Source: Candidatus Abyssobacteria bacterium SURF_5 (GTDB lineage: Bacteria; Abyssobacteria; SURF-5). From it: a DNA stretch of 43,129 nt. The stretch covers positions 1 to 43,129 of the forward strand of contig QZKU01000113.1 of NCBI GenBank assembly GCA_003598085.1, written 5' to 3'. The notes beneath the pieces were generated by a model. That model was not told where the DNA came from. It saw nothing but the letters and a program-made list of their open reading frames with translations, and did not search any database. A program made the position numbers and the translations under genes. Shown here one piece after another: positions 1-43,129 of this stretch. Positions within the stretch are counted from its first letter, which is position 1; the number at the start of each line of letters is the position of its first letter.

Positions 1-111
1 CCCTCTGCGACATTGCTCTATTCCTCTTTCACCATAAAAACCCTGTCTTTGTGCCCTTTCACTCACTTCCGAATGTCGGGTTGCGGAATCGCTGCCCGCC
101 TCCTTTTTTTC

Positions 112-141
112 TTGCACCATTTTCCCCTTATCAGATATAAT
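112..141 (+). promoter_or_regulatory. Probable sigma70 promoter of the formate dehydrogenase gene
   Basis: A perfect -10 hexamer TATAAT lies at 136-141. A weak -35 (TTGCAC, 112-117) stands 18 bp upstream. Transcription would start near 148 and leave a leader of about 137 nt before the ATG at 285. The -10 is convincing; the -35 matches the consensus at only three positions, so an activator may be needed. Confidence 0.5.
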
Positions 142-166
142 AAATTCGATTGCGGAGATGCAGCAT

Positions 167-240
167 GAGCCCCCTGGGGGCTCCCGGCGGCTCAAACCGG
201 ATTGAACACCCCGACATAATAATTCAACCTTTCAATCCGG
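167..240 (+). promoter_or_regulatory. Structured 5' leader of the formate dehydrogenase mRNA
   Basis: Two perfect hairpins lie between the predicted transcription start and the ribosome binding site. The first pairs GAGCCCC (167-173) with GGGGCTC (177-183) around a 3-nt loop. The second pairs CCGGATTGAA (197-206) with TTCAATCCGG (231-240) around a 24-nt loop. Such a leader could be an attenuator, a protein site or a metal/cofactor-sensing RNA; no known riboswitch class was recognised by eye. Confidence 0.45.
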
Positions 241-284
241 GGATAACCAGATTGTCTGCCGTAAATCGAAGAGAGGGAGACTCT

Positions 285-3200
285 ATGTCGGTACCGCCCG
301 CGCAACAACAGGAAAAGATACGTGTGAAAGCAACAATCGATGGTCGCCCGGTCTATGCGCAGAGCGACCGGACGATCCTGCAGGTCTGTAAGGAAAACAA
401 TATTCGCATTCCTACTCTTTGCCATGACGAACAATTGAGCCCGATCGCGTCCTGTCAACTGTGCGTTGTCGAACTCGAAGGGCACGGCCTCCTGACTTCG
501 TGCAACACCCGCATCGCTGACGGCATGGTCATCGAAACCCGAAGCGAAAACGTGATCTCCGCCCGCAAGCGCAGCCTCGAGACGCTGCTCGCCGGCCATT
601 ACGGCGATTGCGTCGCCCCCTGCCAGAAAGCGTGCCCGGCGGGCATAGATATTCAAGGATACCTGGCCCTGATCGCGAGAGGAGCGTATGCGGAGGCGGT
701 CGAAGTCATTAAAGAGCGGCTTCCCCTGCCGGGAATCATCGGGCGCGTCTGCCCGCATCCCTGTGAATCCGCCTGCCGCAGAGCACTGGTGGACGACCCA
801 ATCCCCATTTGCGCCCTGAAGAGATTTGCAGCCGACCAGGAACTGGCCGGACCGAATAAATTCGTCCCCAAAATCAAACCCGCTGCCGGAAAGAAAGTGG
901 CCATTGTCGGCGCCGGCCCCGCAGGCTTGTCCGCTGCCTATTACCTGTGCCGCGAAGGGTACGGTGTGTCCCTGTTCGAGGCGCTTCCGAAGGCGGGCGG
1001 CATGCTGCGTTACGGGATTCCGGATTACCGCCTGCCGCAGGATACCCTCGATGGCGAAATCCAGGCCATCGTGGATATGGGAGCTGAAATAAGGACCAGT
1101 CAGGCGCTCGGCAAGGATTTCACGATAGACAGCCTGTTCAAGGACGGCTATGATGCCGTCTTCCTCGCCATCGGCGCTCATAAGAGTTCAACCATGCGCG
1201 TCGACGGCGAGAACCTCGAAGGAGTTTATCCCGGCACCAACTTCCTCCGCTCGGTCGTGCTGGGCGAAACCGTCAACATCGGCAAACGAGTCGCCGTCAT
1301 CGGCGGCGGAAATACCGCGATCGATGCCGCCCGCACATCGCTCCGGCTCGGAGCCGAAGAAGTTACCATCATCTACCGGCGCTCGCGACACGAAATGCCC
1401 GCAACCGATTGGGAGGTCGAAGAGGCCGAGGAAGAAGGAGTAAAACTGCATTTCCTGGCCGCGCCCACCAGGATCGTCGGCGACAACGGGAGAGTTAAGG
1501 CGATTGAATGCACAAAGATGGAGCTCGGCGAGCCGGATAAAAGCGGGCGCCGCAGCCCCCAGCCCCTGAAAGGCTCCGAATTCCTCCTCCCGGTCGACTC
1601 CGTCATCGCCGCAATCGGCCAGAAGCCGGAGTTGGCCCCCATCGACGGCACGAGCGAGATCGCAACCAAGTGGGGAAATATCGTCGCGAATCAGGATACG
1701 CTCGTCACCGATATGAAGGGAGTATTCGCCGGAGGCGATTGCGTCAGTGGCGCCGCTACAGCGGTCCAGGCCATCGCCGCAGGCCGAAGGGCCGCAATGG
1801 CTATCCTTCGCTACTTGAATGGCAAACCGCTGGCTCTCAATGAGATGCCCTTCGAAATCAGCCGGGGCGAATTGTTCGAAGTTAAAGAGCACGATTTCGG
1901 GAAGGAACTTGCCGCCAAAGAGAAACAGCGCCGCCAGAAAATGCCGGCGATTTCTCCAAAGGAACGGATTATCGATTTCCGGCAGGTCGAGCTTGGGTAC
2001 AGCGAAGACGCCGCAATGCGCGAGGCCGCCCGCTGTCTCGAGTGTGGCTGTAAAGCGCAAAATCATTGCGACCTCCGTGATCTCTCCACGGAGTATGGCG
2101 TCGCTTCCCTGAAATCGCCGCAGGATGCCCCGCTCCTGCCGCGCGATCTGGATCACCCCTTCATCGAACGAGACCCCAACAAATGCATCGCCTGCGGGCG
2201 CTGCGTCCGCATTTGCCAGGAGGTCCAAGGTATCGGCGCGCTGAGCCTCAACTACCGCATCACGTCGACCGGCGGAACCGGTCCGCTGCTCGAAACCACA
2301 TGCGTTTCGTGCGGCCTCTGCGTGGCGAGCTGCCCCGTGGGCGCGCTCGAGCCGAAGAAATACCTGAATCCGGCGTACGAAGTCAAAACCGTTTGCCCCT
2401 ATTGCGGAGTCGGCTGCGGCATCTATCTCGGCGTTCGCGGAGGAACCGTCGTCAGCGCAAGAGGAGACGCCGGAAACGCCGTCAACGCGGGCAATCTCTG
2501 CGTGAAGGGCCGGTTCGGACACGACTTCATCCACCATCCCGACCGGCTGAGAAAACCACTCATCAAGAAGAAGGGGAGTTTCGTCGAGGCATCGTGGGAT
2601 GAAGCGCTCGATCTCATCGCCGAAAAATTCTCGCAATACACCGGCGATAGATTTGCAGCCCTCTCGTCGGCCCGATGTACCAACGAAGACAACTATCTCT
2701 TCCAAAAATTTGCGAGGGGGGTGATGGGCACAAACAACGTCGACCATTGTGCCCGCCTCTGACACTCCCCCACTGTGGCCGGTCTGGCCACGGCATTCGG
2801 CAGCGGCGCCATGACCAATTCCATCGGCGAAATCGAACGCGCGGCCTGCATCTTCTCGATCGGCTCCAATACCACCGCCAGCCATCCTGTCATCGGATTG
2901 CGCGTGAAGAAGGCCGTGAGGAACGGCGCCAAACTGATCGTCGCCAACCCGAGAAAGATAGACCTCGTCCGCTTCGCCCATATCTGGCTGCGCCAGCGGC
3001 CCGGCACCGATGTGCCTCTCTTGATGGGCATGATGCGCGTGATAATCGAAGAGAGCCTGTTCGATTCCAGCTTCGTGGAAAACAGATGCGAGGACTTCGA
3101 GGCATTCAAACAATCAGCGCTGGCGTATGACCTCGACGATGTCGAGAAAATTACCGGCGTGCCGAAAGACAAAATCGCCGAGGCCGCCCGCATGTATGCG

Positions 3201-4391
3201 ACCAACGGACCGGCATCGATCCTCTATGCCATGGGCATCACCCAGCACACGCACGGAACCGATAACGTGCTGGCCGTCGCCAATATCTCGATGCTCACCG
3301 GCAACATCGGCAAGGAATCGTCCGGCGTCAATCCGCTGCGCGGGCAGAACAACGTGCAGGGAGCTTGCGATATGGGCGCGCTGCCCAACGTGTTCCCCGG
3401 ATACCAGCAGGTCGCAGACGAGGCATTCCGCGACAAATTCTCAAAAGCGTGGCGAAGCAAGCTCAGCCCAAAGCCGGGATTGACCGTAGTTGAGATGATG
3501 AATGCGGCCGCGCACGAAAAGATTCGGGCGATGTACATCATGGGCGAGAACCCGATGCTCTCCGATCCCGACCTCAACCACGTCCGCGAGGCGCTCAAAG
3601 CTCTCGATTTTCTCGTCGTGCAGGATATCTTCCTGACCGAGACGGCGCAGCTTGCCGACGTGGTCCTGCCGGCCGTAACGTTTGCGGAAAAGGACGGCAC
3701 GTTCACAAATACGGAGCGACGCGTCCAAAGAGTACGGCAGGCGATCCGGCCTGTCGGAAACGCCAAGCCCGACTGGCAGATCATCGCCGAGATCGCCACC
3801 CGTATGGGACGCAAGGACTTCTCGTACGATTCCGCCGAGGAAATCTTCAAAGAACTCGCAAGCCTGACGCCGCAATATGCCGGCATCACCTACGACCGCA
3901 TCGACCGGAACGGTCTCCAATGGCCGTGCCCGACAAAGGAGCATCCCGGCACCATCTTCCTCCATACCGGCCAGTTCAGTCGCGGCAAGGGCAAATTCAC
4001 TCCGCTCCAGTACCGGCCGCCCGCGGAACTCCCCGACGCGGAGTACCCGCTCGTCCTCACCACCGAGCGCAGCCTGTTCCATTACCATACCGGCACGATG
4101 ACGCGCCGCGTCAGCGGCCTCAACGTCATGCGGAAAGAAGAACTCGTCGAGATCAACGCGCGCGACGCTCAAAGCCTCGGCATCGCCGACGGCGAAATGG
4201 TCAGGGTGAAGTCGCGGCGAGGCGAGGTGACCGCGCGCGCGAAAGTCACCGCCGACTCCGCGCCCGGCGAGGTCTCGATGACGTTCCACTTCTCCGAAAG
4301 CCCGACAAACGCGCTCACTAATCCAGCGCTCGACCCGGTCGCCAAGATCCCGGAATACAAGGTCTGCGCCGTCCGCGTCGAGAAGCTGTAA
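285..4391 (+). CDS. fdhA: Selenocysteine formate dehydrogenase alpha subunit fused to NuoG-like and GltD-like electron-entry modules
   Basis: Catalyses formate oxidation or CO2 reduction at a Mo/W-bis-MGD site. Read with TGA 2760-2762 as selenocysteine, it is 1368 aa with Sec826 in the context DHCARL-U-HSPTVAG, the classic Fdh active-site motif. Domains in order: a 2Fe-2S domain (Cys46, 57, 60, 73); a GltD/NfnB-like flavoprotein of about residues 100-520 with dinucleotide motifs VAIVGAGPAG (205) and VAVIGGGNTA (337); a Cys-rich segment CLECGC; two 4Fe-4S motifs (634-644, 673-684); the molybdopterin Fe4S4 motif (Cys704, 707, 711, 739); then the MopB body and a C-terminal molydopterin-dinucleotide-binding domain. 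ATG 285 is chosen because GAGAGGGAGA precedes it; upstream frame extension would run through the leader hairpins. The fusion suggests soluble NAD(P)H- or ferredoxin-linked electron exchange (inference). Conventional gene calling would split it at the TGA. Confidence 0.95.
2760..2793 (+). promoter_or_regulatory. Bacterial SECIS element at the Sec codon
   Basis: The in-frame TGA (2760-2762) is followed by a hairpin pairing GTGGCC (2775-2780) with GGCCAC (2786-2791), extended by two more pairs (one a T-G wobble), around the loop GGTCT (2781-2785). The loop GGUCU and its start 18 nt after the UGA are the same as in the E. coli fdhF SECIS as I recall it. SelB binding to this loop would direct Sec insertion. 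The reading frame stays open on both sides with uninterrupted Fdh homology. Confidence 0.93.
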
Positions 4392-4403
4392 GAGATTAAG
4401 ACC

Positions 4404-4437
4404 TGCGGGGACACGATTCCGATCATGTCCCCGCAGC
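4404..4437 (+). terminator. Strong hairpin after fdhA
   Basis: A perfect 11-bp stem pairs CTGCGGGGACA (4404-4414) with TGTCCCCGCAG (4427-4437), twelve bases after the fdhA stop codon. No T-tract follows, so it may be a 3' stabiliser or a Rho-assisted rather than an intrinsic terminator. Confidence 0.55.
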
Positions 4438-4615
4438 TATTCCCGCTTCAGACAGTGTCCACAGATTACGTTGATTTCCTCACCGCTTTTTTCTATTGCG
4501 AATGTCTCAAATTCCGGAAACAGGCAATGGTTCTTTCTCCGAAGGAAGCATTGCAGGGAAGAAAATAAATGTCATATTTAAACGATAGTTAGGATTCGGA
4601 AAACGGAGGTGACTT

Positions 4616-4825
4616 ATGAAAGTCAGCGCCAGAAATCTGTTGAAGGGAAAGGTATCCAGAGTTACAATGGGAGCCGTAAACGCGGAGATTGAAATCGAAC
4701 TGGGCGACGGCCAGAAAGTGGTATCAATCATCACAATCAATTCCGCAAAAAAACTCGGCCTGGAGGTGGGAAAAGAAGCATATGCGATGATTAAAGCCTC
4801 CAGTGTCATGGTGGCGGTCGATTAA
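4616..4825 (+). CDS. Molbindin-type molybdate/tungstate-binding protein (single TOBE/Mop domain)
   Basis: A 69-aa protein matching the length and pattern of free-standing Mop/TOBE proteins: it opens MKVSARNLLKGKVSRV, continues with a GAVNAEIEIEL strand and ends KASSVMVAVD. Molbindins form hexameric rings that store molybdate or tungstate oxyanions in the cytoplasm. The ATG is set by a very good Shine-Dalgarno sequence (GGAGGTGA, about 5 nt upstream). It lies 225 bp after the formate dehydrogenase gene, which needs Mo or W, so metal supply to that enzyme is the likely role (inference). Confidence 0.9.
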   Translation: MKVSARNLLKGKVSRVTMGAVNAEIEIELGDGQKVVSIITINSAKKLGLEVGKEAYAMIKASSVMVAVD

Positions 4826-4903
4826 TACGATGCCCACGGTTTATACCCCGGGGGGATACGATGTTCTTTCTTCTTGAACTTTTTCACTGCTGTCCAGGAT
4901 AAC

Positions 4904-4950
4904 TGCAACATGGCCTTTTTGATTCTCAAAAACCCATGTGTTATAAGGCC
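4904..4950. repeat. Left arm of a 47-bp inverted repeat bracketing the A-B-A-B-B cluster
   Basis: Read as the reverse complement, this segment matches 13801-13846 at about 41 of 47 positions with a single-base gap. The core GATTCTCAAAAACCCAT is identical. The two copies face each other 8.9 kb apart and enclose the five-gene propeller/ankyrin cluster. Confidence 0.75.
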
Positions 4951-4992
4951 GATCAGAGTGACTAATTTGAGATTGTTTTTATAAGAGCTTTT

Positions 4993-5105
4993 TTCACCGC
5001 GAAGACGCGAAGAGCGCAGAGAAAGACAATGCACAACAAGACCTCTTAAATACTCCTTTTATTCCATCTTTGCGGCCTCTGCGCCTTTGCGCCTTTGCGG
5101 TTGAA
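4993..5105. repeat. Inverted pair of a dispersed 'CCGCAAAGACGCAAAG'-type repeat
   Basis: Positions 4993-5025 (ttcaccgcgaagacgcg...) and 5068-5105 (...gcgcctttgcggttgaa) are imperfect inverted copies of each other, about 33-38 bases each. This sequence style recurs in intergenic regions of many environmental bacterial genomes (recalled, not searched). It could fold into a long imperfect hairpin. Confidence 0.6.
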
Positions 5106-5202
5106 TGAATTTCAGAATCCACCGACAGTTTTTCGAAATCGAAAAGCTGTTTTGGAAAACCGGGCTCCCAATTCCGGACCCCCTCCGATCTCGGTAAAAC
5201 AT

Positions 5203-5231
5203 TTGACATCGGTTATCTGTAGTGATATTAT
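5203..5231 (+). promoter_or_regulatory. Sigma70 promoter of the propeller/ankyrin cluster
   Basis: TTGACA (5203-5208), a 17-bp spacer, and TATTAT (5226-5231) match the consensus at 11 of 12 positions with ideal spacing. The start site would be near 5238, about 108 nt before the ATG at 5346. It is the only clear promoter found before the five same-strand genes. Confidence 0.8.
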
Positions 5232-5345
5232 TATCGACTAAGGAAACGATTCAGAAAAGGAGACAGGCAATCTCTCACCAGTAAGAAAACATTCTATATT
5301 CAGCGCCCGCAGTTCTTTTTCGGCTTCCGAAGGAGGGGAATCTTC

Positions 5346-7643
5346 ATGAAAACTCCGAGCGCCGGAAAGATTTTCAGGAACCTGCTGCTTGGACTCGGCG
5401 CAGTGCTGGCCCTGCTGGTTATTTCCACCCTCATCTTCACGCACTTCTATTTCAAGCGAACCTTCTCGCATCAGATCAACGGCGTCGTCATTCGCTGCTC
5501 TGACGGTATCCTCCGGAAATCCGCCGCCGATTGGGAGCCGCTGCATCCGGGAGATAATATAGCGCCGGGCATGCGCATTCGGATGCCGGTGGGGCGCCGG
5601 TCTCTCCTGTCGTTCAGCGGCATCCGGCTCTTGACGGACGGGCCGGCTGAGATTTCTATCAGGAACATCCGCAGTTTTTCGATTCAGAGCGGCACTATCG
5701 CTGTCGCTGCGGGATCGGTAGCGGAGACGCCCGAAATATTCTGCGGCGCAGGATGCGTAAAGATGTCTGATTCCGTCATGAGACTTGCAGCCGAACCGCC
5801 AACCCTCGCTTGTGTAACCGGCAAAGCCATCCTCACGGCGAACGGAGCACAGTATATGCTCGAGCCGGGCTCGCAGGCCGATCTCTCCGGCCAGCAACCG
5901 TCGCTCACGTCTTCTCAACTAGATGACCCCTTTAAACGGTTGAAAGTGTCAACGCTCGACCGGATTCGAAACCGGTTTGAAGAGGTGCTGGCGAAATACG
6001 CGCGGGCGCAAGAGAAATTCCAGTCTGCGCGCGCTCAGCGCCCCAATATCTGCACCGGCGGTTTCTTCGCCGATGGATTGCAGTTCGCTTCATACCTGCG
6101 GCCGCGGCCATTTCTGCTGGCTCAGCGCGATGCGGCCGCCGTTGCCGATTACTACGACAACATCTTTGCGCCAGGCAACCGCTCGATTTCCATTGGAAAA
6201 CAAAAGGCCATCCCGCTCACTCCCCACTTCGGCTCGAGTTGGCCGATGTGGTCGCACGACGGCTCGATGGTCGCGTTCATCGAGGCCAGCGTCTACGCCT
6301 GGCAGGCGCGGGTGCGGGTAGCCCGGCTCGACGACCTCGATCATCCGTGGGATATCTCGCAGGACCACGACGATGTGCTTTCGTTCTTCCCCATCGCGTG
6401 GGCGCCTGATAACCGCCACGTGCTCTTCATGGTCCCGGACAGCGTGAATCCCGACCCGAACGCGAGCATCCTGTGGGAAGGTCCATACCACATCATGATC
6501 GCGCCCATCGATCCGGCTGAAGGGCCGCTCCGCGAGTTCGAAAGCCCGTTCAGCGACCTTCCCATTTCCCTTCCGCTGCCGATTGGAAAAACCATTTCAC
6601 CCGTTATAATAAATTTGCCGTGGGGCGACGCGCTGCTCTGCGCCAACTGGGGCAACCTGGCGTACATCCCGATTGAACCCGACGGCCAGGCCGTCGCGGG
6701 CGCGCCCGGATTGTTCCTCACGAACTTCAACCCGCGAAAAGATTTTATCGCCGGCGGCATCTGGTCGCCGTCGGGAAGCAAGATCCTGTTTGCGGCCGCT
6801 GAGGATTTACGGTTCGATAACGGCGACGTGTTTATCTTGAATGATGTCGAGGATATCCTTGACGGTCTCGCCCTGCCCCCGCGCACGCTCGATGACCCGC
6901 GCATCAAAAGAGTCGCGTCCTCAAAGAATTTTCAAATTCCCGGCAGCTTCTCGTATGACGAATCGCTCGTGTTCTTCCAGGAAGACGTGAATGGCGCCTG
7001 GACCGCCTGGTATCCTGCCCTTTTACTCAATTGTGATTTCGATCTTTTCTACGCCGACGCCCGGCCCGATCAGCCGAGCAAATTCACCCAAATCCATCTG
7101 CCCGGTAATCAGATGTTCCTGCGGCTGTCGCCCGAGGGCAACCGCGTCGCCTACTCGTACGCCAACCACCCCGACTATGAGCTTCGTGTGGTCTCCTTCG
7201 ATATCGAGGCCGATATGGATACGGATCTCGGCGGCGTCCTCATCGACAACAGCGGCACGACCCTCATCGTTCCGCCGGGCGCCCTCGAAGAAAACTTCAA
7301 GGTCAAGATCAGCACTCCGTTCACCATCGAAGAAGAGGCCGAGGTGATGCCGGGCGAAACTCCTCTGTTCGCGATGAGGATGCTCGATGCGCAGGGACTG
7401 GAAAAACCCAAGTTCATCGAGCCGATGACTCTCACCATCAGGTACACCGACGACGAGGTTGCCGGTCTGGATGAAGGCATGCTTGAGATTTACTACTACG
7501 ATGAAAGCGATCCGGCGCATCCCGCATGGGTGCCCCTCGGCGGAACGGTCGATCCCGAGCATAACGAGATCACCATCGACATTCAACATTTCTCATCGTT
7601 CTCAGTCGGCTTGAAAAATAACTTACACGCTGTCAGGGAGTGA
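5346..7643 (+). CDS. Membrane-anchored FecR-like / beta-propeller / ZU5-like protein (A1)
   Basis: A 765-aa protein of unknown function. An N-terminal signal anchor (about residues 12-35) precedes a FecR-like domain (about 45-130; pattern VIRCSDG, W..L.PGD...G.RIRMP, LLSFSG). A charged helix (about 200-230) leads to a TolB/PD40-type propeller with blades PMWSHDGSMVAF, IAWAPDNRHVLFM, GIWSPSGSKILFA, FSYDESLVFF and LRLSPEGNRVAYS. The last 150 residues (GGVLIDNSG, VPPGALEENFKVKI, ending HFSSFSVG) resemble a ZU5-like beta sandwich. The ATG follows GGAGGGG. Most of the protein is predicted to be extracytoplasmic. The paralogue at 8925 has the same architecture. A role in envelope sensing or surface binding is inference. 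Confidence 0.88.
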   Translation: MKTPSAGKIFRNLLLGLGAVLALLVISTLIFTHFYFKRTFSHQINGVVIRCSDGILRKSAADWEPLHPGDNIAPGMRIRMPVGRRSLLSFSGIRLLTDGPAEISIRNIRSFSIQSGTIAVAAGSVAETPEIFCGAGCVKMSDSVMRLAAEPPTLACVTGKAILTANGAQYMLEPGSQADLSGQQPSLTSSQLDDPFKRLKVSTLDRIRNRFEEVLAKYARAQEKFQSARAQRPNICTGGFFADGLQFASYLRPRPFLLAQRDAAAVADYYDNIFAPGNRSISIGKQKAIPLTPHFGSSWPMWSHDGSMVAFIEASVYAWQARVRVARLDDLDHPWDISQDHDDVLSFFPIAWAPDNRHVLFMVPDSVNPDPNASILWEGPYHIMIAPIDPAEGPLREFESPFSDLPISLPLPIGKTISPVIINLPWGDALLCANWGNLAYIPIEPDGQAVAGAPGLFLTNFNPRKDFIAGGIWSPSGSKILFAAAEDLRFDNGDVFILNDVEDILDGLALPPRTLDDPRIKRVASSKNFQIPGSFSYDESLVFFQEDVNGAWTAWYPALLLNCDFDLFYADARPDQPSKFTQIHLPGNQMFLRLSPEGNRVAYSYANHPDYELRVVSFDIEADMDTDLGGVLIDNSGTTLIVPPGALEENFKVKISTPFTIEEEAEVMPGETPLFAMRMLDAQGLEKPKFIEPMTLTIRYTDDEVAGLDEGMLEIYYYDESDPAHPAWVPLGGTVDPEHNEITIDIQHFSSFSVGLKNNLHAVRE

Positions 7644-7765
7644 CTCCATTTGGGGCCCGAGTTCATACACGAAGCTCCGCATTGTAGGTTCCGACAGGCG
7701 GGTTCCTGAAGACAAGATCAACGTCGTCGGACTTGTTTTCTGTCTTCAGCTTGCGGGAGGAAAAA

Positions 7766-8857
7766 ATGGATGGAAATGAAACCCCTAAAACATCAATACT
7801 CGTTCTGGTCCTCTCGATAATCGGTCTTCTTCTTGGAGTACTTGCCTTCCTGCTTGCTGGAGCCGCTCTTGCTGCTTTCGTTGCCGCAAGCGTCCTTCCT
7901 TCTGAAGTCCTCGCTCCTCTCGCAGGAATACTTTCGACAATTAAATATTCTTCCTACGCCGCAGCGTCATTGACGCTCGGACTCGGGCTGGCGGCCGTCT
8001 TTCTCGCATGTATCAAGAAGACTCGCAAGGCTTTGCCTTTTGCCGTCGTCGTACTTGCCTTCATTTCAATTGCGCTGTCTCTTACAGGAAGATACTTGAA
8101 GATATTTCCTGTAAAGACAGCCAATGCGGGCATGGGTCAAATGTTTATGATGGACGATGACGCATCAATAACACGAGCCGCACGGACGCCGTTGATGAAA
8201 GCGGCCAAGGCAGGCAAAACGGAGGAAGTCGCCCGCTTATTGCAGGAAGGGGCAAACCCGCTCGAAAATGCTTCTAACGGCTGGACCGCGTGTAGCTTTG
8301 CAGTCCGTGACGGTCACATGGAAACAGTAAAAGTTTTTCTGCTTGAAGACGCAATCGCAAACGACAAATCCTGTCTTGGCGATTTGCTGAATATGGCAAC
8401 CGACTATGACCATACCGACATCTCTCGATTGCTGCTGAAATATGATGCCGACCTGGAAAAAAAATCTTCTTTCGGAGGGACTGCCTTGATGCATGCGGTC
8501 GATCATGACAATGAGGAAATCGTCGGATTACTCCTTGAGAAAGGGGCAGACGTCAACGCAGCCAATTTTACCGGTTGGACGGTATTGATGATGGCCGCTT
8601 ATGTAGGGAATACCGATACGATTGCCAAGTTGCTGAACCGAGGCGCCGACATAAACGCCCGGGGTTTCATCCGTGGCGCTACTGCCCTCATGGCGGCGTG
8701 TGAGGGCGGACAGATTGAGGCCGTTAAACTGCTCCTCTCGAGGGGAGCTGATATGAATATGAGGGATAACGAAGGTCGCACGGCCTTGGCCTGGGCTGGT
8801 TATTCCGGGAATATAGACATCGTCAGACTGCTTCAAAGCGAAGGAGCGGCACAATAA
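7766..8857 (+). CDS. Multi-pass membrane protein with ankyrin repeats (B1)
   Basis: A 363-aa protein. Three hydrophobic segments occupy roughly residues 11-45, 60-85 and 92-112. From about residue 145 there is an ankyrin domain of about seven repeats with typical hallmarks (TPLMKAAKAGKTEEVARLL, GADVNAANFTGWTVLMMAA, GADINARG, GADMNMRDNEGRTALAWA). The second to third repeats carry an unusual insertion, ANDKSCLGDLL, which is conserved in B2 and B3. Start ATG 7766 is chosen over an upstream in-frame ATG because GGGAGGA lies 5 nt before it. It lies 122 bp after A1. Ankyrin domains mediate protein-protein contacts; the partner is unknown. Confidence 0.88.
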   Translation: MDGNETPKTSILVLVLSIIGLLLGVLAFLLAGAALAAFVAASVLPSEVLAPLAGILSTIKYSSYAAASLTLGLGLAAVFLACIKKTRKALPFAVVVLAFISIALSLTGRYLKIFPVKTANAGMGQMFMMDDDASITRAARTPLMKAAKAGKTEEVARLLQEGANPLENASNGWTACSFAVRDGHMETVKVFLLEDAIANDKSCLGDLLNMATDYDHTDISRLLLKYDADLEKKSSFGGTALMHAVDHDNEEIVGLLLEKGADVNAANFTGWTVLMMAAYVGNTDTIAKLLNRGADINARGFIRGATALMAACEGGQIEAVKLLLSRGADMNMRDNEGRTALAWAGYSGNIDIVRLLQSEGAAQ

Positions 8858-8924
8858 TCCTGTTTTTTGAAGAACATCACCTTCTGTTAGCGCGAAAAAT
8901 GGCGCCATTAAAGGAGAGTCGGGC

Positions 8925-11270
8925 ATGAAAAGTGCACCCCTCAAATCCCTCACCAAGCTCTTCACTGTAATAGGATTAATGATTTTCCTGCTGCTTGTTT
9001 ATACCTTTCTGCTTGCACGTCCGTCATCAAACCCCGCTTCTTCCCCTGAGGTATCGAGCAGCACCAAAGAAGAACTCGTTCAGGGACATCATTCAATTCC
9101 CAGCCTTGGCGCTTTCGTTATCCGCTGTTCCGATGGAATCCAGCAAATGTGTTCCGGTGAATGGAAACAACTGAAACCGGGAGAAAAAATCCACGATGGC
9201 ATGCGACTCAGGATGCCTGGCTCTCATCGATCAATCCTTTCATTCAGGGGCATTCGCTTGATGACCGAGGGCCCCGCAGAGATAACTGTACACCATTCTG
9301 ATGCCTTATCCCTCAACAGTGGCAAACTCGCTCTTGCAACAGGCAAATTGGAAAATCCATTCTCTGTCACTTTTGGCCCGGCTCGCGCTGCCGTTGAATC
9401 AAATTCGATCCTGACTATGGAGGCTGACCCGCCGGCGGTCACCTGCATAAGTGGAGAGGCAGCCTTCTCGACAAGTGGAGAAGAACACAGGCTTGAGCCG
9501 CATAAGCAAGCGCTCGTCTTCGCCAAAGAAGTTCAGGTGGTATCCACGGTGGCACAGAACCCATTCGCCGGACTCAATGTGACAACGATGGACAGGATTC
9601 AGGACCGATTTCAAAAGATAGTGACCAAATACGCTGGAAAACATGTCAAGAGCATTGAGAAATCCCTCCTTCACCCGGCGCTTGCTCTTACCGGCAGCCG
9701 CTTCGATGGCGGAATTCGCTTTGTATCATATGCGCGGCCATCCCCGCCCACCCTGGCCAAGACAGATACAACCGCAGTCGCCGAATATTATGAAAGCCTC
9801 TTCTCTCCCAGCAACCGCTCGATTGCCATCGGAAAGGAAAAGATTGTCTCCGTCACCCCTTATAGCGCCGCGAGTTGGCCTATGTGGTCTCACGACGGCT
9901 CGATGATCGCCTTTATTGAAACCAGCATCTATTCTTGGCAGGCAAGAGTCAGAGTCGCCCGACTCGACGACCTGGACCATCCATGGGATATTTCGCAGGA
10001 TTACGAGACGGTTCTTCCTTACTTTCCGATTGCATGGGCGCCCGACAACCGGCACGTCCTGTTCATGACGGCCGACCACATGGAATTCGGGAAAGATGGT
10101 TATGAATGGTGGTGGGCAGCCCCTCTTCATCTGAAGATCGCTCCAATCGATCCAAACGAGGGACCGATTCGCGAATTTGAAAGCCCGCTGCCGGAATCGC
10201 GTGTCTCTTTCGATTTCAGCACCGGCAGGACCATGGCGCCTATCATCATGAACCTGCCGTGGGGCGACGCGCTCCTCTGCGCCAATGCGGGCAATCTCGC
10301 ATACATCCCCATCGAACCCGACGGACAGGCCGTCGCCGGCTCCCCCGGGTTCTTTCTCACCTCTTTCCATCCATATAAGTGTTACATCGCAGGAGGCATC
10401 TGGGCGCCGTCGGGAAACAAAATCCTGTTCGCAGCCGGCGAGAATATGATGCTCGATAGCGGTAATGTTTATATCCTTTATGACATTGAAGATATTCTCG
10501 ACGGCGTTGCCCCGCCTCCAATTTCGCTGGACGATCCACGAATTAAACGGGTAGCCCCTTCCCCAAACACCCAACTCCCAGCCAGTTTCTCCTATGACGA
10601 ATCGCTCGTCTTTTATCAAGAGGACGTAAACAGGGCTTGGAAATTCGCGACACCGAAAGACATAACGCCTTGTGATTTTGATCTCGTTTATGCCGATGCG
10701 AGGCCAAATCAACCGAGCAAGTTCAGCCAGATTCATTTAGCGGGAAACCAGGCTTTCCTGCGGCTGTCACCCGAAGGGAATCGTCTGGTGTATGCATACT
10801 ACAATCATCCGACATATGAGCTGCGTGTGGTCACCTTCGATATCGAGGCCGATATGGATATGGACCTTGGCGGCGTCCTCATCGACAACAGCGGCACGAA
10901 CCTCATCGTTCCGCCGGGCGCCCTCGAGGAAAACTTCAAGGTCAAGATCAGCACTCCATTCACCATCGAAGAAGAGACCGAGGTGATGCCGGGCGAAACT
11001 CCTTTGTTCGCGATGCGAATGCTCGATGCGCAGGGACTTGAAAAGCCCAAGTTCATTGAACCGATGACTCTCACCATCAGGTACACCGACGATGAGGTCG
11101 CCGGCCTTGATGAAGGCATGCTCGAGATTTACTGCTACGATGAAAGCGATCCGGCGCATCCAGTCTGGACGCCGCTCGGCGGAACGGTCGATTCCGAGCA
11201 TAACGAGATCACCATCGACATACAGCATTTCTCATCGTTCTCGGTCGGCCCGAAGAATAAGAGAAACTAA
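8925..11270 (+). CDS. Membrane-anchored FecR-like / beta-propeller / ZU5-like protein (A2)
   Basis: A 781-aa paralogue of A1 with the same order: signal anchor (about residues 15-33), FecR-like domain (VIRCSDGIQ, SILSFRGIRLMTEGPAEI), helical linker (LDRIQDRF-type), propeller blades (PMWSHDGSMIAF, IAWAPDNRHVLFM, GIWAPSGNKILFA, LRLSPEGNRLVYA) and a ZU5-like C-terminus. The N-terminal half has clearly diverged from A1, while the last 414 coding bases differ at only about 30 positions. The ATG follows AAAGGAGAG by 7 nt. It sits 67 bp after B1, so the A-B order repeats. The N-terminal half looks more AT-rich than A1. Confidence 0.88.
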   Translation: MKSAPLKSLTKLFTVIGLMIFLLLVYTFLLARPSSNPASSPEVSSSTKEELVQGHHSIPSLGAFVIRCSDGIQQMCSGEWKQLKPGEKIHDGMRLRMPGSHRSILSFRGIRLMTEGPAEITVHHSDALSLNSGKLALATGKLENPFSVTFGPARAAVESNSILTMEADPPAVTCISGEAAFSTSGEEHRLEPHKQALVFAKEVQVVSTVAQNPFAGLNVTTMDRIQDRFQKIVTKYAGKHVKSIEKSLLHPALALTGSRFDGGIRFVSYARPSPPTLAKTDTTAVAEYYESLFSPSNRSIAIGKEKIVSVTPYSAASWPMWSHDGSMIAFIETSIYSWQARVRVARLDDLDHPWDISQDYETVLPYFPIAWAPDNRHVLFMTADHMEFGKDGYEWWWAAPLHLKIAPIDPNEGPIREFESPLPESRVSFDFSTGRTMAPIIMNLPWGDALLCANAGNLAYIPIEPDGQAVAGSPGFFLTSFHPYKCYIAGGIWAPSGNKILFAAGENMMLDSGNVYILYDIEDILDGVAPPPISLDDPRIKRVAPSPNTQLPASFSYDESLVFYQEDVNRAWKFATPKDITPCDFDLVYADARPNQPSKFSQIHLAGNQAFLRLSPEGNRLVYAYYNHPTYELRVVTFDIEADMDMDLGGVLIDNSGTNLIVPPGALEENFKVKISTPFTIEEETEVMPGETPLFAMRMLDAQGLEKPKFIEPMTLTIRYTDDEVAGLDEGMLEIYCYDESDPAHPVWTPLGGTVDSEHNEITIDIQHFSSFSVGPKNKRN

Positions 11271-11483
11271 TGACTGAGTTGAGATGACTCACAGTCCGGT
11301 ATTCGCGGGAGAGAAAAAGCCTCCCAAAGCTTCGCGTGACTCTCTCTTTTGACTTTCTTGATCGAAAACCAACCCTTAGATTTTTGCAGTCCGTCGATGT
11401 CCGGAGGCGCAACTCATTGGCCCACAGGGCGCGATGAATCGGAGTGATGAATTGCGCTTTTCCCGCAGATCAAGGAGAAAAAA

Positions 11484-12575
11484 ATGGAAGAAAAAGCATC
11501 AAGACCCATAAAATCAAAACTCGTTCTCGCTCTCTCGATCATAGGGCTTATCGTCGTCATACTCGCCCTACCGATAACCGTTCTCCTGATTTCCGGACCC
11601 ATCCTTCTCGGCGGTCGTTTGCCATCGGAATTGATTGGTCCTCTGACGCTGGTACTTTCGACCGTCGGTCGCATTTCGCTCTACATGCACGCACTGGCTC
11701 TCTCCTTTGGCGTGACGGCCATTATCGTCGCTTTTTTCAAAAAAGCAACCAAAACAACTCCATTCATTGCGGTGGCTCTTATTCTCATTTCCTTTGGTAT
11801 AACCTTCGCAGGAAAAGCCTCTAGCGCCACCTCTCTTACTGCGTCCGGCGCAGATCTGCAGCAGTTGCAGGCCATGCTGCGCGGCGTATCAAATGTCACG
11901 ACTGCGACCACCCCACTCATGAAAGCGGCCGAAGCGGGCAGAACAGAGGAAGTGAAGGCGCTGCTGAGAGATGGAGCCGATCCCTATGTAAAATCGGGCT
12001 TTCTTACTGCAGGGGGATTGGCCGTAAAGAACGGACACATAGAAACGGTCGAGGCATTTCTTGAAGAAGATGCGGTTGCAAACGATAAAGGATACCTGGG
12101 AGAGCTTCTACTCGTTGCAGCCACCGAAAACCAACTTGATATTGCGGGCATGCTCCTGGATAACGGCGCCGAGACGGGTAAGACGGATGTAATGGGCATG
12201 CCTCCCCTCATGCATGCCGTCGATATGCAGAATTGGCAAATGGCCGATCTCCTCCTCGAAAGCGGCGCCGATGTCAATTTCAAAAATCGAATGGGTTGGA
12301 ATGTGCTCACAATGGCGGTCCTCGATGAGAATGCACAAATGGTCGAAAAATTTCTGGACTACGGCGCCGACATTAATGTGAGAAGCGCGGAGGGCTGGAC
12401 CCCCTTAATGGCGGCCTGCAACGTCGGGAATACCCAAATCGCGGAACTGCTCATTTCGCGGGGCGCCGACATGAACATCCGCGACAAGAACGGCCACACC
12501 GCAATGGGATGGGCGGCCCATAAGGGTCACATAGATGTTGTGCGGGCGCTTCAAAGTGCGGGAGCAAGGGAGTGA
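11484..12575 (+). CDS. Multi-pass membrane protein with ankyrin repeats (B2)
   Basis: A 363-aa paralogue of B1 with identical length. Hydrophobic segments lie near residues 13-45, 60-85 and 92-112, including the shared pattern LP(S)E(L/V)...L..LST. Ankyrin repeats begin near residue 143 (TPLMKAAEAGRTEEVKALL) and end with GADMNIRDKNGHTAMGWAA. The insertion motif is ANDKGYLGELL. The ATG is preceded by AAGGAG at 7 nt. It lies 213 bp after A2, probably on the same long transcript. As with B1, the topology suggests a membrane-tethered cytoplasmic ankyrin domain (inference). Confidence 0.88.
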   Translation: MEEKASRPIKSKLVLALSIIGLIVVILALPITVLLISGPILLGGRLPSELIGPLTLVLSTVGRISLYMHALALSFGVTAIIVAFFKKATKTTPFIAVALILISFGITFAGKASSATSLTASGADLQQLQAMLRGVSNVTTATTPLMKAAEAGRTEEVKALLRDGADPYVKSGFLTAGGLAVKNGHIETVEAFLEEDAVANDKGYLGELLLVAATENQLDIAGMLLDNGAETGKTDVMGMPPLMHAVDMQNWQMADLLLESGADVNFKNRMGWNVLTMAVLDENAQMVEKFLDYGADINVRSAEGWTPLMAACNVGNTQIAELLISRGADMNIRDKNGHTAMGWAAHKGHIDVVRALQSAGARE

Positions 12576-12657
12576 GCGCCGGTTAATGTTTTGGCCGCCT
12601 CGGTGGATGTCTTGCAGTCACCGTGACAGGGGGAAGCCAACGGACGAGACAATAAAG

Positions 12658-13761
12658 ATGAAAAAAAGATCGGCCCTGGCAACTGTTTTCACGTTTCTTT
12701 CGCTGATCCTCGGGGTTGCCGGGGTTCTCTGTTTGACCCTTCTGCTGATAGGTTTCTTCATCGTCACCGACTATCGCTCCTCGCCGTGGTTCTGGGCTAT
12801 TGCACGTATCACAGTTTCTTTTCCTTTCAAACTGGTGCTCCAGGTGCTCCTGGGTTCAAGTCTCATCCTCGGTTTACTGGCGGTTGTGACCGCATGGTTA
12901 AAGCATGCGCGGAAGGGTCTTCCCGTTACAGCGCTTGCTCTTGCCGGAATAGAGATCGGCGCCATCCTCATTGCGTCCAGCCGATTTGCGCAGCACAGTC
13001 CGCTGTACTCGGCCTACCTCAATTTCATTTCATCTGCACCGCAGCAGAATCGCGCGTACACGAAAACCGTTACTGCTTACAGAACGACCACGCCTCTTCA
13101 TCAAGCCGCTGAAGCGGGCAAAGTCGAAGAAGTCCGGAGATTACTCCGGGAGGGCGCCGACCCGTTTGAAAAATGCGCCCCCGGTTGGACCGCCGGCGGG
13201 TTGGCCATCAAAAATGGGCATTACGAAACGGTGCAAGCGCTTATCGAGGAGAGTCCAAAAGTTGCGAATGACAAGGACTATCTCGGGGGGCTGTTACATG
13301 TTTGCGTCGGACAAAACAACCTCCAGATTGCTAAATTACTGATCGATAATGGCGCGAATTTGGATGTAACGACTCCGGACGGATGGACGCCCCTCATGAA
13401 CGCGGCCCAAAAAGGGCATGAGGAAATCGCTGAACTGCTTATTGACAAGGGAGCCAACGTTGATCCGCTGCATCCAGAAGGTTTAGGCCCGCTCATGGTG
13501 GCCACATATTGGGGGCGGATGAACCTGGTCACAAAGCTTCTGGACAATGGCGCAAATATCAACGTGCGGACTTTTGAGGGCGCCACTCCGCTCATGTCAG
13601 CATGTAGTGTGGGCAACACCGAAATGGTCGACCTGCTCATTTCGCGGGGTGCCGATTTGAATATCCGCGATAAAAACGGGCATACGGCGATGGCCTGGGC
13701 CGCCCATGGAGGCTATATTGACCTCGTGCGGTCGCTCCAGCAGATAGGAGCAAAGGAATAA
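12658..13761 (+). CDS. Multi-pass membrane protein with ankyrin repeats (B3)
   Basis: A 367-aa third member of the B family: N-terminal hydrophobic segments (about residues 7-35, 55-78 and 85-105), then seven or so ankyrin repeats (TPLHQAAEAGKVEEVRRLL, GANLDVTTPDGWTPLMNAA, GANINVRTFEGATPLMSAC, GADLNIRDKNGHTAMAWAA) with the insertion ANDKDYLGGLL. Its repeats are closer to the ankyrin consensus than those of B1. ATG 12658 is chosen because the hydrophobic segment follows directly, matching B1 and B2; the ribosome binding site is weak, so translation may be coupled to B2, which ends 82 bp upstream. Confidence 0.85.
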   Translation: MKKRSALATVFTFLSLILGVAGVLCLTLLLIGFFIVTDYRSSPWFWAIARITVSFPFKLVLQVLLGSSLILGLLAVVTAWLKHARKGLPVTALALAGIEIGAILIASSRFAQHSPLYSAYLNFISSAPQQNRAYTKTVTAYRTTTPLHQAAEAGKVEEVRRLLREGADPFEKCAPGWTAGGLAIKNGHYETVQALIEESPKVANDKDYLGGLLHVCVGQNNLQIAKLLIDNGANLDVTTPDGWTPLMNAAQKGHEEIAELLIDKGANVDPLHPEGLGPLMVATYWGRMNLVTKLLDNGANINVRTFEGATPLMSACSVGNTEMVDLLISRGADLNIRDKNGHTAMAWAAHGGYIDLVRSLQQIGAKE

Positions 13762-13800
13762 CGTCGAGCAATTAACGGCCTCAAATTAGTCACTCCAATC

Positions 13801-13846
13801 GGCCTCGTAAAAGATGGGTTTTTGAGAATCAAAAGGCCATATTGCA
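13801..13846. repeat. Right arm of the inverted repeat bracketing the A-B-A-B-B cluster
   Basis: This is the inverted partner of 4904-4950. It contains ATGGGTTTTTGAGAATC as the reverse complement of the left core, with one base missing in the A/T run. It begins 40 bp after the B3 stop codon. Confidence 0.75.
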
Positions 13847-13880
13847 AGACCCTTTGGTTGCAGCTTTGCCGCGCTGTGCT

Positions 13881-13909
13881 GTGTTTCCTCTGTTCCCTCC
13901 TGTTGAAGA
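13881..13909 (-). repeat. Dispersed 'ACAGGAG..AACAGAGG' repeat fragment
   Basis: On the minus strand this reads TTCTTCAACAGGAGGGAACA and continues with GAGGAAACA. It closely resembles 42717-42745 on the plus strand (CTTCACAGGAGCAAACAGAG...). Both are intergenic and look like members of one dispersed family. Confidence 0.45.
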
Positions 13910-14052
13910 ATCCTTTCTTTCCTCTTTCTTATTAATCCCCGTTGGACCCCGAGCGACGCGGGAGGTCCCGCACGCGAGGAATTATCCTGTTCTGCCTCTT
14001 AAAAATTATCTCGGACAACATCGCAACTCCGGCGCGCTTTCGCGTTTTCACC

Positions 14053-14082
14053 TTGAAAATAAACGCTCCGCGGAATTATAAT
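14053..14082 (+). promoter_or_regulatory. Sigma70 promoter of the YfhO-like gene
   Basis: TTGAAA (14053-14058), an 18-bp spacer and a perfect TATAAT (14077-14082). The start site would be near 14089, only about 21 nt before ATG 14110, which supports that start codon over the longer open frame. Confidence 0.7.
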
Positions 14083-14109
14083 AACCTCTTGAAGGAATGT
14101 CTCCAATCT

Positions 14110-16875
14110 ATGGGTATACTGAAAAGGGAAAGCGTATCGCGACATAAGTACGACCTGCTCGTCATCCTCCTCCTGCTCTTACTCCCTTTCCTCATCAATT
14201 TCAATGTTTTCTTCTCGATTTCGGTTTTCCCGAAGATTTTCCCTTACCGAAACGATTTCCTTCATACCTATAATTATCTTTCGCTCACTACTGATATCGT
14301 GCGGAATCAGGAAAGCTGTCTCTGGTATCCCTCCAGAGGCTTCGGAATGCCGTACCTGGGCTTTCCCGTTTCCGGAATGCTGTACCCTCCGACCATAATC
14401 CTCTCGTTGTTCAATGATCATCAGAACGGCCTTCCTTTCACGAATTTCATCTTGTATCTCTTCATGGCGAAGGCGGCCGCGGCAATTCTTTTTTATTTCG
14501 TCATGAGAAACCTCGAAATCAACAGATGGGGCGCTCTCGTCGGGTCGATCGTGTGGGGATTTAATCTGAGGTTCGACGACTCCGTCCGGCTGGAGCCCGG
14601 CTCGGTGCATACCTTCATCTGGCTGCCGCTCATTTTCCTGGTCACCTACCGGTTATTATCGAAGTCGGAGAAAAGGAATATCGCCTTTTTTGCGTTGTTG
14701 TTCGGCTTGATGTACTTCGCGAATTACGCGGTCAATTTCCTGCCTGCAATGCTGTTCATAGGCCTATTCGCGATTCTTTCGCCATTCGATAATCTGCGGG
14801 ATTTTGAGCCAAAAATCTACGCGCGAGGAACAGCCGGATTTCTTGCTGCGGCAGCGCTGGGAGTCTCTCTCATCGCGGTTCAATTCCTGCCGAATCTGGA
14901 ATACGCCGACAATTGGGTTCGCGGGGGCTATTCTTTCCTGGACACAATGATTTACCGCTGTACGCCCTCTCAGTTCCTGTACGGGTATATTTTCCCTGAA
15001 GTGGCGTCCACCGAAAAGGACCATTATGTCGGAATCATTCCCATTCTTTTGGTCGTTCTCGGCATGGCACTCCCCGACAAAAGATACCGCTTCAAAAAAT
15101 TCCTGCTGTTTGTCATCGTCCTGACTTCCGTGTACGCGATGAGGTCTTTTATCAGCACTCCGCTTCAAAGATTCCTCTACGATTACGTGCCTCCGTTCAA
15201 CCAATTGAGGTGTCCGGGAAGATTCTTGATTCTGCATGTCTTCTGCCTCTCGATATTGGCCGGATACGGAATGGACGCGATAACCACCTCTTCCGTTTCC
15301 CGCAAATCGATCTTGAAGATATCGGCCATATCTTTTATTTGTCTTCTGATCGTTTCTGTAACGGGATATTTCGTTCCTGGCGTGAAATCGATAATACTCG
15401 ACAATCCAAATCCGTATGACGCTCCTTTCCTGGTCCTCCTCTCGATTCTGATCTTACTGTTATTCATTAGGTTAGATGACCAACGGCGGAAAAATTTCGT
15501 TTCGGTCATAATCATCGCTGTCATTATCGTCGACCTGGTTTACGTCACGTATCGGAAAAACGACCCGTCGGATGAGACGCACATAAGCTATTACCTCGCA
15601 GAGGACCCCGGGATCGTCGACACGAAATCCCTCGTGACCAATTCCATAAATGAGAGGCTTGTTGTGCTTCCGCCGGAAGAGCAGGAAAGACTGGGCTTGT
15701 CCTATCTCAATATCAATTATCCCTTCCTCTTCTTCAACAGCATTGTGCCGGGAGTCAGCCATTGCAGCAAGTTCGGCTATCAGTGGGGATTGTCGGACCC
15801 CAACTATTTCTTCGTCAAGACGATCGACAGCAGGCGAGTGAGAAGCCTCTTGAACACCCGGATTGATGTTGAATACTTTCTCCCGCGGGCATTCATCGTA
15901 TATAACGTCGAGAAACTGGAACGTAAGGAAATGCTGCAGAGGATGCTTGCCCCTGATTTTGATCCGTTGAACACTCATTTCATTGAAGATGACCTGCCCG
16001 ATTCAATAAAGAAGACCTTGGCCGAGCAACCTTACCTTGCGCCCGAGGAAACCGAGAGACTCCAACAGATCAAGGAGCAAACAGAGATCCTCTCATATGG
16101 AAACGATCGGGTCGAAATCCGCACTCGCGCTCCGCGCCCGGGTTTCCTGTTCGTGAGCGATTTCATGTTCCCCGGATGGAAGGCATACCTCGATGGCAAG
16201 CCGGTAAAGATGTACCGAACAAACTACCTCTTCCGCGGATTACCCGTTCCTGAGGGCGAACATACGGTTCGATTTCTCTACCGCCCGCGGCCCGTGATTA
16301 TCGGGCTGCTCATCAGTCTCTCAGCCGTCGCTGTAATCTTTTTCCTGTTCGTGCGGGAAAGAAAATCGATTGCCGCTTGGGTCTTCCTCGGTTGCGTCGG
16401 CCTGTTCTATGGACCCTTGCTCCTTCCCCACAGGGATGGGAACCGGCAGCAGCCTGTTGAGCCAATAACGCCCTACGAGATAGCAAGCGCAGATGGACTC
16501 ACAGCCACCATTCAGCGGCGCACTTCTAACTCGCTCATCTGGGAAATGAGAGTTGACCAGGATGGAGCTTACGACCTCGTGATAACTAATCCGCCAAAAG
16601 CCTATGCTTTATATATCGATAATGAGTTTGCAACAAAAATATACAATATGGGCGACGACGGCCCGATCCCCGAACCAGGCGTATGGGAAGTACAGACAAC
16701 CCTCAGACTTTCGGAAGGCCTCCATAATTTCACGATCATGCCGATAATGCCGGATTGTTCGGATAGTGAGTTGCGTCAATTCCACCTCGTCTTCCGGGAA
16801 AAACTTCTACCGCAGAAGCGGGATGTGAATGAAGAACTCTACAGAATGTACAACATCAAACTCGTGAAGCACTAG
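14110..16875 (+). CDS. YfhO-family polytopic membrane protein
   Basis: A 921-aa protein with many transmembrane segments across residues 15-500 and again near 720-790. Family traits seen: an early extracytoplasmic loop with NDFLHTYNYLSL and WYPSRGFGMPYLGFP; a segment GFNLRFDDSVRLEPGSVHTF; and the C-terminal soluble motif SDFMFPGWKAYLDGKPV followed by RGLPVPEGEHTVRFLY and another membrane helix. YfhO proteins are GT-C-like membrane proteins linked to glycosylation of cell-surface polymers, but substrates are mostly unknown. The last 150 residues form an extra beta-rich domain beyond the usual YfhO end. Start chosen from the promoter at 14053-14082 and GAAGGA at 14091. The base composition looks more AT-rich than the metabolic genes. 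Confidence 0.82.
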   Translation: MGILKRESVSRHKYDLLVILLLLLLPFLINFNVFFSISVFPKIFPYRNDFLHTYNYLSLTTDIVRNQESCLWYPSRGFGMPYLGFPVSGMLYPPTIILSLFNDHQNGLPFTNFILYLFMAKAAAAILFYFVMRNLEINRWGALVGSIVWGFNLRFDDSVRLEPGSVHTFIWLPLIFLVTYRLLSKSEKRNIAFFALLFGLMYFANYAVNFLPAMLFIGLFAILSPFDNLRDFEPKIYARGTAGFLAAAALGVSLIAVQFLPNLEYADNWVRGGYSFLDTMIYRCTPSQFLYGYIFPEVASTEKDHYVGIIPILLVVLGMALPDKRYRFKKFLLFVIVLTSVYAMRSFISTPLQRFLYDYVPPFNQLRCPGRFLILHVFCLSILAGYGMDAITTSSVSRKSILKISAISFICLLIVSVTGYFVPGVKSIILDNPNPYDAPFLVLLSILILLLFIRLDDQRRKNFVSVIIIAVIIVDLVYVTYRKNDPSDETHISYYLAEDPGIVDTKSLVTNSINERLVVLPPEEQERLGLSYLNINYPFLFFNSIVPGVSHCSKFGYQWGLSDPNYFFVKTIDSRRVRSLLNTRIDVEYFLPRAFIVYNVEKLERKEMLQRMLAPDFDPLNTHFIEDDLPDSIKKTLAEQPYLAPEETERLQQIKEQTEILSYGNDRVEIRTRAPRPGFLFVSDFMFPGWKAYLDGKPVKMYRTNYLFRGLPVPEGEHTVRFLYRPRPVIIGLLISLSAVAVIFFLFVRERKSIAAWVFLGCVGLFYGPLLLPHRDGNRQQPVEPITPYEIASADGLTATIQRRTSNSLIWEMRVDQDGAYDLVITNPPKAYALYIDNEFATKIYNMGDDGPIPEPGVWEVQTTLRLSEGLHNFTIMPIMPDCSDSELRQFHLVFREKLLPQKRDVNEELYRMYNIKLVKH

Positions 16876-16986
16876 GAGCCACTCCCCATGCTCGTAGAGA
16901 CTCGCGAATACTGAAAACGCTCCCCGGACATACCGCCCAAGTGAAGATCCCCCTTGCAGTCTCCCCCGCGCCCATGCATGCTTTCC

Positions 16987-17015
16987 TTGACACTCCAGTT
17001 GCGCTATAGTAAGAT
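16987..17015 (+). promoter_or_regulatory. Sigma70 promoter of the small membrane-protein cluster
   Basis: TTGACA (16987-16992), a 17-bp spacer and TAAGAT (17010-17015). The start site would be near 17022, about 44 nt before GTG 17066. The -10 is a 4-of-6 match. Confidence 0.6.
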
Positions 17016-17065
17016 TTGTCTGCTCGTCACCGTTATCTGTTAAAAGAAAACGAAAAGGAGATACT

Positions 17066-17632
17066 GTGACAGACTTCCAGAATGAGATGCCCCCGCCTCT
17101 GCCCCCGCGAAAGCCCTCCGGCGGGGTTGTCGCCCTCGGAATCATAAACATCGTCTATTCGGCGCTCTTCTACTCTTGTTGCGGATTAGGCTCCATTTTC
17201 ACTTCATTTCTCGGACCCGTCTTCCAGAAATTTGCCGAAGAACAAGAGCTAACCGGTTTTGAGTCCGCAGGCCCGCTGCAAGCTTATAACATTATCAATG
17301 GAATCGTTATTATCGGACTGGGAATCTTGTTAATCATCGGCGGTATAGGGCTGCTGCGGCTGAGGCCCTGGGGAAGAAGCCTGTCGATCAGCACCGCTGT
17401 GGCCTTGATCATCTGGATCCTTATCGCCTTCGCAATCAACCTGTTTTTCCTTTTCCCGACCCAAAGTCGCATGGTGAGCGACCAGTTCACCCCGGAACAA
17501 CAAATGATCTTTCTGGTGATTGCCGGAATTGTTGCGGTTTTCTTCCAGCTCATCTATCCGGTCGTCCTGCTTGTCTGTCTTAATCTGAGATCAATAAAGC
17601 TCCAGTTTGAGGAAGAGAGAAGTCAAGGATAA
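17066..17632 (+). CDS. Hypothetical four-helix membrane protein
   Basis: A 188-aa protein beginning at GTG 17066, set by AAAAGGAG 6 nt upstream. A proline-rich N-terminus (EMPPPLPPRKP) is followed by hydrophobic segments near residues 19-45, 70-95, 105-130 and 145-172, giving about four membrane helices. No family was recognised with certainty; the Pro-rich tail plus four helices resembles DUF4190/DUF4064-type small membrane proteins. It is followed after 17 bp by the next gene, so the two are probably co-transcribed. Confidence 0.75.
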   Translation: MTDFQNEMPPPLPPRKPSGGVVALGIINIVYSALFYSCCGLGSIFTSFLGPVFQKFAEEQELTGFESAGPLQAYNIINGIVIIGLGILLIIGGIGLLRLRPWGRSLSISTAVALIIWILIAFAINLFFLFPTQSRMVSDQFTPEQQMIFLVIAGIVAVFFQLIYPVVLLVCLNLRSIKLQFEEERSQG

Positions 17633-17649
17633 GGAAGCGAGGTGGCCCA

Positions 17650-18219
17650 ATGACGACTGTGCCGGGAGGCAAACCCGAAGTCAAAATCGGCGGCTGGCTC
17701 AAGGAAGGATGGCAGATATTCAAATCGGACGTCGGAATGTTCCTTCTGGCGAGTCTGATCTACAACGTAATTATCGGCACGTGTCTCGGAGGACTGATCC
17801 TGTACGGCCCGCTGACGTGCGGGATGTGCCTCATGGCGCTGGACCGCATGAAAGGCGGGAAATCGGATATCCGGCGATTCTTCAAAGGCTTTGACTTGTT
17901 TAGCGAGTCCTTTCTGGCCGGATTCTTCTTCTTTCTCCTCGTTTTCGTTGGCCTCTCCCTGGCCAGCGCGCTTATCGGAATCATTATTCTGCTGTTAGCC
18001 CAGGTGATCTTCCTCTTCACATTTCCGTTGATCGCCGATCGCCGAATGCAGTTCACGCTGTTCGCACTTGTGCTGATTCTTGTCCACACAGCCGGTTACG
18101 TTCTGGTGCTGGGATGGCTGATCACGACTCCCATCGCTATCGCGGCTTCAGCAGCTGCATATCGCGACATGTTCGGTCTGGCCGGATTCCCGCCGGATCA
18201 GGATATCGTCTCCGCCTGA
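17650..18219 (+). CDS. Hypothetical membrane protein, YciC/DUF975-like
   Basis: A 189-aa protein with several hydrophobic segments (roughly residues 28-55, 90-125, 130-155 and 150-180). The pattern IGGWLKEGWQIFKSDVGMFL, a PLTCGMCLMALDRMKGG loop and a charged DIRRFFKGFDLF stretch before the next helix is typical of integral membrane proteins of the DUF975/YciC style, whose function is unknown. The ATG follows GAGGTGG. It lies 17 bp after the preceding membrane-protein gene. Confidence 0.75.
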   Translation: MTTVPGGKPEVKIGGWLKEGWQIFKSDVGMFLLASLIYNVIIGTCLGGLILYGPLTCGMCLMALDRMKGGKSDIRRFFKGFDLFSESFLAGFFFFLLVFVGLSLASALIGIIILLLAQVIFLFTFPLIADRRMQFTLFALVLILVHTAGYVLVLGWLITTPIAIAASAAAYRDMFGLAGFPPDQDIVSA

Positions 18220-18233
18220 AGAAAGGGTTTAGC

Positions 18234-18740
18234 GTGAGATTCCCCTCGCCCTGCATACTGCCATCATCTGAAGATAAGAAGCTTCTTGCAGATGATGCGT
18301 CCCCGCCCATTCAAAATAATCGCGCACTCATGGTGCGCCTTCTGAACATCTTCACTGCGGCGGCGCTTGCAGCCGCCCTGCTGCTCTCATATCGGCTGAA
18401 GCCCGATCCGCGCGGTCTTGGGACTCACGAACAACTCCTGCTGCACCCGTGCAATTTTTATTCCCAAACCGGCCTTCCCTGCCCTTCCTGCGGAATGACC
18501 ACCGCGTTCGCTCACATGGCTCGGGCAGAATTTCGGGATGCTTTCTTGGCCCAGCCGCTTGGGGCCTTGGGGTTTCTCATGTGCATCCTCTTCTTGCCGG
18601 TCTTTCTTTTTGCCGCATTCAATGGAAGCAACCCTTGGCTCAAAGTCAAGCAGCTTCCGTTGAAACCGCTGAGCTGGCTTTCAGGAATCCTCTTCCTGCT
18701 GGCATGGGTATTCAAGCTGTCGGTCTTCCTGATCCGATGA
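18234..18740 (+). CDS. DUF2752 family membrane protein
   Basis: A 168-aa protein. The hallmark is the loop HPCNFYSQTGLPCPSCGMTT between membrane helices, matching DUF2752 (C..x..TGLPCPxCGxT). Hydrophobic segments lie near residues 36-52, 105-130 and 142-165. The function of the family is unknown; conserved cysteines suggest metal or redox chemistry (inference). GTG 18234 is chosen because GAAAGGG lies 6 nt before it and it starts 14 bp after the previous stop; an internal ATG at 18330 is an alternative with no ribosome binding site. Confidence 0.8.
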   Translation: MRFPSPCILPSSEDKKLLADDASPPIQNNRALMVRLLNIFTAAALAAALLLSYRLKPDPRGLGTHEQLLLHPCNFYSQTGLPCPSCGMTTAFAHMARAEFRDAFLAQPLGALGFLMCILFLPVFLFAAFNGSNPWLKVKQLPLKPLSWLSGILFLLAWVFKLSVFLIR

Positions 18741-18763
18741 ACCGGGTCTGTCAATAAGATCCT

Positions 18764-19108
18764 ATGAATTCGACGTCCGACAGACACAACGCCCCTCAAG
18801 AGCCGTACCCTGTGTATCCCCCGCATTCGGCGTCCTCGCCCGGCGGATACGCAATCGCATCATTGGTCCTTGGTATACTTTCCTTTGCCGTTTGCGGCCC
18901 CTGCGCCGGAATACCCGCATTCATCATCGGATTGACGGAACTTACAAGAATAAAGCGGGGAGCGGCTCCTCCCGAAGGAAAACCGTTTGCTCTGGCCGGA
19001 GCTATTCTGGGCGGAATAAATTCTGCGCTTCTCATTTTTGGTATACTACTGTATCTGGCAATTGCACTGTTCATCATCATCGTCGGCTTTCGGGAAGGTA
19101 GATACTAG
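18764..19108 (+). CDS. DUF4190 family small membrane protein
   Basis: A 114-aa protein with a Pro/Ser-rich N-terminus (PYPVYPPHSASSPGGYA) followed by two hydrophobic segments (about residues 30-57 and 75-108) and the pattern ASLVLGILSF...PAFIIGLTELTRIKRG, typical of DUF4190 proteins. The function is unknown. It lies 23 bp after the DUF2752 gene and closes a run of four small membrane-protein genes on one strand. The pairing of DUF4190 and DUF2752 neighbours is seen in many bacteria (recalled). Confidence 0.8.
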   Translation: MNSTSDRHNAPQEPYPVYPPHSASSPGGYAIASLVLGILSFAVCGPCAGIPAFIIGLTELTRIKRGAAPPEGKPFALAGAILGGINSALLIFGILLYLAIALFIIIVGFREGRY

Positions 19109-19145
19109 ACAGGGCGCTGAATCAATCCGCCCAAGGGAACGCAAA

Positions 19146-20735
19146 ATGCTCTTGTTACACAATGCGAATGTCATGACCTTGAACCCGGCACAGCCGCATG
19201 CCGGCGCTGTCCTGATTGACGGCTCTCGAATCAAAGCCGTGGGCGCATACGATCAACTGGCCGCTCAATGCGGCCCCGAATGCGAGAAAATGGACCTCGC
19301 CGGGATGACGGTGCTCCCGGGATTCATCGATTGCCACATGCACCCCATCCTGCTGGCGTTCTTCCAAATGAACCTCGACCTTAATGGCGTTCGCTCGATG
19401 GCCGAGCTGTTTAAGCGCCTGGCGGATAAGACTTCCGGCGCTACGCCCGACCAGTGGATTCTCGGGCTCCGCTTCAATGAGGAGGGCCTTGCCGAACAAC
19501 GCCTCCCGACGCTCGGGGAACTGGACCGTGAAATCCCGGACCATCCGCTCATTATTCTCCGTTACTGCGGACATCTTGCCGTCGCCAACTCGCGAGCCCT
19601 TGCGTTCGCCGGCATCACCGCCGACACCCCGAACCCGCATGGGGGGGAAATCGAACGAGATGCGAATGGCAGACTCACCGGAGTCGTGCGCGAGACGGCA
19701 GTTTCCCTTCTTACCGACAATGTCCCGCCGCCCGATTGGGACTCTTTCATGCAGGCGGCCGAGCAGACGTTCCAACAGCTTGCCGCCTATGGAGTCACCG
19801 GCATACATGGCATCCTGCAAACCAGCGGGAATGGGCCGTCAGGCAATTTGGGGTATCTGGAAATAAGCGCCCTCAAGGCGCTTCGCAATAAAATCCCGCA
19901 GCGCCTGTACCTCATGATCATGACGACCGAGGCTTCCGATATCGAGCAGGCCAGGGCGAGCGAGCTTCACGATGAAAGCCCCGACTCGACCTGCAAGGTG
20001 GGCGCGTGGAAGATCATCTGCGACGGCTCGCTGGGCGGACATTCGGCCGTAATGTACGAGCCGTACAGCGACGCGCCGGCCATGAGCGGAATCATGGTAT
20101 GGTCGGAACAAGAACTTGAGAAAATGATTTTCGAGGCGCACCGCAGCGGCATCCAGCTCGCGATTCATTGTATTGGAGATCGCATGAGCGACATCGTCAT
20201 CCGGATTCTCGAGCGCGCCCTCGCCGAACACCCGCGCGAAAACCATCGGCACCGGATCGAACACGCATCCGTCATCACGCCTGACCTCATCCAACGCGCT
20301 CGAAGGCTGGGCGTCATCCTCTCGGTGCAGCCGCCGTTCATTTATTCCGAACGCGAATGGCTCGGCAAACGGGTTGGCAAGAGATTACGCAACGTCTATC
20401 CGTTTCATTCGCTCCTCGAGCACGGGCTAACCGTCTGCGCCGGCTCGGATGCGCCGATCGAGGTGCCAGACCCAATCCTCGGCATCTATTCCGCGGCCAA
20501 TCGCCTGGGCGTGACCCCCGAGGAAGCCGTCGGCGTCGACGACGCTATCCGCATGTACACCTCAAATGCAGCTTACGCCGCGTTCGAAGAGAACACCAAG
20601 GGAACAATAGAAGCCGGAAAACTCGCCGACCTGGTCGTCCTGTCCCAGAACCCGTTGGCGATCCCCGCACCCCGCCTGCGTGAGATATCGGTCGAAATGA
20701 CCATGGTCGGCGGAAAAGTGATATTTTCACGGTAG
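19146..20735 (+). CDS. YtcJ-like metal-dependent amidohydrolase
   Basis: A 529-aa member of the amidohydrolase_3 family, hydrolysing amide or related C-N bonds in an unknown substrate. Metal-site signatures are present: GFIDCHMHP (His64, His66), IQLAIHCIGD (later His), HRIEHASVI (His) and CAGSDAPIE (Asp). An N-terminal beta segment (MLLLHNANVMTL...GAVLIDGSRIKAVG) and a C-terminal GTIEAGKLADLVVLSQNP segment complete the composite domain. No signal peptide is visible. ATG 19146 is chosen because the family start aligns there and AAGGGAA precedes it; an upstream in-frame extension overlaps the DUF4190 gene. Confidence 0.9.
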   Translation: MLLLHNANVMTLNPAQPHAGAVLIDGSRIKAVGAYDQLAAQCGPECEKMDLAGMTVLPGFIDCHMHPILLAFFQMNLDLNGVRSMAELFKRLADKTSGATPDQWILGLRFNEEGLAEQRLPTLGELDREIPDHPLIILRYCGHLAVANSRALAFAGITADTPNPHGGEIERDANGRLTGVVRETAVSLLTDNVPPPDWDSFMQAAEQTFQQLAAYGVTGIHGILQTSGNGPSGNLGYLEISALKALRNKIPQRLYLMIMTTEASDIEQARASELHDESPDSTCKVGAWKIICDGSLGGHSAVMYEPYSDAPAMSGIMVWSEQELEKMIFEAHRSGIQLAIHCIGDRMSDIVIRILERALAEHPRENHRHRIEHASVITPDLIQRARRLGVILSVQPPFIYSEREWLGKRVGKRLRNVYPFHSLLEHGLTVCAGSDAPIEVPDPILGIYSAANRLGVTPEEAVGVDDAIRMYTSNAAYAAFEENTKGTIEAGKLADLVVLSQNPLAIPAPRLREISVEMTMVGGKVIFSR

Positions 20736-20832
20736 GAGGGCAAACTGCGGCGACGCCTGCCCGTTTCTCCCCGCCAAAGAGCGAATCGATTGCGCCAGCT
20801 TTTGGGGTCGCCCATTTTGTCCTGATGAACCT

Positions 20833-20862
20833 TTGACACTTCGAACATCCAATGAATATAAT
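20833..20862 (+). promoter_or_regulatory. Sigma70 promoter with consensus hexamers before the DUF2088 gene
   Basis: TTGACA (20833-20838), an 18-bp spacer and TATAAT (20857-20862). Both hexamers are perfect. The start site would be near 20869, about 44 nt before ATG 20913. Confidence 0.8.
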
Positions 20863-20912
20863 CAAATCCCGCCTGGGTTCTCTCTGCTTTGTTAAAGGAG
20901 GAGATGTTTCGC

Positions 20913-22334
20913 ATGAACCGCAAGAAGCTTTTTGTGGACAGATGGGACGAGCCGATCGAGATATCGGTGCCTGCTTCCTCAGTCGTAATTCAGGCCGAAC
21001 CGAAACCGGATTATCCCGCCCTCGAGGATCCCGTCGCCGCCATTCGCGACGCCCTCGCCAATCCGCTCGGAATGCCGCCGCTGCGCGATCTGGTCGGCAG
21101 CTCAAGCAAAGTCGCCATCGCTTTCGACGACCCGCTCAAGTACGGCCCAAAACACCTTGCCGTCCCCGTTCTCCTCGATGAACTCGAGCATGCTGGCGTA
21201 AAGAGAAAAAACATAACCTTGATAAGCGCAAACGGGACGCATGACAAACCGCCGAAGGAGGACTTCACAGGCTTCTATCGCGGCCAATATCCGGTTCTCC
21301 CCGATGAGATCGTTGAGGAATTCTGGCCCGACCGTTTTCTGAATCACGACGCGCACGATCCGGCGGGCCTCATCAATATGGGAACGTCTCGCATGGGCGA
21401 TCTTGTCGAGCACAACAAGATTCTCATCGAATCGGACCTCACGGTATACGTGGGCTCTGTTTTTCCGCTCATCTGGGGCGGCTACAGCGGAGAGGGGGTC
21501 GTCATTGGGCTGGGGAGCGCGCGCAGTATCTACTCACACCACAAGTTCTCCGTTATCGGCGCGCCGGACTCCGTCCACAGCGATCCCCGCATGCACGGAT
21601 ATCGCCGTCACAAAGACGCCGTCATGGATAAAATCGAGGAGTACATCGGCAAGAAAATATTCTATTTGAATGGGGTGCCCGATCCGACGGGCAACTGGGC
21701 GGGTTTCTTTGCGGGCCATTACAAGGCGATTCAGCAGCCGCAGTGGGAATGCGCCGACCGCCAGCATCTGCACGGCTCACCTCAGGCCGACGTTATTATC
21801 GCGGGTATGGCGAAATACCTCTTGTACGGCGACACCCGAAACCCTATCGTCAATATTGTCGGCGCAACGACGATCATGCGAAGCTGGCGCAATAAGCCGG
21901 TTCTCAGGAAGGGCGGCGTGATCATTCTGGTCAGCAAGTGCGATGGCTGCATTGATCCCGTGAAACATCCATCCTACATTCATGCGCTCGACCTGTTCGA
22001 AAAGTCGGGGTCTGCCGAAGCTCTCGAGAAAAACCATCTCGATAGTCTCATAAGAAATGAGGAACTGCTCGACCGCTATCATAATCGCAGCGCGTATTCC
22101 CCCGTTCATCCCATATGGCTGTTCAACGAAAACCAGTATGCGCTCGACCACGCCGCTAAAGTTATTATAGCGACGGCTGAAAACCCTGACGCGCCGGCAC
22201 GCGTCGGCGCTGAATACGCTCCGACCGTGGATGATGCGCTCGAACGGGCGGGCGGAATCACAGGGGCCGACTCCCGAATCCTCGTCCTGCCGAACTATTT
22301 TTCATACGTACCAATCCTTTTTTTGGTGGAATGA
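20913..22334 (+). CDS. LarA-like (DUF2088) protein with altered active site
   Basis: A 473-aa homologue of the nickel-pincer lactate racemase LarA fold. The motif ISANGTHDKPP places His110 at the position of LarA His108. Other positions differ: the usual D-x-T-R is DDPLK (residues 72-76), the P-H before the glycine loop is PL (186), and GYSGGGK is GYSGEGV (191-196), so the lysine that holds the pincer cofactor is replaced by Val. HH at 209-210 may correspond to the nickel-ligand His. It is therefore unlikely to be a standard lactate racemase. ATG 20913 is chosen from AAAGGAGG about 10 nt upstream; ATG 20904 is possible. It heads an operon with the SDR gene 10 bp downstream, so its substrate may be a hydroxy-acid or related alcohol (inference). 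Confidence 0.82.
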   Translation: MNRKKLFVDRWDEPIEISVPASSVVIQAEPKPDYPALEDPVAAIRDALANPLGMPPLRDLVGSSSKVAIAFDDPLKYGPKHLAVPVLLDELEHAGVKRKNITLISANGTHDKPPKEDFTGFYRGQYPVLPDEIVEEFWPDRFLNHDAHDPAGLINMGTSRMGDLVEHNKILIESDLTVYVGSVFPLIWGGYSGEGVVIGLGSARSIYSHHKFSVIGAPDSVHSDPRMHGYRRHKDAVMDKIEEYIGKKIFYLNGVPDPTGNWAGFFAGHYKAIQQPQWECADRQHLHGSPQADVIIAGMAKYLLYGDTRNPIVNIVGATTIMRSWRNKPVLRKGGVIILVSKCDGCIDPVKHPSYIHALDLFEKSGSAEALEKNHLDSLIRNEELLDRYHNRSAYSPVHPIWLFNENQYALDHAAKVIIATAENPDAPARVGAEYAPTVDDALERAGGITGADSRILVLPNYFSYVPILFLVE

Positions 22335-22344
22335 AAGGAATGAG

Positions 22345-23160
22345 ATGGAACTGAAAGGCAAGTGCGCCCTGGTAACCGGCGGCGCGAGAGGACTGGGTAA
22401 AGCGATCGCACTGTCGCTTGCCGCCGAAGGAGTTCATGTCGCCGTCGCAGATATCGGCGCCAAACCGAAGAATGCCCCCGATTATCAGCTCTCAGGCGAA
22501 ACTCAACTCGAGGCGGCCGCCCGCGAAGTCGCCGCGGGGGGTGTTCGCTCGCTCGCCATACGAGCCGATATCACCGATTACTCCCAGGTGCAAGACATGC
22601 TGGCGCAAACACTCGACGGGCTCGGCGGATTGCATATCCTCGTCAATAATGCCGGCATCATAATCGCCGCTCCCGTTCTGGCCATGGATGAGTCGCAATG
22701 GGACGCGGTTCTGAACGTGAACCTGAAAGGAACGTTCCTCTGCTGCAAGGCCGTCGCCTCACACATGATCGACCAGCGGCTCGGACGCATCATCAATATC
22801 TCCTCGATCGCGGGCAAGCGGGGACATGGGGGCGTCGCCGCATACGGAGCATCAAAGGCGGGCGTCATTTCCCTCACCCAATCGCTGGCCGAAGAACTGG
22901 GCCCTTTCAATGTGACGGTAAATGCGGTTTGTCCGGGCTATCTTAAGACCTCGATGTGGACCGACTGCCTCTCCCCTGCCGCGGCAACCGTTCTGGGGGT
23001 CGACCTCGAGCATGCATTTGAAGAATTCGTCAAGCGCCAAACAGTTCTGGGCCGCCCGCAGACCCCCGAAGACATCGGCCAGGGCGTCGTATTTTTGTGC
23101 AAGGCGGATAACATCACCGGAATCGCCTTGAACATCGCGGGAGGAGCCGAGGTTATATGA
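22345..23160 (+). CDS. Short-chain dehydrogenase/reductase (SDR)
   Basis: A 271-aa classical SDR, an NAD(P)-dependent oxidoreductase of alcohols or ketones. Visible motifs: TGGARGLG (11-18) for cofactor binding, NNAG (101-104), a catalytic Ser in NISS (151-154) and YGASK (Tyr167, Lys171), followed by NAVCPGYLKT. The length is normal for the family. ATG 22345 follows AAAGGAA and lies 10 bp after the DUF2088 gene, so the two are co-transcribed and may act on the same substrate. The substrate cannot be told from sequence. Confidence 0.92.
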   Translation: MELKGKCALVTGGARGLGKAIALSLAAEGVHVAVADIGAKPKNAPDYQLSGETQLEAAAREVAAGGVRSLAIRADITDYSQVQDMLAQTLDGLGGLHILVNNAGIIIAAPVLAMDESQWDAVLNVNLKGTFLCCKAVASHMIDQRLGRIINISSIAGKRGHGGVAAYGASKAGVISLTQSLAEELGPFNVTVNAVCPGYLKTSMWTDCLSPAAATVLGVDLEHAFEEFVKRQTVLGRPQTPEDIGQGVVFLCKADNITGIALNIAGGAEVI

Positions 23161-23180
23161 TCCGTTCGAGCGGCCTGACT

Positions 23181-23810
23181 TCATTCGCCGCTTCCCAGTT
23201 TCAAGGTTCCAGGTACGGGCAAAATAATTCGACCTTCATCCGGCGTCCCGGTTTCAAGAAATCTTTCGCCAAGATAGTAGACGCCGACCAGCGCACACGT
23301 CACCGCATCCAGTTCGTCAAGCGACAACGATTCCACTCCTTCCAATGCTATTCCCGCCCCCTTTAAAAATGACCGTATGCCCTTCTGCACCTGTGTCCGT
23401 TTAATTCTCCAGATCGTTTGCGCGGCATGCGGGAACGTCTCTATCACCTCAAAACCGCTGCGACTAAATTCCTGTTTCAGCATCATTCCCCGTTCAGTCA
23501 ATCTGCGCATCGGCCCGATCGTCAACGGCAGAATCCTGATGCCAAGGTTTCTTACTTCAAGATCGCATCTCCTGAAATGCTTGCCGCTGGCGGCGCATGC
23601 GCATTCGGATTTCAAACAGCAACGGCCTTCCGGCAGACTCAATGGCGCATCGACCACGATCAGACGGATTCCCGGAACTGCCGCAGCGAGGATGTCGTCA
23701 TCCGAATAAAGCACCCGCGCGACAGCTTTTCCGCCGGTGAGAAGGCATATGCCGGTCGGCCTGCGAGGAGAAGCGGCTAAATCGATTCCGAGAATCGCTG
23801 TTGTACTCAT
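23181..23810 (-). CDS. DUF429 family protein (predicted RNase H-like fold)
   Basis: A 209-aa protein. It opens with the acidic motif GIDLAASPRRPTG, followed by VVDAPLSLP, a Cys/Arg-rich LKSECACAASGKHFRRCD stretch, IETFPHAAQ and a late DELDAVTCALVG. These are the hallmark segments of DUF429, predicted to be RNase H-fold nucleases of unknown role. It is convergent with the SDR gene (20 bp between stops) and divergent from the acyl-CoA dehydrogenase. The ATG follows AAGGTG. Confidence 0.85.
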   Translation of the reverse strand: MSTTAILGIDLAASPRRPTGICLLTGGKAVARVLYSDDDILAAAVPGIRLIVVDAPLSLPEGRCCLKSECACAASGKHFRRCDLEVRNLGIRILPLTIGPMRRLTERGMMLKQEFSRSGFEVIETFPHAAQTIWRIKRTQVQKGIRSFLKGAGIALEGVESLSLDELDAVTCALVGVYYLGERFLETGTPDEGRIILPVPGTLKLGSGE

Positions 23811-23869
23811 TGCACCTTACTTTACCAAATATTCGAACGAAAAGCCGCCGAAGCAAAAGCCGATACTCA

Positions 23870-23898
23870 TTGACAGTCTCGCCGGTCTTTGCTAGAAT
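23870..23898 (+). promoter_or_regulatory. Near-consensus sigma70 promoter of the acyl-CoA dehydrogenase gene
   Basis: TTGACA (23870-23875), a 17-bp spacer and TAGAAT (23893-23898), 11 of 12 consensus matches. The start site would be near 23905, giving a leader of about 108 nt before GTG 24013. Confidence 0.8.
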
Positions 23899-24012
23899 TC
23901 ATCCTGGACATCGGGCTCAATCCAAATGCTTGTCCTCCTGTACCCTACGATTGATCCGAATCCGGCGATAAAACCACCCCAACGCATCAAGGAGAGGATA
24001 AAGGAGAGAACA

Positions 24013-25173
24013 GTGGACTTCGAACTATCCGAAGAACTCAGCATCCTGGAGCAAACGGCCCGCGATTTCGCGCTGAAAGAACTTGCTCCGGGCGCCATCG
24101 AGCGGGATGCGACGCGAGAGTATCCGCTGGACATCATGAAAAAGCTCGCCCCTCTCGGTTTCCTCGGGATCATGGTGCCGGAGGAATACGGCGGAGCGGG
24201 CATGAGCGCGCTCGCCTACAGCATCATCATGGAGGAGATCGCGCGATGGGACGCATCGGTCGCGCTGAACATGGCCGCGCAAAACTCGCTGTGCCTCGGC
24301 CACCTCATGGTCGCCGCCAATGAAGAGCAGAAACAAAAATACGTTGCCCCGCTCGCAAGCGGCCAGAAGCTTGGCGCCTGGGGTTTGACCGAGCCGGGAT
24401 CGGGCAGCGACGCCGCCGGCATGCGCACCCATGCCAAAATGGACGGTGACGAATGGGTCCTGAACGGCTCGAAGATGTTCATCACGCAAGGCGCTGTCGC
24501 CGATATCATCGTCATCATGGCGGTCACCGGCGAGGGAGACAGAAAGCGGCCGATCTCCGCCTTCATCCTCGAAACCGGCCGAAACGGAACTGCAACTCCC
24601 GGATTCTCCGCCCGGAAAATCCTTAACAAGCTCGGAATGCACGCCAGCGATACCGCCGAGCTGGTTCTCGAGGACGTGCGCGTGCCGCGCGATTGCCTCC
24701 TGGGAAAAGAAGGAGAGGGATTTACCGACACCTTAAAGGTGCTCACCAGCGGTCGTATCGGTATCGGAGCGATTTCTGTCGGCATCGCCCGCGGCGCGCT
24801 CGAAGACAGCGTTCAGTACGCCAAGCAGCGCGAACAATTCGGCAAGCCGATCGCCCAATTCCAGCAGATTCAGTGGATGCTCGCCGACATGGCGGTGCAA
24901 ATCGATGCGGCACGCCTGTTGGTGCGGCGAGCCGCTGCAATGAAAGACGCCGGCGCCACCGTCACGCGAGAAGCCGCTGAGGCGAAGCTTTTCGCATCGG
25001 AAACGGCCACTCGAGCCTCGCTGAATGCGATCCAGATACTCGGCGGATACGGCTACACGTCGGAATTTCATGTTGAACGTTACCTGCGGGATGCAAAGCT
25101 GCTGGAGATCGGCGAGGGAACTTCTCAGATTCAGCGCATCGTTATCGCCAAACACCTGATGCGCGAATTTTGA
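24013..25173 (+). CDS. Acyl-CoA dehydrogenase
   Basis: A 386-aa FAD enzyme oxidising an acyl-CoA to the trans-2-enoyl-CoA and passing electrons to an electron-transfer flavoprotein. It shows the signatures WGLTEPGSGSDAAG and LGGYGYTSEFHVERYLRDAK, and IGEGTSQIQR with the Glu expected to be the catalytic base. The length is standard for short/medium-chain enzymes. GTG 24013 is chosen because AAGGAG lies 6 nt upstream and the protein then begins MDFELSEEL, as the family does; an ATG at 23926 is in frame but has no ribosome binding site. It stands alone on its strand, with no ETF genes beside it, so its chain specificity is unknown. Confidence 0.94.
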   Translation: MDFELSEELSILEQTARDFALKELAPGAIERDATREYPLDIMKKLAPLGFLGIMVPEEYGGAGMSALAYSIIMEEIARWDASVALNMAAQNSLCLGHLMVAANEEQKQKYVAPLASGQKLGAWGLTEPGSGSDAAGMRTHAKMDGDEWVLNGSKMFITQGAVADIIVIMAVTGEGDRKRPISAFILETGRNGTATPGFSARKILNKLGMHASDTAELVLEDVRVPRDCLLGKEGEGFTDTLKVLTSGRIGIGAISVGIARGALEDSVQYAKQREQFGKPIAQFQQIQWMLADMAVQIDAARLLVRRAAAMKDAGATVTREAAEAKLFASETATRASLNAIQILGGYGYTSEFHVERYLRDAKLLEIGEGTSQIQRIVIAKHLMREF

Positions 25174-25218
25174 TGCGTTATACGGAGTATTCCGTTTTCC
25201 GTTCACACATCGCCATTC

Positions 25219-26274
25219 CTATTGAAAGAGCCTTTTGTTGCGGGCTTTCTTGCGCGCGGCTTCAGGCGTGATCGTGCAGCTCTGGACCAGTTCAAGCAAG
25301 TGCTCGTCCAGAATCTGCATCCCGTACCTGCGCCCCGTCTCCATGATCGAGATCATCTGCTCGATTTTTCCTTCGCGAATGGCGTTGGAAATAGCAGGAA
25401 TGCCAATCAGGATTTCGGCGGCGGCGACCATTCCGGAGCCGTCGGCGCGCGTCAGCAGTTGCTGGGCCACAACGCCGGTCAGCGTTTCCGATAGCAGCGT
25501 CCGTACCTGGCTCCTCTGTTCGAAGGGGAACACGTTCACAATCCGGTTGATGGTCTTGGCGGCATTATCGGTGTGAAGGGTTCCGAACACCAGCGCGCCG
25601 GTTTCAGCGGTGGTGAGCGCTGTCGAGATCGTCTCCAGGTCGCGCATCTCGCCCACCATGATCACGTCGGGATCCTGGCGAACCGCCACGCGCAGGGCCG
25701 ATGAGAAACTGTCGGTATGCGGACCCACCTGGCGCTGCGTGATGATGCTGTTGATATTCTTATGCAGGTATTCGATTGGCTCTTCAATCGTGATAATGTG
25801 GCAGTGGCGCGTCTTGTTGACGTAGTCAACCATTGAGGCCAACGTCGTTGTCTTGCCGCTGCCTGAAGGCCCGCACACCAGAATAAAGCCCCGCTGCATC
25901 GACGCCAGTTTCTTCACGCCTTCGGGGAATCCCAATTCTTCCAGTGTCCGAATTTTGGAGGGAATGGCGCGGAACGCGATGGCTATCCCGTGGGACTGCA
26001 TGTAGACGTTGCTTCTGAAACGGGAAACGCCCGGCAGTTCGTACGCCAAGTCGAGCTCGCCCTCATCCTCGAGACTTCTGATCTGCCTGTTCGTCAGAAT
26101 CTCGTAGACCAGCGGGCGCAAAATGTCGTCCGTCATGACATCGCAATTGTTGCCGAAAGTGATCGGCATCAGCTCTCCGTGCACCCGGACAACAGCCCGC
26201 GAGCCCGACATCAGCATCAAATCCGATCCGTCTTTCTCAACCAGAAATTCGAGAAATCTATCTATTTCAGCCAC
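25219..26274 (-). CDS. pilT: PilT-like twitching ATPase, type 1 (fourth gene of the operon)
   Basis: A 351-aa hexameric secretion ATPase of the PilT type, which powers type IV pilus retraction at the inner membrane. Motifs: Walker A GPSGSGKT (135-142), Asp box IITIEEPIEY (160-169), Walker B DPDVIMVGEMRD (201-212), His box AETGALVFGTLHT (223-235), and the C-terminal AISNAIRE, close to the PilT hallmark AIRNLIRE. The start is GTG with GAGGTCG upstream. It opens MAEIDRFLEFLVEKDGSDL and is closest in pattern to the gene at 27414. It ends 45 bp from the convergent acyl-CoA dehydrogenase. Confidence 0.92.
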   Translation of the reverse strand: MAEIDRFLEFLVEKDGSDLMLMSGSRAVVRVHGELMPITFGNNCDVMTDDILRPLVYEILTNRQIRSLEDEGELDLAYELPGVSRFRSNVYMQSHGIAIAFRAIPSKIRTLEELGFPEGVKKLASMQRGFILVCGPSGSGKTTTLASMVDYVNKTRHCHIITIEEPIEYLHKNINSIITQRQVGPHTDSFSSALRVAVRQDPDVIMVGEMRDLETISTALTTAETGALVFGTLHTDNAAKTINRIVNVFPFEQRSQVRTLLSETLTGVVAQQLLTRADGSGMVAAAEILIGIPAISNAIREGKIEQMISIMETGRRYGMQILDEHLLELVQSCTITPEAARKKARNKRLFQ

Positions 26275-26292
26275 TAGTCGACCTCGATCGTT

Positions 26293-27396
26293 CTACCGCC
26301 TTGCTTCCTTGTGCCGTTTTTCTTCTCCCCTCTTCTGCTCGACTATGAACTCGCGCAGCAACGCCTTGTCCTCTATCTTCACCTGCGCCACCTTCGGGTC
26401 AATCTTGCCCGACCGGAGAAGCTCGATGATGTGCTCGTCCATCAACTGCATGCCGAACTTTTTCCCGGTTTGCATCGCCGAGGGAACGCGATAGGTGTCG
26501 CCGTGCCGGATCAGGCTGGCGACGGCGGATGTATTGATCATCACCTCAATCGCGAGTACCATTCCGTTGCCTTCACGATTGCGCATTAACTGCTGCGATA
26601 TCACGCCCACCAGCGATTCGCCGAGCATCGTGCGCATCATGAATTGTTGTTCCGGCGGGAACACGTTGATGATGCGCTCGATCGTTTTCGCGGCTCCCCT
26701 CGTGTGCAGCGTGCTGAACACGAGATGCCCCGTCTCCGCCGCCGAGACCGCCAGCGAAATCGTCTCCAGGTCGCGCATCTCGCCCACCACGATCACGTCC
26801 GGATTCTCGCGTACCACCGATCGAAGAGCAGAAGCAAATGTTCGGGTATGCGTCCCCACCTCGCGCTGATCGATATAAGCACTTTCATTAATGTACTGGA
26901 ATTCGATGGGGTCCTCGATCGTGATAATGTGGCAGGCGCGCTCCCTGTTGATCAAATCCACCAGAGCGGCAAGCGTGGTCGATTTCCCGCAACCCGATGG
27001 ACCTGTTACAAGAAACAAACCCTGCTCGCGCCGCGTTATTTCCTTGACAACCTCGGGAAGACCGATCGAATCGGCCGATCGGATCGCGCTGGGAATGATC
27101 CGGAACGCCCCGCTGACCCCGCGTTCCTCCTGGTGAATATTCACCCTGAAGCGGCCAACCCCCTCAATCGCATACGAGAAATCTATCTCCTTGTGCCGGT
27201 CAAACTCCTGCAACTGCACCTCATTCATGATCTCCAGAAGTTCCTGCCGATTCTGTTCCGGGGAACGGACGCCCGAGCCTTCCATCTTGATGATATTGCC
27301 GTACATCCGGATCATGGCCGGCGAACCGGAGCACAGATGCACGTCGGAGGCTTTCATTTCTTTTGCGCGAATCAGAACGGAATCTATTGCGGGCAT
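26293..27396 (-). CDS. pilT: PilT-like twitching ATPase, type 2 (third gene)
   Basis: A 367-aa PilT/PilU-type ATPase. Walker A is GPSGCGKS, with Cys-Gly-Lys-Ser in place of Ser-Gly-Lys-Thr. It has IITIEDPIEF, DVIVVGEMRD and AETGHLVFSTLHT. The C-terminal retraction motif is changed to AVASLIRHGDTYRVPSAMQTG, and the tail (FIVEQKRGEEKRHKEARR) is basic. It opens IDSVLIRAKEMKASDVHL, matching the type of the gene at 28483. The ATG follows AGGAGAG. It lies 18 bp upstream of the next gene in the operon. Confidence 0.92.
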   Translation of the reverse strand: MPAIDSVLIRAKEMKASDVHLCSGSPAMIRMYGNIIKMEGSGVRSPEQNRQELLEIMNEVQLQEFDRHKEIDFSYAIEGVGRFRVNIHQEERGVSGAFRIIPSAIRSADSIGLPEVVKEITRREQGLFLVTGPSGCGKSTTLAALVDLINRERACHIITIEDPIEFQYINESAYIDQREVGTHTRTFASALRSVVRENPDVIVVGEMRDLETISLAVSAAETGHLVFSTLHTRGAAKTIERIINVFPPEQQFMMRTMLGESLVGVISQQLMRNREGNGMVLAIEVMINTSAVASLIRHGDTYRVPSAMQTGKKFGMQLMDEHIIELLRSGKIDPKVAQVKIEDKALLREFIVEQKRGEEKRHKEARR

Positions 27397-27413
27397 ATCT
27401 CTCTCCTGCTTGA

Positions 27414-28472
27414 TCAGTTAAAGCGGTGCTTCTCCAGCGCCTTTTCCCTGGCGGATTCCTGTGAAATAACGCCCTGCTCCATCAGGCGCAGGAGGTGATC
27501 GTCCAGCATCTGCATCCCTTGACGGGTGCTCGTCTGCATGATCGACACAATCTGCTCGATTTTGTTTTCACGGATCGCATTGCGTATGGCCGAAGTGCAG
27601 ATCATGATCTCCATCGCGGCGATCCGGCCTTTCTTGTCAGACCGCTTCAAGAGAGTCTGCGCGATAACGGCCGAAAGGCTCTCGGAAAGAAGCGTTCGTA
27701 TCTGGTTCTGAGCCTCGTTCGGAAAAACGTCGATGATTCGGTTGATCGTTTTGGCGGCACTGTTTGTGTGAAGTGTGGCAAACACGAGCGAACCGGTCTC
27801 GGCCGCGGTAAGAGCCAGCCCGATCGTCTCCAGATCGCGCATCTCGCCCACCAGAATGATATCCGGGTCCTGCCGCAAGGCCACACGCAATGCAGCCGAG
27901 AACGAGTTCGTATGAACCCCCACCTCCCGCTGAGTTATCAGGCAGCTCTTGTTCTTGTGGACGAACTCGATGGGATCCTCGATCGTGACAATGTGGCCTT
28001 CTCGCTCATCATTGATCTGGTCCATCATCGCGGCAAGACTGGTCGTTTTGCCGCTCCCCGTGGGCCCCGTAACAAGGATCAATCCGCTGCTGAAGCGCGC
28101 GATCTCTTTGAGCTGCTCCGGCAGTCCGAGATCGTCGACACTGGCTATGTTTGTCGGAATCGTCCGCATTACCGTCGACGGGCCGCTTATCTGATTGTGC
28201 ACGTTCACCCGGAATCTGGCGACGCCCTCCAGCTCGTACGCCAGATCGAGATCGCCCGTCGCCTCAAAATGCCGAATCTGATCCTCATTCAACATCTCAT
28301 AAATAAGCCCGCGATTTATCTCCGGTGTCAGGACGACCCCTCCATCAAGACCCCAGTCGATCCTTCTCAGGTCGCCGTGTACCCTGATCAATGGGCGTGC
28401 GCCGCACATCAGATGAAGATCCGAGCCTTCTTCATCAACCATGAACTTCAGTATCTTGTCGATTTCAGCCAC
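27414..28472 (-). CDS. pilT: PilT-like twitching ATPase, type 1 (second gene)
   Basis: A 352-aa PilT ATPase with Walker A GPTGSGKT, IVTIEDPIEF, DIILVGEMRD, AETGSLVFATLHT and the best match of the four to the PilT C-terminal hallmark (SAIRNAIRENKIEQI). It starts at GTG and opens MAEIDKILKFMVDEEGSDLHL, the same pattern as the gene at 25219. It lies 10 bp after the first gene and 17 bp before the third, so translation is probably coupled. Confidence 0.92.
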   Translation of the reverse strand: MAEIDKILKFMVDEEGSDLHLMCGARPLIRVHGDLRRIDWGLDGGVVLTPEINRGLIYEMLNEDQIRHFEATGDLDLAYELEGVARFRVNVHNQISGPSTVMRTIPTNIASVDDLGLPEQLKEIARFSSGLILVTGPTGSGKTTSLAAMMDQINDEREGHIVTIEDPIEFVHKNKSCLITQREVGVHTNSFSAALRVALRQDPDIILVGEMRDLETIGLALTAAETGSLVFATLHTNSAAKTINRIIDVFPNEAQNQIRTLLSESLSAVIAQTLLKRSDKKGRIAAMEIMICTSAIRNAIRENKIEQIVSIMQTSTRQGMQMLDDHLLRLMEQGVISQESAREKALEKHRFN

Positions 28473-28482
28473 GGGAACCTGC

Positions 28483-29580
28483 TTATGTTTTCACTCTTGC
28501 GCGGGGCTTATCGACTTTGCCGTCCGACAGGTACGAGCGCACCAGGTCCTTGTTCACCGCCATGTAGTATGCATGCTTCGGGTCCACTTTTCCCTGCTGG
28601 AGGAGTTCGATAATATGGTCGTCGAGCAGGCGCATGCCGTACTTTCGGCCCGCCTGCATGTATCCCGGCAACTGATACGTTTTGTCGTCCCGAATCATCG
28701 TCTTCACGGAAGGAGTCGCTATCAATACTTCCATGGCCGCTATGCGGCCGGTTCCTTCGGCATTGCGGATCAACTGCTGGGAGATGACGCCTCCCATCGA
28801 CTCGGACAGCATCGTCCGTATCTGTTTCTGCTGGTTGGGCGGAAACACGTTGATGACTCGCTCAATGGTCTTGTACGCGCTCAGCGTGTGAAGCGTGCTG
28901 AAGACCAGGTGCCCCGTCTCGGCGGCGGTGATCGCCATCGAAATCGTCTCGAGGTCGCGCATTTCACCCACCAGGATCACGTCAGGGTCCTCGCGAAGAG
29001 AAGCGCGCAACGCGGCGGCAAATGATTTCGTGTGGATGCCCACCTGCCGCTGATTCACCTGGCTCTTGATATTCTTGTGAACAAACTCTATCGGATCCTC
29101 GATGGTGATAATATGCTCGCCGCGTTCGGAGTTCACCAGATGCACCAGCGCCGCCAGCGTTGTCGATTTGCCGCAGCCTGCCGGACCCGTCACCAGCACG
29201 AGCCCGTTGCGCAATCGCGTCAAACCTTTGACGGCATCCGAAATACCAATCTCGTCGGCGCTCAGGATATCGGACGGAACAATGCGGAAAGCCGCCCCGA
29301 TACCTCGCTCTTCCATGTATACGTTGGCCCTGAACCGGCTGATTCCGGGAATCTCGTAGCAGAAATCAACTTCCCGGTGAACCTCGAACTCCGCCTTCTG
29401 TTCATCAGTAAATATCTCCATGATCATCTTCTGCGCCGTCCGCTTATCGATATCATGCGAGTCGGGAAGCTTCTTGATGTCGCCGAAATGCCGGATCATC
29501 GGAGGCATGTTAATAAGGATGTGCACATCCGAAGCCCGCAAGTCGAGCGCCTGGCGGAGGATTCTGTCCAGCTCGGCCAT
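28483..29580 (-). CDS. pilT: PilT-like twitching ATPase, type 2 (first gene of the operon)
   Basis: A 365-aa PilT/PilU-type ATPase with Walker A GPAGCGKS, IITIEDPIEF, DVILVGEMRD and AETGHLVFSTLHT. The C-terminal motif is SVKTMIRDDKTYQLPGYMQAG, as in the other type 2 member, with a basic tail (KVDKPRARVKT). ATG 29580 (MAELDRIL) is chosen over GTG 29616 because it aligns with the starts of the other three. It is the promoter-proximal gene, about 93 nt from the predicted start site. No pilin, PilB, PilC or secretin gene is near. Confidence 0.92.
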   Translation of the reverse strand: MAELDRILRQALDLRASDVHILINMPPMIRHFGDIKKLPDSHDIDKRTAQKMIMEIFTDEQKAEFEVHREVDFCYEIPGISRFRANVYMEERGIGAAFRIVPSDILSADEIGISDAVKGLTRLRNGLVLVTGPAGCGKSTTLAALVHLVNSERGEHIITIEDPIEFVHKNIKSQVNQRQVGIHTKSFAAALRASLREDPDVILVGEMRDLETISMAITAAETGHLVFSTLHTLSAYKTIERVINVFPPNQQKQIRTMLSESMGGVISQQLIRNAEGTGRIAAMEVLIATPSVKTMIRDDKTYQLPGYMQAGRKYGMRLLDDHIIELLQQGKVDPKHAYYMAVNKDLVRSYLSDGKVDKPRARVKT

Positions 29581-29679
29581 TCCTGCCTCTGCATCTGAGC
29601 GCGCCTCCCGGCGCACCCTCTTGAGGTGTAGTTACATAATTTTGCTGTATATAAAAGAAAAGCCTTCGGAAGTGCTGTA

Positions 29680-29708
29680 ATTATATAAAAATCGGCAGTG
29701 CATGTCAA
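29680..29708 (-). promoter_or_regulatory. Perfect sigma70 promoter of the four-pilT operon
   Basis: On the minus strand TTGACA (29708-29703), a 17-bp spacer and TATAAT (29685-29680): all 12 hexamer positions match the consensus. Transcription would begin near 29673. This predicts strong constitutive expression of the ATPase array. Confidence 0.88.
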
Positions 29709-29817
29709 TGTAGCGGATATCACCACCGGCGCTTGCTCGGTTCACCTGAATAAGCCTTTTTCAATGGCGACCTGTGGTGACCAACAAGATTACAAGCGAA
29801 GGCTGCATTCGAAAGGT

Positions 29818-30807
29818 TCAGGTTTTCCGCCGCGAGAAAGAAACATCTCGCGCGGCGGGAATCTGTTCGATGGATTCGGCGCAGGCGACGGCGTCCAAAA
29901 TGGCACTCGCCACGGCTTCGGCGGCCGCACACCCGATGGCGGAGACCGGCGCCGAGAGGCGGCTGTCGGCTCGGCTGAGAGCGAAGACGACATCACCGTC
30001 AAAGGACGTATGTGCCGGTGAGACCGTTTTCGCAATTCCGTTGGACGCCATTTGTGCAAATTTGCAGGTTTCTTCCTTCGTAAGAAAAGCGTTGGTGGCT
30101 GCAAGCCCGATGACTGTATTCGGGAACCCGAGAACCGTTCCCGCCGGATCCTGTTTCAATACACATGCAGTATCAGCGAACCCGCTGTCATCCGGCAGGC
30201 GCGCGCCGGCAACAATTACGCCAGTGGAAGGATCAACGATATCTCCAAAAGCGTTTACCGCAAAGAGAGCCCCCACTTTTATACCGCCTGCTACATCAAC
30301 GCAGGCCGTTCCAATCCCGCTTTTCATTGCGCGGCTCATCCCATAGATCTTGCCGACAGTCGCGCCGGTTCCCGCGCCCACGTTGCCCCGGCCGAAGCTG
30401 CCACTGCCAGCCTCGCTGCACGCCTGGTATGCCATTTCACCCGTGGGCCGTGCCGTGGGGTTCCCAATCGCGAGGTCCAGCAGGATTGCGGCCGGAATGA
30501 TCGGGACTTTGGCAATTCTGATGTCGAAACCGATATCGTGCTCTTCCAGAAAACGCATCACGCCCGCTGCGGCATCAAGTCCATATGCGCTCCCGCCCGC
30601 CAGTAAAATGGCATGCACGTGCTGAATGAGATGAGTCGGGCGAAGCAACTCGATTTCACGCGTGCCTGTCGCGGAACCGCGGACGTCGACTCCGCCCGTC
30701 ATGGGAGCGTCACAAAGGATAACCGTGCAACCGGTGACTCCGCTTCTATCGGTTGCATGCCCAACGCGCAGACCGCCGATGTCGGTAAGATATCCTGAAG
30801 GATCCAT
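29818..30807 (-). CDS. P1/S58 family peptidase (DmpA-like N-terminal-nucleophile aminopeptidase)
   Basis: A 329-aa member of the DmpA/P1 family, self-cleaving Ntn hydrolases that release N-terminal residues from small peptides or amides. Family segments seen: IGGLRVGHATD at the N-terminus, LLAGGSAYGLDAAAGVMRFLEE, GNVGAGTGATVGK, and the predicted cleavage/nucleophile region IGLAATNAFLTKEE followed by SPAHTSFDGDVVFAL. The nucleophile is probably the Thr of ATN, as in Thr-type members. ATG 30807 is chosen because AAAGGA precedes it; ATG 30834 has no ribosome binding site. It lies alone between the pilT operon and a REP-like palindrome. Confidence 0.88.
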   Translation of the reverse strand: MDPSGYLTDIGGLRVGHATDRSGVTGCTVILCDAPMTGGVDVRGSATGTREIELLRPTHLIQHVHAILLAGGSAYGLDAAAGVMRFLEEHDIGFDIRIAKVPIIPAAILLDLAIGNPTARPTGEMAYQACSEAGSGSFGRGNVGAGTGATVGKIYGMSRAMKSGIGTACVDVAGGIKVGALFAVNAFGDIVDPSTGVIVAGARLPDDSGFADTACVLKQDPAGTVLGFPNTVIGLAATNAFLTKEETCKFAQMASNGIAKTVSPAHTSFDGDVVFALSRADSRLSAPVSAIGCAAAEAVASAILDAVACAESIEQIPAARDVSFSRRKT

Positions 30808-30860
30808 GAAATGCCGGCGTCCTTTGAGGAACATTCAAATCTTAAAATAACGCTAAAAAT

Positions 30861-30935
30861 ATGGGGACAGAGACCATATTTAAATCGTTAATAGATTTTA
30901 ATGCTAATTAATAAAAATGTGGTCTCTGTCCCCAT
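30861..30935. repeat. REP-like palindrome of the 'GGGGACAGAGACC' type
   Basis: ATGGGGACAGAGACCATATTT (30861-30881) is mirrored by a near-perfect reverse complement at 30915-30935, with a 33-nt AT-rich loop. Sequences of this kind flank REP-associated tyrosine transposases in many environmental bacteria (recalled). No transposase gene is present, so this is a solo element. A further CCTGTCCCC half-motif occurs near 31003. Confidence 0.65.
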
Positions 30936-31123
30936 CTTACAAAGCGAAGGGGGACTTGCTCCATTTACGGAATTCATGCCTTTTTGAATTCGTAGAATGG
31001 CGCCTGTCCCCGAAGCAAGAACCAGCCCTCAATCGTCGGGCAACCTCTCTGTTCCCGGGGCAAAATGGAACCAACTCACTCGTCGGCCACTCGCTGTTCC
31101 CGATCGCCGAAATCGCTGTAAGT

Positions 31124-33010
31124 CTAGTTCAGTAACTCAAATATCTTGACCATTCCTTCTTTGTCCGGCATCACCTGAAAATGGATCCCGCCGGTTTCTT
31201 TCGAGATTTTTTTCAGGATCGGCGGACATTGCTCGCGACCGATAAAGATCGAGTGGATGGCCACGCCGATCTTTTTTGCCATTTTCAGTTCCTGCTTTAC
31301 TTCTTTATCGCCGCTGGTGGGCATGCCGTCCGTGAGAAAGATCACGTGCTGGCGCCCGCCCCGCATTGCTCCGAATTCCTTCAGAGCGTCGTCGAGCGCA
31401 TTCTGATAATCGGTGAATCCGGAGCATTGGGTTTCCATGCTCTTGCGCATCAGCGCCTCATAATTGTGCGTGAAGAAGCGGCCGTCGTCGATGTACTTGT
31501 ACGACTGATGATTGAACTCGATATAGCCGACGGTCATCTTGCTGCGCTTGGCCATTTCGACCAGGCCGATGACCACCATCGAGACCCACAGCGACGACCT
31601 GCCGGTCATCGATTGGCTGATGTCGCGGATAACGGCGACTCGCCCGCCTCGCTCCTTGCGAGTGCGCCGAAAGACATGCGGAGTCGTCGGATTGGAGTCG
31701 TCGATCCAGACCGAGCCTTCGCCCGGATCGGAATCGAAGAAATCGTCAAGCGACCGCATCGAGCGCAGTTGCTTCGGAACTCCCCCCTGAACTTCGCGCC
31801 GCGACGCGATGCTGCGTTGCACCTCTCCTTCGATGACCTTCAGGATCGCATCAAGATCGTCGATCTTTTCCTTGTTCAGGGGCGCATGCTCGTCCTGGCG
31901 CCGGCTCTCTTTGGTGATCTTGTCGTAATGAACTTCTTTTCGATAGGGGGAAACCTGTTCGGTCTCCTCTTCGGTGGGAGAGGCCTCGGCCTCGATGCTC
32001 TCCTCGGACTGCTCGGTCGGAACAGTCTCCTCAGGCTCCTGCTCCGACAACTGCTCCTGCTCTATTTCATCATTTTTTTTTTGCTCCGCCTCTTTTATGA
32101 GGTCCTCGATCTTCTCGTGAACCTCCGGCGGAACCCGAAATGTCGTCAGGTACTTCAGGACGATCATGTCTTGAGGCTCAACCACCCAGCGCCGCTCCAG
32201 AACCGCCTTGGCTTTGAGCATTTTGACCGCTTTCACGAGGAACGTGCGGTCGGTGATGAGAGAATTGTTGTCGTTGAGGTCGAACCTGGTCATCAGGTTG
32301 GTGATAAAGGTGAGCAACATCTCCTTGACGGCATTCGGAAGCGTTACCTTCAGGAGAATGTCCCGATTCGCTTTCAGACTACCTAATGTATCCGGCTCGA
32401 TTTCCTGATCGTCAAAATCGAACTGAGAATAGTAATCGATCACTTTCCTCGCCATCTCCCAGCGGCTCTTCTGGATCAGGCCAACGACACGAAGCTGCAG
32501 CGTGAAGCGATCCAGATTCGCCAGGTCCAGCGGCTCGTTATAATAATCGTCCTTCGCCGGATTCCCGGTCGCGATCGTCGTGATCAGCGGAATCCTTTCC
32601 TTCCCGAATTTGCGCTCATTCAGCACCCGCAAAAGCACGTTCAACGCTTCTCCGGGCGCGCGAGAGATATCGTCCAATACGCAGATATCAGCCGTCAAAA
32701 TCCGGCCCTTCACAATGTCCTGCCGGATCATCTCGCTCTGGTCCTCGCGTTCCCGATGAATGACATAATCTCCGATCAACTCCGTAAGGCGGGTGTCGCG
32801 ATGTAGTTGGTAAAAGAAAAATTCCAGATTCGCAGCCTTGGCCGCGATTTCGGCGAGCATCGTCTTCGCGGTCCCGGGAGGACCCTCGACATAGACGTGT
32901 TCGCGCGCTATCAAACCCAGCAAAATTGCTTCTTTTATGTCATCATGGCCGATGACAAACTGATCCATGCACTCCCGTATATGATTGAGGGTGGTATGTA
33001 ACTTTTCCAT
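31124..33010 (-). CDS. Fused MoxR-type AAA ATPase and von Willebrand A domain protein
   Basis: A 628-aa protein joining two modules that are usually separate genes. The N-terminal MoxR AAA domain has Walker A GPPGTAKT (43-50), Walker B ICVLDDI (109-115) and the sensor segment TIATGNP. An acidic Glu-rich linker follows (about 304-355). The C-terminal vWA domain has a complete MIDAS site: DISQS (463-467), Thr533 and Asp561 in LTDGMPT. MoxR/vWA pairs act as chaperones that mature or insert metal cofactors into enzyme complexes; the client here is unknown. ATG 33010 is chosen because a promoter lies between it and the far upstream in-frame start, and GGAGAG precedes it. Confidence 0.88.
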   Translation of the reverse strand: MEKLHTTLNHIRECMDQFVIGHDDIKEAILLGLIAREHVYVEGPPGTAKTMLAEIAAKAANLEFFFYQLHRDTRLTELIGDYVIHREREDQSEMIRQDIVKGRILTADICVLDDISRAPGEALNVLLRVLNERKFGKERIPLITTIATGNPAKDDYYNEPLDLANLDRFTLQLRVVGLIQKSRWEMARKVIDYYSQFDFDDQEIEPDTLGSLKANRDILLKVTLPNAVKEMLLTFITNLMTRFDLNDNNSLITDRTFLVKAVKMLKAKAVLERRWVVEPQDMIVLKYLTTFRVPPEVHEKIEDLIKEAEQKKNDEIEQEQLSEQEPEETVPTEQSEESIEAEASPTEEETEQVSPYRKEVHYDKITKESRRQDEHAPLNKEKIDDLDAILKVIEGEVQRSIASRREVQGGVPKQLRSMRSLDDFFDSDPGEGSVWIDDSNPTTPHVFRRTRKERGGRVAVIRDISQSMTGRSSLWVSMVVIGLVEMAKRSKMTVGYIEFNHQSYKYIDDGRFFTHNYEALMRKSMETQCSGFTDYQNALDDALKEFGAMRGGRQHVIFLTDGMPTSGDKEVKQELKMAKKIGVAIHSIFIGREQCPPILKKISKETGGIHFQVMPDKEGMVKIFELLN

Positions 33011-33067
33011 AAATCTGTCGTTCTCTCCAGTTATAAGGGATGTAATTTTCAGAGTGCTCCTGTCCAA

Positions 33068-33097
33068 ATTGTAACACGCATCTCGAACAAATTGCAA
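33068..33097 (-). promoter_or_regulatory. Sigma70 promoter of the MoxR-vWA gene
   Basis: On the minus strand TTGCAA (33097-33092), an 18-bp spacer and TACAAT (33073-33068). The start site would be near 33061, leaving a leader of about 50 nt before ATG 33010. Confidence 0.6.
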
Positions 33098-33260
33098 GAA
33101 ATTACAACCGGGAAAACTCGCAGTTGTTCCGTAACAAGAAACGACTATCCGCCGCGGCGTCGAACAGATCGCTCTCCGCGCCAAAGATAAAACCTTGGCG
33201 GCTTTTCGCTGGACTTGCAAAGTTTTCTTGAGATATACTACTGCTGGAACAGGAGCGGAA

Positions 33261-34619
33261 ATGAAGCCAGCCAATTCCCCAGAACGCAAGCTGTTGATCG
33301 TTGACGACGACCCCGATCTGCTCGAATTAATAAAAACAAAGCTCGAAGCGGAGAATTATTCCTGCGAAGCGGCGCCCAATGTCGAAACCGCGCTTGCGCT
33401 GGTGCGAGAGCGGCAGTTTGACCTCGTCATCTCCGACCTGCGACTGCCCGGCATCGACGGGTTCACTTTCATCGAGGTGCTGAAAGCAAAATACCCCGCC
33501 CTCGGCATTATCGTTATCACCGGAATGGCCGAGATCGAAAGCGCAGTGAAGGCCATGAGAGCCGGCGCCGACGACTATCTCACAAAACCGTTCAACCTCG
33601 ACCACATGGTCATCAGCATCGAACGAACACTGGAGAAACAGCGCCTCATAATCGAAAACCGCGACTACCAGCAGTTCCTTGAACAGAGGGTCCGCGAGGC
33701 GACCCAGGAGCAGCGGAAGGTCTTTCACGAGCTGCGCAAAACGAAGGAATACCTCGAGAATCTGATCGAGAGCTGCGTCGACGCCATCATTTCTTTCGAT
33801 TTGAACGGCAAGATCAGATTCTGCAACCGCTCAACCGAAAACCTTCTCGGGCGACCGGTCGCAGAGGTGCTGGGACAGCATATCTGCACGTTTTGCTCCG
33901 GCGGCAGACCCGCGGCGGAACGCCTCATTAAAACCATCCATCTTCAGCAGAAAGTACGAAACTGCGAGATCGAGCTCCTCTCTGTTTCGAGCAACCAGAT
34001 TACTACTGCCAGCGTCTCTGCTTCGCTCCTTCAGGATGTCGAAGACAGCGACCTCGCAATAATAGCGATCTTCAAGGACATCACCGAACAGAAAAAACTG
34101 CAGACCGAGCTGCAAGAGCTTTCCATCAAGGATAATCTGACCTCCCTTTTCAACCAGCGACATTTCTACCGCGTGCTTGAAAAGGAAATGATCCGGGCCG
34201 CCCGCCAGAAGCATCCCCTGTGCCTCCTGCTTCTCGACCTCGATAATTTCAAGCAGTTTAACGATTCTCAGGGCCATCTTGCGGGTGACCGCATCCTGGA
34301 GCAGGTTGGCTCCATCATCAATGAGTGCACCCGCGAATACGTCGACCACGCCTTCCGCTACGGCGGTGATGAATTCACGATTATCTTGAGCGAAACCACA
34401 ATCAGACAGGCAACTGAAGTGGCCGAACGCATTCAGCGCTCTCTTAAACAAGCGTTCAGCGGCGCGCTCTCCCTCAGTATCGGCCTCGCACAGTTTCGCG
34501 CCGGACTCGAACTGGAGAATTTCATCAACAGCGCCGATAAAGCAATGTACAACGCAAAACGCGCCGGCGGAAACCAAATCGCGCTGGCCGGCGTCCGCAG
34601 GCGTTCCGTTCACAAGTGA
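33261..34619 (+). CDS. Response regulator with PAS and GGDEF domains (diguanylate cyclase)
   Basis: A 452-aa cytoplasmic signalling protein. A receiver domain (residues 10-125) carries acidic Asp15/Asp16, phospho-acceptor Asp59 (SDLRLPG) and Lys109 (LTKPF). A coiled linker (125-165) leads to a PAS domain (about 165-280) and a GGDEF domain (about 285-445) with an intact YGGDEF (368-372), so it should make cyclic-di-GMP. The inhibitory RxxD site five residues before GGDEF is not intact (EYVD). ATG 33261 follows AGGAG at 6 nt. Its kinase is not in this window. It is divergent from the MoxR-vWA gene and 3.7 kb from the pilT array; a link of c-di-GMP to pili is possible but unproven. Confidence 0.92.
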   Translation: MKPANSPERKLLIVDDDPDLLELIKTKLEAENYSCEAAPNVETALALVRERQFDLVISDLRLPGIDGFTFIEVLKAKYPALGIIVITGMAEIESAVKAMRAGADDYLTKPFNLDHMVISIERTLEKQRLIIENRDYQQFLEQRVREATQEQRKVFHELRKTKEYLENLIESCVDAIISFDLNGKIRFCNRSTENLLGRPVAEVLGQHICTFCSGGRPAAERLIKTIHLQQKVRNCEIELLSVSSNQITTASVSASLLQDVEDSDLAIIAIFKDITEQKKLQTELQELSIKDNLTSLFNQRHFYRVLEKEMIRAARQKHPLCLLLLDLDNFKQFNDSQGHLAGDRILEQVGSIINECTREYVDHAFRYGGDEFTIILSETTIRQATEVAERIQRSLKQAFSGALSLSIGLAQFRAGLELENFINSADKAMYNAKRAGGNQIALAGVRRRSVHK

Positions 34620-34946
34620 TACTTTGGTGCACAGCAGGACGATTCCTTCTTGCACGTGTATAACCGGTTTGACGGTGCGCTTGCGGCGGGGGGAAGCCCC
34701 GGCAACCGTTCAGCAGTTCCAAAACGGGATTCTTGAAATTTGCGTGCTCTCTCGCAAAATGATTTTTCGCATCTGACCAGGCTCCCAAAAAGAGACGGAA
34801 TGGACAGGAGCGAGTGAATGATCTCCTCTGTTATTTCCGACGCGCGGAGCGGCTCGGCGGAACAGAAGTCCCGCCTGTGCTCTTTTCTCCGACGAGACAG
34901 GCGTCCCGCGTGTGCTCTCTTTTTTCCTCCGCGCTTCCGCAGGGTC

Positions 34947-34977
34947 ATTCTGACCCCGCGCTTCGCGGGGCAAGAAT
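34947..34977. repeat. REP-like stem-loop
   Basis: CCCCGCG (34954-34960) pairs with CGCGGGG (34964-34970) around CTT, and outer ATTCT (34947-34951) pairs with AGAAT (34973-34977). This form (TCATTCTGACCCC...GGGG..AGAATC) is a common dispersed intergenic element. Confidence 0.55.
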
Positions 34978-35101
34978 CTTTCTATGGTCTGTTCGAATGG
35001 TTGATTTTATCCGCCGACGCCTCCTTGTTAAACGTTCGTTCATTGGGGCTTCGCCGCTGGTTCGCCCGCTTCGACCAGCAAAATCACTTTGGTAAAATTG
35101 G

Positions 35102-35118
35102 TTCAAGTAAAACTTGAA
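35102..35118. promoter_or_regulatory. Operator-like palindrome upstream of the molybdoenzyme
   Basis: TTCAAG (35102-35107), a 5-nt spacer and CTTGAA (35113-35118) form a perfect inverted repeat in an AT-rich stretch 125 bp before the molybdoenzyme start. It has the size of a dimeric regulator site; the regulator is unknown. Confidence 0.4.
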
Positions 35119-35243
35119 TATATGAATATTAATATCATCATTACCAAATACTTAAGCCTTGACAATGAAACTGCTTCGTGGCCCGAAAAGACCATAGATC
35201 ACACCCTTCCGCCATACACGCACCGGCTACCGTGGAGGACCAT

Positions 35244-38162
35244 ATGAGATTCACGCGAAGAGACTTCTTGAAAGTGAGCGCCACAACGACTGCAGCCCTT
35301 GCCCTCGACTCGCTCGGGTTTCTCGGCGGAATCGCAGGCGCGACCGAGAAGGTCTTTCAGGAATGGAAGTACGGCGGTTGGGAGGACCTGCACCGAACCG
35401 AATGGAAGTGGGACAAGGTGACCTTTGGGACGCACCTGGTCGACTGCTACCCCGGCAACTGCCTCTGGCGAGTCTACACAAAGGACGGCATCGTCTGGCG
35501 CGAGGAGCAGGCAGGCAAATACCCGGTCATCGACGCGACCGGCCCCGACTGGAATCCGCGCGGCTGCCAAAAGGGGTGCTCCTTCAGCAATATGATGTAT
35601 AACCCCGACCGAGTGAAGTACCCGATGAAGCGCGTCGGCCAACGCGGCGAGGGGAAGTGGAAGCGAATATCCTGGGAAGAGGCCTTTGATGAAATCTGCA
35701 ACAATTTGATAAACGCCATCAAGACCAACGGCCCCGAATCGATCATCTTCGAGCCCGGCCCCGGCAACGGCGGCTGGATACACCTCATGGCGCTCTGGGG
35801 CTTTTTCCAGACGCTTGGCGCGACAGAATTGGACCTCGATTCCACCATCGGCGACTTCAACAAGGGCGTATTCGAGACCTTCGGCAAATTCCAGTTCTGC
35901 GACTCGGTCGACGGCTGGTTTTTCGGCAAATTGCTGCTTATCTGGCACATGAACCCGGTGTACACCCGAATCCCCTCATACCATTTCATCTCCGAAGCGC
36001 GCTATCACGGCGCCGAGATCATTACCGTCGCGCCCGATTACTCGCCGTCCGCAATCCATGCGGACGAATGGATTCCGGTCGAGCCCGGCGCCGATGCCGC
36101 ACTCGGCCTCGGTATAGCACAAGTGCTTGTTTCACAAGGCAATTACGACACCGCTTTTGTCAAGGAACAGACGGATTTGCCGCTGCTGATCAGAACGGAT
36201 ACGGGCAAATTCCTGCGCGAGACCGACTTGACGGGCGTCGGACGCGAGGATCAGTTCTACTTCTGGAATCCGGCCGCAGACGCGCCAATCAAGGCGCCTC
36301 GCAACACGTTGGCGCTCCCCTGCGATCCGGCCCTCGAGGGGAACTACTCGGTTAGGCTCAAGGACGGACAATCGGTCGAGGTAAGACCTGCTTTCGCTCT
36401 TTTGCGCGAACAATTGGATAAAAATTACACGCCCGAGCAGGCATCGAAGATATGCGGTGTGAATCCCGATACAATACGGCGTCTTGCAGAGAAAGCATGG
36501 AAAGCGAAAGGACACGTTCAGATACTGGTCGGCTGGAACTCGGCCAAATACTACCACGGCGACCTTATGGAACGCGCCATGTGCCTGCTTCTGGCGCTCA
36601 CCGGCAGCGTCGGCAACAAGGGCAGCGGTATCCGCGGCTGGAGCGAGTCTTTATTCGAGGGAACCGAGCTGCTCTGGTTCGAGCGCCGCGACGTCGGCAC
36701 TCTCTTTCAGTACGGGCGCTGGCAATTGGGGCGTTTCGTAATGAAGGCCAAGGACCCCGACTTGACCGACGAGATCATGAGGCGCGAGTCCGAAAAACAG
36801 TGGAGCAGACGCGAGGGCACAATGGTGCCCCCCGCATTTCTCTACTATTTCCATTCCGGCTACCGCGACACCTGGAACAACAAGGCATGGCACTGCCCCA
36901 CGATGAAACGGCCTTTCGAGGAATATTTCAACGAGGCAATCGAGCGCGGGTGGTGGCAGGATCTAACCCGCCCGTATCCCGACCAGCAGCCGCTGGTTTA
37001 CTGCTATTTCGGAACAAGCCCGGCCCGCAAAAACCGGGGCTGGCTGAAAAACATCTACCCATCTCTATGGAACAAGTACAAATTCATTTTCACGATCGAA
37101 ACGCGCTGGAGCACGACCGCATTGATGTCCGACATGGTGCTGCCGGGCGCCGGCTTCTATGAGAAAACCGACACGCGCTTCCCCACCCCGCACGTGCCAT
37201 GGCTCACGTTGACCGAGGCCGCTGTCGCTCCGCTCGGCGAAGCCAAAGAAGAGTGGACGATCATGAGGCTGCTCGCCGAGCGCTTGCGCGCGCTTGCGCA
37301 AGAGACCGGCCATGAAAAGTACAAGGACAGGCGCGGCGTTACGCGCGATCTGTCCAAAATAGTTGACGATGTGACGTTCGGGCGCGAGACCGCCGACCAG
37401 GCGCTCAACGATTCGCTCCAGATGAGCGCAAAGCAGGGTTCGCTCCCCCAGGACACAAACCTCGCAACGCTTCGCAAGGAGGGGATCATCCGATTCACCA
37501 AGATATCCGAAATCGATGTTATCGCCTCGCACCTGATGACCGAGATCAAGCCGGACGAGCCGATCGTCCCCCTCACGTTCCACACCGGCCCGAAAAAGAT
37601 CCCCTATCCCACCTACAACCGGCGGATCACGTTCTACATCGACCACGACTGGTTCCTCGAAGCCGGCGAAGGTTTCCCCGTCCATAAGGACAACCCGCGC
37701 ATGGGCGGCAACTACCCTCTGCGCATGACCAGCGGCCATCAGCGCTGGAGCATCCATTCCATCTGGATCACCGACGACACGCTCGCGCGCACGCACCAGG
37801 GACGCCCGTTCATGTTCATGAATCCGGAAGACGCCCAAAAGCGCGGCATCGAGGACGGCGACCTTGTCCGCGTTTATAACGACTTCGACGACTTCAAGGT
37901 GCACGTCAAGCTCACCTCAGCCGCGCGCTCCGCCCAATCGGACGCCGGCCCGCGGCCGGGACAGGTCATCATCTACCACGCCTGGGAGCCGTACCAGTTC
38001 GAGAAATGGAAAAGCTACGACGCCGCTATCCCGGGTATGATCAAATGGCTCGACCTCGTCGGCGGCTACGGACACCTCGACTACTACCGCTGGAACTGGT
38101 GCACCCAGCCCGTTGACCGCGCCGTCTCGGTCGAAGTGGAGAAAGCGCAGGCTGTTGGATAA
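35244..38162 (+). CDS. Tat-exported type II DMSO-reductase-family molybdenum enzyme, hydrocarbon/steroid hydroxylase-like catalytic subunit
   Basis: A 972-aa Mo-bis-MGD oxidoreductase. The N-terminus has a Tat motif (TRRDFLKV, residues 4-11) and hydrophobic stretch, so it should be exported folded. The FS0 cluster ligands are probably His64, Cys68, Cys73 and Cys108 (THLVDCYPGNC, NPRGCQKGC); the His-Cys3 pattern, KDGIVWREEQ and YPMKRVGQRGEGKWKRISW are typical of the type II group of ethylbenzene, alkane and steroid dehydrogenases. Asp204 (TIGDFNKG) is the likely Mo ligand. The C-terminus has the usual MGD-binding domain (SGHQRWSIHS). ATG 35244 follows GGAGG at 5 nt. Unlike known relatives, no iron-sulfur beta or heme b gamma subunit gene adjoins it. 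The substrate (hydrocarbon, steroid or other) is inference. Confidence 0.85.
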   Translation: MRFTRRDFLKVSATTTAALALDSLGFLGGIAGATEKVFQEWKYGGWEDLHRTEWKWDKVTFGTHLVDCYPGNCLWRVYTKDGIVWREEQAGKYPVIDATGPDWNPRGCQKGCSFSNMMYNPDRVKYPMKRVGQRGEGKWKRISWEEAFDEICNNLINAIKTNGPESIIFEPGPGNGGWIHLMALWGFFQTLGATELDLDSTIGDFNKGVFETFGKFQFCDSVDGWFFGKLLLIWHMNPVYTRIPSYHFISEARYHGAEIITVAPDYSPSAIHADEWIPVEPGADAALGLGIAQVLVSQGNYDTAFVKEQTDLPLLIRTDTGKFLRETDLTGVGREDQFYFWNPAADAPIKAPRNTLALPCDPALEGNYSVRLKDGQSVEVRPAFALLREQLDKNYTPEQASKICGVNPDTIRRLAEKAWKAKGHVQILVGWNSAKYYHGDLMERAMCLLLALTGSVGNKGSGIRGWSESLFEGTELLWFERRDVGTLFQYGRWQLGRFVMKAKDPDLTDEIMRRESEKQWSRREGTMVPPAFLYYFHSGYRDTWNNKAWHCPTMKRPFEEYFNEAIERGWWQDLTRPYPDQQPLVYCYFGTSPARKNRGWLKNIYPSLWNKYKFIFTIETRWSTTALMSDMVLPGAGFYEKTDTRFPTPHVPWLTLTEAAVAPLGEAKEEWTIMRLLAERLRALAQETGHEKYKDRRGVTRDLSKIVDDVTFGRETADQALNDSLQMSAKQGSLPQDTNLATLRKEGIIRFTKISEIDVIASHLMTEIKPDEPIVPLTFHTGPKKIPYPTYNRRITFYIDHDWFLEAGEGFPVHKDNPRMGGNYPLRMTSGHQRWSIHSIWITDDTLARTHQGRPFMFMNPEDAQKRGIEDGDLVRVYNDFDDFKVHVKLTSAARSAQSDAGPRPGQVIIYHAWEPYQFEKWKSYDAAIPGMIKWLDLVGGYGHLDYYRWNWCTQPVDRAVSVEVEKAQAVG

Positions 38163-38170
38163 TGGATTTT

Positions 38171-38230
38171 GGGGCGGCCGCGCGGGGCCGCCCCTACTAT
38201 TCATATGAACCCGGCGCGGTTTTGCCGCGC
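38171..38230. terminator. Bidirectional hairpin region between convergent genes
   Basis: Two hairpins fill the 77-bp gap between the molybdoenzyme and DUF1847 stop codons. GGGGCGGCC (38171-38179) pairs with GGCCGCCCC (38186-38194), and GCGCGG (38214-38219) pairs with CCGCGC (38225-38230). Neither is followed by a long T-tract; the first also resembles a common dispersed intergenic repeat. Confidence 0.5.
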
Positions 38231-38239
38231 TACGTTTCA

Positions 38240-38929
38240 CTACGGAAATCTTAGCTTCTGATAATACGATTCGGACAGATAGACCGCCGCCAAAGGATTG
38301 TGGCCGGTCACGCGGTCCTTGACCGCCAGAACAGTGGTCGGCCTCTCGGCAAACTTGAAGAACAGCGAATCGTGCCCGACACAGAGACCGAGCAGAATAT
38401 TGAAATCGGTTCTTTCATGATTGAACAGCTTCGCCTGGTATATCGGATTGCACATCGGCTCGTCCATCCCGCGATATATCTTCTGCTCCTCAGTGAGCCC
38501 AATCTTATCTTTCGAAGTGCGTCCCGCCTTGCATAACACCGAAACAACTTCAAAACCGTGCCCCTCAAGAATGGTATTGACCACATCCGCTTCCCTGACG
38601 AGGCCGATACAAAATGCCAGGCCCAGCCGCTGATAGTTCATCTTCTTGGCGAACTCGATGAGCTCGATCAGGCGCGTCTTCGTCGGCTGCAGGACGTACG
38701 GCTGTTGATCGCGGTTGGCATAGCATTCGCCTTCCTGAATCGACGCCTGCCGCGCAAACTCCCCTATCACAGGATCATCATACTCCTTGTTCGCTTCGTC
38801 CAGGATATCGGCTCTGGTGAGGGTGGGACAGCCTTTGCTCCCCTGGCCGGTGTCGAACACACAGGCCCTGCTCATGAGATCGAGGTCGCACGCCGCACAC
38901 GACGGCTTTCGTTTCTTCTGTTCTCCCAT
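38240..38929 (-). CDS. DUF1847 family cysteine-rich, probable metal-binding protein
   Basis: A 229-aa protein. The N-terminal motif CAACDLDLMSRAC with a further CPT suggests a metal or Fe-S site. It continues with YVLQPTKTRLIELIEFAKKMNYQRLGLAFC, GFEVVSVLCKAGR, MCNPIYQAKLFN and ILLGLCVGHDSLFF, the conserved blocks of DUF1847. The function is unknown; the family is frequent in anaerobes. The ATG follows AAAGGAG at 6 nt. It is convergent with the molybdoenzyme and divergent from the flavoprotein pair. The several conserved cysteines in the body suggest redox or metal chemistry (inference). Confidence 0.88.
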   Translation of the reverse strand: MGEQKKRKPSCAACDLDLMSRACVFDTGQGSKGCPTLTRADILDEANKEYDDPVIGEFARQASIQEGECYANRDQQPYVLQPTKTRLIELIEFAKKMNYQRLGLAFCIGLVREADVVNTILEGHGFEVVSVLCKAGRTSKDKIGLTEEQKIYRGMDEPMCNPIYQAKLFNHERTDFNILLGLCVGHDSLFFKFAERPTTVLAVKDRVTGHNPLAAVYLSESYYQKLRFP

Positions 38930-39000
38930 AACATGCTCCTTTTATGTAACGAACGCCTATCTTTCATGCTATCGATATGTGGACCAGAACTCCCTGCAAA

Positions 39001-39009
39001 AGTATATCA
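39001..39009 (-). promoter_or_regulatory. Extended -10 promoter of the DUF1847 gene
   Basis: On the minus strand TGATATACT is an extended -10 (TG, one base, TATACT at 39006-39001). A -35 like TTGCTA lies 19 bp upstream. The start site would be near 38994, about 65 nt before ATG 38929. Confidence 0.45.
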
Positions 39010-39077
39010 GAAATCGGGCGTCTTTTAGCAAGGCCATCGCCCGCGCCAACCGCTCGCTCTGGCGCCCACCGTTTTTT

Positions 39078-39258
39078 GTCCGACTTGTCCCACCTGTGCG
39101 GACCCGTCCCCATCCGCCCCGTCAACCTCGTCCGACGTCTTGCCCACCTCGTCCGCCCCGTCCAACTCGTCGCCCCCCTCCGACTGGTCCGACTTGTCCA
39201 CCTCGTCCACCCCGTCCATTCCGTCCGACTTGTCCACCTCGTTCTACTCGTCCGACAA
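39078..39258. repeat. Degenerate 9-nt tandem repeat (GTCCACCTC-like)
   Basis: About 180 bases consist of near-repeats of GTCC(A/G)(C/A)CTC, GTCCGACTT and GTCCGCCCC in register every 9 bases, on the minus strand read as GACGAGGTG units. It lies just upstream of the flavoprotein promoter. Frames through it give low-complexity Asp- or Pro-rich peptides and are not considered genes. Confidence 0.75.
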
Positions 39259-39264
39259 CCCCGT

Positions 39265-39293
39265 TTGACTTTGCCGCCGCGCCGGTCTATTAT
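39265..39293 (+). promoter_or_regulatory. Sigma70 promoter of the flavoprotein pair
   Basis: TTGACT (39265-39270), a 17-bp spacer and TATTAT (39288-39293), 10 of 12 consensus matches. The start site would be near 39300, about 52 nt before ATG 39352. Confidence 0.7.
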
Positions 39294-39351
39294 TGGTCAT
39301 TATTCGCAGCCGCCGGACATCTTCCCCGGCAAAACGTGAGGAACAAATTTT

Positions 39352-41004
39352 ATGAACCACGACTACCCGATCATCGACGCGGATGTCCTTATCATTGGCG
39401 GCGGCAGCGCCGGAGCAATGGCGGCCATCCGCGCAAAAGAAGTTGATCCCGCCCAGAAAGTCGTTGTCTTCGAGAAGGGCCACATCAAGTATTCCGGCTG
39501 CATCGCCCGCGGTATGGATGCGCTCAACATCGTCGCGATCCCGGGCCTCGACACGCCGGAATTATATGTCGAGTCCAACAGCATCGCGTGTCACGGCGTC
39601 ATGGATGAGCCGCAGGCGTACGAGATGGCGAAACGCAGCTTCGGCCTGCTCAAGAAGCTCGAGTCGTGGGACGTGTGCTTTCCCACCGATAAGCACGGCA
39701 ACTACGAAGTCCTGCAAGTGCACCCGAAGGGCAAATTCTGTGTAACCATGAAGGAGCCCGAGCTGAAGACCATCCTCGCCCGCCGCTGTCATGAGCTCGG
39801 CATCGAGATCGTCAACCGGACAATGGCGATGCGCCTCCTGAAGCAGGGCGACGCGGCAACCGGCGCAATCGGCATGAACGTGCGCACCGGCGAGATCGTT
39901 GTCTGCAGGGCGCGCTCGGTTATCCTGAGCGCGGGCGGAACCGCGCGGTTCGGACTCCCCAACAGCGGCTACCTCTATGGCGTCTATGATTTCCCCGGCA
40001 ACACCGGCGACGGCTATATCCTGGCGTACAAGGCGGGCGCGGAGCTTTCGGGCTTCGAGTACACCTGCACCTATTACATCGTCAAGGACATCAACGCTCC
40101 CCTGCTCTATATCACGCTTACGAGGGGCGCACACCTGTTCAATGCGTTCGATCAGCCCTTCCACGAATCGCACCCGAGCATCCCCATGATGCACGCCGAG
40201 CACCAGGCCCACCGCGGCCCCATGCGCATCAAGCTCGACCACCTCCCTGAGGACAAGATACGCGAAATCGAAGACATCCTCTTCAGCACCGAGCGGCCGG
40301 TTCAGCAGCGCTTTTACCAGGGGCGCGACGTCGACTTTCGCACGGGCGAAATAGAGCTGTGGCCGACTGAAGTCTTCCTGTGCGGCGGCCACGGACAGAC
40401 CGGCGTGCGCGTTAACACGAAAGCCGAGTCAACCGTGCCCGGCCTCTACGCCGCCGGCGATACCTCTTTGGTCGCGAGAGGACACCTGACCGGCGCATTC
40501 GTCTACGGCGAGATAGCCGCCGAGAACGCAACCGAATTTGCCGCCGCGCGCGGACCGGTCGAATTGGACAGTTCGCAGGTCGAGGCGTTCATCCGGGAAA
40601 GAGACGAGCGCGGCGACAAACCCAACGGGAAAATCCCGATCGAGGAGTTCGAGTACAAGGTGCGCAGGATGATCAACGACTACATCGTGCCGCCGAAAAA
40701 CAACTACAAGCTCGATCGCGCGATTTGGTGGATGACTCGATTCCGCAAGGACCTGTTCGAGATCGTCAGAGTCAGAGACGTGCACGACCTCTTCAAAACG
40801 TACGAGGTCGAGAACATCATCCAATGCGCACTCATGAGTGCGCTCGCCTCGAAGGAGCGCACCGAGAGCCGCTGGGGGCTGTGGCATTATCGCTCCGATT
40901 ACCCGGCAAAAGACGAGAAGTGGCGCAAGCACATCGTACTGAAAATGGGCGGCGCGTCGCCTGAAGACGTGCTCATTTCGCACGCGCCTGTCTTGACATT
41001 ATAA
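39352..41004 (+). CDS. FAD-dependent oxidoreductase of the fumarate reductase / APS reductase flavoprotein family
   Basis: A 550-aa flavoprotein. The FAD Rossmann motif is VLIIGGGSAGAMAA (12-25). The segment FEKGHIKYSGCIARGMDALN resembles AprA-type proteins (SG..A.G..A.N). Later come AGGTARFG, a GDGYILAYKAGAELSGFEYT substrate-lid region and the C-terminal FAD motif VPGLYAAGDTS. The C-terminal 100 residues are helical, as in AprA/SdhA/FrdA. No signal peptide is seen, so it is cytoplasmic. It is 10 bp before the GltD-like gene and shares its promoter, suggesting one complex. It is not a confident APS reductase: no AprB gene is adjacent, and the substrate is unknown. Confidence 0.85.
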   Translation: MNHDYPIIDADVLIIGGGSAGAMAAIRAKEVDPAQKVVVFEKGHIKYSGCIARGMDALNIVAIPGLDTPELYVESNSIACHGVMDEPQAYEMAKRSFGLLKKLESWDVCFPTDKHGNYEVLQVHPKGKFCVTMKEPELKTILARRCHELGIEIVNRTMAMRLLKQGDAATGAIGMNVRTGEIVVCRARSVILSAGGTARFGLPNSGYLYGVYDFPGNTGDGYILAYKAGAELSGFEYTCTYYIVKDINAPLLYITLTRGAHLFNAFDQPFHESHPSIPMMHAEHQAHRGPMRIKLDHLPEDKIREIEDILFSTERPVQQRFYQGRDVDFRTGEIELWPTEVFLCGGHGQTGVRVNTKAESTVPGLYAAGDTSLVARGHLTGAFVYGEIAAENATEFAAARGPVELDSSQVEAFIRERDERGDKPNGKIPIEEFEYKVRRMINDYIVPPKNNYKLDRAIWWMTRFRKDLFEIVRVRDVHDLFKTYEVENIIQCALMSALASKERTESRWGLWHYRSDYPAKDEKWRKHIVLKMGGASPEDVLISHAPVLTL

Positions 41005-41014
41005 GGAACCTGAA

Positions 41015-42631
41015 ATGCAACGAAGAAATTTTCTGGAAGCGCTCACCGATAATGTAATCGTCGATAACTCGAAATGCATCTACTGCGGCGAATGCATCGA
41101 GGTCTGCGTCCTCGATAACCTCAGGATGCAGCTTGCCCCGTGCCGCTCAGCCTGCCCGCTCGGCGTCAATTGCCACGGCTACGTTCAACTTATCGCGCGC
41201 GGCGACGACGAGACGGCATATCAGGTACTGACCAAAACTCTCCCGTTCCCCGGCATTCTCGCCCGGGTCTGCACCGCCCCCTGCGAGCCTGCCTGCCACC
41301 GGAATACCCAAACGGGAGAGGCGGTCGCTATCCGCGCGCTCAAGAGATATCTGGTCGATTCGATGCACGGAAAAGAACGAGCCGTTCCCGCGCCGGACAA
41401 GGCGACCGGAAAGAAAGTAGCCATCGTTGGTTCGGGTCCCGCCGGACTCATGGCGGCGTTCGACCTGCGCATGCACGGCCATGCGGTCACCGTCTTCGAG
41501 GCGGAAAGCGAGCCCGGCGGCTTCCTTCGCTGGGCGATACCGGAATTCAATCTGCCGCTTAAAGCGCTCCTTGAAGAAATCGACGTGCTGGAGAAAATGG
41601 GCGCCGTCATACACTGCGGCGTGAAGATAGGGAAAGACAAGACGCTGGACGATCTCAAGAACGAGTTCGACGCCGTGATTATCGCCGCCGGCTGCGGCGG
41701 CCACGCCAGGCTCGGCATCGCGGGCGAGAACCTTCGGAACGTGCATCACGGATTGCCGCTGCTCAAGGACGTCCGCTCCGGGCGCGCGCCGGAATTATCG
41801 GGAAACGTCATCGTCATCGGCGGAGGCAACGTCGCGGTGGATGCGGCGCGCACCGCCCTCAGGCTCGGCGCCGGAACCGTTCGCGTCGTTTCATTGGAGA
41901 CCGAAGGCGAGCTGCCCGCGTTCAAGGGCATCGTCAATATGGCGACGGCGGAGGGTATCACATTCGACCACGGCTGGGGCGTCGCCACCATCAAAGGGCA
42001 GAACGGAAAGGCCACGGCTATAGAGCTTCAAAGATGCCTGCGGGTGTTCGACGACTGCGGGAAATTCAGTCCATGCTTCGACTCGTGCGAATTGAAAACA
42101 ATTGAAGCCGATCATGTCGTCATAGCCATCGGCCAGAAACGCGAACACGCATGCCTCGCGGTTTCCGGCATCGTCAATCCTGACGATGCGAAGCCCGACC
42201 CGCTCACGCTCGCAACTTCCGATCCGAAGGTGTTTCTGGCCGGCGACTACGCAACCGGGCCGTCGTCCGTCGTCGATGCGATGGCGTCCGGCAGAACCGC
42301 GGCCGAATCAGTCGACAGATTCCTCAGAGGCAGGCATCTCACCTACGGAAGAGGATATCGCGGACCGGTCGAGCTCGAGTTCGAGATAGATACTGCAAGC
42401 GCATCCAGCCTCGGACGCGTCAAGATTCCGCAAAAGCGCTTCGAAGACAAGGGCGACTTCAAAGAGGTTGGCGGCTCGATTGATAAGGATGCCGCCCGCG
42501 CCGAGGCCTCGCGCTGTTACTCGTGCGGCGGCCCGTTCGGCAAGTTCCGCACGTGCTGGTTCTGCCTCCCGTGCGAAGTCGAGTGCCCGGAGAAGGCCCT
42601 GCGCGTAGAAATCCCGTTCCTCCTGCGTTGA
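41015..42631 (+). CDS. NfnB/GltD-like iron-sulfur flavoprotein with N- and C-terminal ferredoxin motifs
   Basis: A 538-aa protein. An N-terminal 4Fe-4S motif CIYCGECIEVC (21-31) is followed by the GltD-type Fe-S domain (CRSACPLG...CTAPCEPAC). The FAD motif is VAIVGSGPAGLMAA (135-148) and the NAD(P)H motif is VIVIGGGNVAVDAA (265-278). A GDYATGPSSVVDAMASG segment completes the flavin fold. The C-terminus adds CYSCG and CWFCLPCEVECPEKAL (another 4Fe-4S motif). It probably moves electrons between NAD(P)H, ferredoxin and the adjacent flavoprotein. The ATG follows AAGGAA. It uses the same module type as the N-terminal half of the formate dehydrogenase at the other end of the window. Confidence 0.88.
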   Translation: MQRRNFLEALTDNVIVDNSKCIYCGECIEVCVLDNLRMQLAPCRSACPLGVNCHGYVQLIARGDDETAYQVLTKTLPFPGILARVCTAPCEPACHRNTQTGEAVAIRALKRYLVDSMHGKERAVPAPDKATGKKVAIVGSGPAGLMAAFDLRMHGHAVTVFEAESEPGGFLRWAIPEFNLPLKALLEEIDVLEKMGAVIHCGVKIGKDKTLDDLKNEFDAVIIAAGCGGHARLGIAGENLRNVHHGLPLLKDVRSGRAPELSGNVIVIGGGNVAVDAARTALRLGAGTVRVVSLETEGELPAFKGIVNMATAEGITFDHGWGVATIKGQNGKATAIELQRCLRVFDDCGKFSPCFDSCELKTIEADHVVIAIGQKREHACLAVSGIVNPDDAKPDPLTLATSDPKVFLAGDYATGPSSVVDAMASGRTAAESVDRFLRGRHLTYGRGYRGPVELEFEIDTASASSLGRVKIPQKRFEDKGDFKEVGGSIDKDAARAEASRCYSCGGPFGKFRTCWFCLPCEVECPEKALRVEIPFLLR

Positions 42632-43129
42632 CCGGTTTCGCCACAAAGAAGGCTATCCGCAGACGCCGTCCTGGACCCGATCCGGGATTCCACAGATTTT
42701 CGCGGATTAGAAACATCTTCACAGGAGCAAACAGAGGTAACGGAGAATTCCTTCTTCTCATCTTTCAACTTTGAACCTTGAAGATTAAACCTTGAACTAA
42801 TTTCTGACCACAGATGAACTCAGATTCACACGGATTTTTCGAACCTAATACACGCCCCTGTATGGGCATCCCGCGGCCCCGCGGGAACGTGCCCGTTTTG
42901 ATGAATCCCCGCGTGCGACGTAGGGGCACGGCGTGACGTGCCCATCGATTCCTCCTGACCCCGCCGGAGTATAATTCCCCCTTATAATTCCCCCTTTACG
43001 AAAGGGGGACTAAAGGCCCTTCTTCCGCGTCTCTCCGCCGTCATTCCTGCTATGTGCTCTTGTCAAGGGAAATGCAGAGCCGCGGTTCTTTTTCTTTTCT
43101 TCTTCTTAATTTTAATTCGCCTGAGCGAA
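42632..43129. repeat. Terminal intergenic repeat region, no gene
   Basis: This stretch contains a dispersed-repeat fragment (42717-42745), a CCACAGATGAAC-type repeat near 42809-42835, hairpins TCCCGCGG/CCGCGGGA (42869-42886) and GGGCACG/CGTGCCC (42924-42943), an exact 13-bp tandem duplication (42971-42996, ATAATTCCCCCTT twice) and a CCCCCTTT/AAAGGGGG hairpin (42990-43008). No coding sequence is supported. Confidence 0.7.

What the first reader, a model, noticed from the sequence alone, without database searches (positions are those of the whole stretch)
5346..13761. A-B-A-B-B cluster of FecR/propeller/ZU5-like envelope proteins and membrane-ankyrin proteins
Seen: two paralogues of a membrane-anchored FecR-like/PD40-propeller/ZU5-like protein alternate with three paralogues of a membrane protein carrying ankyrin repeats, all on one strand behind one strong promoter. 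I know of no named system with this pairing. Inference: the propeller proteins sit outside the inner membrane and the ankyrin domains inside, so each A-B pair could relay or scaffold an envelope signal. Local duplication has amplified the pair, and B once more.
Basis: partly seen in the sequence, partly recalled or inferred. Interest (0 to 1): 0.75.

Follow-up and report, generated by a model that had tools for sequence, protein, structure and literature searches.

The report
Stripped anti-sigma sensors beside ankyrin membrane proteins
In an uncultured deep-subsurface bacterium, the outside-facing sensor part of a gene-regulating membrane protein has lost its inner regulatory part, been duplicated, and now sits among three membrane-anchored ankyrin proteins, which points to a scaffold on the outer face of the inner membrane rather than a signal relay.

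Summary
The A-B-A-B-B layout is real. A1 (5346-7643) and A2 (8925-11270) are 64% identical. B1 (7766-8857), B2 (11484-12575) and B3 (12658-13761) each have three TM helices plus ankyrin repeats. PD40 is supported. ZU5 and FecR are sub-threshold in A1/A2 but supported by homologues.

The main new fact comes from the two sister genomes. Three of four A homologues there start with a zinc-finger anti-sigma domain (zf-HC2) and lie directly behind an ECF sigma-factor gene. A is therefore the sensor half of an ECF/anti-sigma pair. In the window, and in one sister copy, both the sigma gene and the anti-sigma domain are gone, leaving a cytoplasmic tail of about 12 residues.

One sister A, still with its sigma factor, also has an exported ankyrin gene next door.

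Best reading: a periplasm-facing, membrane-anchored protein-binding module derived from an anti-sigma sensor. Transmembrane relay is unlikely if the topology is right. What it binds is unknown. B's membrane domain was found only in this genome, full-length A only in this three-genome phylum. New variant of a known kind, moderate interest.

The parts
5203..5231 (+). sigma-70 type promoter TTGACA-N17-TATTAT with extended -10 TG, before A1
   Evidence: 11 of 12 matches; the scan as a whole finds no more sites than shuffles. A similar TTGACA-N17-TATTCT with TG precedes the sister genome's short A (L031 2624-2596).
5346..7643 (+). A1, 765 aa: one N-terminal TM helix (13-31), FecR-like domain (~47-195), TolB/S9-like beta-propeller with PD40 (~280-618), ZU5-like domain (~619-757) ending in HFS (748-750)
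7766..8857 (+). B1, 363 aa: three TM helices and a C-terminal ankyrin domain; start chosen by RBS GGAGG and paralogue alignment (the 7733 TTG start is less likely)
8925..11270 (+). A2, 781 aa: paralogue of A1 with a longer linker after the TM helix
11484..12575 (+). B2, 363 aa: three TM helices and an ankyrin domain
12658..13761 (+). B3, 367 aa: three TM helices and an ankyrin domain (model of 368 aa: TM helices 7-39, 58-82, 88-111; ankyrin repeats 147-368 mostly at pLDDT over 90)
7190..7590 (+). ZU5 tract of A1 homogenised with A2 (10830-11230): 88-97% nucleotide identity against about 53-68% elsewhere
   Evidence: 4-fold sites identical: 46 of 56 in ZU5, 42 of 107 in the propeller, 22 of 59 in FecR plus linker
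4904..4971 (+). left arm of a 68-bp inverted repeat flanking the cluster; part of a dispersed repeat family of this genome
13780..13847 (-). right arm of the same inverted repeat (88% identical to the left arm)

Best explanation
A is the periplasmic sensor half of an ECF sigma/anti-sigma pair that has lost its cytoplasmic zinc-finger anti-sigma domain and its sigma gene (supported by comparison with sister genomes). It was then duplicated in the window's lineage and set among three copies of a three-TM ankyrin protein B (shown). Both A's FecR-propeller-ZU5 part and B's ankyrin repeats most likely face the periplasm (inferred from charge distribution, TM count and exported ankyrin relatives). 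The cluster then makes an inner-membrane-anchored, periplasm-facing protein-binding module. A recognises a periplasmic or envelope ligand through the propeller and ZU5 domains that the ancestral sensor used, and the ankyrin domains of B bind A or the same client as scaffold or chaperone, as AnkB-type ankyrins do for catalases (function inferred). Because neither protein would have a sizeable cytoplasmic domain, the module would not relay a signal to transcription.
For: Sister A homologues L032, L033 and L034 begin with zf-HC2 (P0003 30.0 bits vs cut-off 22.2; P0001 22.1; P0002 16.9) and follow, within a few bases or overlapping, ECF sigma genes with Sigma70_r2/r4_2 hits. No trace of the sigma or zinc-finger part lies near A1, A2 or the short sister A. 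The own genome's best ECF matches are 23-29% identical, against 54-57% between the sisters' A-linked ECFs. The tree puts A1, A2 and the short sister A (G002:C30) in one clade at 100/100, with A1/A2 a later duplication (99/99). A more distant ECF partner (L069) shares zf-HC2-TM-FecR with long A, which favours the long form as ancestral. Topology: three helices in every B with a charged N-terminus and a KKxRK-type TM2-TM3 loop, ankyrin after TM3. Nine of 11 other ankyrin proteins read in the three genomes carry a signal peptide or lipobox by eye. In L032 a signal-peptide ankyrin gene follows A by about 75 bp on the same strand; the chance of that in any of three loci is roughly 0.013 by a crude count.
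Against: The positive-inside margin is small for B1 (about equal counts) and only moderate for B2 and B3. A-ankyrin adjacency is seen in only one of three resolvable sister loci (L033 has a SurA/PpiC-like lipoprotein and L034 a beta-helix protein instead). The ankyrin neighbour in L032 shares only the repeat, not the B membrane domain. The downstream side of the short sister A is cut by a contig end. No evidence here shows A and B touching. The A model is weak overall (mean pLDDT 57.8) and ZU5 was not modelled.
Confidence: 0.5

Rival explanations
1. One reading: A's propeller outside and B's ankyrins inside, each pair relaying an envelope signal across the inner membrane to a cytoplasmic partner.
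For: B1 has a weak fourth hydrophobic stretch (38-56), and four TMs would put the ankyrins inside. A's relatives look like true transmembrane sensors.
Against: The stretch is weak in B1 and absent in B2 and B3, and the model gives three TM helices. A fourth TM would put the KKxRK loop outside. Most ankyrin proteins of the three genomes are exported. A lost its signalling domain.
Confidence: 0.2
2. A and B are not partners. A1/A2 are relics of a lost anti-sigma system and the cluster grew by tandem duplication of neighbouring genes, perhaps helped by a dispersed repeat that flanks it.
For: Only one of three resolvable sister A loci has an ankyrin neighbour. B's membrane domain has no convincing relative in 386 genomes. 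A dispersed repeat stands inverted on both sides of the cluster.
Against: A1 and A2 stay open and alike (85% over residues 301-360), the ZU5 tracts are kept alike, probably by conversion, and the sister short A has kept a promoter of the same type. Duplicates preserved as alternating pairs, and an exported ankyrin next to an A in a sister genus, speak for linkage.
Confidence: 0.25
3. A1/A2 still regulate an ECF sigma factor in trans, for instance as decoy receptors or by competing with a full-length anti-sigma protein.
For: Other ECF/zinc-finger pairs exist in the genome (L077, L078).
Against: The own genome has no ECF of the A-linked subgroup (best 29% identity) and no full-length A, so there is nothing to compete with that shares the sensor.
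Confidence: 0.05

Closest known systems
Class I zinc-binding (zf-HC2) anti-sigma factors with periplasmic FecR-like sensors, paired with ECF sigma factors
   Same: TM helix followed by FecR-like and propeller domains; sister homologues carry zf-HC2 and sit behind ECF genes
   Different: The window copies lack zf-HC2 and the ECF gene; a PD40-propeller plus C-terminal ZU5 as sensor was not found in a named system in the literature searches made
AnkB-type periplasmic ankyrin proteins (Pseudomonas aeruginosa AnkB, Leptospira KatE-linked ankyrin; PMC10294975 and its reference 85)
   Same: Bacterial ankyrin protein probably facing the periplasm, in an operon with its presumed client
   Different: Three TM helices rather than a signal peptide, three copies, and no catalase gene among the neighbours examined
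TolB / S9-peptidase type beta-propellers
   Same: Foldseek matches of the A model to TolB and S9 peptidase propellers (E about 1e-7); PD40 repeat
   Different: About 11% identity, membrane-anchored, FecR in front and ZU5 behind; no peptidase domain found
ZU5-superfamily domains of bacterial surface proteins and toxins (PMC3482391)
   Same: ZU5-like by profile; HFS near the C-terminal end invariant in seven homologues
   Different: Here at the extreme C-terminus of a membrane-anchored sensor; autoproteolysis untested

Membership tests
ECF-associated zinc-finger anti-sigma factor | Cytoplasmic zf-HC2 (HxxxCxxC) anti-sigma domain | tested here: not met
   Present in P0001-P0003, absent from A1, A2 and P0004
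ECF-associated zinc-finger anti-sigma factor | Cognate ECF sigma gene next to it | tested here: not met
   None near A1 or A2; no close ECF relative in the own genome
ECF-associated zinc-finger anti-sigma factor | Single TM helix followed by a periplasmic sensor homologous to that of the zf-HC2-bearing relatives | tested here: met
   53-54% identity to the long A proteins over about 740 aa
FecR domain (PF04773) | Pfam score above the cut-off | tested here: inconclusive
   No hit in A1 or A2; 24.6 bits vs 24 in the aligned part of P0003
PD40 / TolB-like beta-propeller | Profile hit and propeller fold | tested here: met
   23.7 and 21.1 bits vs 20.9; Foldseek to TolB and S9 propellers, model confidence moderate
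ZU5 domain (PF00791) | Pfam score above the cut-off | tested here: not met
   14-20 bits vs 21 in all homologues; the ZO-1 ZU5 domain is the best PDB match of the profile, E 0.004
ZU5 autopeptidase | Cleavage at the HFS motif | not testable with these tools
   Motif invariant in seven homologues
AnkB-type periplasmic ankyrin chaperone | Ankyrin domain in the periplasm | tested here: inconclusive
   TM count and charges favour it; exported relatives
AnkB-type periplasmic ankyrin chaperone | Catalase partner in the operon | tested here: not met
   No catalase among the A-B genes or the neighbours scanned between 150 and 25173
Anti-phage defence system | PADLOC models beyond the shared ankyrin repeat | tested here: not met
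   A1 and A2 have no hit; B1 and B3 hit only through ankyrin stretches

The most novel reading that the evidence does not exclude
A transcription-regulating transmembrane sensor was cut free of its sigma factor and rebuilt, together with periplasm-facing ankyrin proteins, into a new envelope protein-binding complex whose ZU5 domain may cut itself at a conserved HFS site.
Probability: 0.2. Interest if true: 0.65.

Novelty: new variant of a known kind. Interest (0 to 1): 0.42.

Why it matters
It gives a traceable case, with intact and stripped versions in sister genera, of a signalling receptor losing its regulatory half while its sensor is kept, duplicated and partly homogenised. It also adds an ECF/anti-sigma subfamily with a FecR-propeller-ZU5 sensor in a little-studied subsurface phylum (Candidatus Abyssubacteria), and corrects the likely topology of the ankyrin partner.

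Tried and rejected
Remnants of the sigma or zinc-finger part near A1: none (the only window hit below E 0.1 is a 28-aa match at 18526, E 0.004, far from the cluster). B membrane domain elsewhere: only fragments with E above 1e-4 and of doubtful meaning in 386 genomes. A beyond the phylum: its zinc-finger end or its PD40-ZU5 end match separately, never the whole; a pattern scan of genome contigs found only the two sister genomes. Defence system: rejected, since the A proteins have no PADLOC hit and the B proteins hit only through ankyrins. Dot/Icm effector names in NCBIfam: far below the cut-offs and due to ankyrin repeats alone. Inverted repeat as the ends of a mobile element: weak, because it is a dispersed repeat with six further arm copies in the genome and no transposase-like ORF was noticed in the cluster. 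The A structure model is poor in ZU5.

Full report
WHAT IS THERE. The window is contig C113 of a 5.1 Mb, 145-contig genome assembly whose phylum has only three genomes in the collection. One sister record is titled MAG: Candidatus Abyssobacteria bacterium SURF_17 and the other carries a Poribacteria title; the lineage was described in PMC6121073. The five ORFs lie on one strand in the order A1-B1-A2-B2-B3. Four of the five have clear ribosome-binding sites at the starts 5346, 7766, 8925 and 11484; B3 is best started at 12658. A1 and A2 are 64% identical, the B proteins 39-45%.

DOMAINS. Pfam supports PD40 in A and ankyrins in B; ZU5 is just below its cut-off and FecR is not hit in A1 or A2. 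In the sister homologues FecR passes in one and is weaker in two others, and ZU5 recurs at the same place in all. A ZU5-region profile finds the ZO-1 ZU5 domain first among all PDB chains, E 0.004. The A model shows a confident beta-rich domain at about 47-195 where FecR lies, a moderate propeller, and an unmodelled ZU5. Foldseek returns TolB and S9-peptidase propellers. B is modelled as three TM helices followed by a low-confidence linker and a confident ankyrin stack.

ORIGIN OF A. In the sister genomes, L032, L033 and L034 each have an ECF sigma gene followed at once (a few bases apart or overlapping) by an A homologue whose first 40 or so residues form a zf-HC2 anti-sigma domain. The fourth sister copy (L031, G002:C30) is short like the window's A1 and has no sigma gene upstream. 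The tree without ZU5 groups the short copies A1, A2 and L031 at 100/100, with A1/A2 as a later duplicate pair at 99/99; its root is a midpoint. A related ECF in G001 (L069) is followed by a protein sharing zf-HC2, TM and FecR with long A but a different outer part. That makes the long form the likely ancestor and the short form a single loss of the regulatory half. The own genome has no ECF of the sisters' A-linked subgroup. Full-length A was found only in this phylum among 386 genomes, and a pattern scan of 84,980 species genomes for close relatives returned only the two sister genomes.

GENE CONVERSION. A1 and A2 differ at about 60% of four-fold degenerate sites in the FecR and propeller parts, but at only 18% in the ZU5 part (46 of 56 the same); nucleotide identity jumps from about 0.67 to 0.9 at about position 7190. 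A recent conversion tract explains this best. The ZU5 domain is also the most conserved part between species.

TOPOLOGY. Each B has a charged N-terminus, TM1, TM2, a KKTRK/KKATK/KHARKG loop, TM3, and then the ankyrins. With both positive segments inside, the ankyrins fall outside. The margin is clear for B2, moderate for B3 and slight for B1. Of 11 other ankyrin proteins read in the three genomes, nine have a signal peptide or lipobox by eye; one of the nine is encoded about 75 bp behind the L032 A gene. A's tail before its TM helix is about 12 residues. If this topology is right, nothing large enough to signal remains in the cytoplasm.

PAIRING. A-ankyrin adjacency occurs in the window and in one of three resolvable sister loci; the fourth is cut by a contig end. 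The neighbour in L032 does not have the B membrane domain, which appears only in this genome. Chance adjacency in any of three loci is about 1% by a crude count. The link is therefore suggestive, not established. Published periplasmic ankyrins such as AnkB work with a client encoded beside them (PMC10294975), which is the model followed here for function. That step is inference.

EXPRESSION. A promoter of the extended -10 type lies about 115 bp before A1. The scan as a whole is no richer than shuffled DNA, but a matching promoter stands before the short A of the sister genome. No convincing terminator interrupts the cluster. The 213-bp gap before B2 leaves room for a second promoter.

VERDICT. 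The interpretation should change from a transmembrane relay to a stripped anti-sigma sensor with probable periplasmic ankyrin partners. The origin is well supported (about 0.9), the topology moderately (about 0.7), and the joint function weakly (about 0.35).

Noticed in passing
150-4391 (+), TGA at 2760-2762: Two ORFs are one formate dehydrogenase-like gene interrupted by an in-frame TGA in NNVDHCARL*HSPTV, the usual selenocysteine position.
   Followed up: partly
about 4617-4826 (+): A small ORF (MKVSARNLLKGKVSRVTMGAVNAEIEIEL...) resembles a molybdopterin-binding Mop/TOBE protein, next to the formate dehydrogenase (the family is from memory).
   Followed up: no
4904-4971 and 13780-13847: A 68-bp inverted repeat, 88% identical, brackets the A-B cluster; it belongs to a dispersed repeat with further copies in this genome.
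   Followed up: partly
L037:2816-17887 and L038:2944-14309: Giant ORFs (over 5000 and 3700 aa) in the sister genomes hold several PD40-ZU5-like modules similar to A.
   Followed up: no
L016:6008-8494: A third PD40-ZU5 protein of the own genome, secreted, with the same HFS motif but no ankyrin neighbour.
   Followed up: partly
29818-33289 (-): A MoxR-type ATPase and a P1-type peptidase gene (by look; family not searched) have close relatives (82% and 72%) right beside the sister genome's ECF-A-ankyrin locus in L032; in the window they lie about 16 kb from the A-B cluster.
   Followed up: no
L069:2581-5333: Another ECF/zinc-finger anti-sigma pair with a FecR-like part and an unrelated outer domain in the sister genome G001.
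   Followed up: partly

Follow-up and report, generated by a model that had tools for sequence, protein, structure and literature searches.

Which enzyme does a catalytic subunit belong to, if no partner gene stands beside its own? This question is raised by a gene on contig C113 of the deep-subsurface Candidatus Abyssobacteria bacterium SURF_5. The window, i.e. the whole stretch of DNA that was analyzed (43,129 nucleotides), is this entire contig, one of the 145 contigs of a genome of 5,103,455 bases. An earlier note had described the gene product as an orphan, exported catalytic subunit of the ethylbenzene/alkane/steroid dehydrogenase group. We assign a probability of about 0.6 to the reading that it is an isoenzyme α subunit of an anaerobic, water-dependent molybdenum hydroxylase of the AhyA branch, which would be partnered by β, γ and δ subunits encoded on contig C4, and for which an n-alkane would be the likeliest substrate.

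An intact α subunit and its surroundings

The gene is real and encodes an intact α subunit of the type II DMSO-reductase family (Table 1). Its frame is open from 35178, and the ATG preceded by the GGAGGA motif is most likely the start. As the earlier note had stated, there is a Tat signal with the RRDFLK motif, scoring slightly below the Pfam cut-off of 22.7 bits; it may stop near residue 33-34, where we would guess the cleavage site to be.

Table 1. Positions of the α gene and of its features in the window
Feature	Position	Strand	Basis
Catalytic α subunit, AhyA/EbdA-like molybdenum hydroxylase, 972 aa (ATG to stop)	35244..38162	+	homology and trees
GGAGGA, ribosome-binding-site-like, 4 bases 5' of the ATG	35234..35239	+	read from sequence
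N-terminal Tat signal, RRDFLK	35244..35345	+	Pfam TAT_signal, 20.0 bits
FS0 ligands H64, C68, C73 (C-x4-C), C108	35433..35567	+	alignment to EbdA
Pro173, site of EbdA His192	35760..35762	+	alignment
Asp204, Mo ligand (= EbdA Asp223)	35853..35855	+	alignment to EbdA
Lys435 (= EbdA Lys450)	36546..36548	+	alignment to EbdA

The closest solved relative is EbdA of the EbdABC enzyme from Aromatoleum aromaticum (2ivf_A), which aligns over the full length (E 1.4e-226) with 40.4% identity (blastp). Among the NCBIfam models, the type II α model TIGR03479 is the top match (911.9 bits, model positions 1-913 of 913), followed by the EbdA model NF042978 with 796 bits versus an equivalog cut-off of 2000. The curated TIGR03479 cut-off of 984.75, which is missed also by the related α subunit of genome G1144 (932.4), is a naming threshold and no biochemical feature, and it is the ligands and the clade that decide the class. 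In type II α subunits, the FS0 cluster is held by one His and three Cys, and the molybdenum by an Asp (PMC8840923). This set is complete in the window α, and together with the aligned Lys it bears out what had been claimed on cluster ligands and group motifs. The earlier note had also pointed to the first Fe-S loop, and four residues indeed lie between Cys68 and Cys73 (CYPGNC), versus three in NarG and PcrA. As EbdA has five (CWPQGSC), and as the x4 spacer is the rule in the window clade and frequent in presumed Desulfobacterota rows, the spacer is no oddity and was rejected as a peculiarity of this protein. An AlphaFold model on a five-row alignment reached a mean pLDDT of 40.5 and was discarded.

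The α gene is under purifying selection, with a pN of 0.150 and a (saturated) pS of 0.73 in comparison with the α gene on contig C4. Along the protein, mean identity to the paralogues is high near FS0 and the Mo-binding Asp and lowest in residues 481-520 (0.42) and 681-720 (0.34), which is the pattern expected if partners and cofactors are common and the substrate side is variable; one may guess that these two stretches are tied to the substrate channel.

Upstream of the gene lies a response regulator-GGDEF protein, and downstream a DUF1847 protein, an AprA/FrdA-like flavoprotein and a GltD-like protein. No β, γ or TorD gene was found among these flanking genes with Pfam and NCBIfam, as had been noted before, and in a profile search none of the 21 β matches and 3 γ matches of the SURF_5 genome fell on C113. 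The AprA/FrdA-like and GltD-like Fe-S flavoproteins directly downstream of the α gene (39352-42631, plus strand) are cytoplasmic in kind. Elsewhere in the window, the plus strand encodes a formate-dehydrogenase-type molybdopterin protein with a fused NAD(P)-oxidoreductase module (150-4391), the frame of which is interrupted by a TGA at 2760-2762 (context HCARL-U-HSPTVAGL). Formate dehydrogenases have their selenocysteine at this position; the sequence just downstream of the TGA has no unusual fold (z -0.09), and Rfam gave no match across the window. There are also four tandem PilT/T2SSE-type ATPase paralogues with 47-58% mutual identity (25219-29616, minus strand) and two genes in tandem (5346-7643 and 8925-11270, plus strand) whose products are 64% identical and have no Pfam match at 1e-8.

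Partner genes and paralogues elsewhere in the genome

A matching set of β, γ and chaperone genes is present on contig C4, and the term orphan is thus true of the C113 locus and not of the genome, in which the window α is a solitary paralogue. The minus-strand run on C4 comprises genes for MerR, Rieske, Fer4 and Zn-alcohol dehydrogenase proteins, α, γ and β subunits, a TorD-like δ subunit, a cytochrome b and a multihaem cytochrome c. Its γ subunit is of the EB_dh type, and its β subunit (TIGR03478) alone scores above the family cut-off among the 21 β matches in SURF_5. The cytochrome b is in two pieces, the second of which has no Pfam match, and the alcohol dehydrogenase is below every NCBIfam equivalog cut-off and thus generic. 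The search for partner subunits that the earlier note had proposed led to a single β gene above the family cut-off, which adjoins a 77% identical α and an alcohol dehydrogenase, and no known non-hydrocarbon enzyme. The gene at L040:14068-14733 is TorD-like. A second type II complex lies at L111 (G000 C42:78000-90000), with a nitrite-oxidoreductase-like α subunit of 1166 residues, a β subunit below the cut-off and an EB_dh-type γ subunit.

SURF_5 has three further α genes at 76-77% identity to the window α: the one on C4, and two close together on contig C41, around which no β, γ or TorD homologues occur in the stretches read. Our sample of the phylum consists of three genomes (SURF_5, G001 and G002). 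G001 has one operon, three solitary α genes and one β above the cut-off, and in G002 no α passed the search, the operon contig ending within an α gene of which the last residues are readable. As SURF_5 and G001 repeat the pattern of four α subunits and one β above the cut-off, the most plausible reading of the window α is that of a spare catalytic subunit, one of several that share a β-γ-δ set, and most likely it borrows its partners from the C4 set. One solitary paralogue in G001 (L047:8912-11812, contig C77) has an in-frame TGA, which may mean that the copy is decaying, that the assembly is wrong here, or that the codon is recoded. Among eight regions upstream of α genes, no 10-mer is common to at least three.

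A precedent is known from Sterolibacterium denitrificans, whose steroid C25 dehydrogenases (S25DH1-8) are described in the available part of PMC6016249: there are eight α subunits and fewer β-γ pairs, and α1, α2 and α3 were made as complexes with β3γ3, while preliminary experiments with α alone gave neither soluble nor active protein. By analogy, the arrangement in SURF_5 appears to be the same, in another clade. AhyA matches in Abyssubacteria are already published, since CANT-HYD gave AhyA hits in one of two genomes, as stated in the part of PMC8767102 at hand; this fits SURF_5 with its α genes and another genome whose α is lost at a contig end. The layout of one core and four α subunits was not found described in the available parts of the papers cited here by PMC number, and a search for literature on Poribacteria with ethylbenzene dehydrogenase found none.

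Position in the family and the probable substrate

Three trees were computed: tree 1 with 54 rows, tree 2 with 52 rows (34 of the 54, and 18 of the 44 in a further listing; long or redundant rows were dropped) and tree 3 with 27 of those 52. The α with the in-frame TGA entered trees 1 and 2 with an X at the stop and was omitted from tree 3. In all three, the α subunits of Abyssubacteria and a Poribacteria MAG form one group, with 8 rows at a support of 100 in trees 1 and 2 and 7 rows at 100/100 in tree 3. The closest rows outside this group are G1144 (65% identity) and G1098 (59%), and the joint clade has 100/100 in tree 3. Both were found among 395 genomes that belong to the same phylum as G709, 12 of which matched the window protein at E<=1e-80. 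G709 has a QrcB at 969.8 bits, which we take to be a marker of Desulfobacterota, and because of this score we assume that phylum for all three genomes. Within the group, tree 3 pairs the window α with the solitary G001_C176 from another genus (92/96), a pairing absent from trees 1 and 2.

EbdA (the α of G494 is 100% identical to 2ivf), ClrA and all eight α subunits of G426, a 3.1-Mb genome presumed by this number of α subunits to be S. denitrificans, fall outside the window clade, and in tree 3 EbdA and the presumed S25DH rows are excluded with high support. None of the three trees places the ClrA rows among the hydroxylases, and NarG stands apart from these in tree 1 only. As the earlier note had supposed, the window α thus lies within the type II clade, among its hydroxylases. 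Matches to the window protein occurred in 5 of 399, 30 of 297 and 19 of 199 genomes of groups around Aromatoleum toluclasticum and a betaproteobacterial MAG, in samplings with differing cut-offs and overlapping draws, and in 7 of 386 mixed relatives including SURF_5 and G001. A contig scan gave four loci, which says little on distribution, as only two peptide patterns were used.

In the active site, EbdA His192 is replaced by Pro173, and EbdA Asp485 by Leu470. His at the former site occurs in 7 of 52 rows, namely six of the EbdA clade and the adjoining X_G742a, while Pro occurs in 25 of the 52, ClrA among them. According to the accessible part of PMC7803848, every ahy sequence therein has Pro at this site, and SURF_5 sequences are the nearest to oil-field ahyA, references aside. 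As Pro is so widespread, it is consistent with AhyA but no proof. The S25DHs, too, have no His at the rebound site (PMC6153880, as far as available). Of the 15 positions in the peptides encoded by published AhyA primers, the window α agrees in 11, a score equalled by G1144 and two paralogues and exceeded by no row, versus 10 for one presumed S25DH-type row, 7 for EbdA and 3 for ClrA; the forward primer has at most 3 mismatches to the window gene and 2 to G1144. We therefore infer that the window α belongs to the branch of AhyA (Desulfococcus oleovorans Hxd3, WP_012173623), the comparison with AhyA being made via the primer peptides and the Pro residue. AhyA, an alkane C2-methylene hydroxylase whose reaction was deduced from genetics and proteomics (PMC3653055), is favored as a model over the ethylbenzene or sterol options, the difference being that SURF_5 has four α subunits per β and that the window α is solitary.

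Could the gene be accounted for in other ways? The enzyme might hydroxylate side chains of aromatics, or chains of the isoprenoid or sterol-like kind, and not n-alkanes, with the four isoenzymes splitting substrates like the S25DHs. The nearest solved relative is EbdA after all, and isoenzyme arrays with common β-γ subunits are known in sterol degraders, but the clade leaves out EbdA and the presumed S25DH rows, the EbdA residues His192 and Asp485 are missing, and a tertiary alcohol would be useless to the Zn-alcohol dehydrogenase on C4, and we consider such substrates unlikely. It appears improbable that the window α works with the nitrite-oxidoreductase-like β and γ subunits of C42, or without any β: although that set has a fitting type of γ and the window locus has no partners, the C42 β scores 185.7 bits versus the family cut-off of 480.7, its α shares no more than some 25% identity with the window α, and the preliminary S25DH work argues against a function of α alone.

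A type II reductase for nitrate, chlorate, perchlorate or selenate would have the fold, the FS0 ligands and the Mo-binding Asp in common with NarG, ClrA and PcrA, and is nevertheless very improbable, as ClrA (Ideonella dechloratans plasmid), itself a type II α, is only 32% identical and, like NarG in tree 1, placed outside the hydroxylases, and as the NarG model gives 231 bits versus a cut-off of 1084, with C-x3-C in NarG in place of C-x4-C. That the gene is a silent or decaying duplicate is hardly credible: the in-frame stop in the C77 paralogue of G001 indicates that loss is possible in the α set, but the window gene has an intact frame, full ligands, a low pN relative to pS, and a solitary counterpart in another genus. 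As identities of the window α, steroid, ethylbenzene and nitrate/chlorate enzymes were rejected on clade and residues.

A proposed mechanism and the route of the electrons

In the favored reading as an AhyA-type isoenzyme, the window α would be folded with help of a TorD-like chaperone and then bind the C4-encoded β and γ subunits, and the whole complex would be exported by the Tat system. Ethylbenzene dehydrogenase carries out a water-dependent hydroxylation at the molybdenum, and its electrons leave through Fe-S clusters and reach a haem b, the potential of which is +256 mV (available part of PMC8840923). Similarly, Mo(VI)=O of the window enzyme may take a hydrogen from a saturated carbon, and OH would rebound, by which the enzyme probably puts water-derived oxygen on hydrocarbons without air. 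An n-alkane or alkyl chain would thereby become a secondary alcohol, from which the Zn-dehydrogenase of the operon could make a ketone. The electrons would move through FS0-FS4 to the haem b in γ and from there into the cytochrome/Rieske system that the operon encodes, and four α subunits would give a single electron-transfer core several substrate ranges, comparable to Sterolibacterium.

The cytochrome b and Rieske genes by the operon are the most interesting part of the finding. Cytochrome b genes adjoin the hydroxylase genes in all five window-clade genomes with an operon read (SURF_5, G001, G002, G1098, G1144); a Rieske gene is visible in three (SURF_5, G1098, G1144) and a long cytochrome c gene in SURF_5, G001 and G002, the stretches of G001, G002 and G1144 stopping at contig ends with parts unseen. 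Neither of the two EbdA-type loci used for comparison gave a Rieske homologue, and only one has a cytochrome b homologue, of 30% identity. As the module is conserved beside window-clade operons, it likely carries electrons between the γ haem and the quinone pool. More tentatively, and with considerable doubt on our side, the four α subunits of SURF_5 and its relatives may compete for one β-γ core, while a Rieske/cytochrome b complex running in reverse would use membrane energy to drive high-potential electrons into a low-potential quinone pool. By title, nothing on Rieske proteins or reverse electron transport with ethylbenzene dehydrogenase-type enzymes was seen among the literature matches listed. 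If true, such a reversed complex would account for the ability of low-potential anaerobes to carry out C-H hydroxylation.

The AhyA match in an uncultured lineage hereby turns into a concrete layout with several catalytic subunits per electron-transfer core, and with a cytochrome b module (and Rieske, where visible) that stays beside the operon both in the SURF_5 lineage and in G1098 and G1144, the two genomes presumed to be Desulfobacterota. If the proposed reading is true, solitary α subunits should not be dropped as orphans by annotators, and one gene cluster would allow a test of how low-potential anaerobes get rid of the high-potential electrons that oxygen-free alkane hydroxylation sets free.
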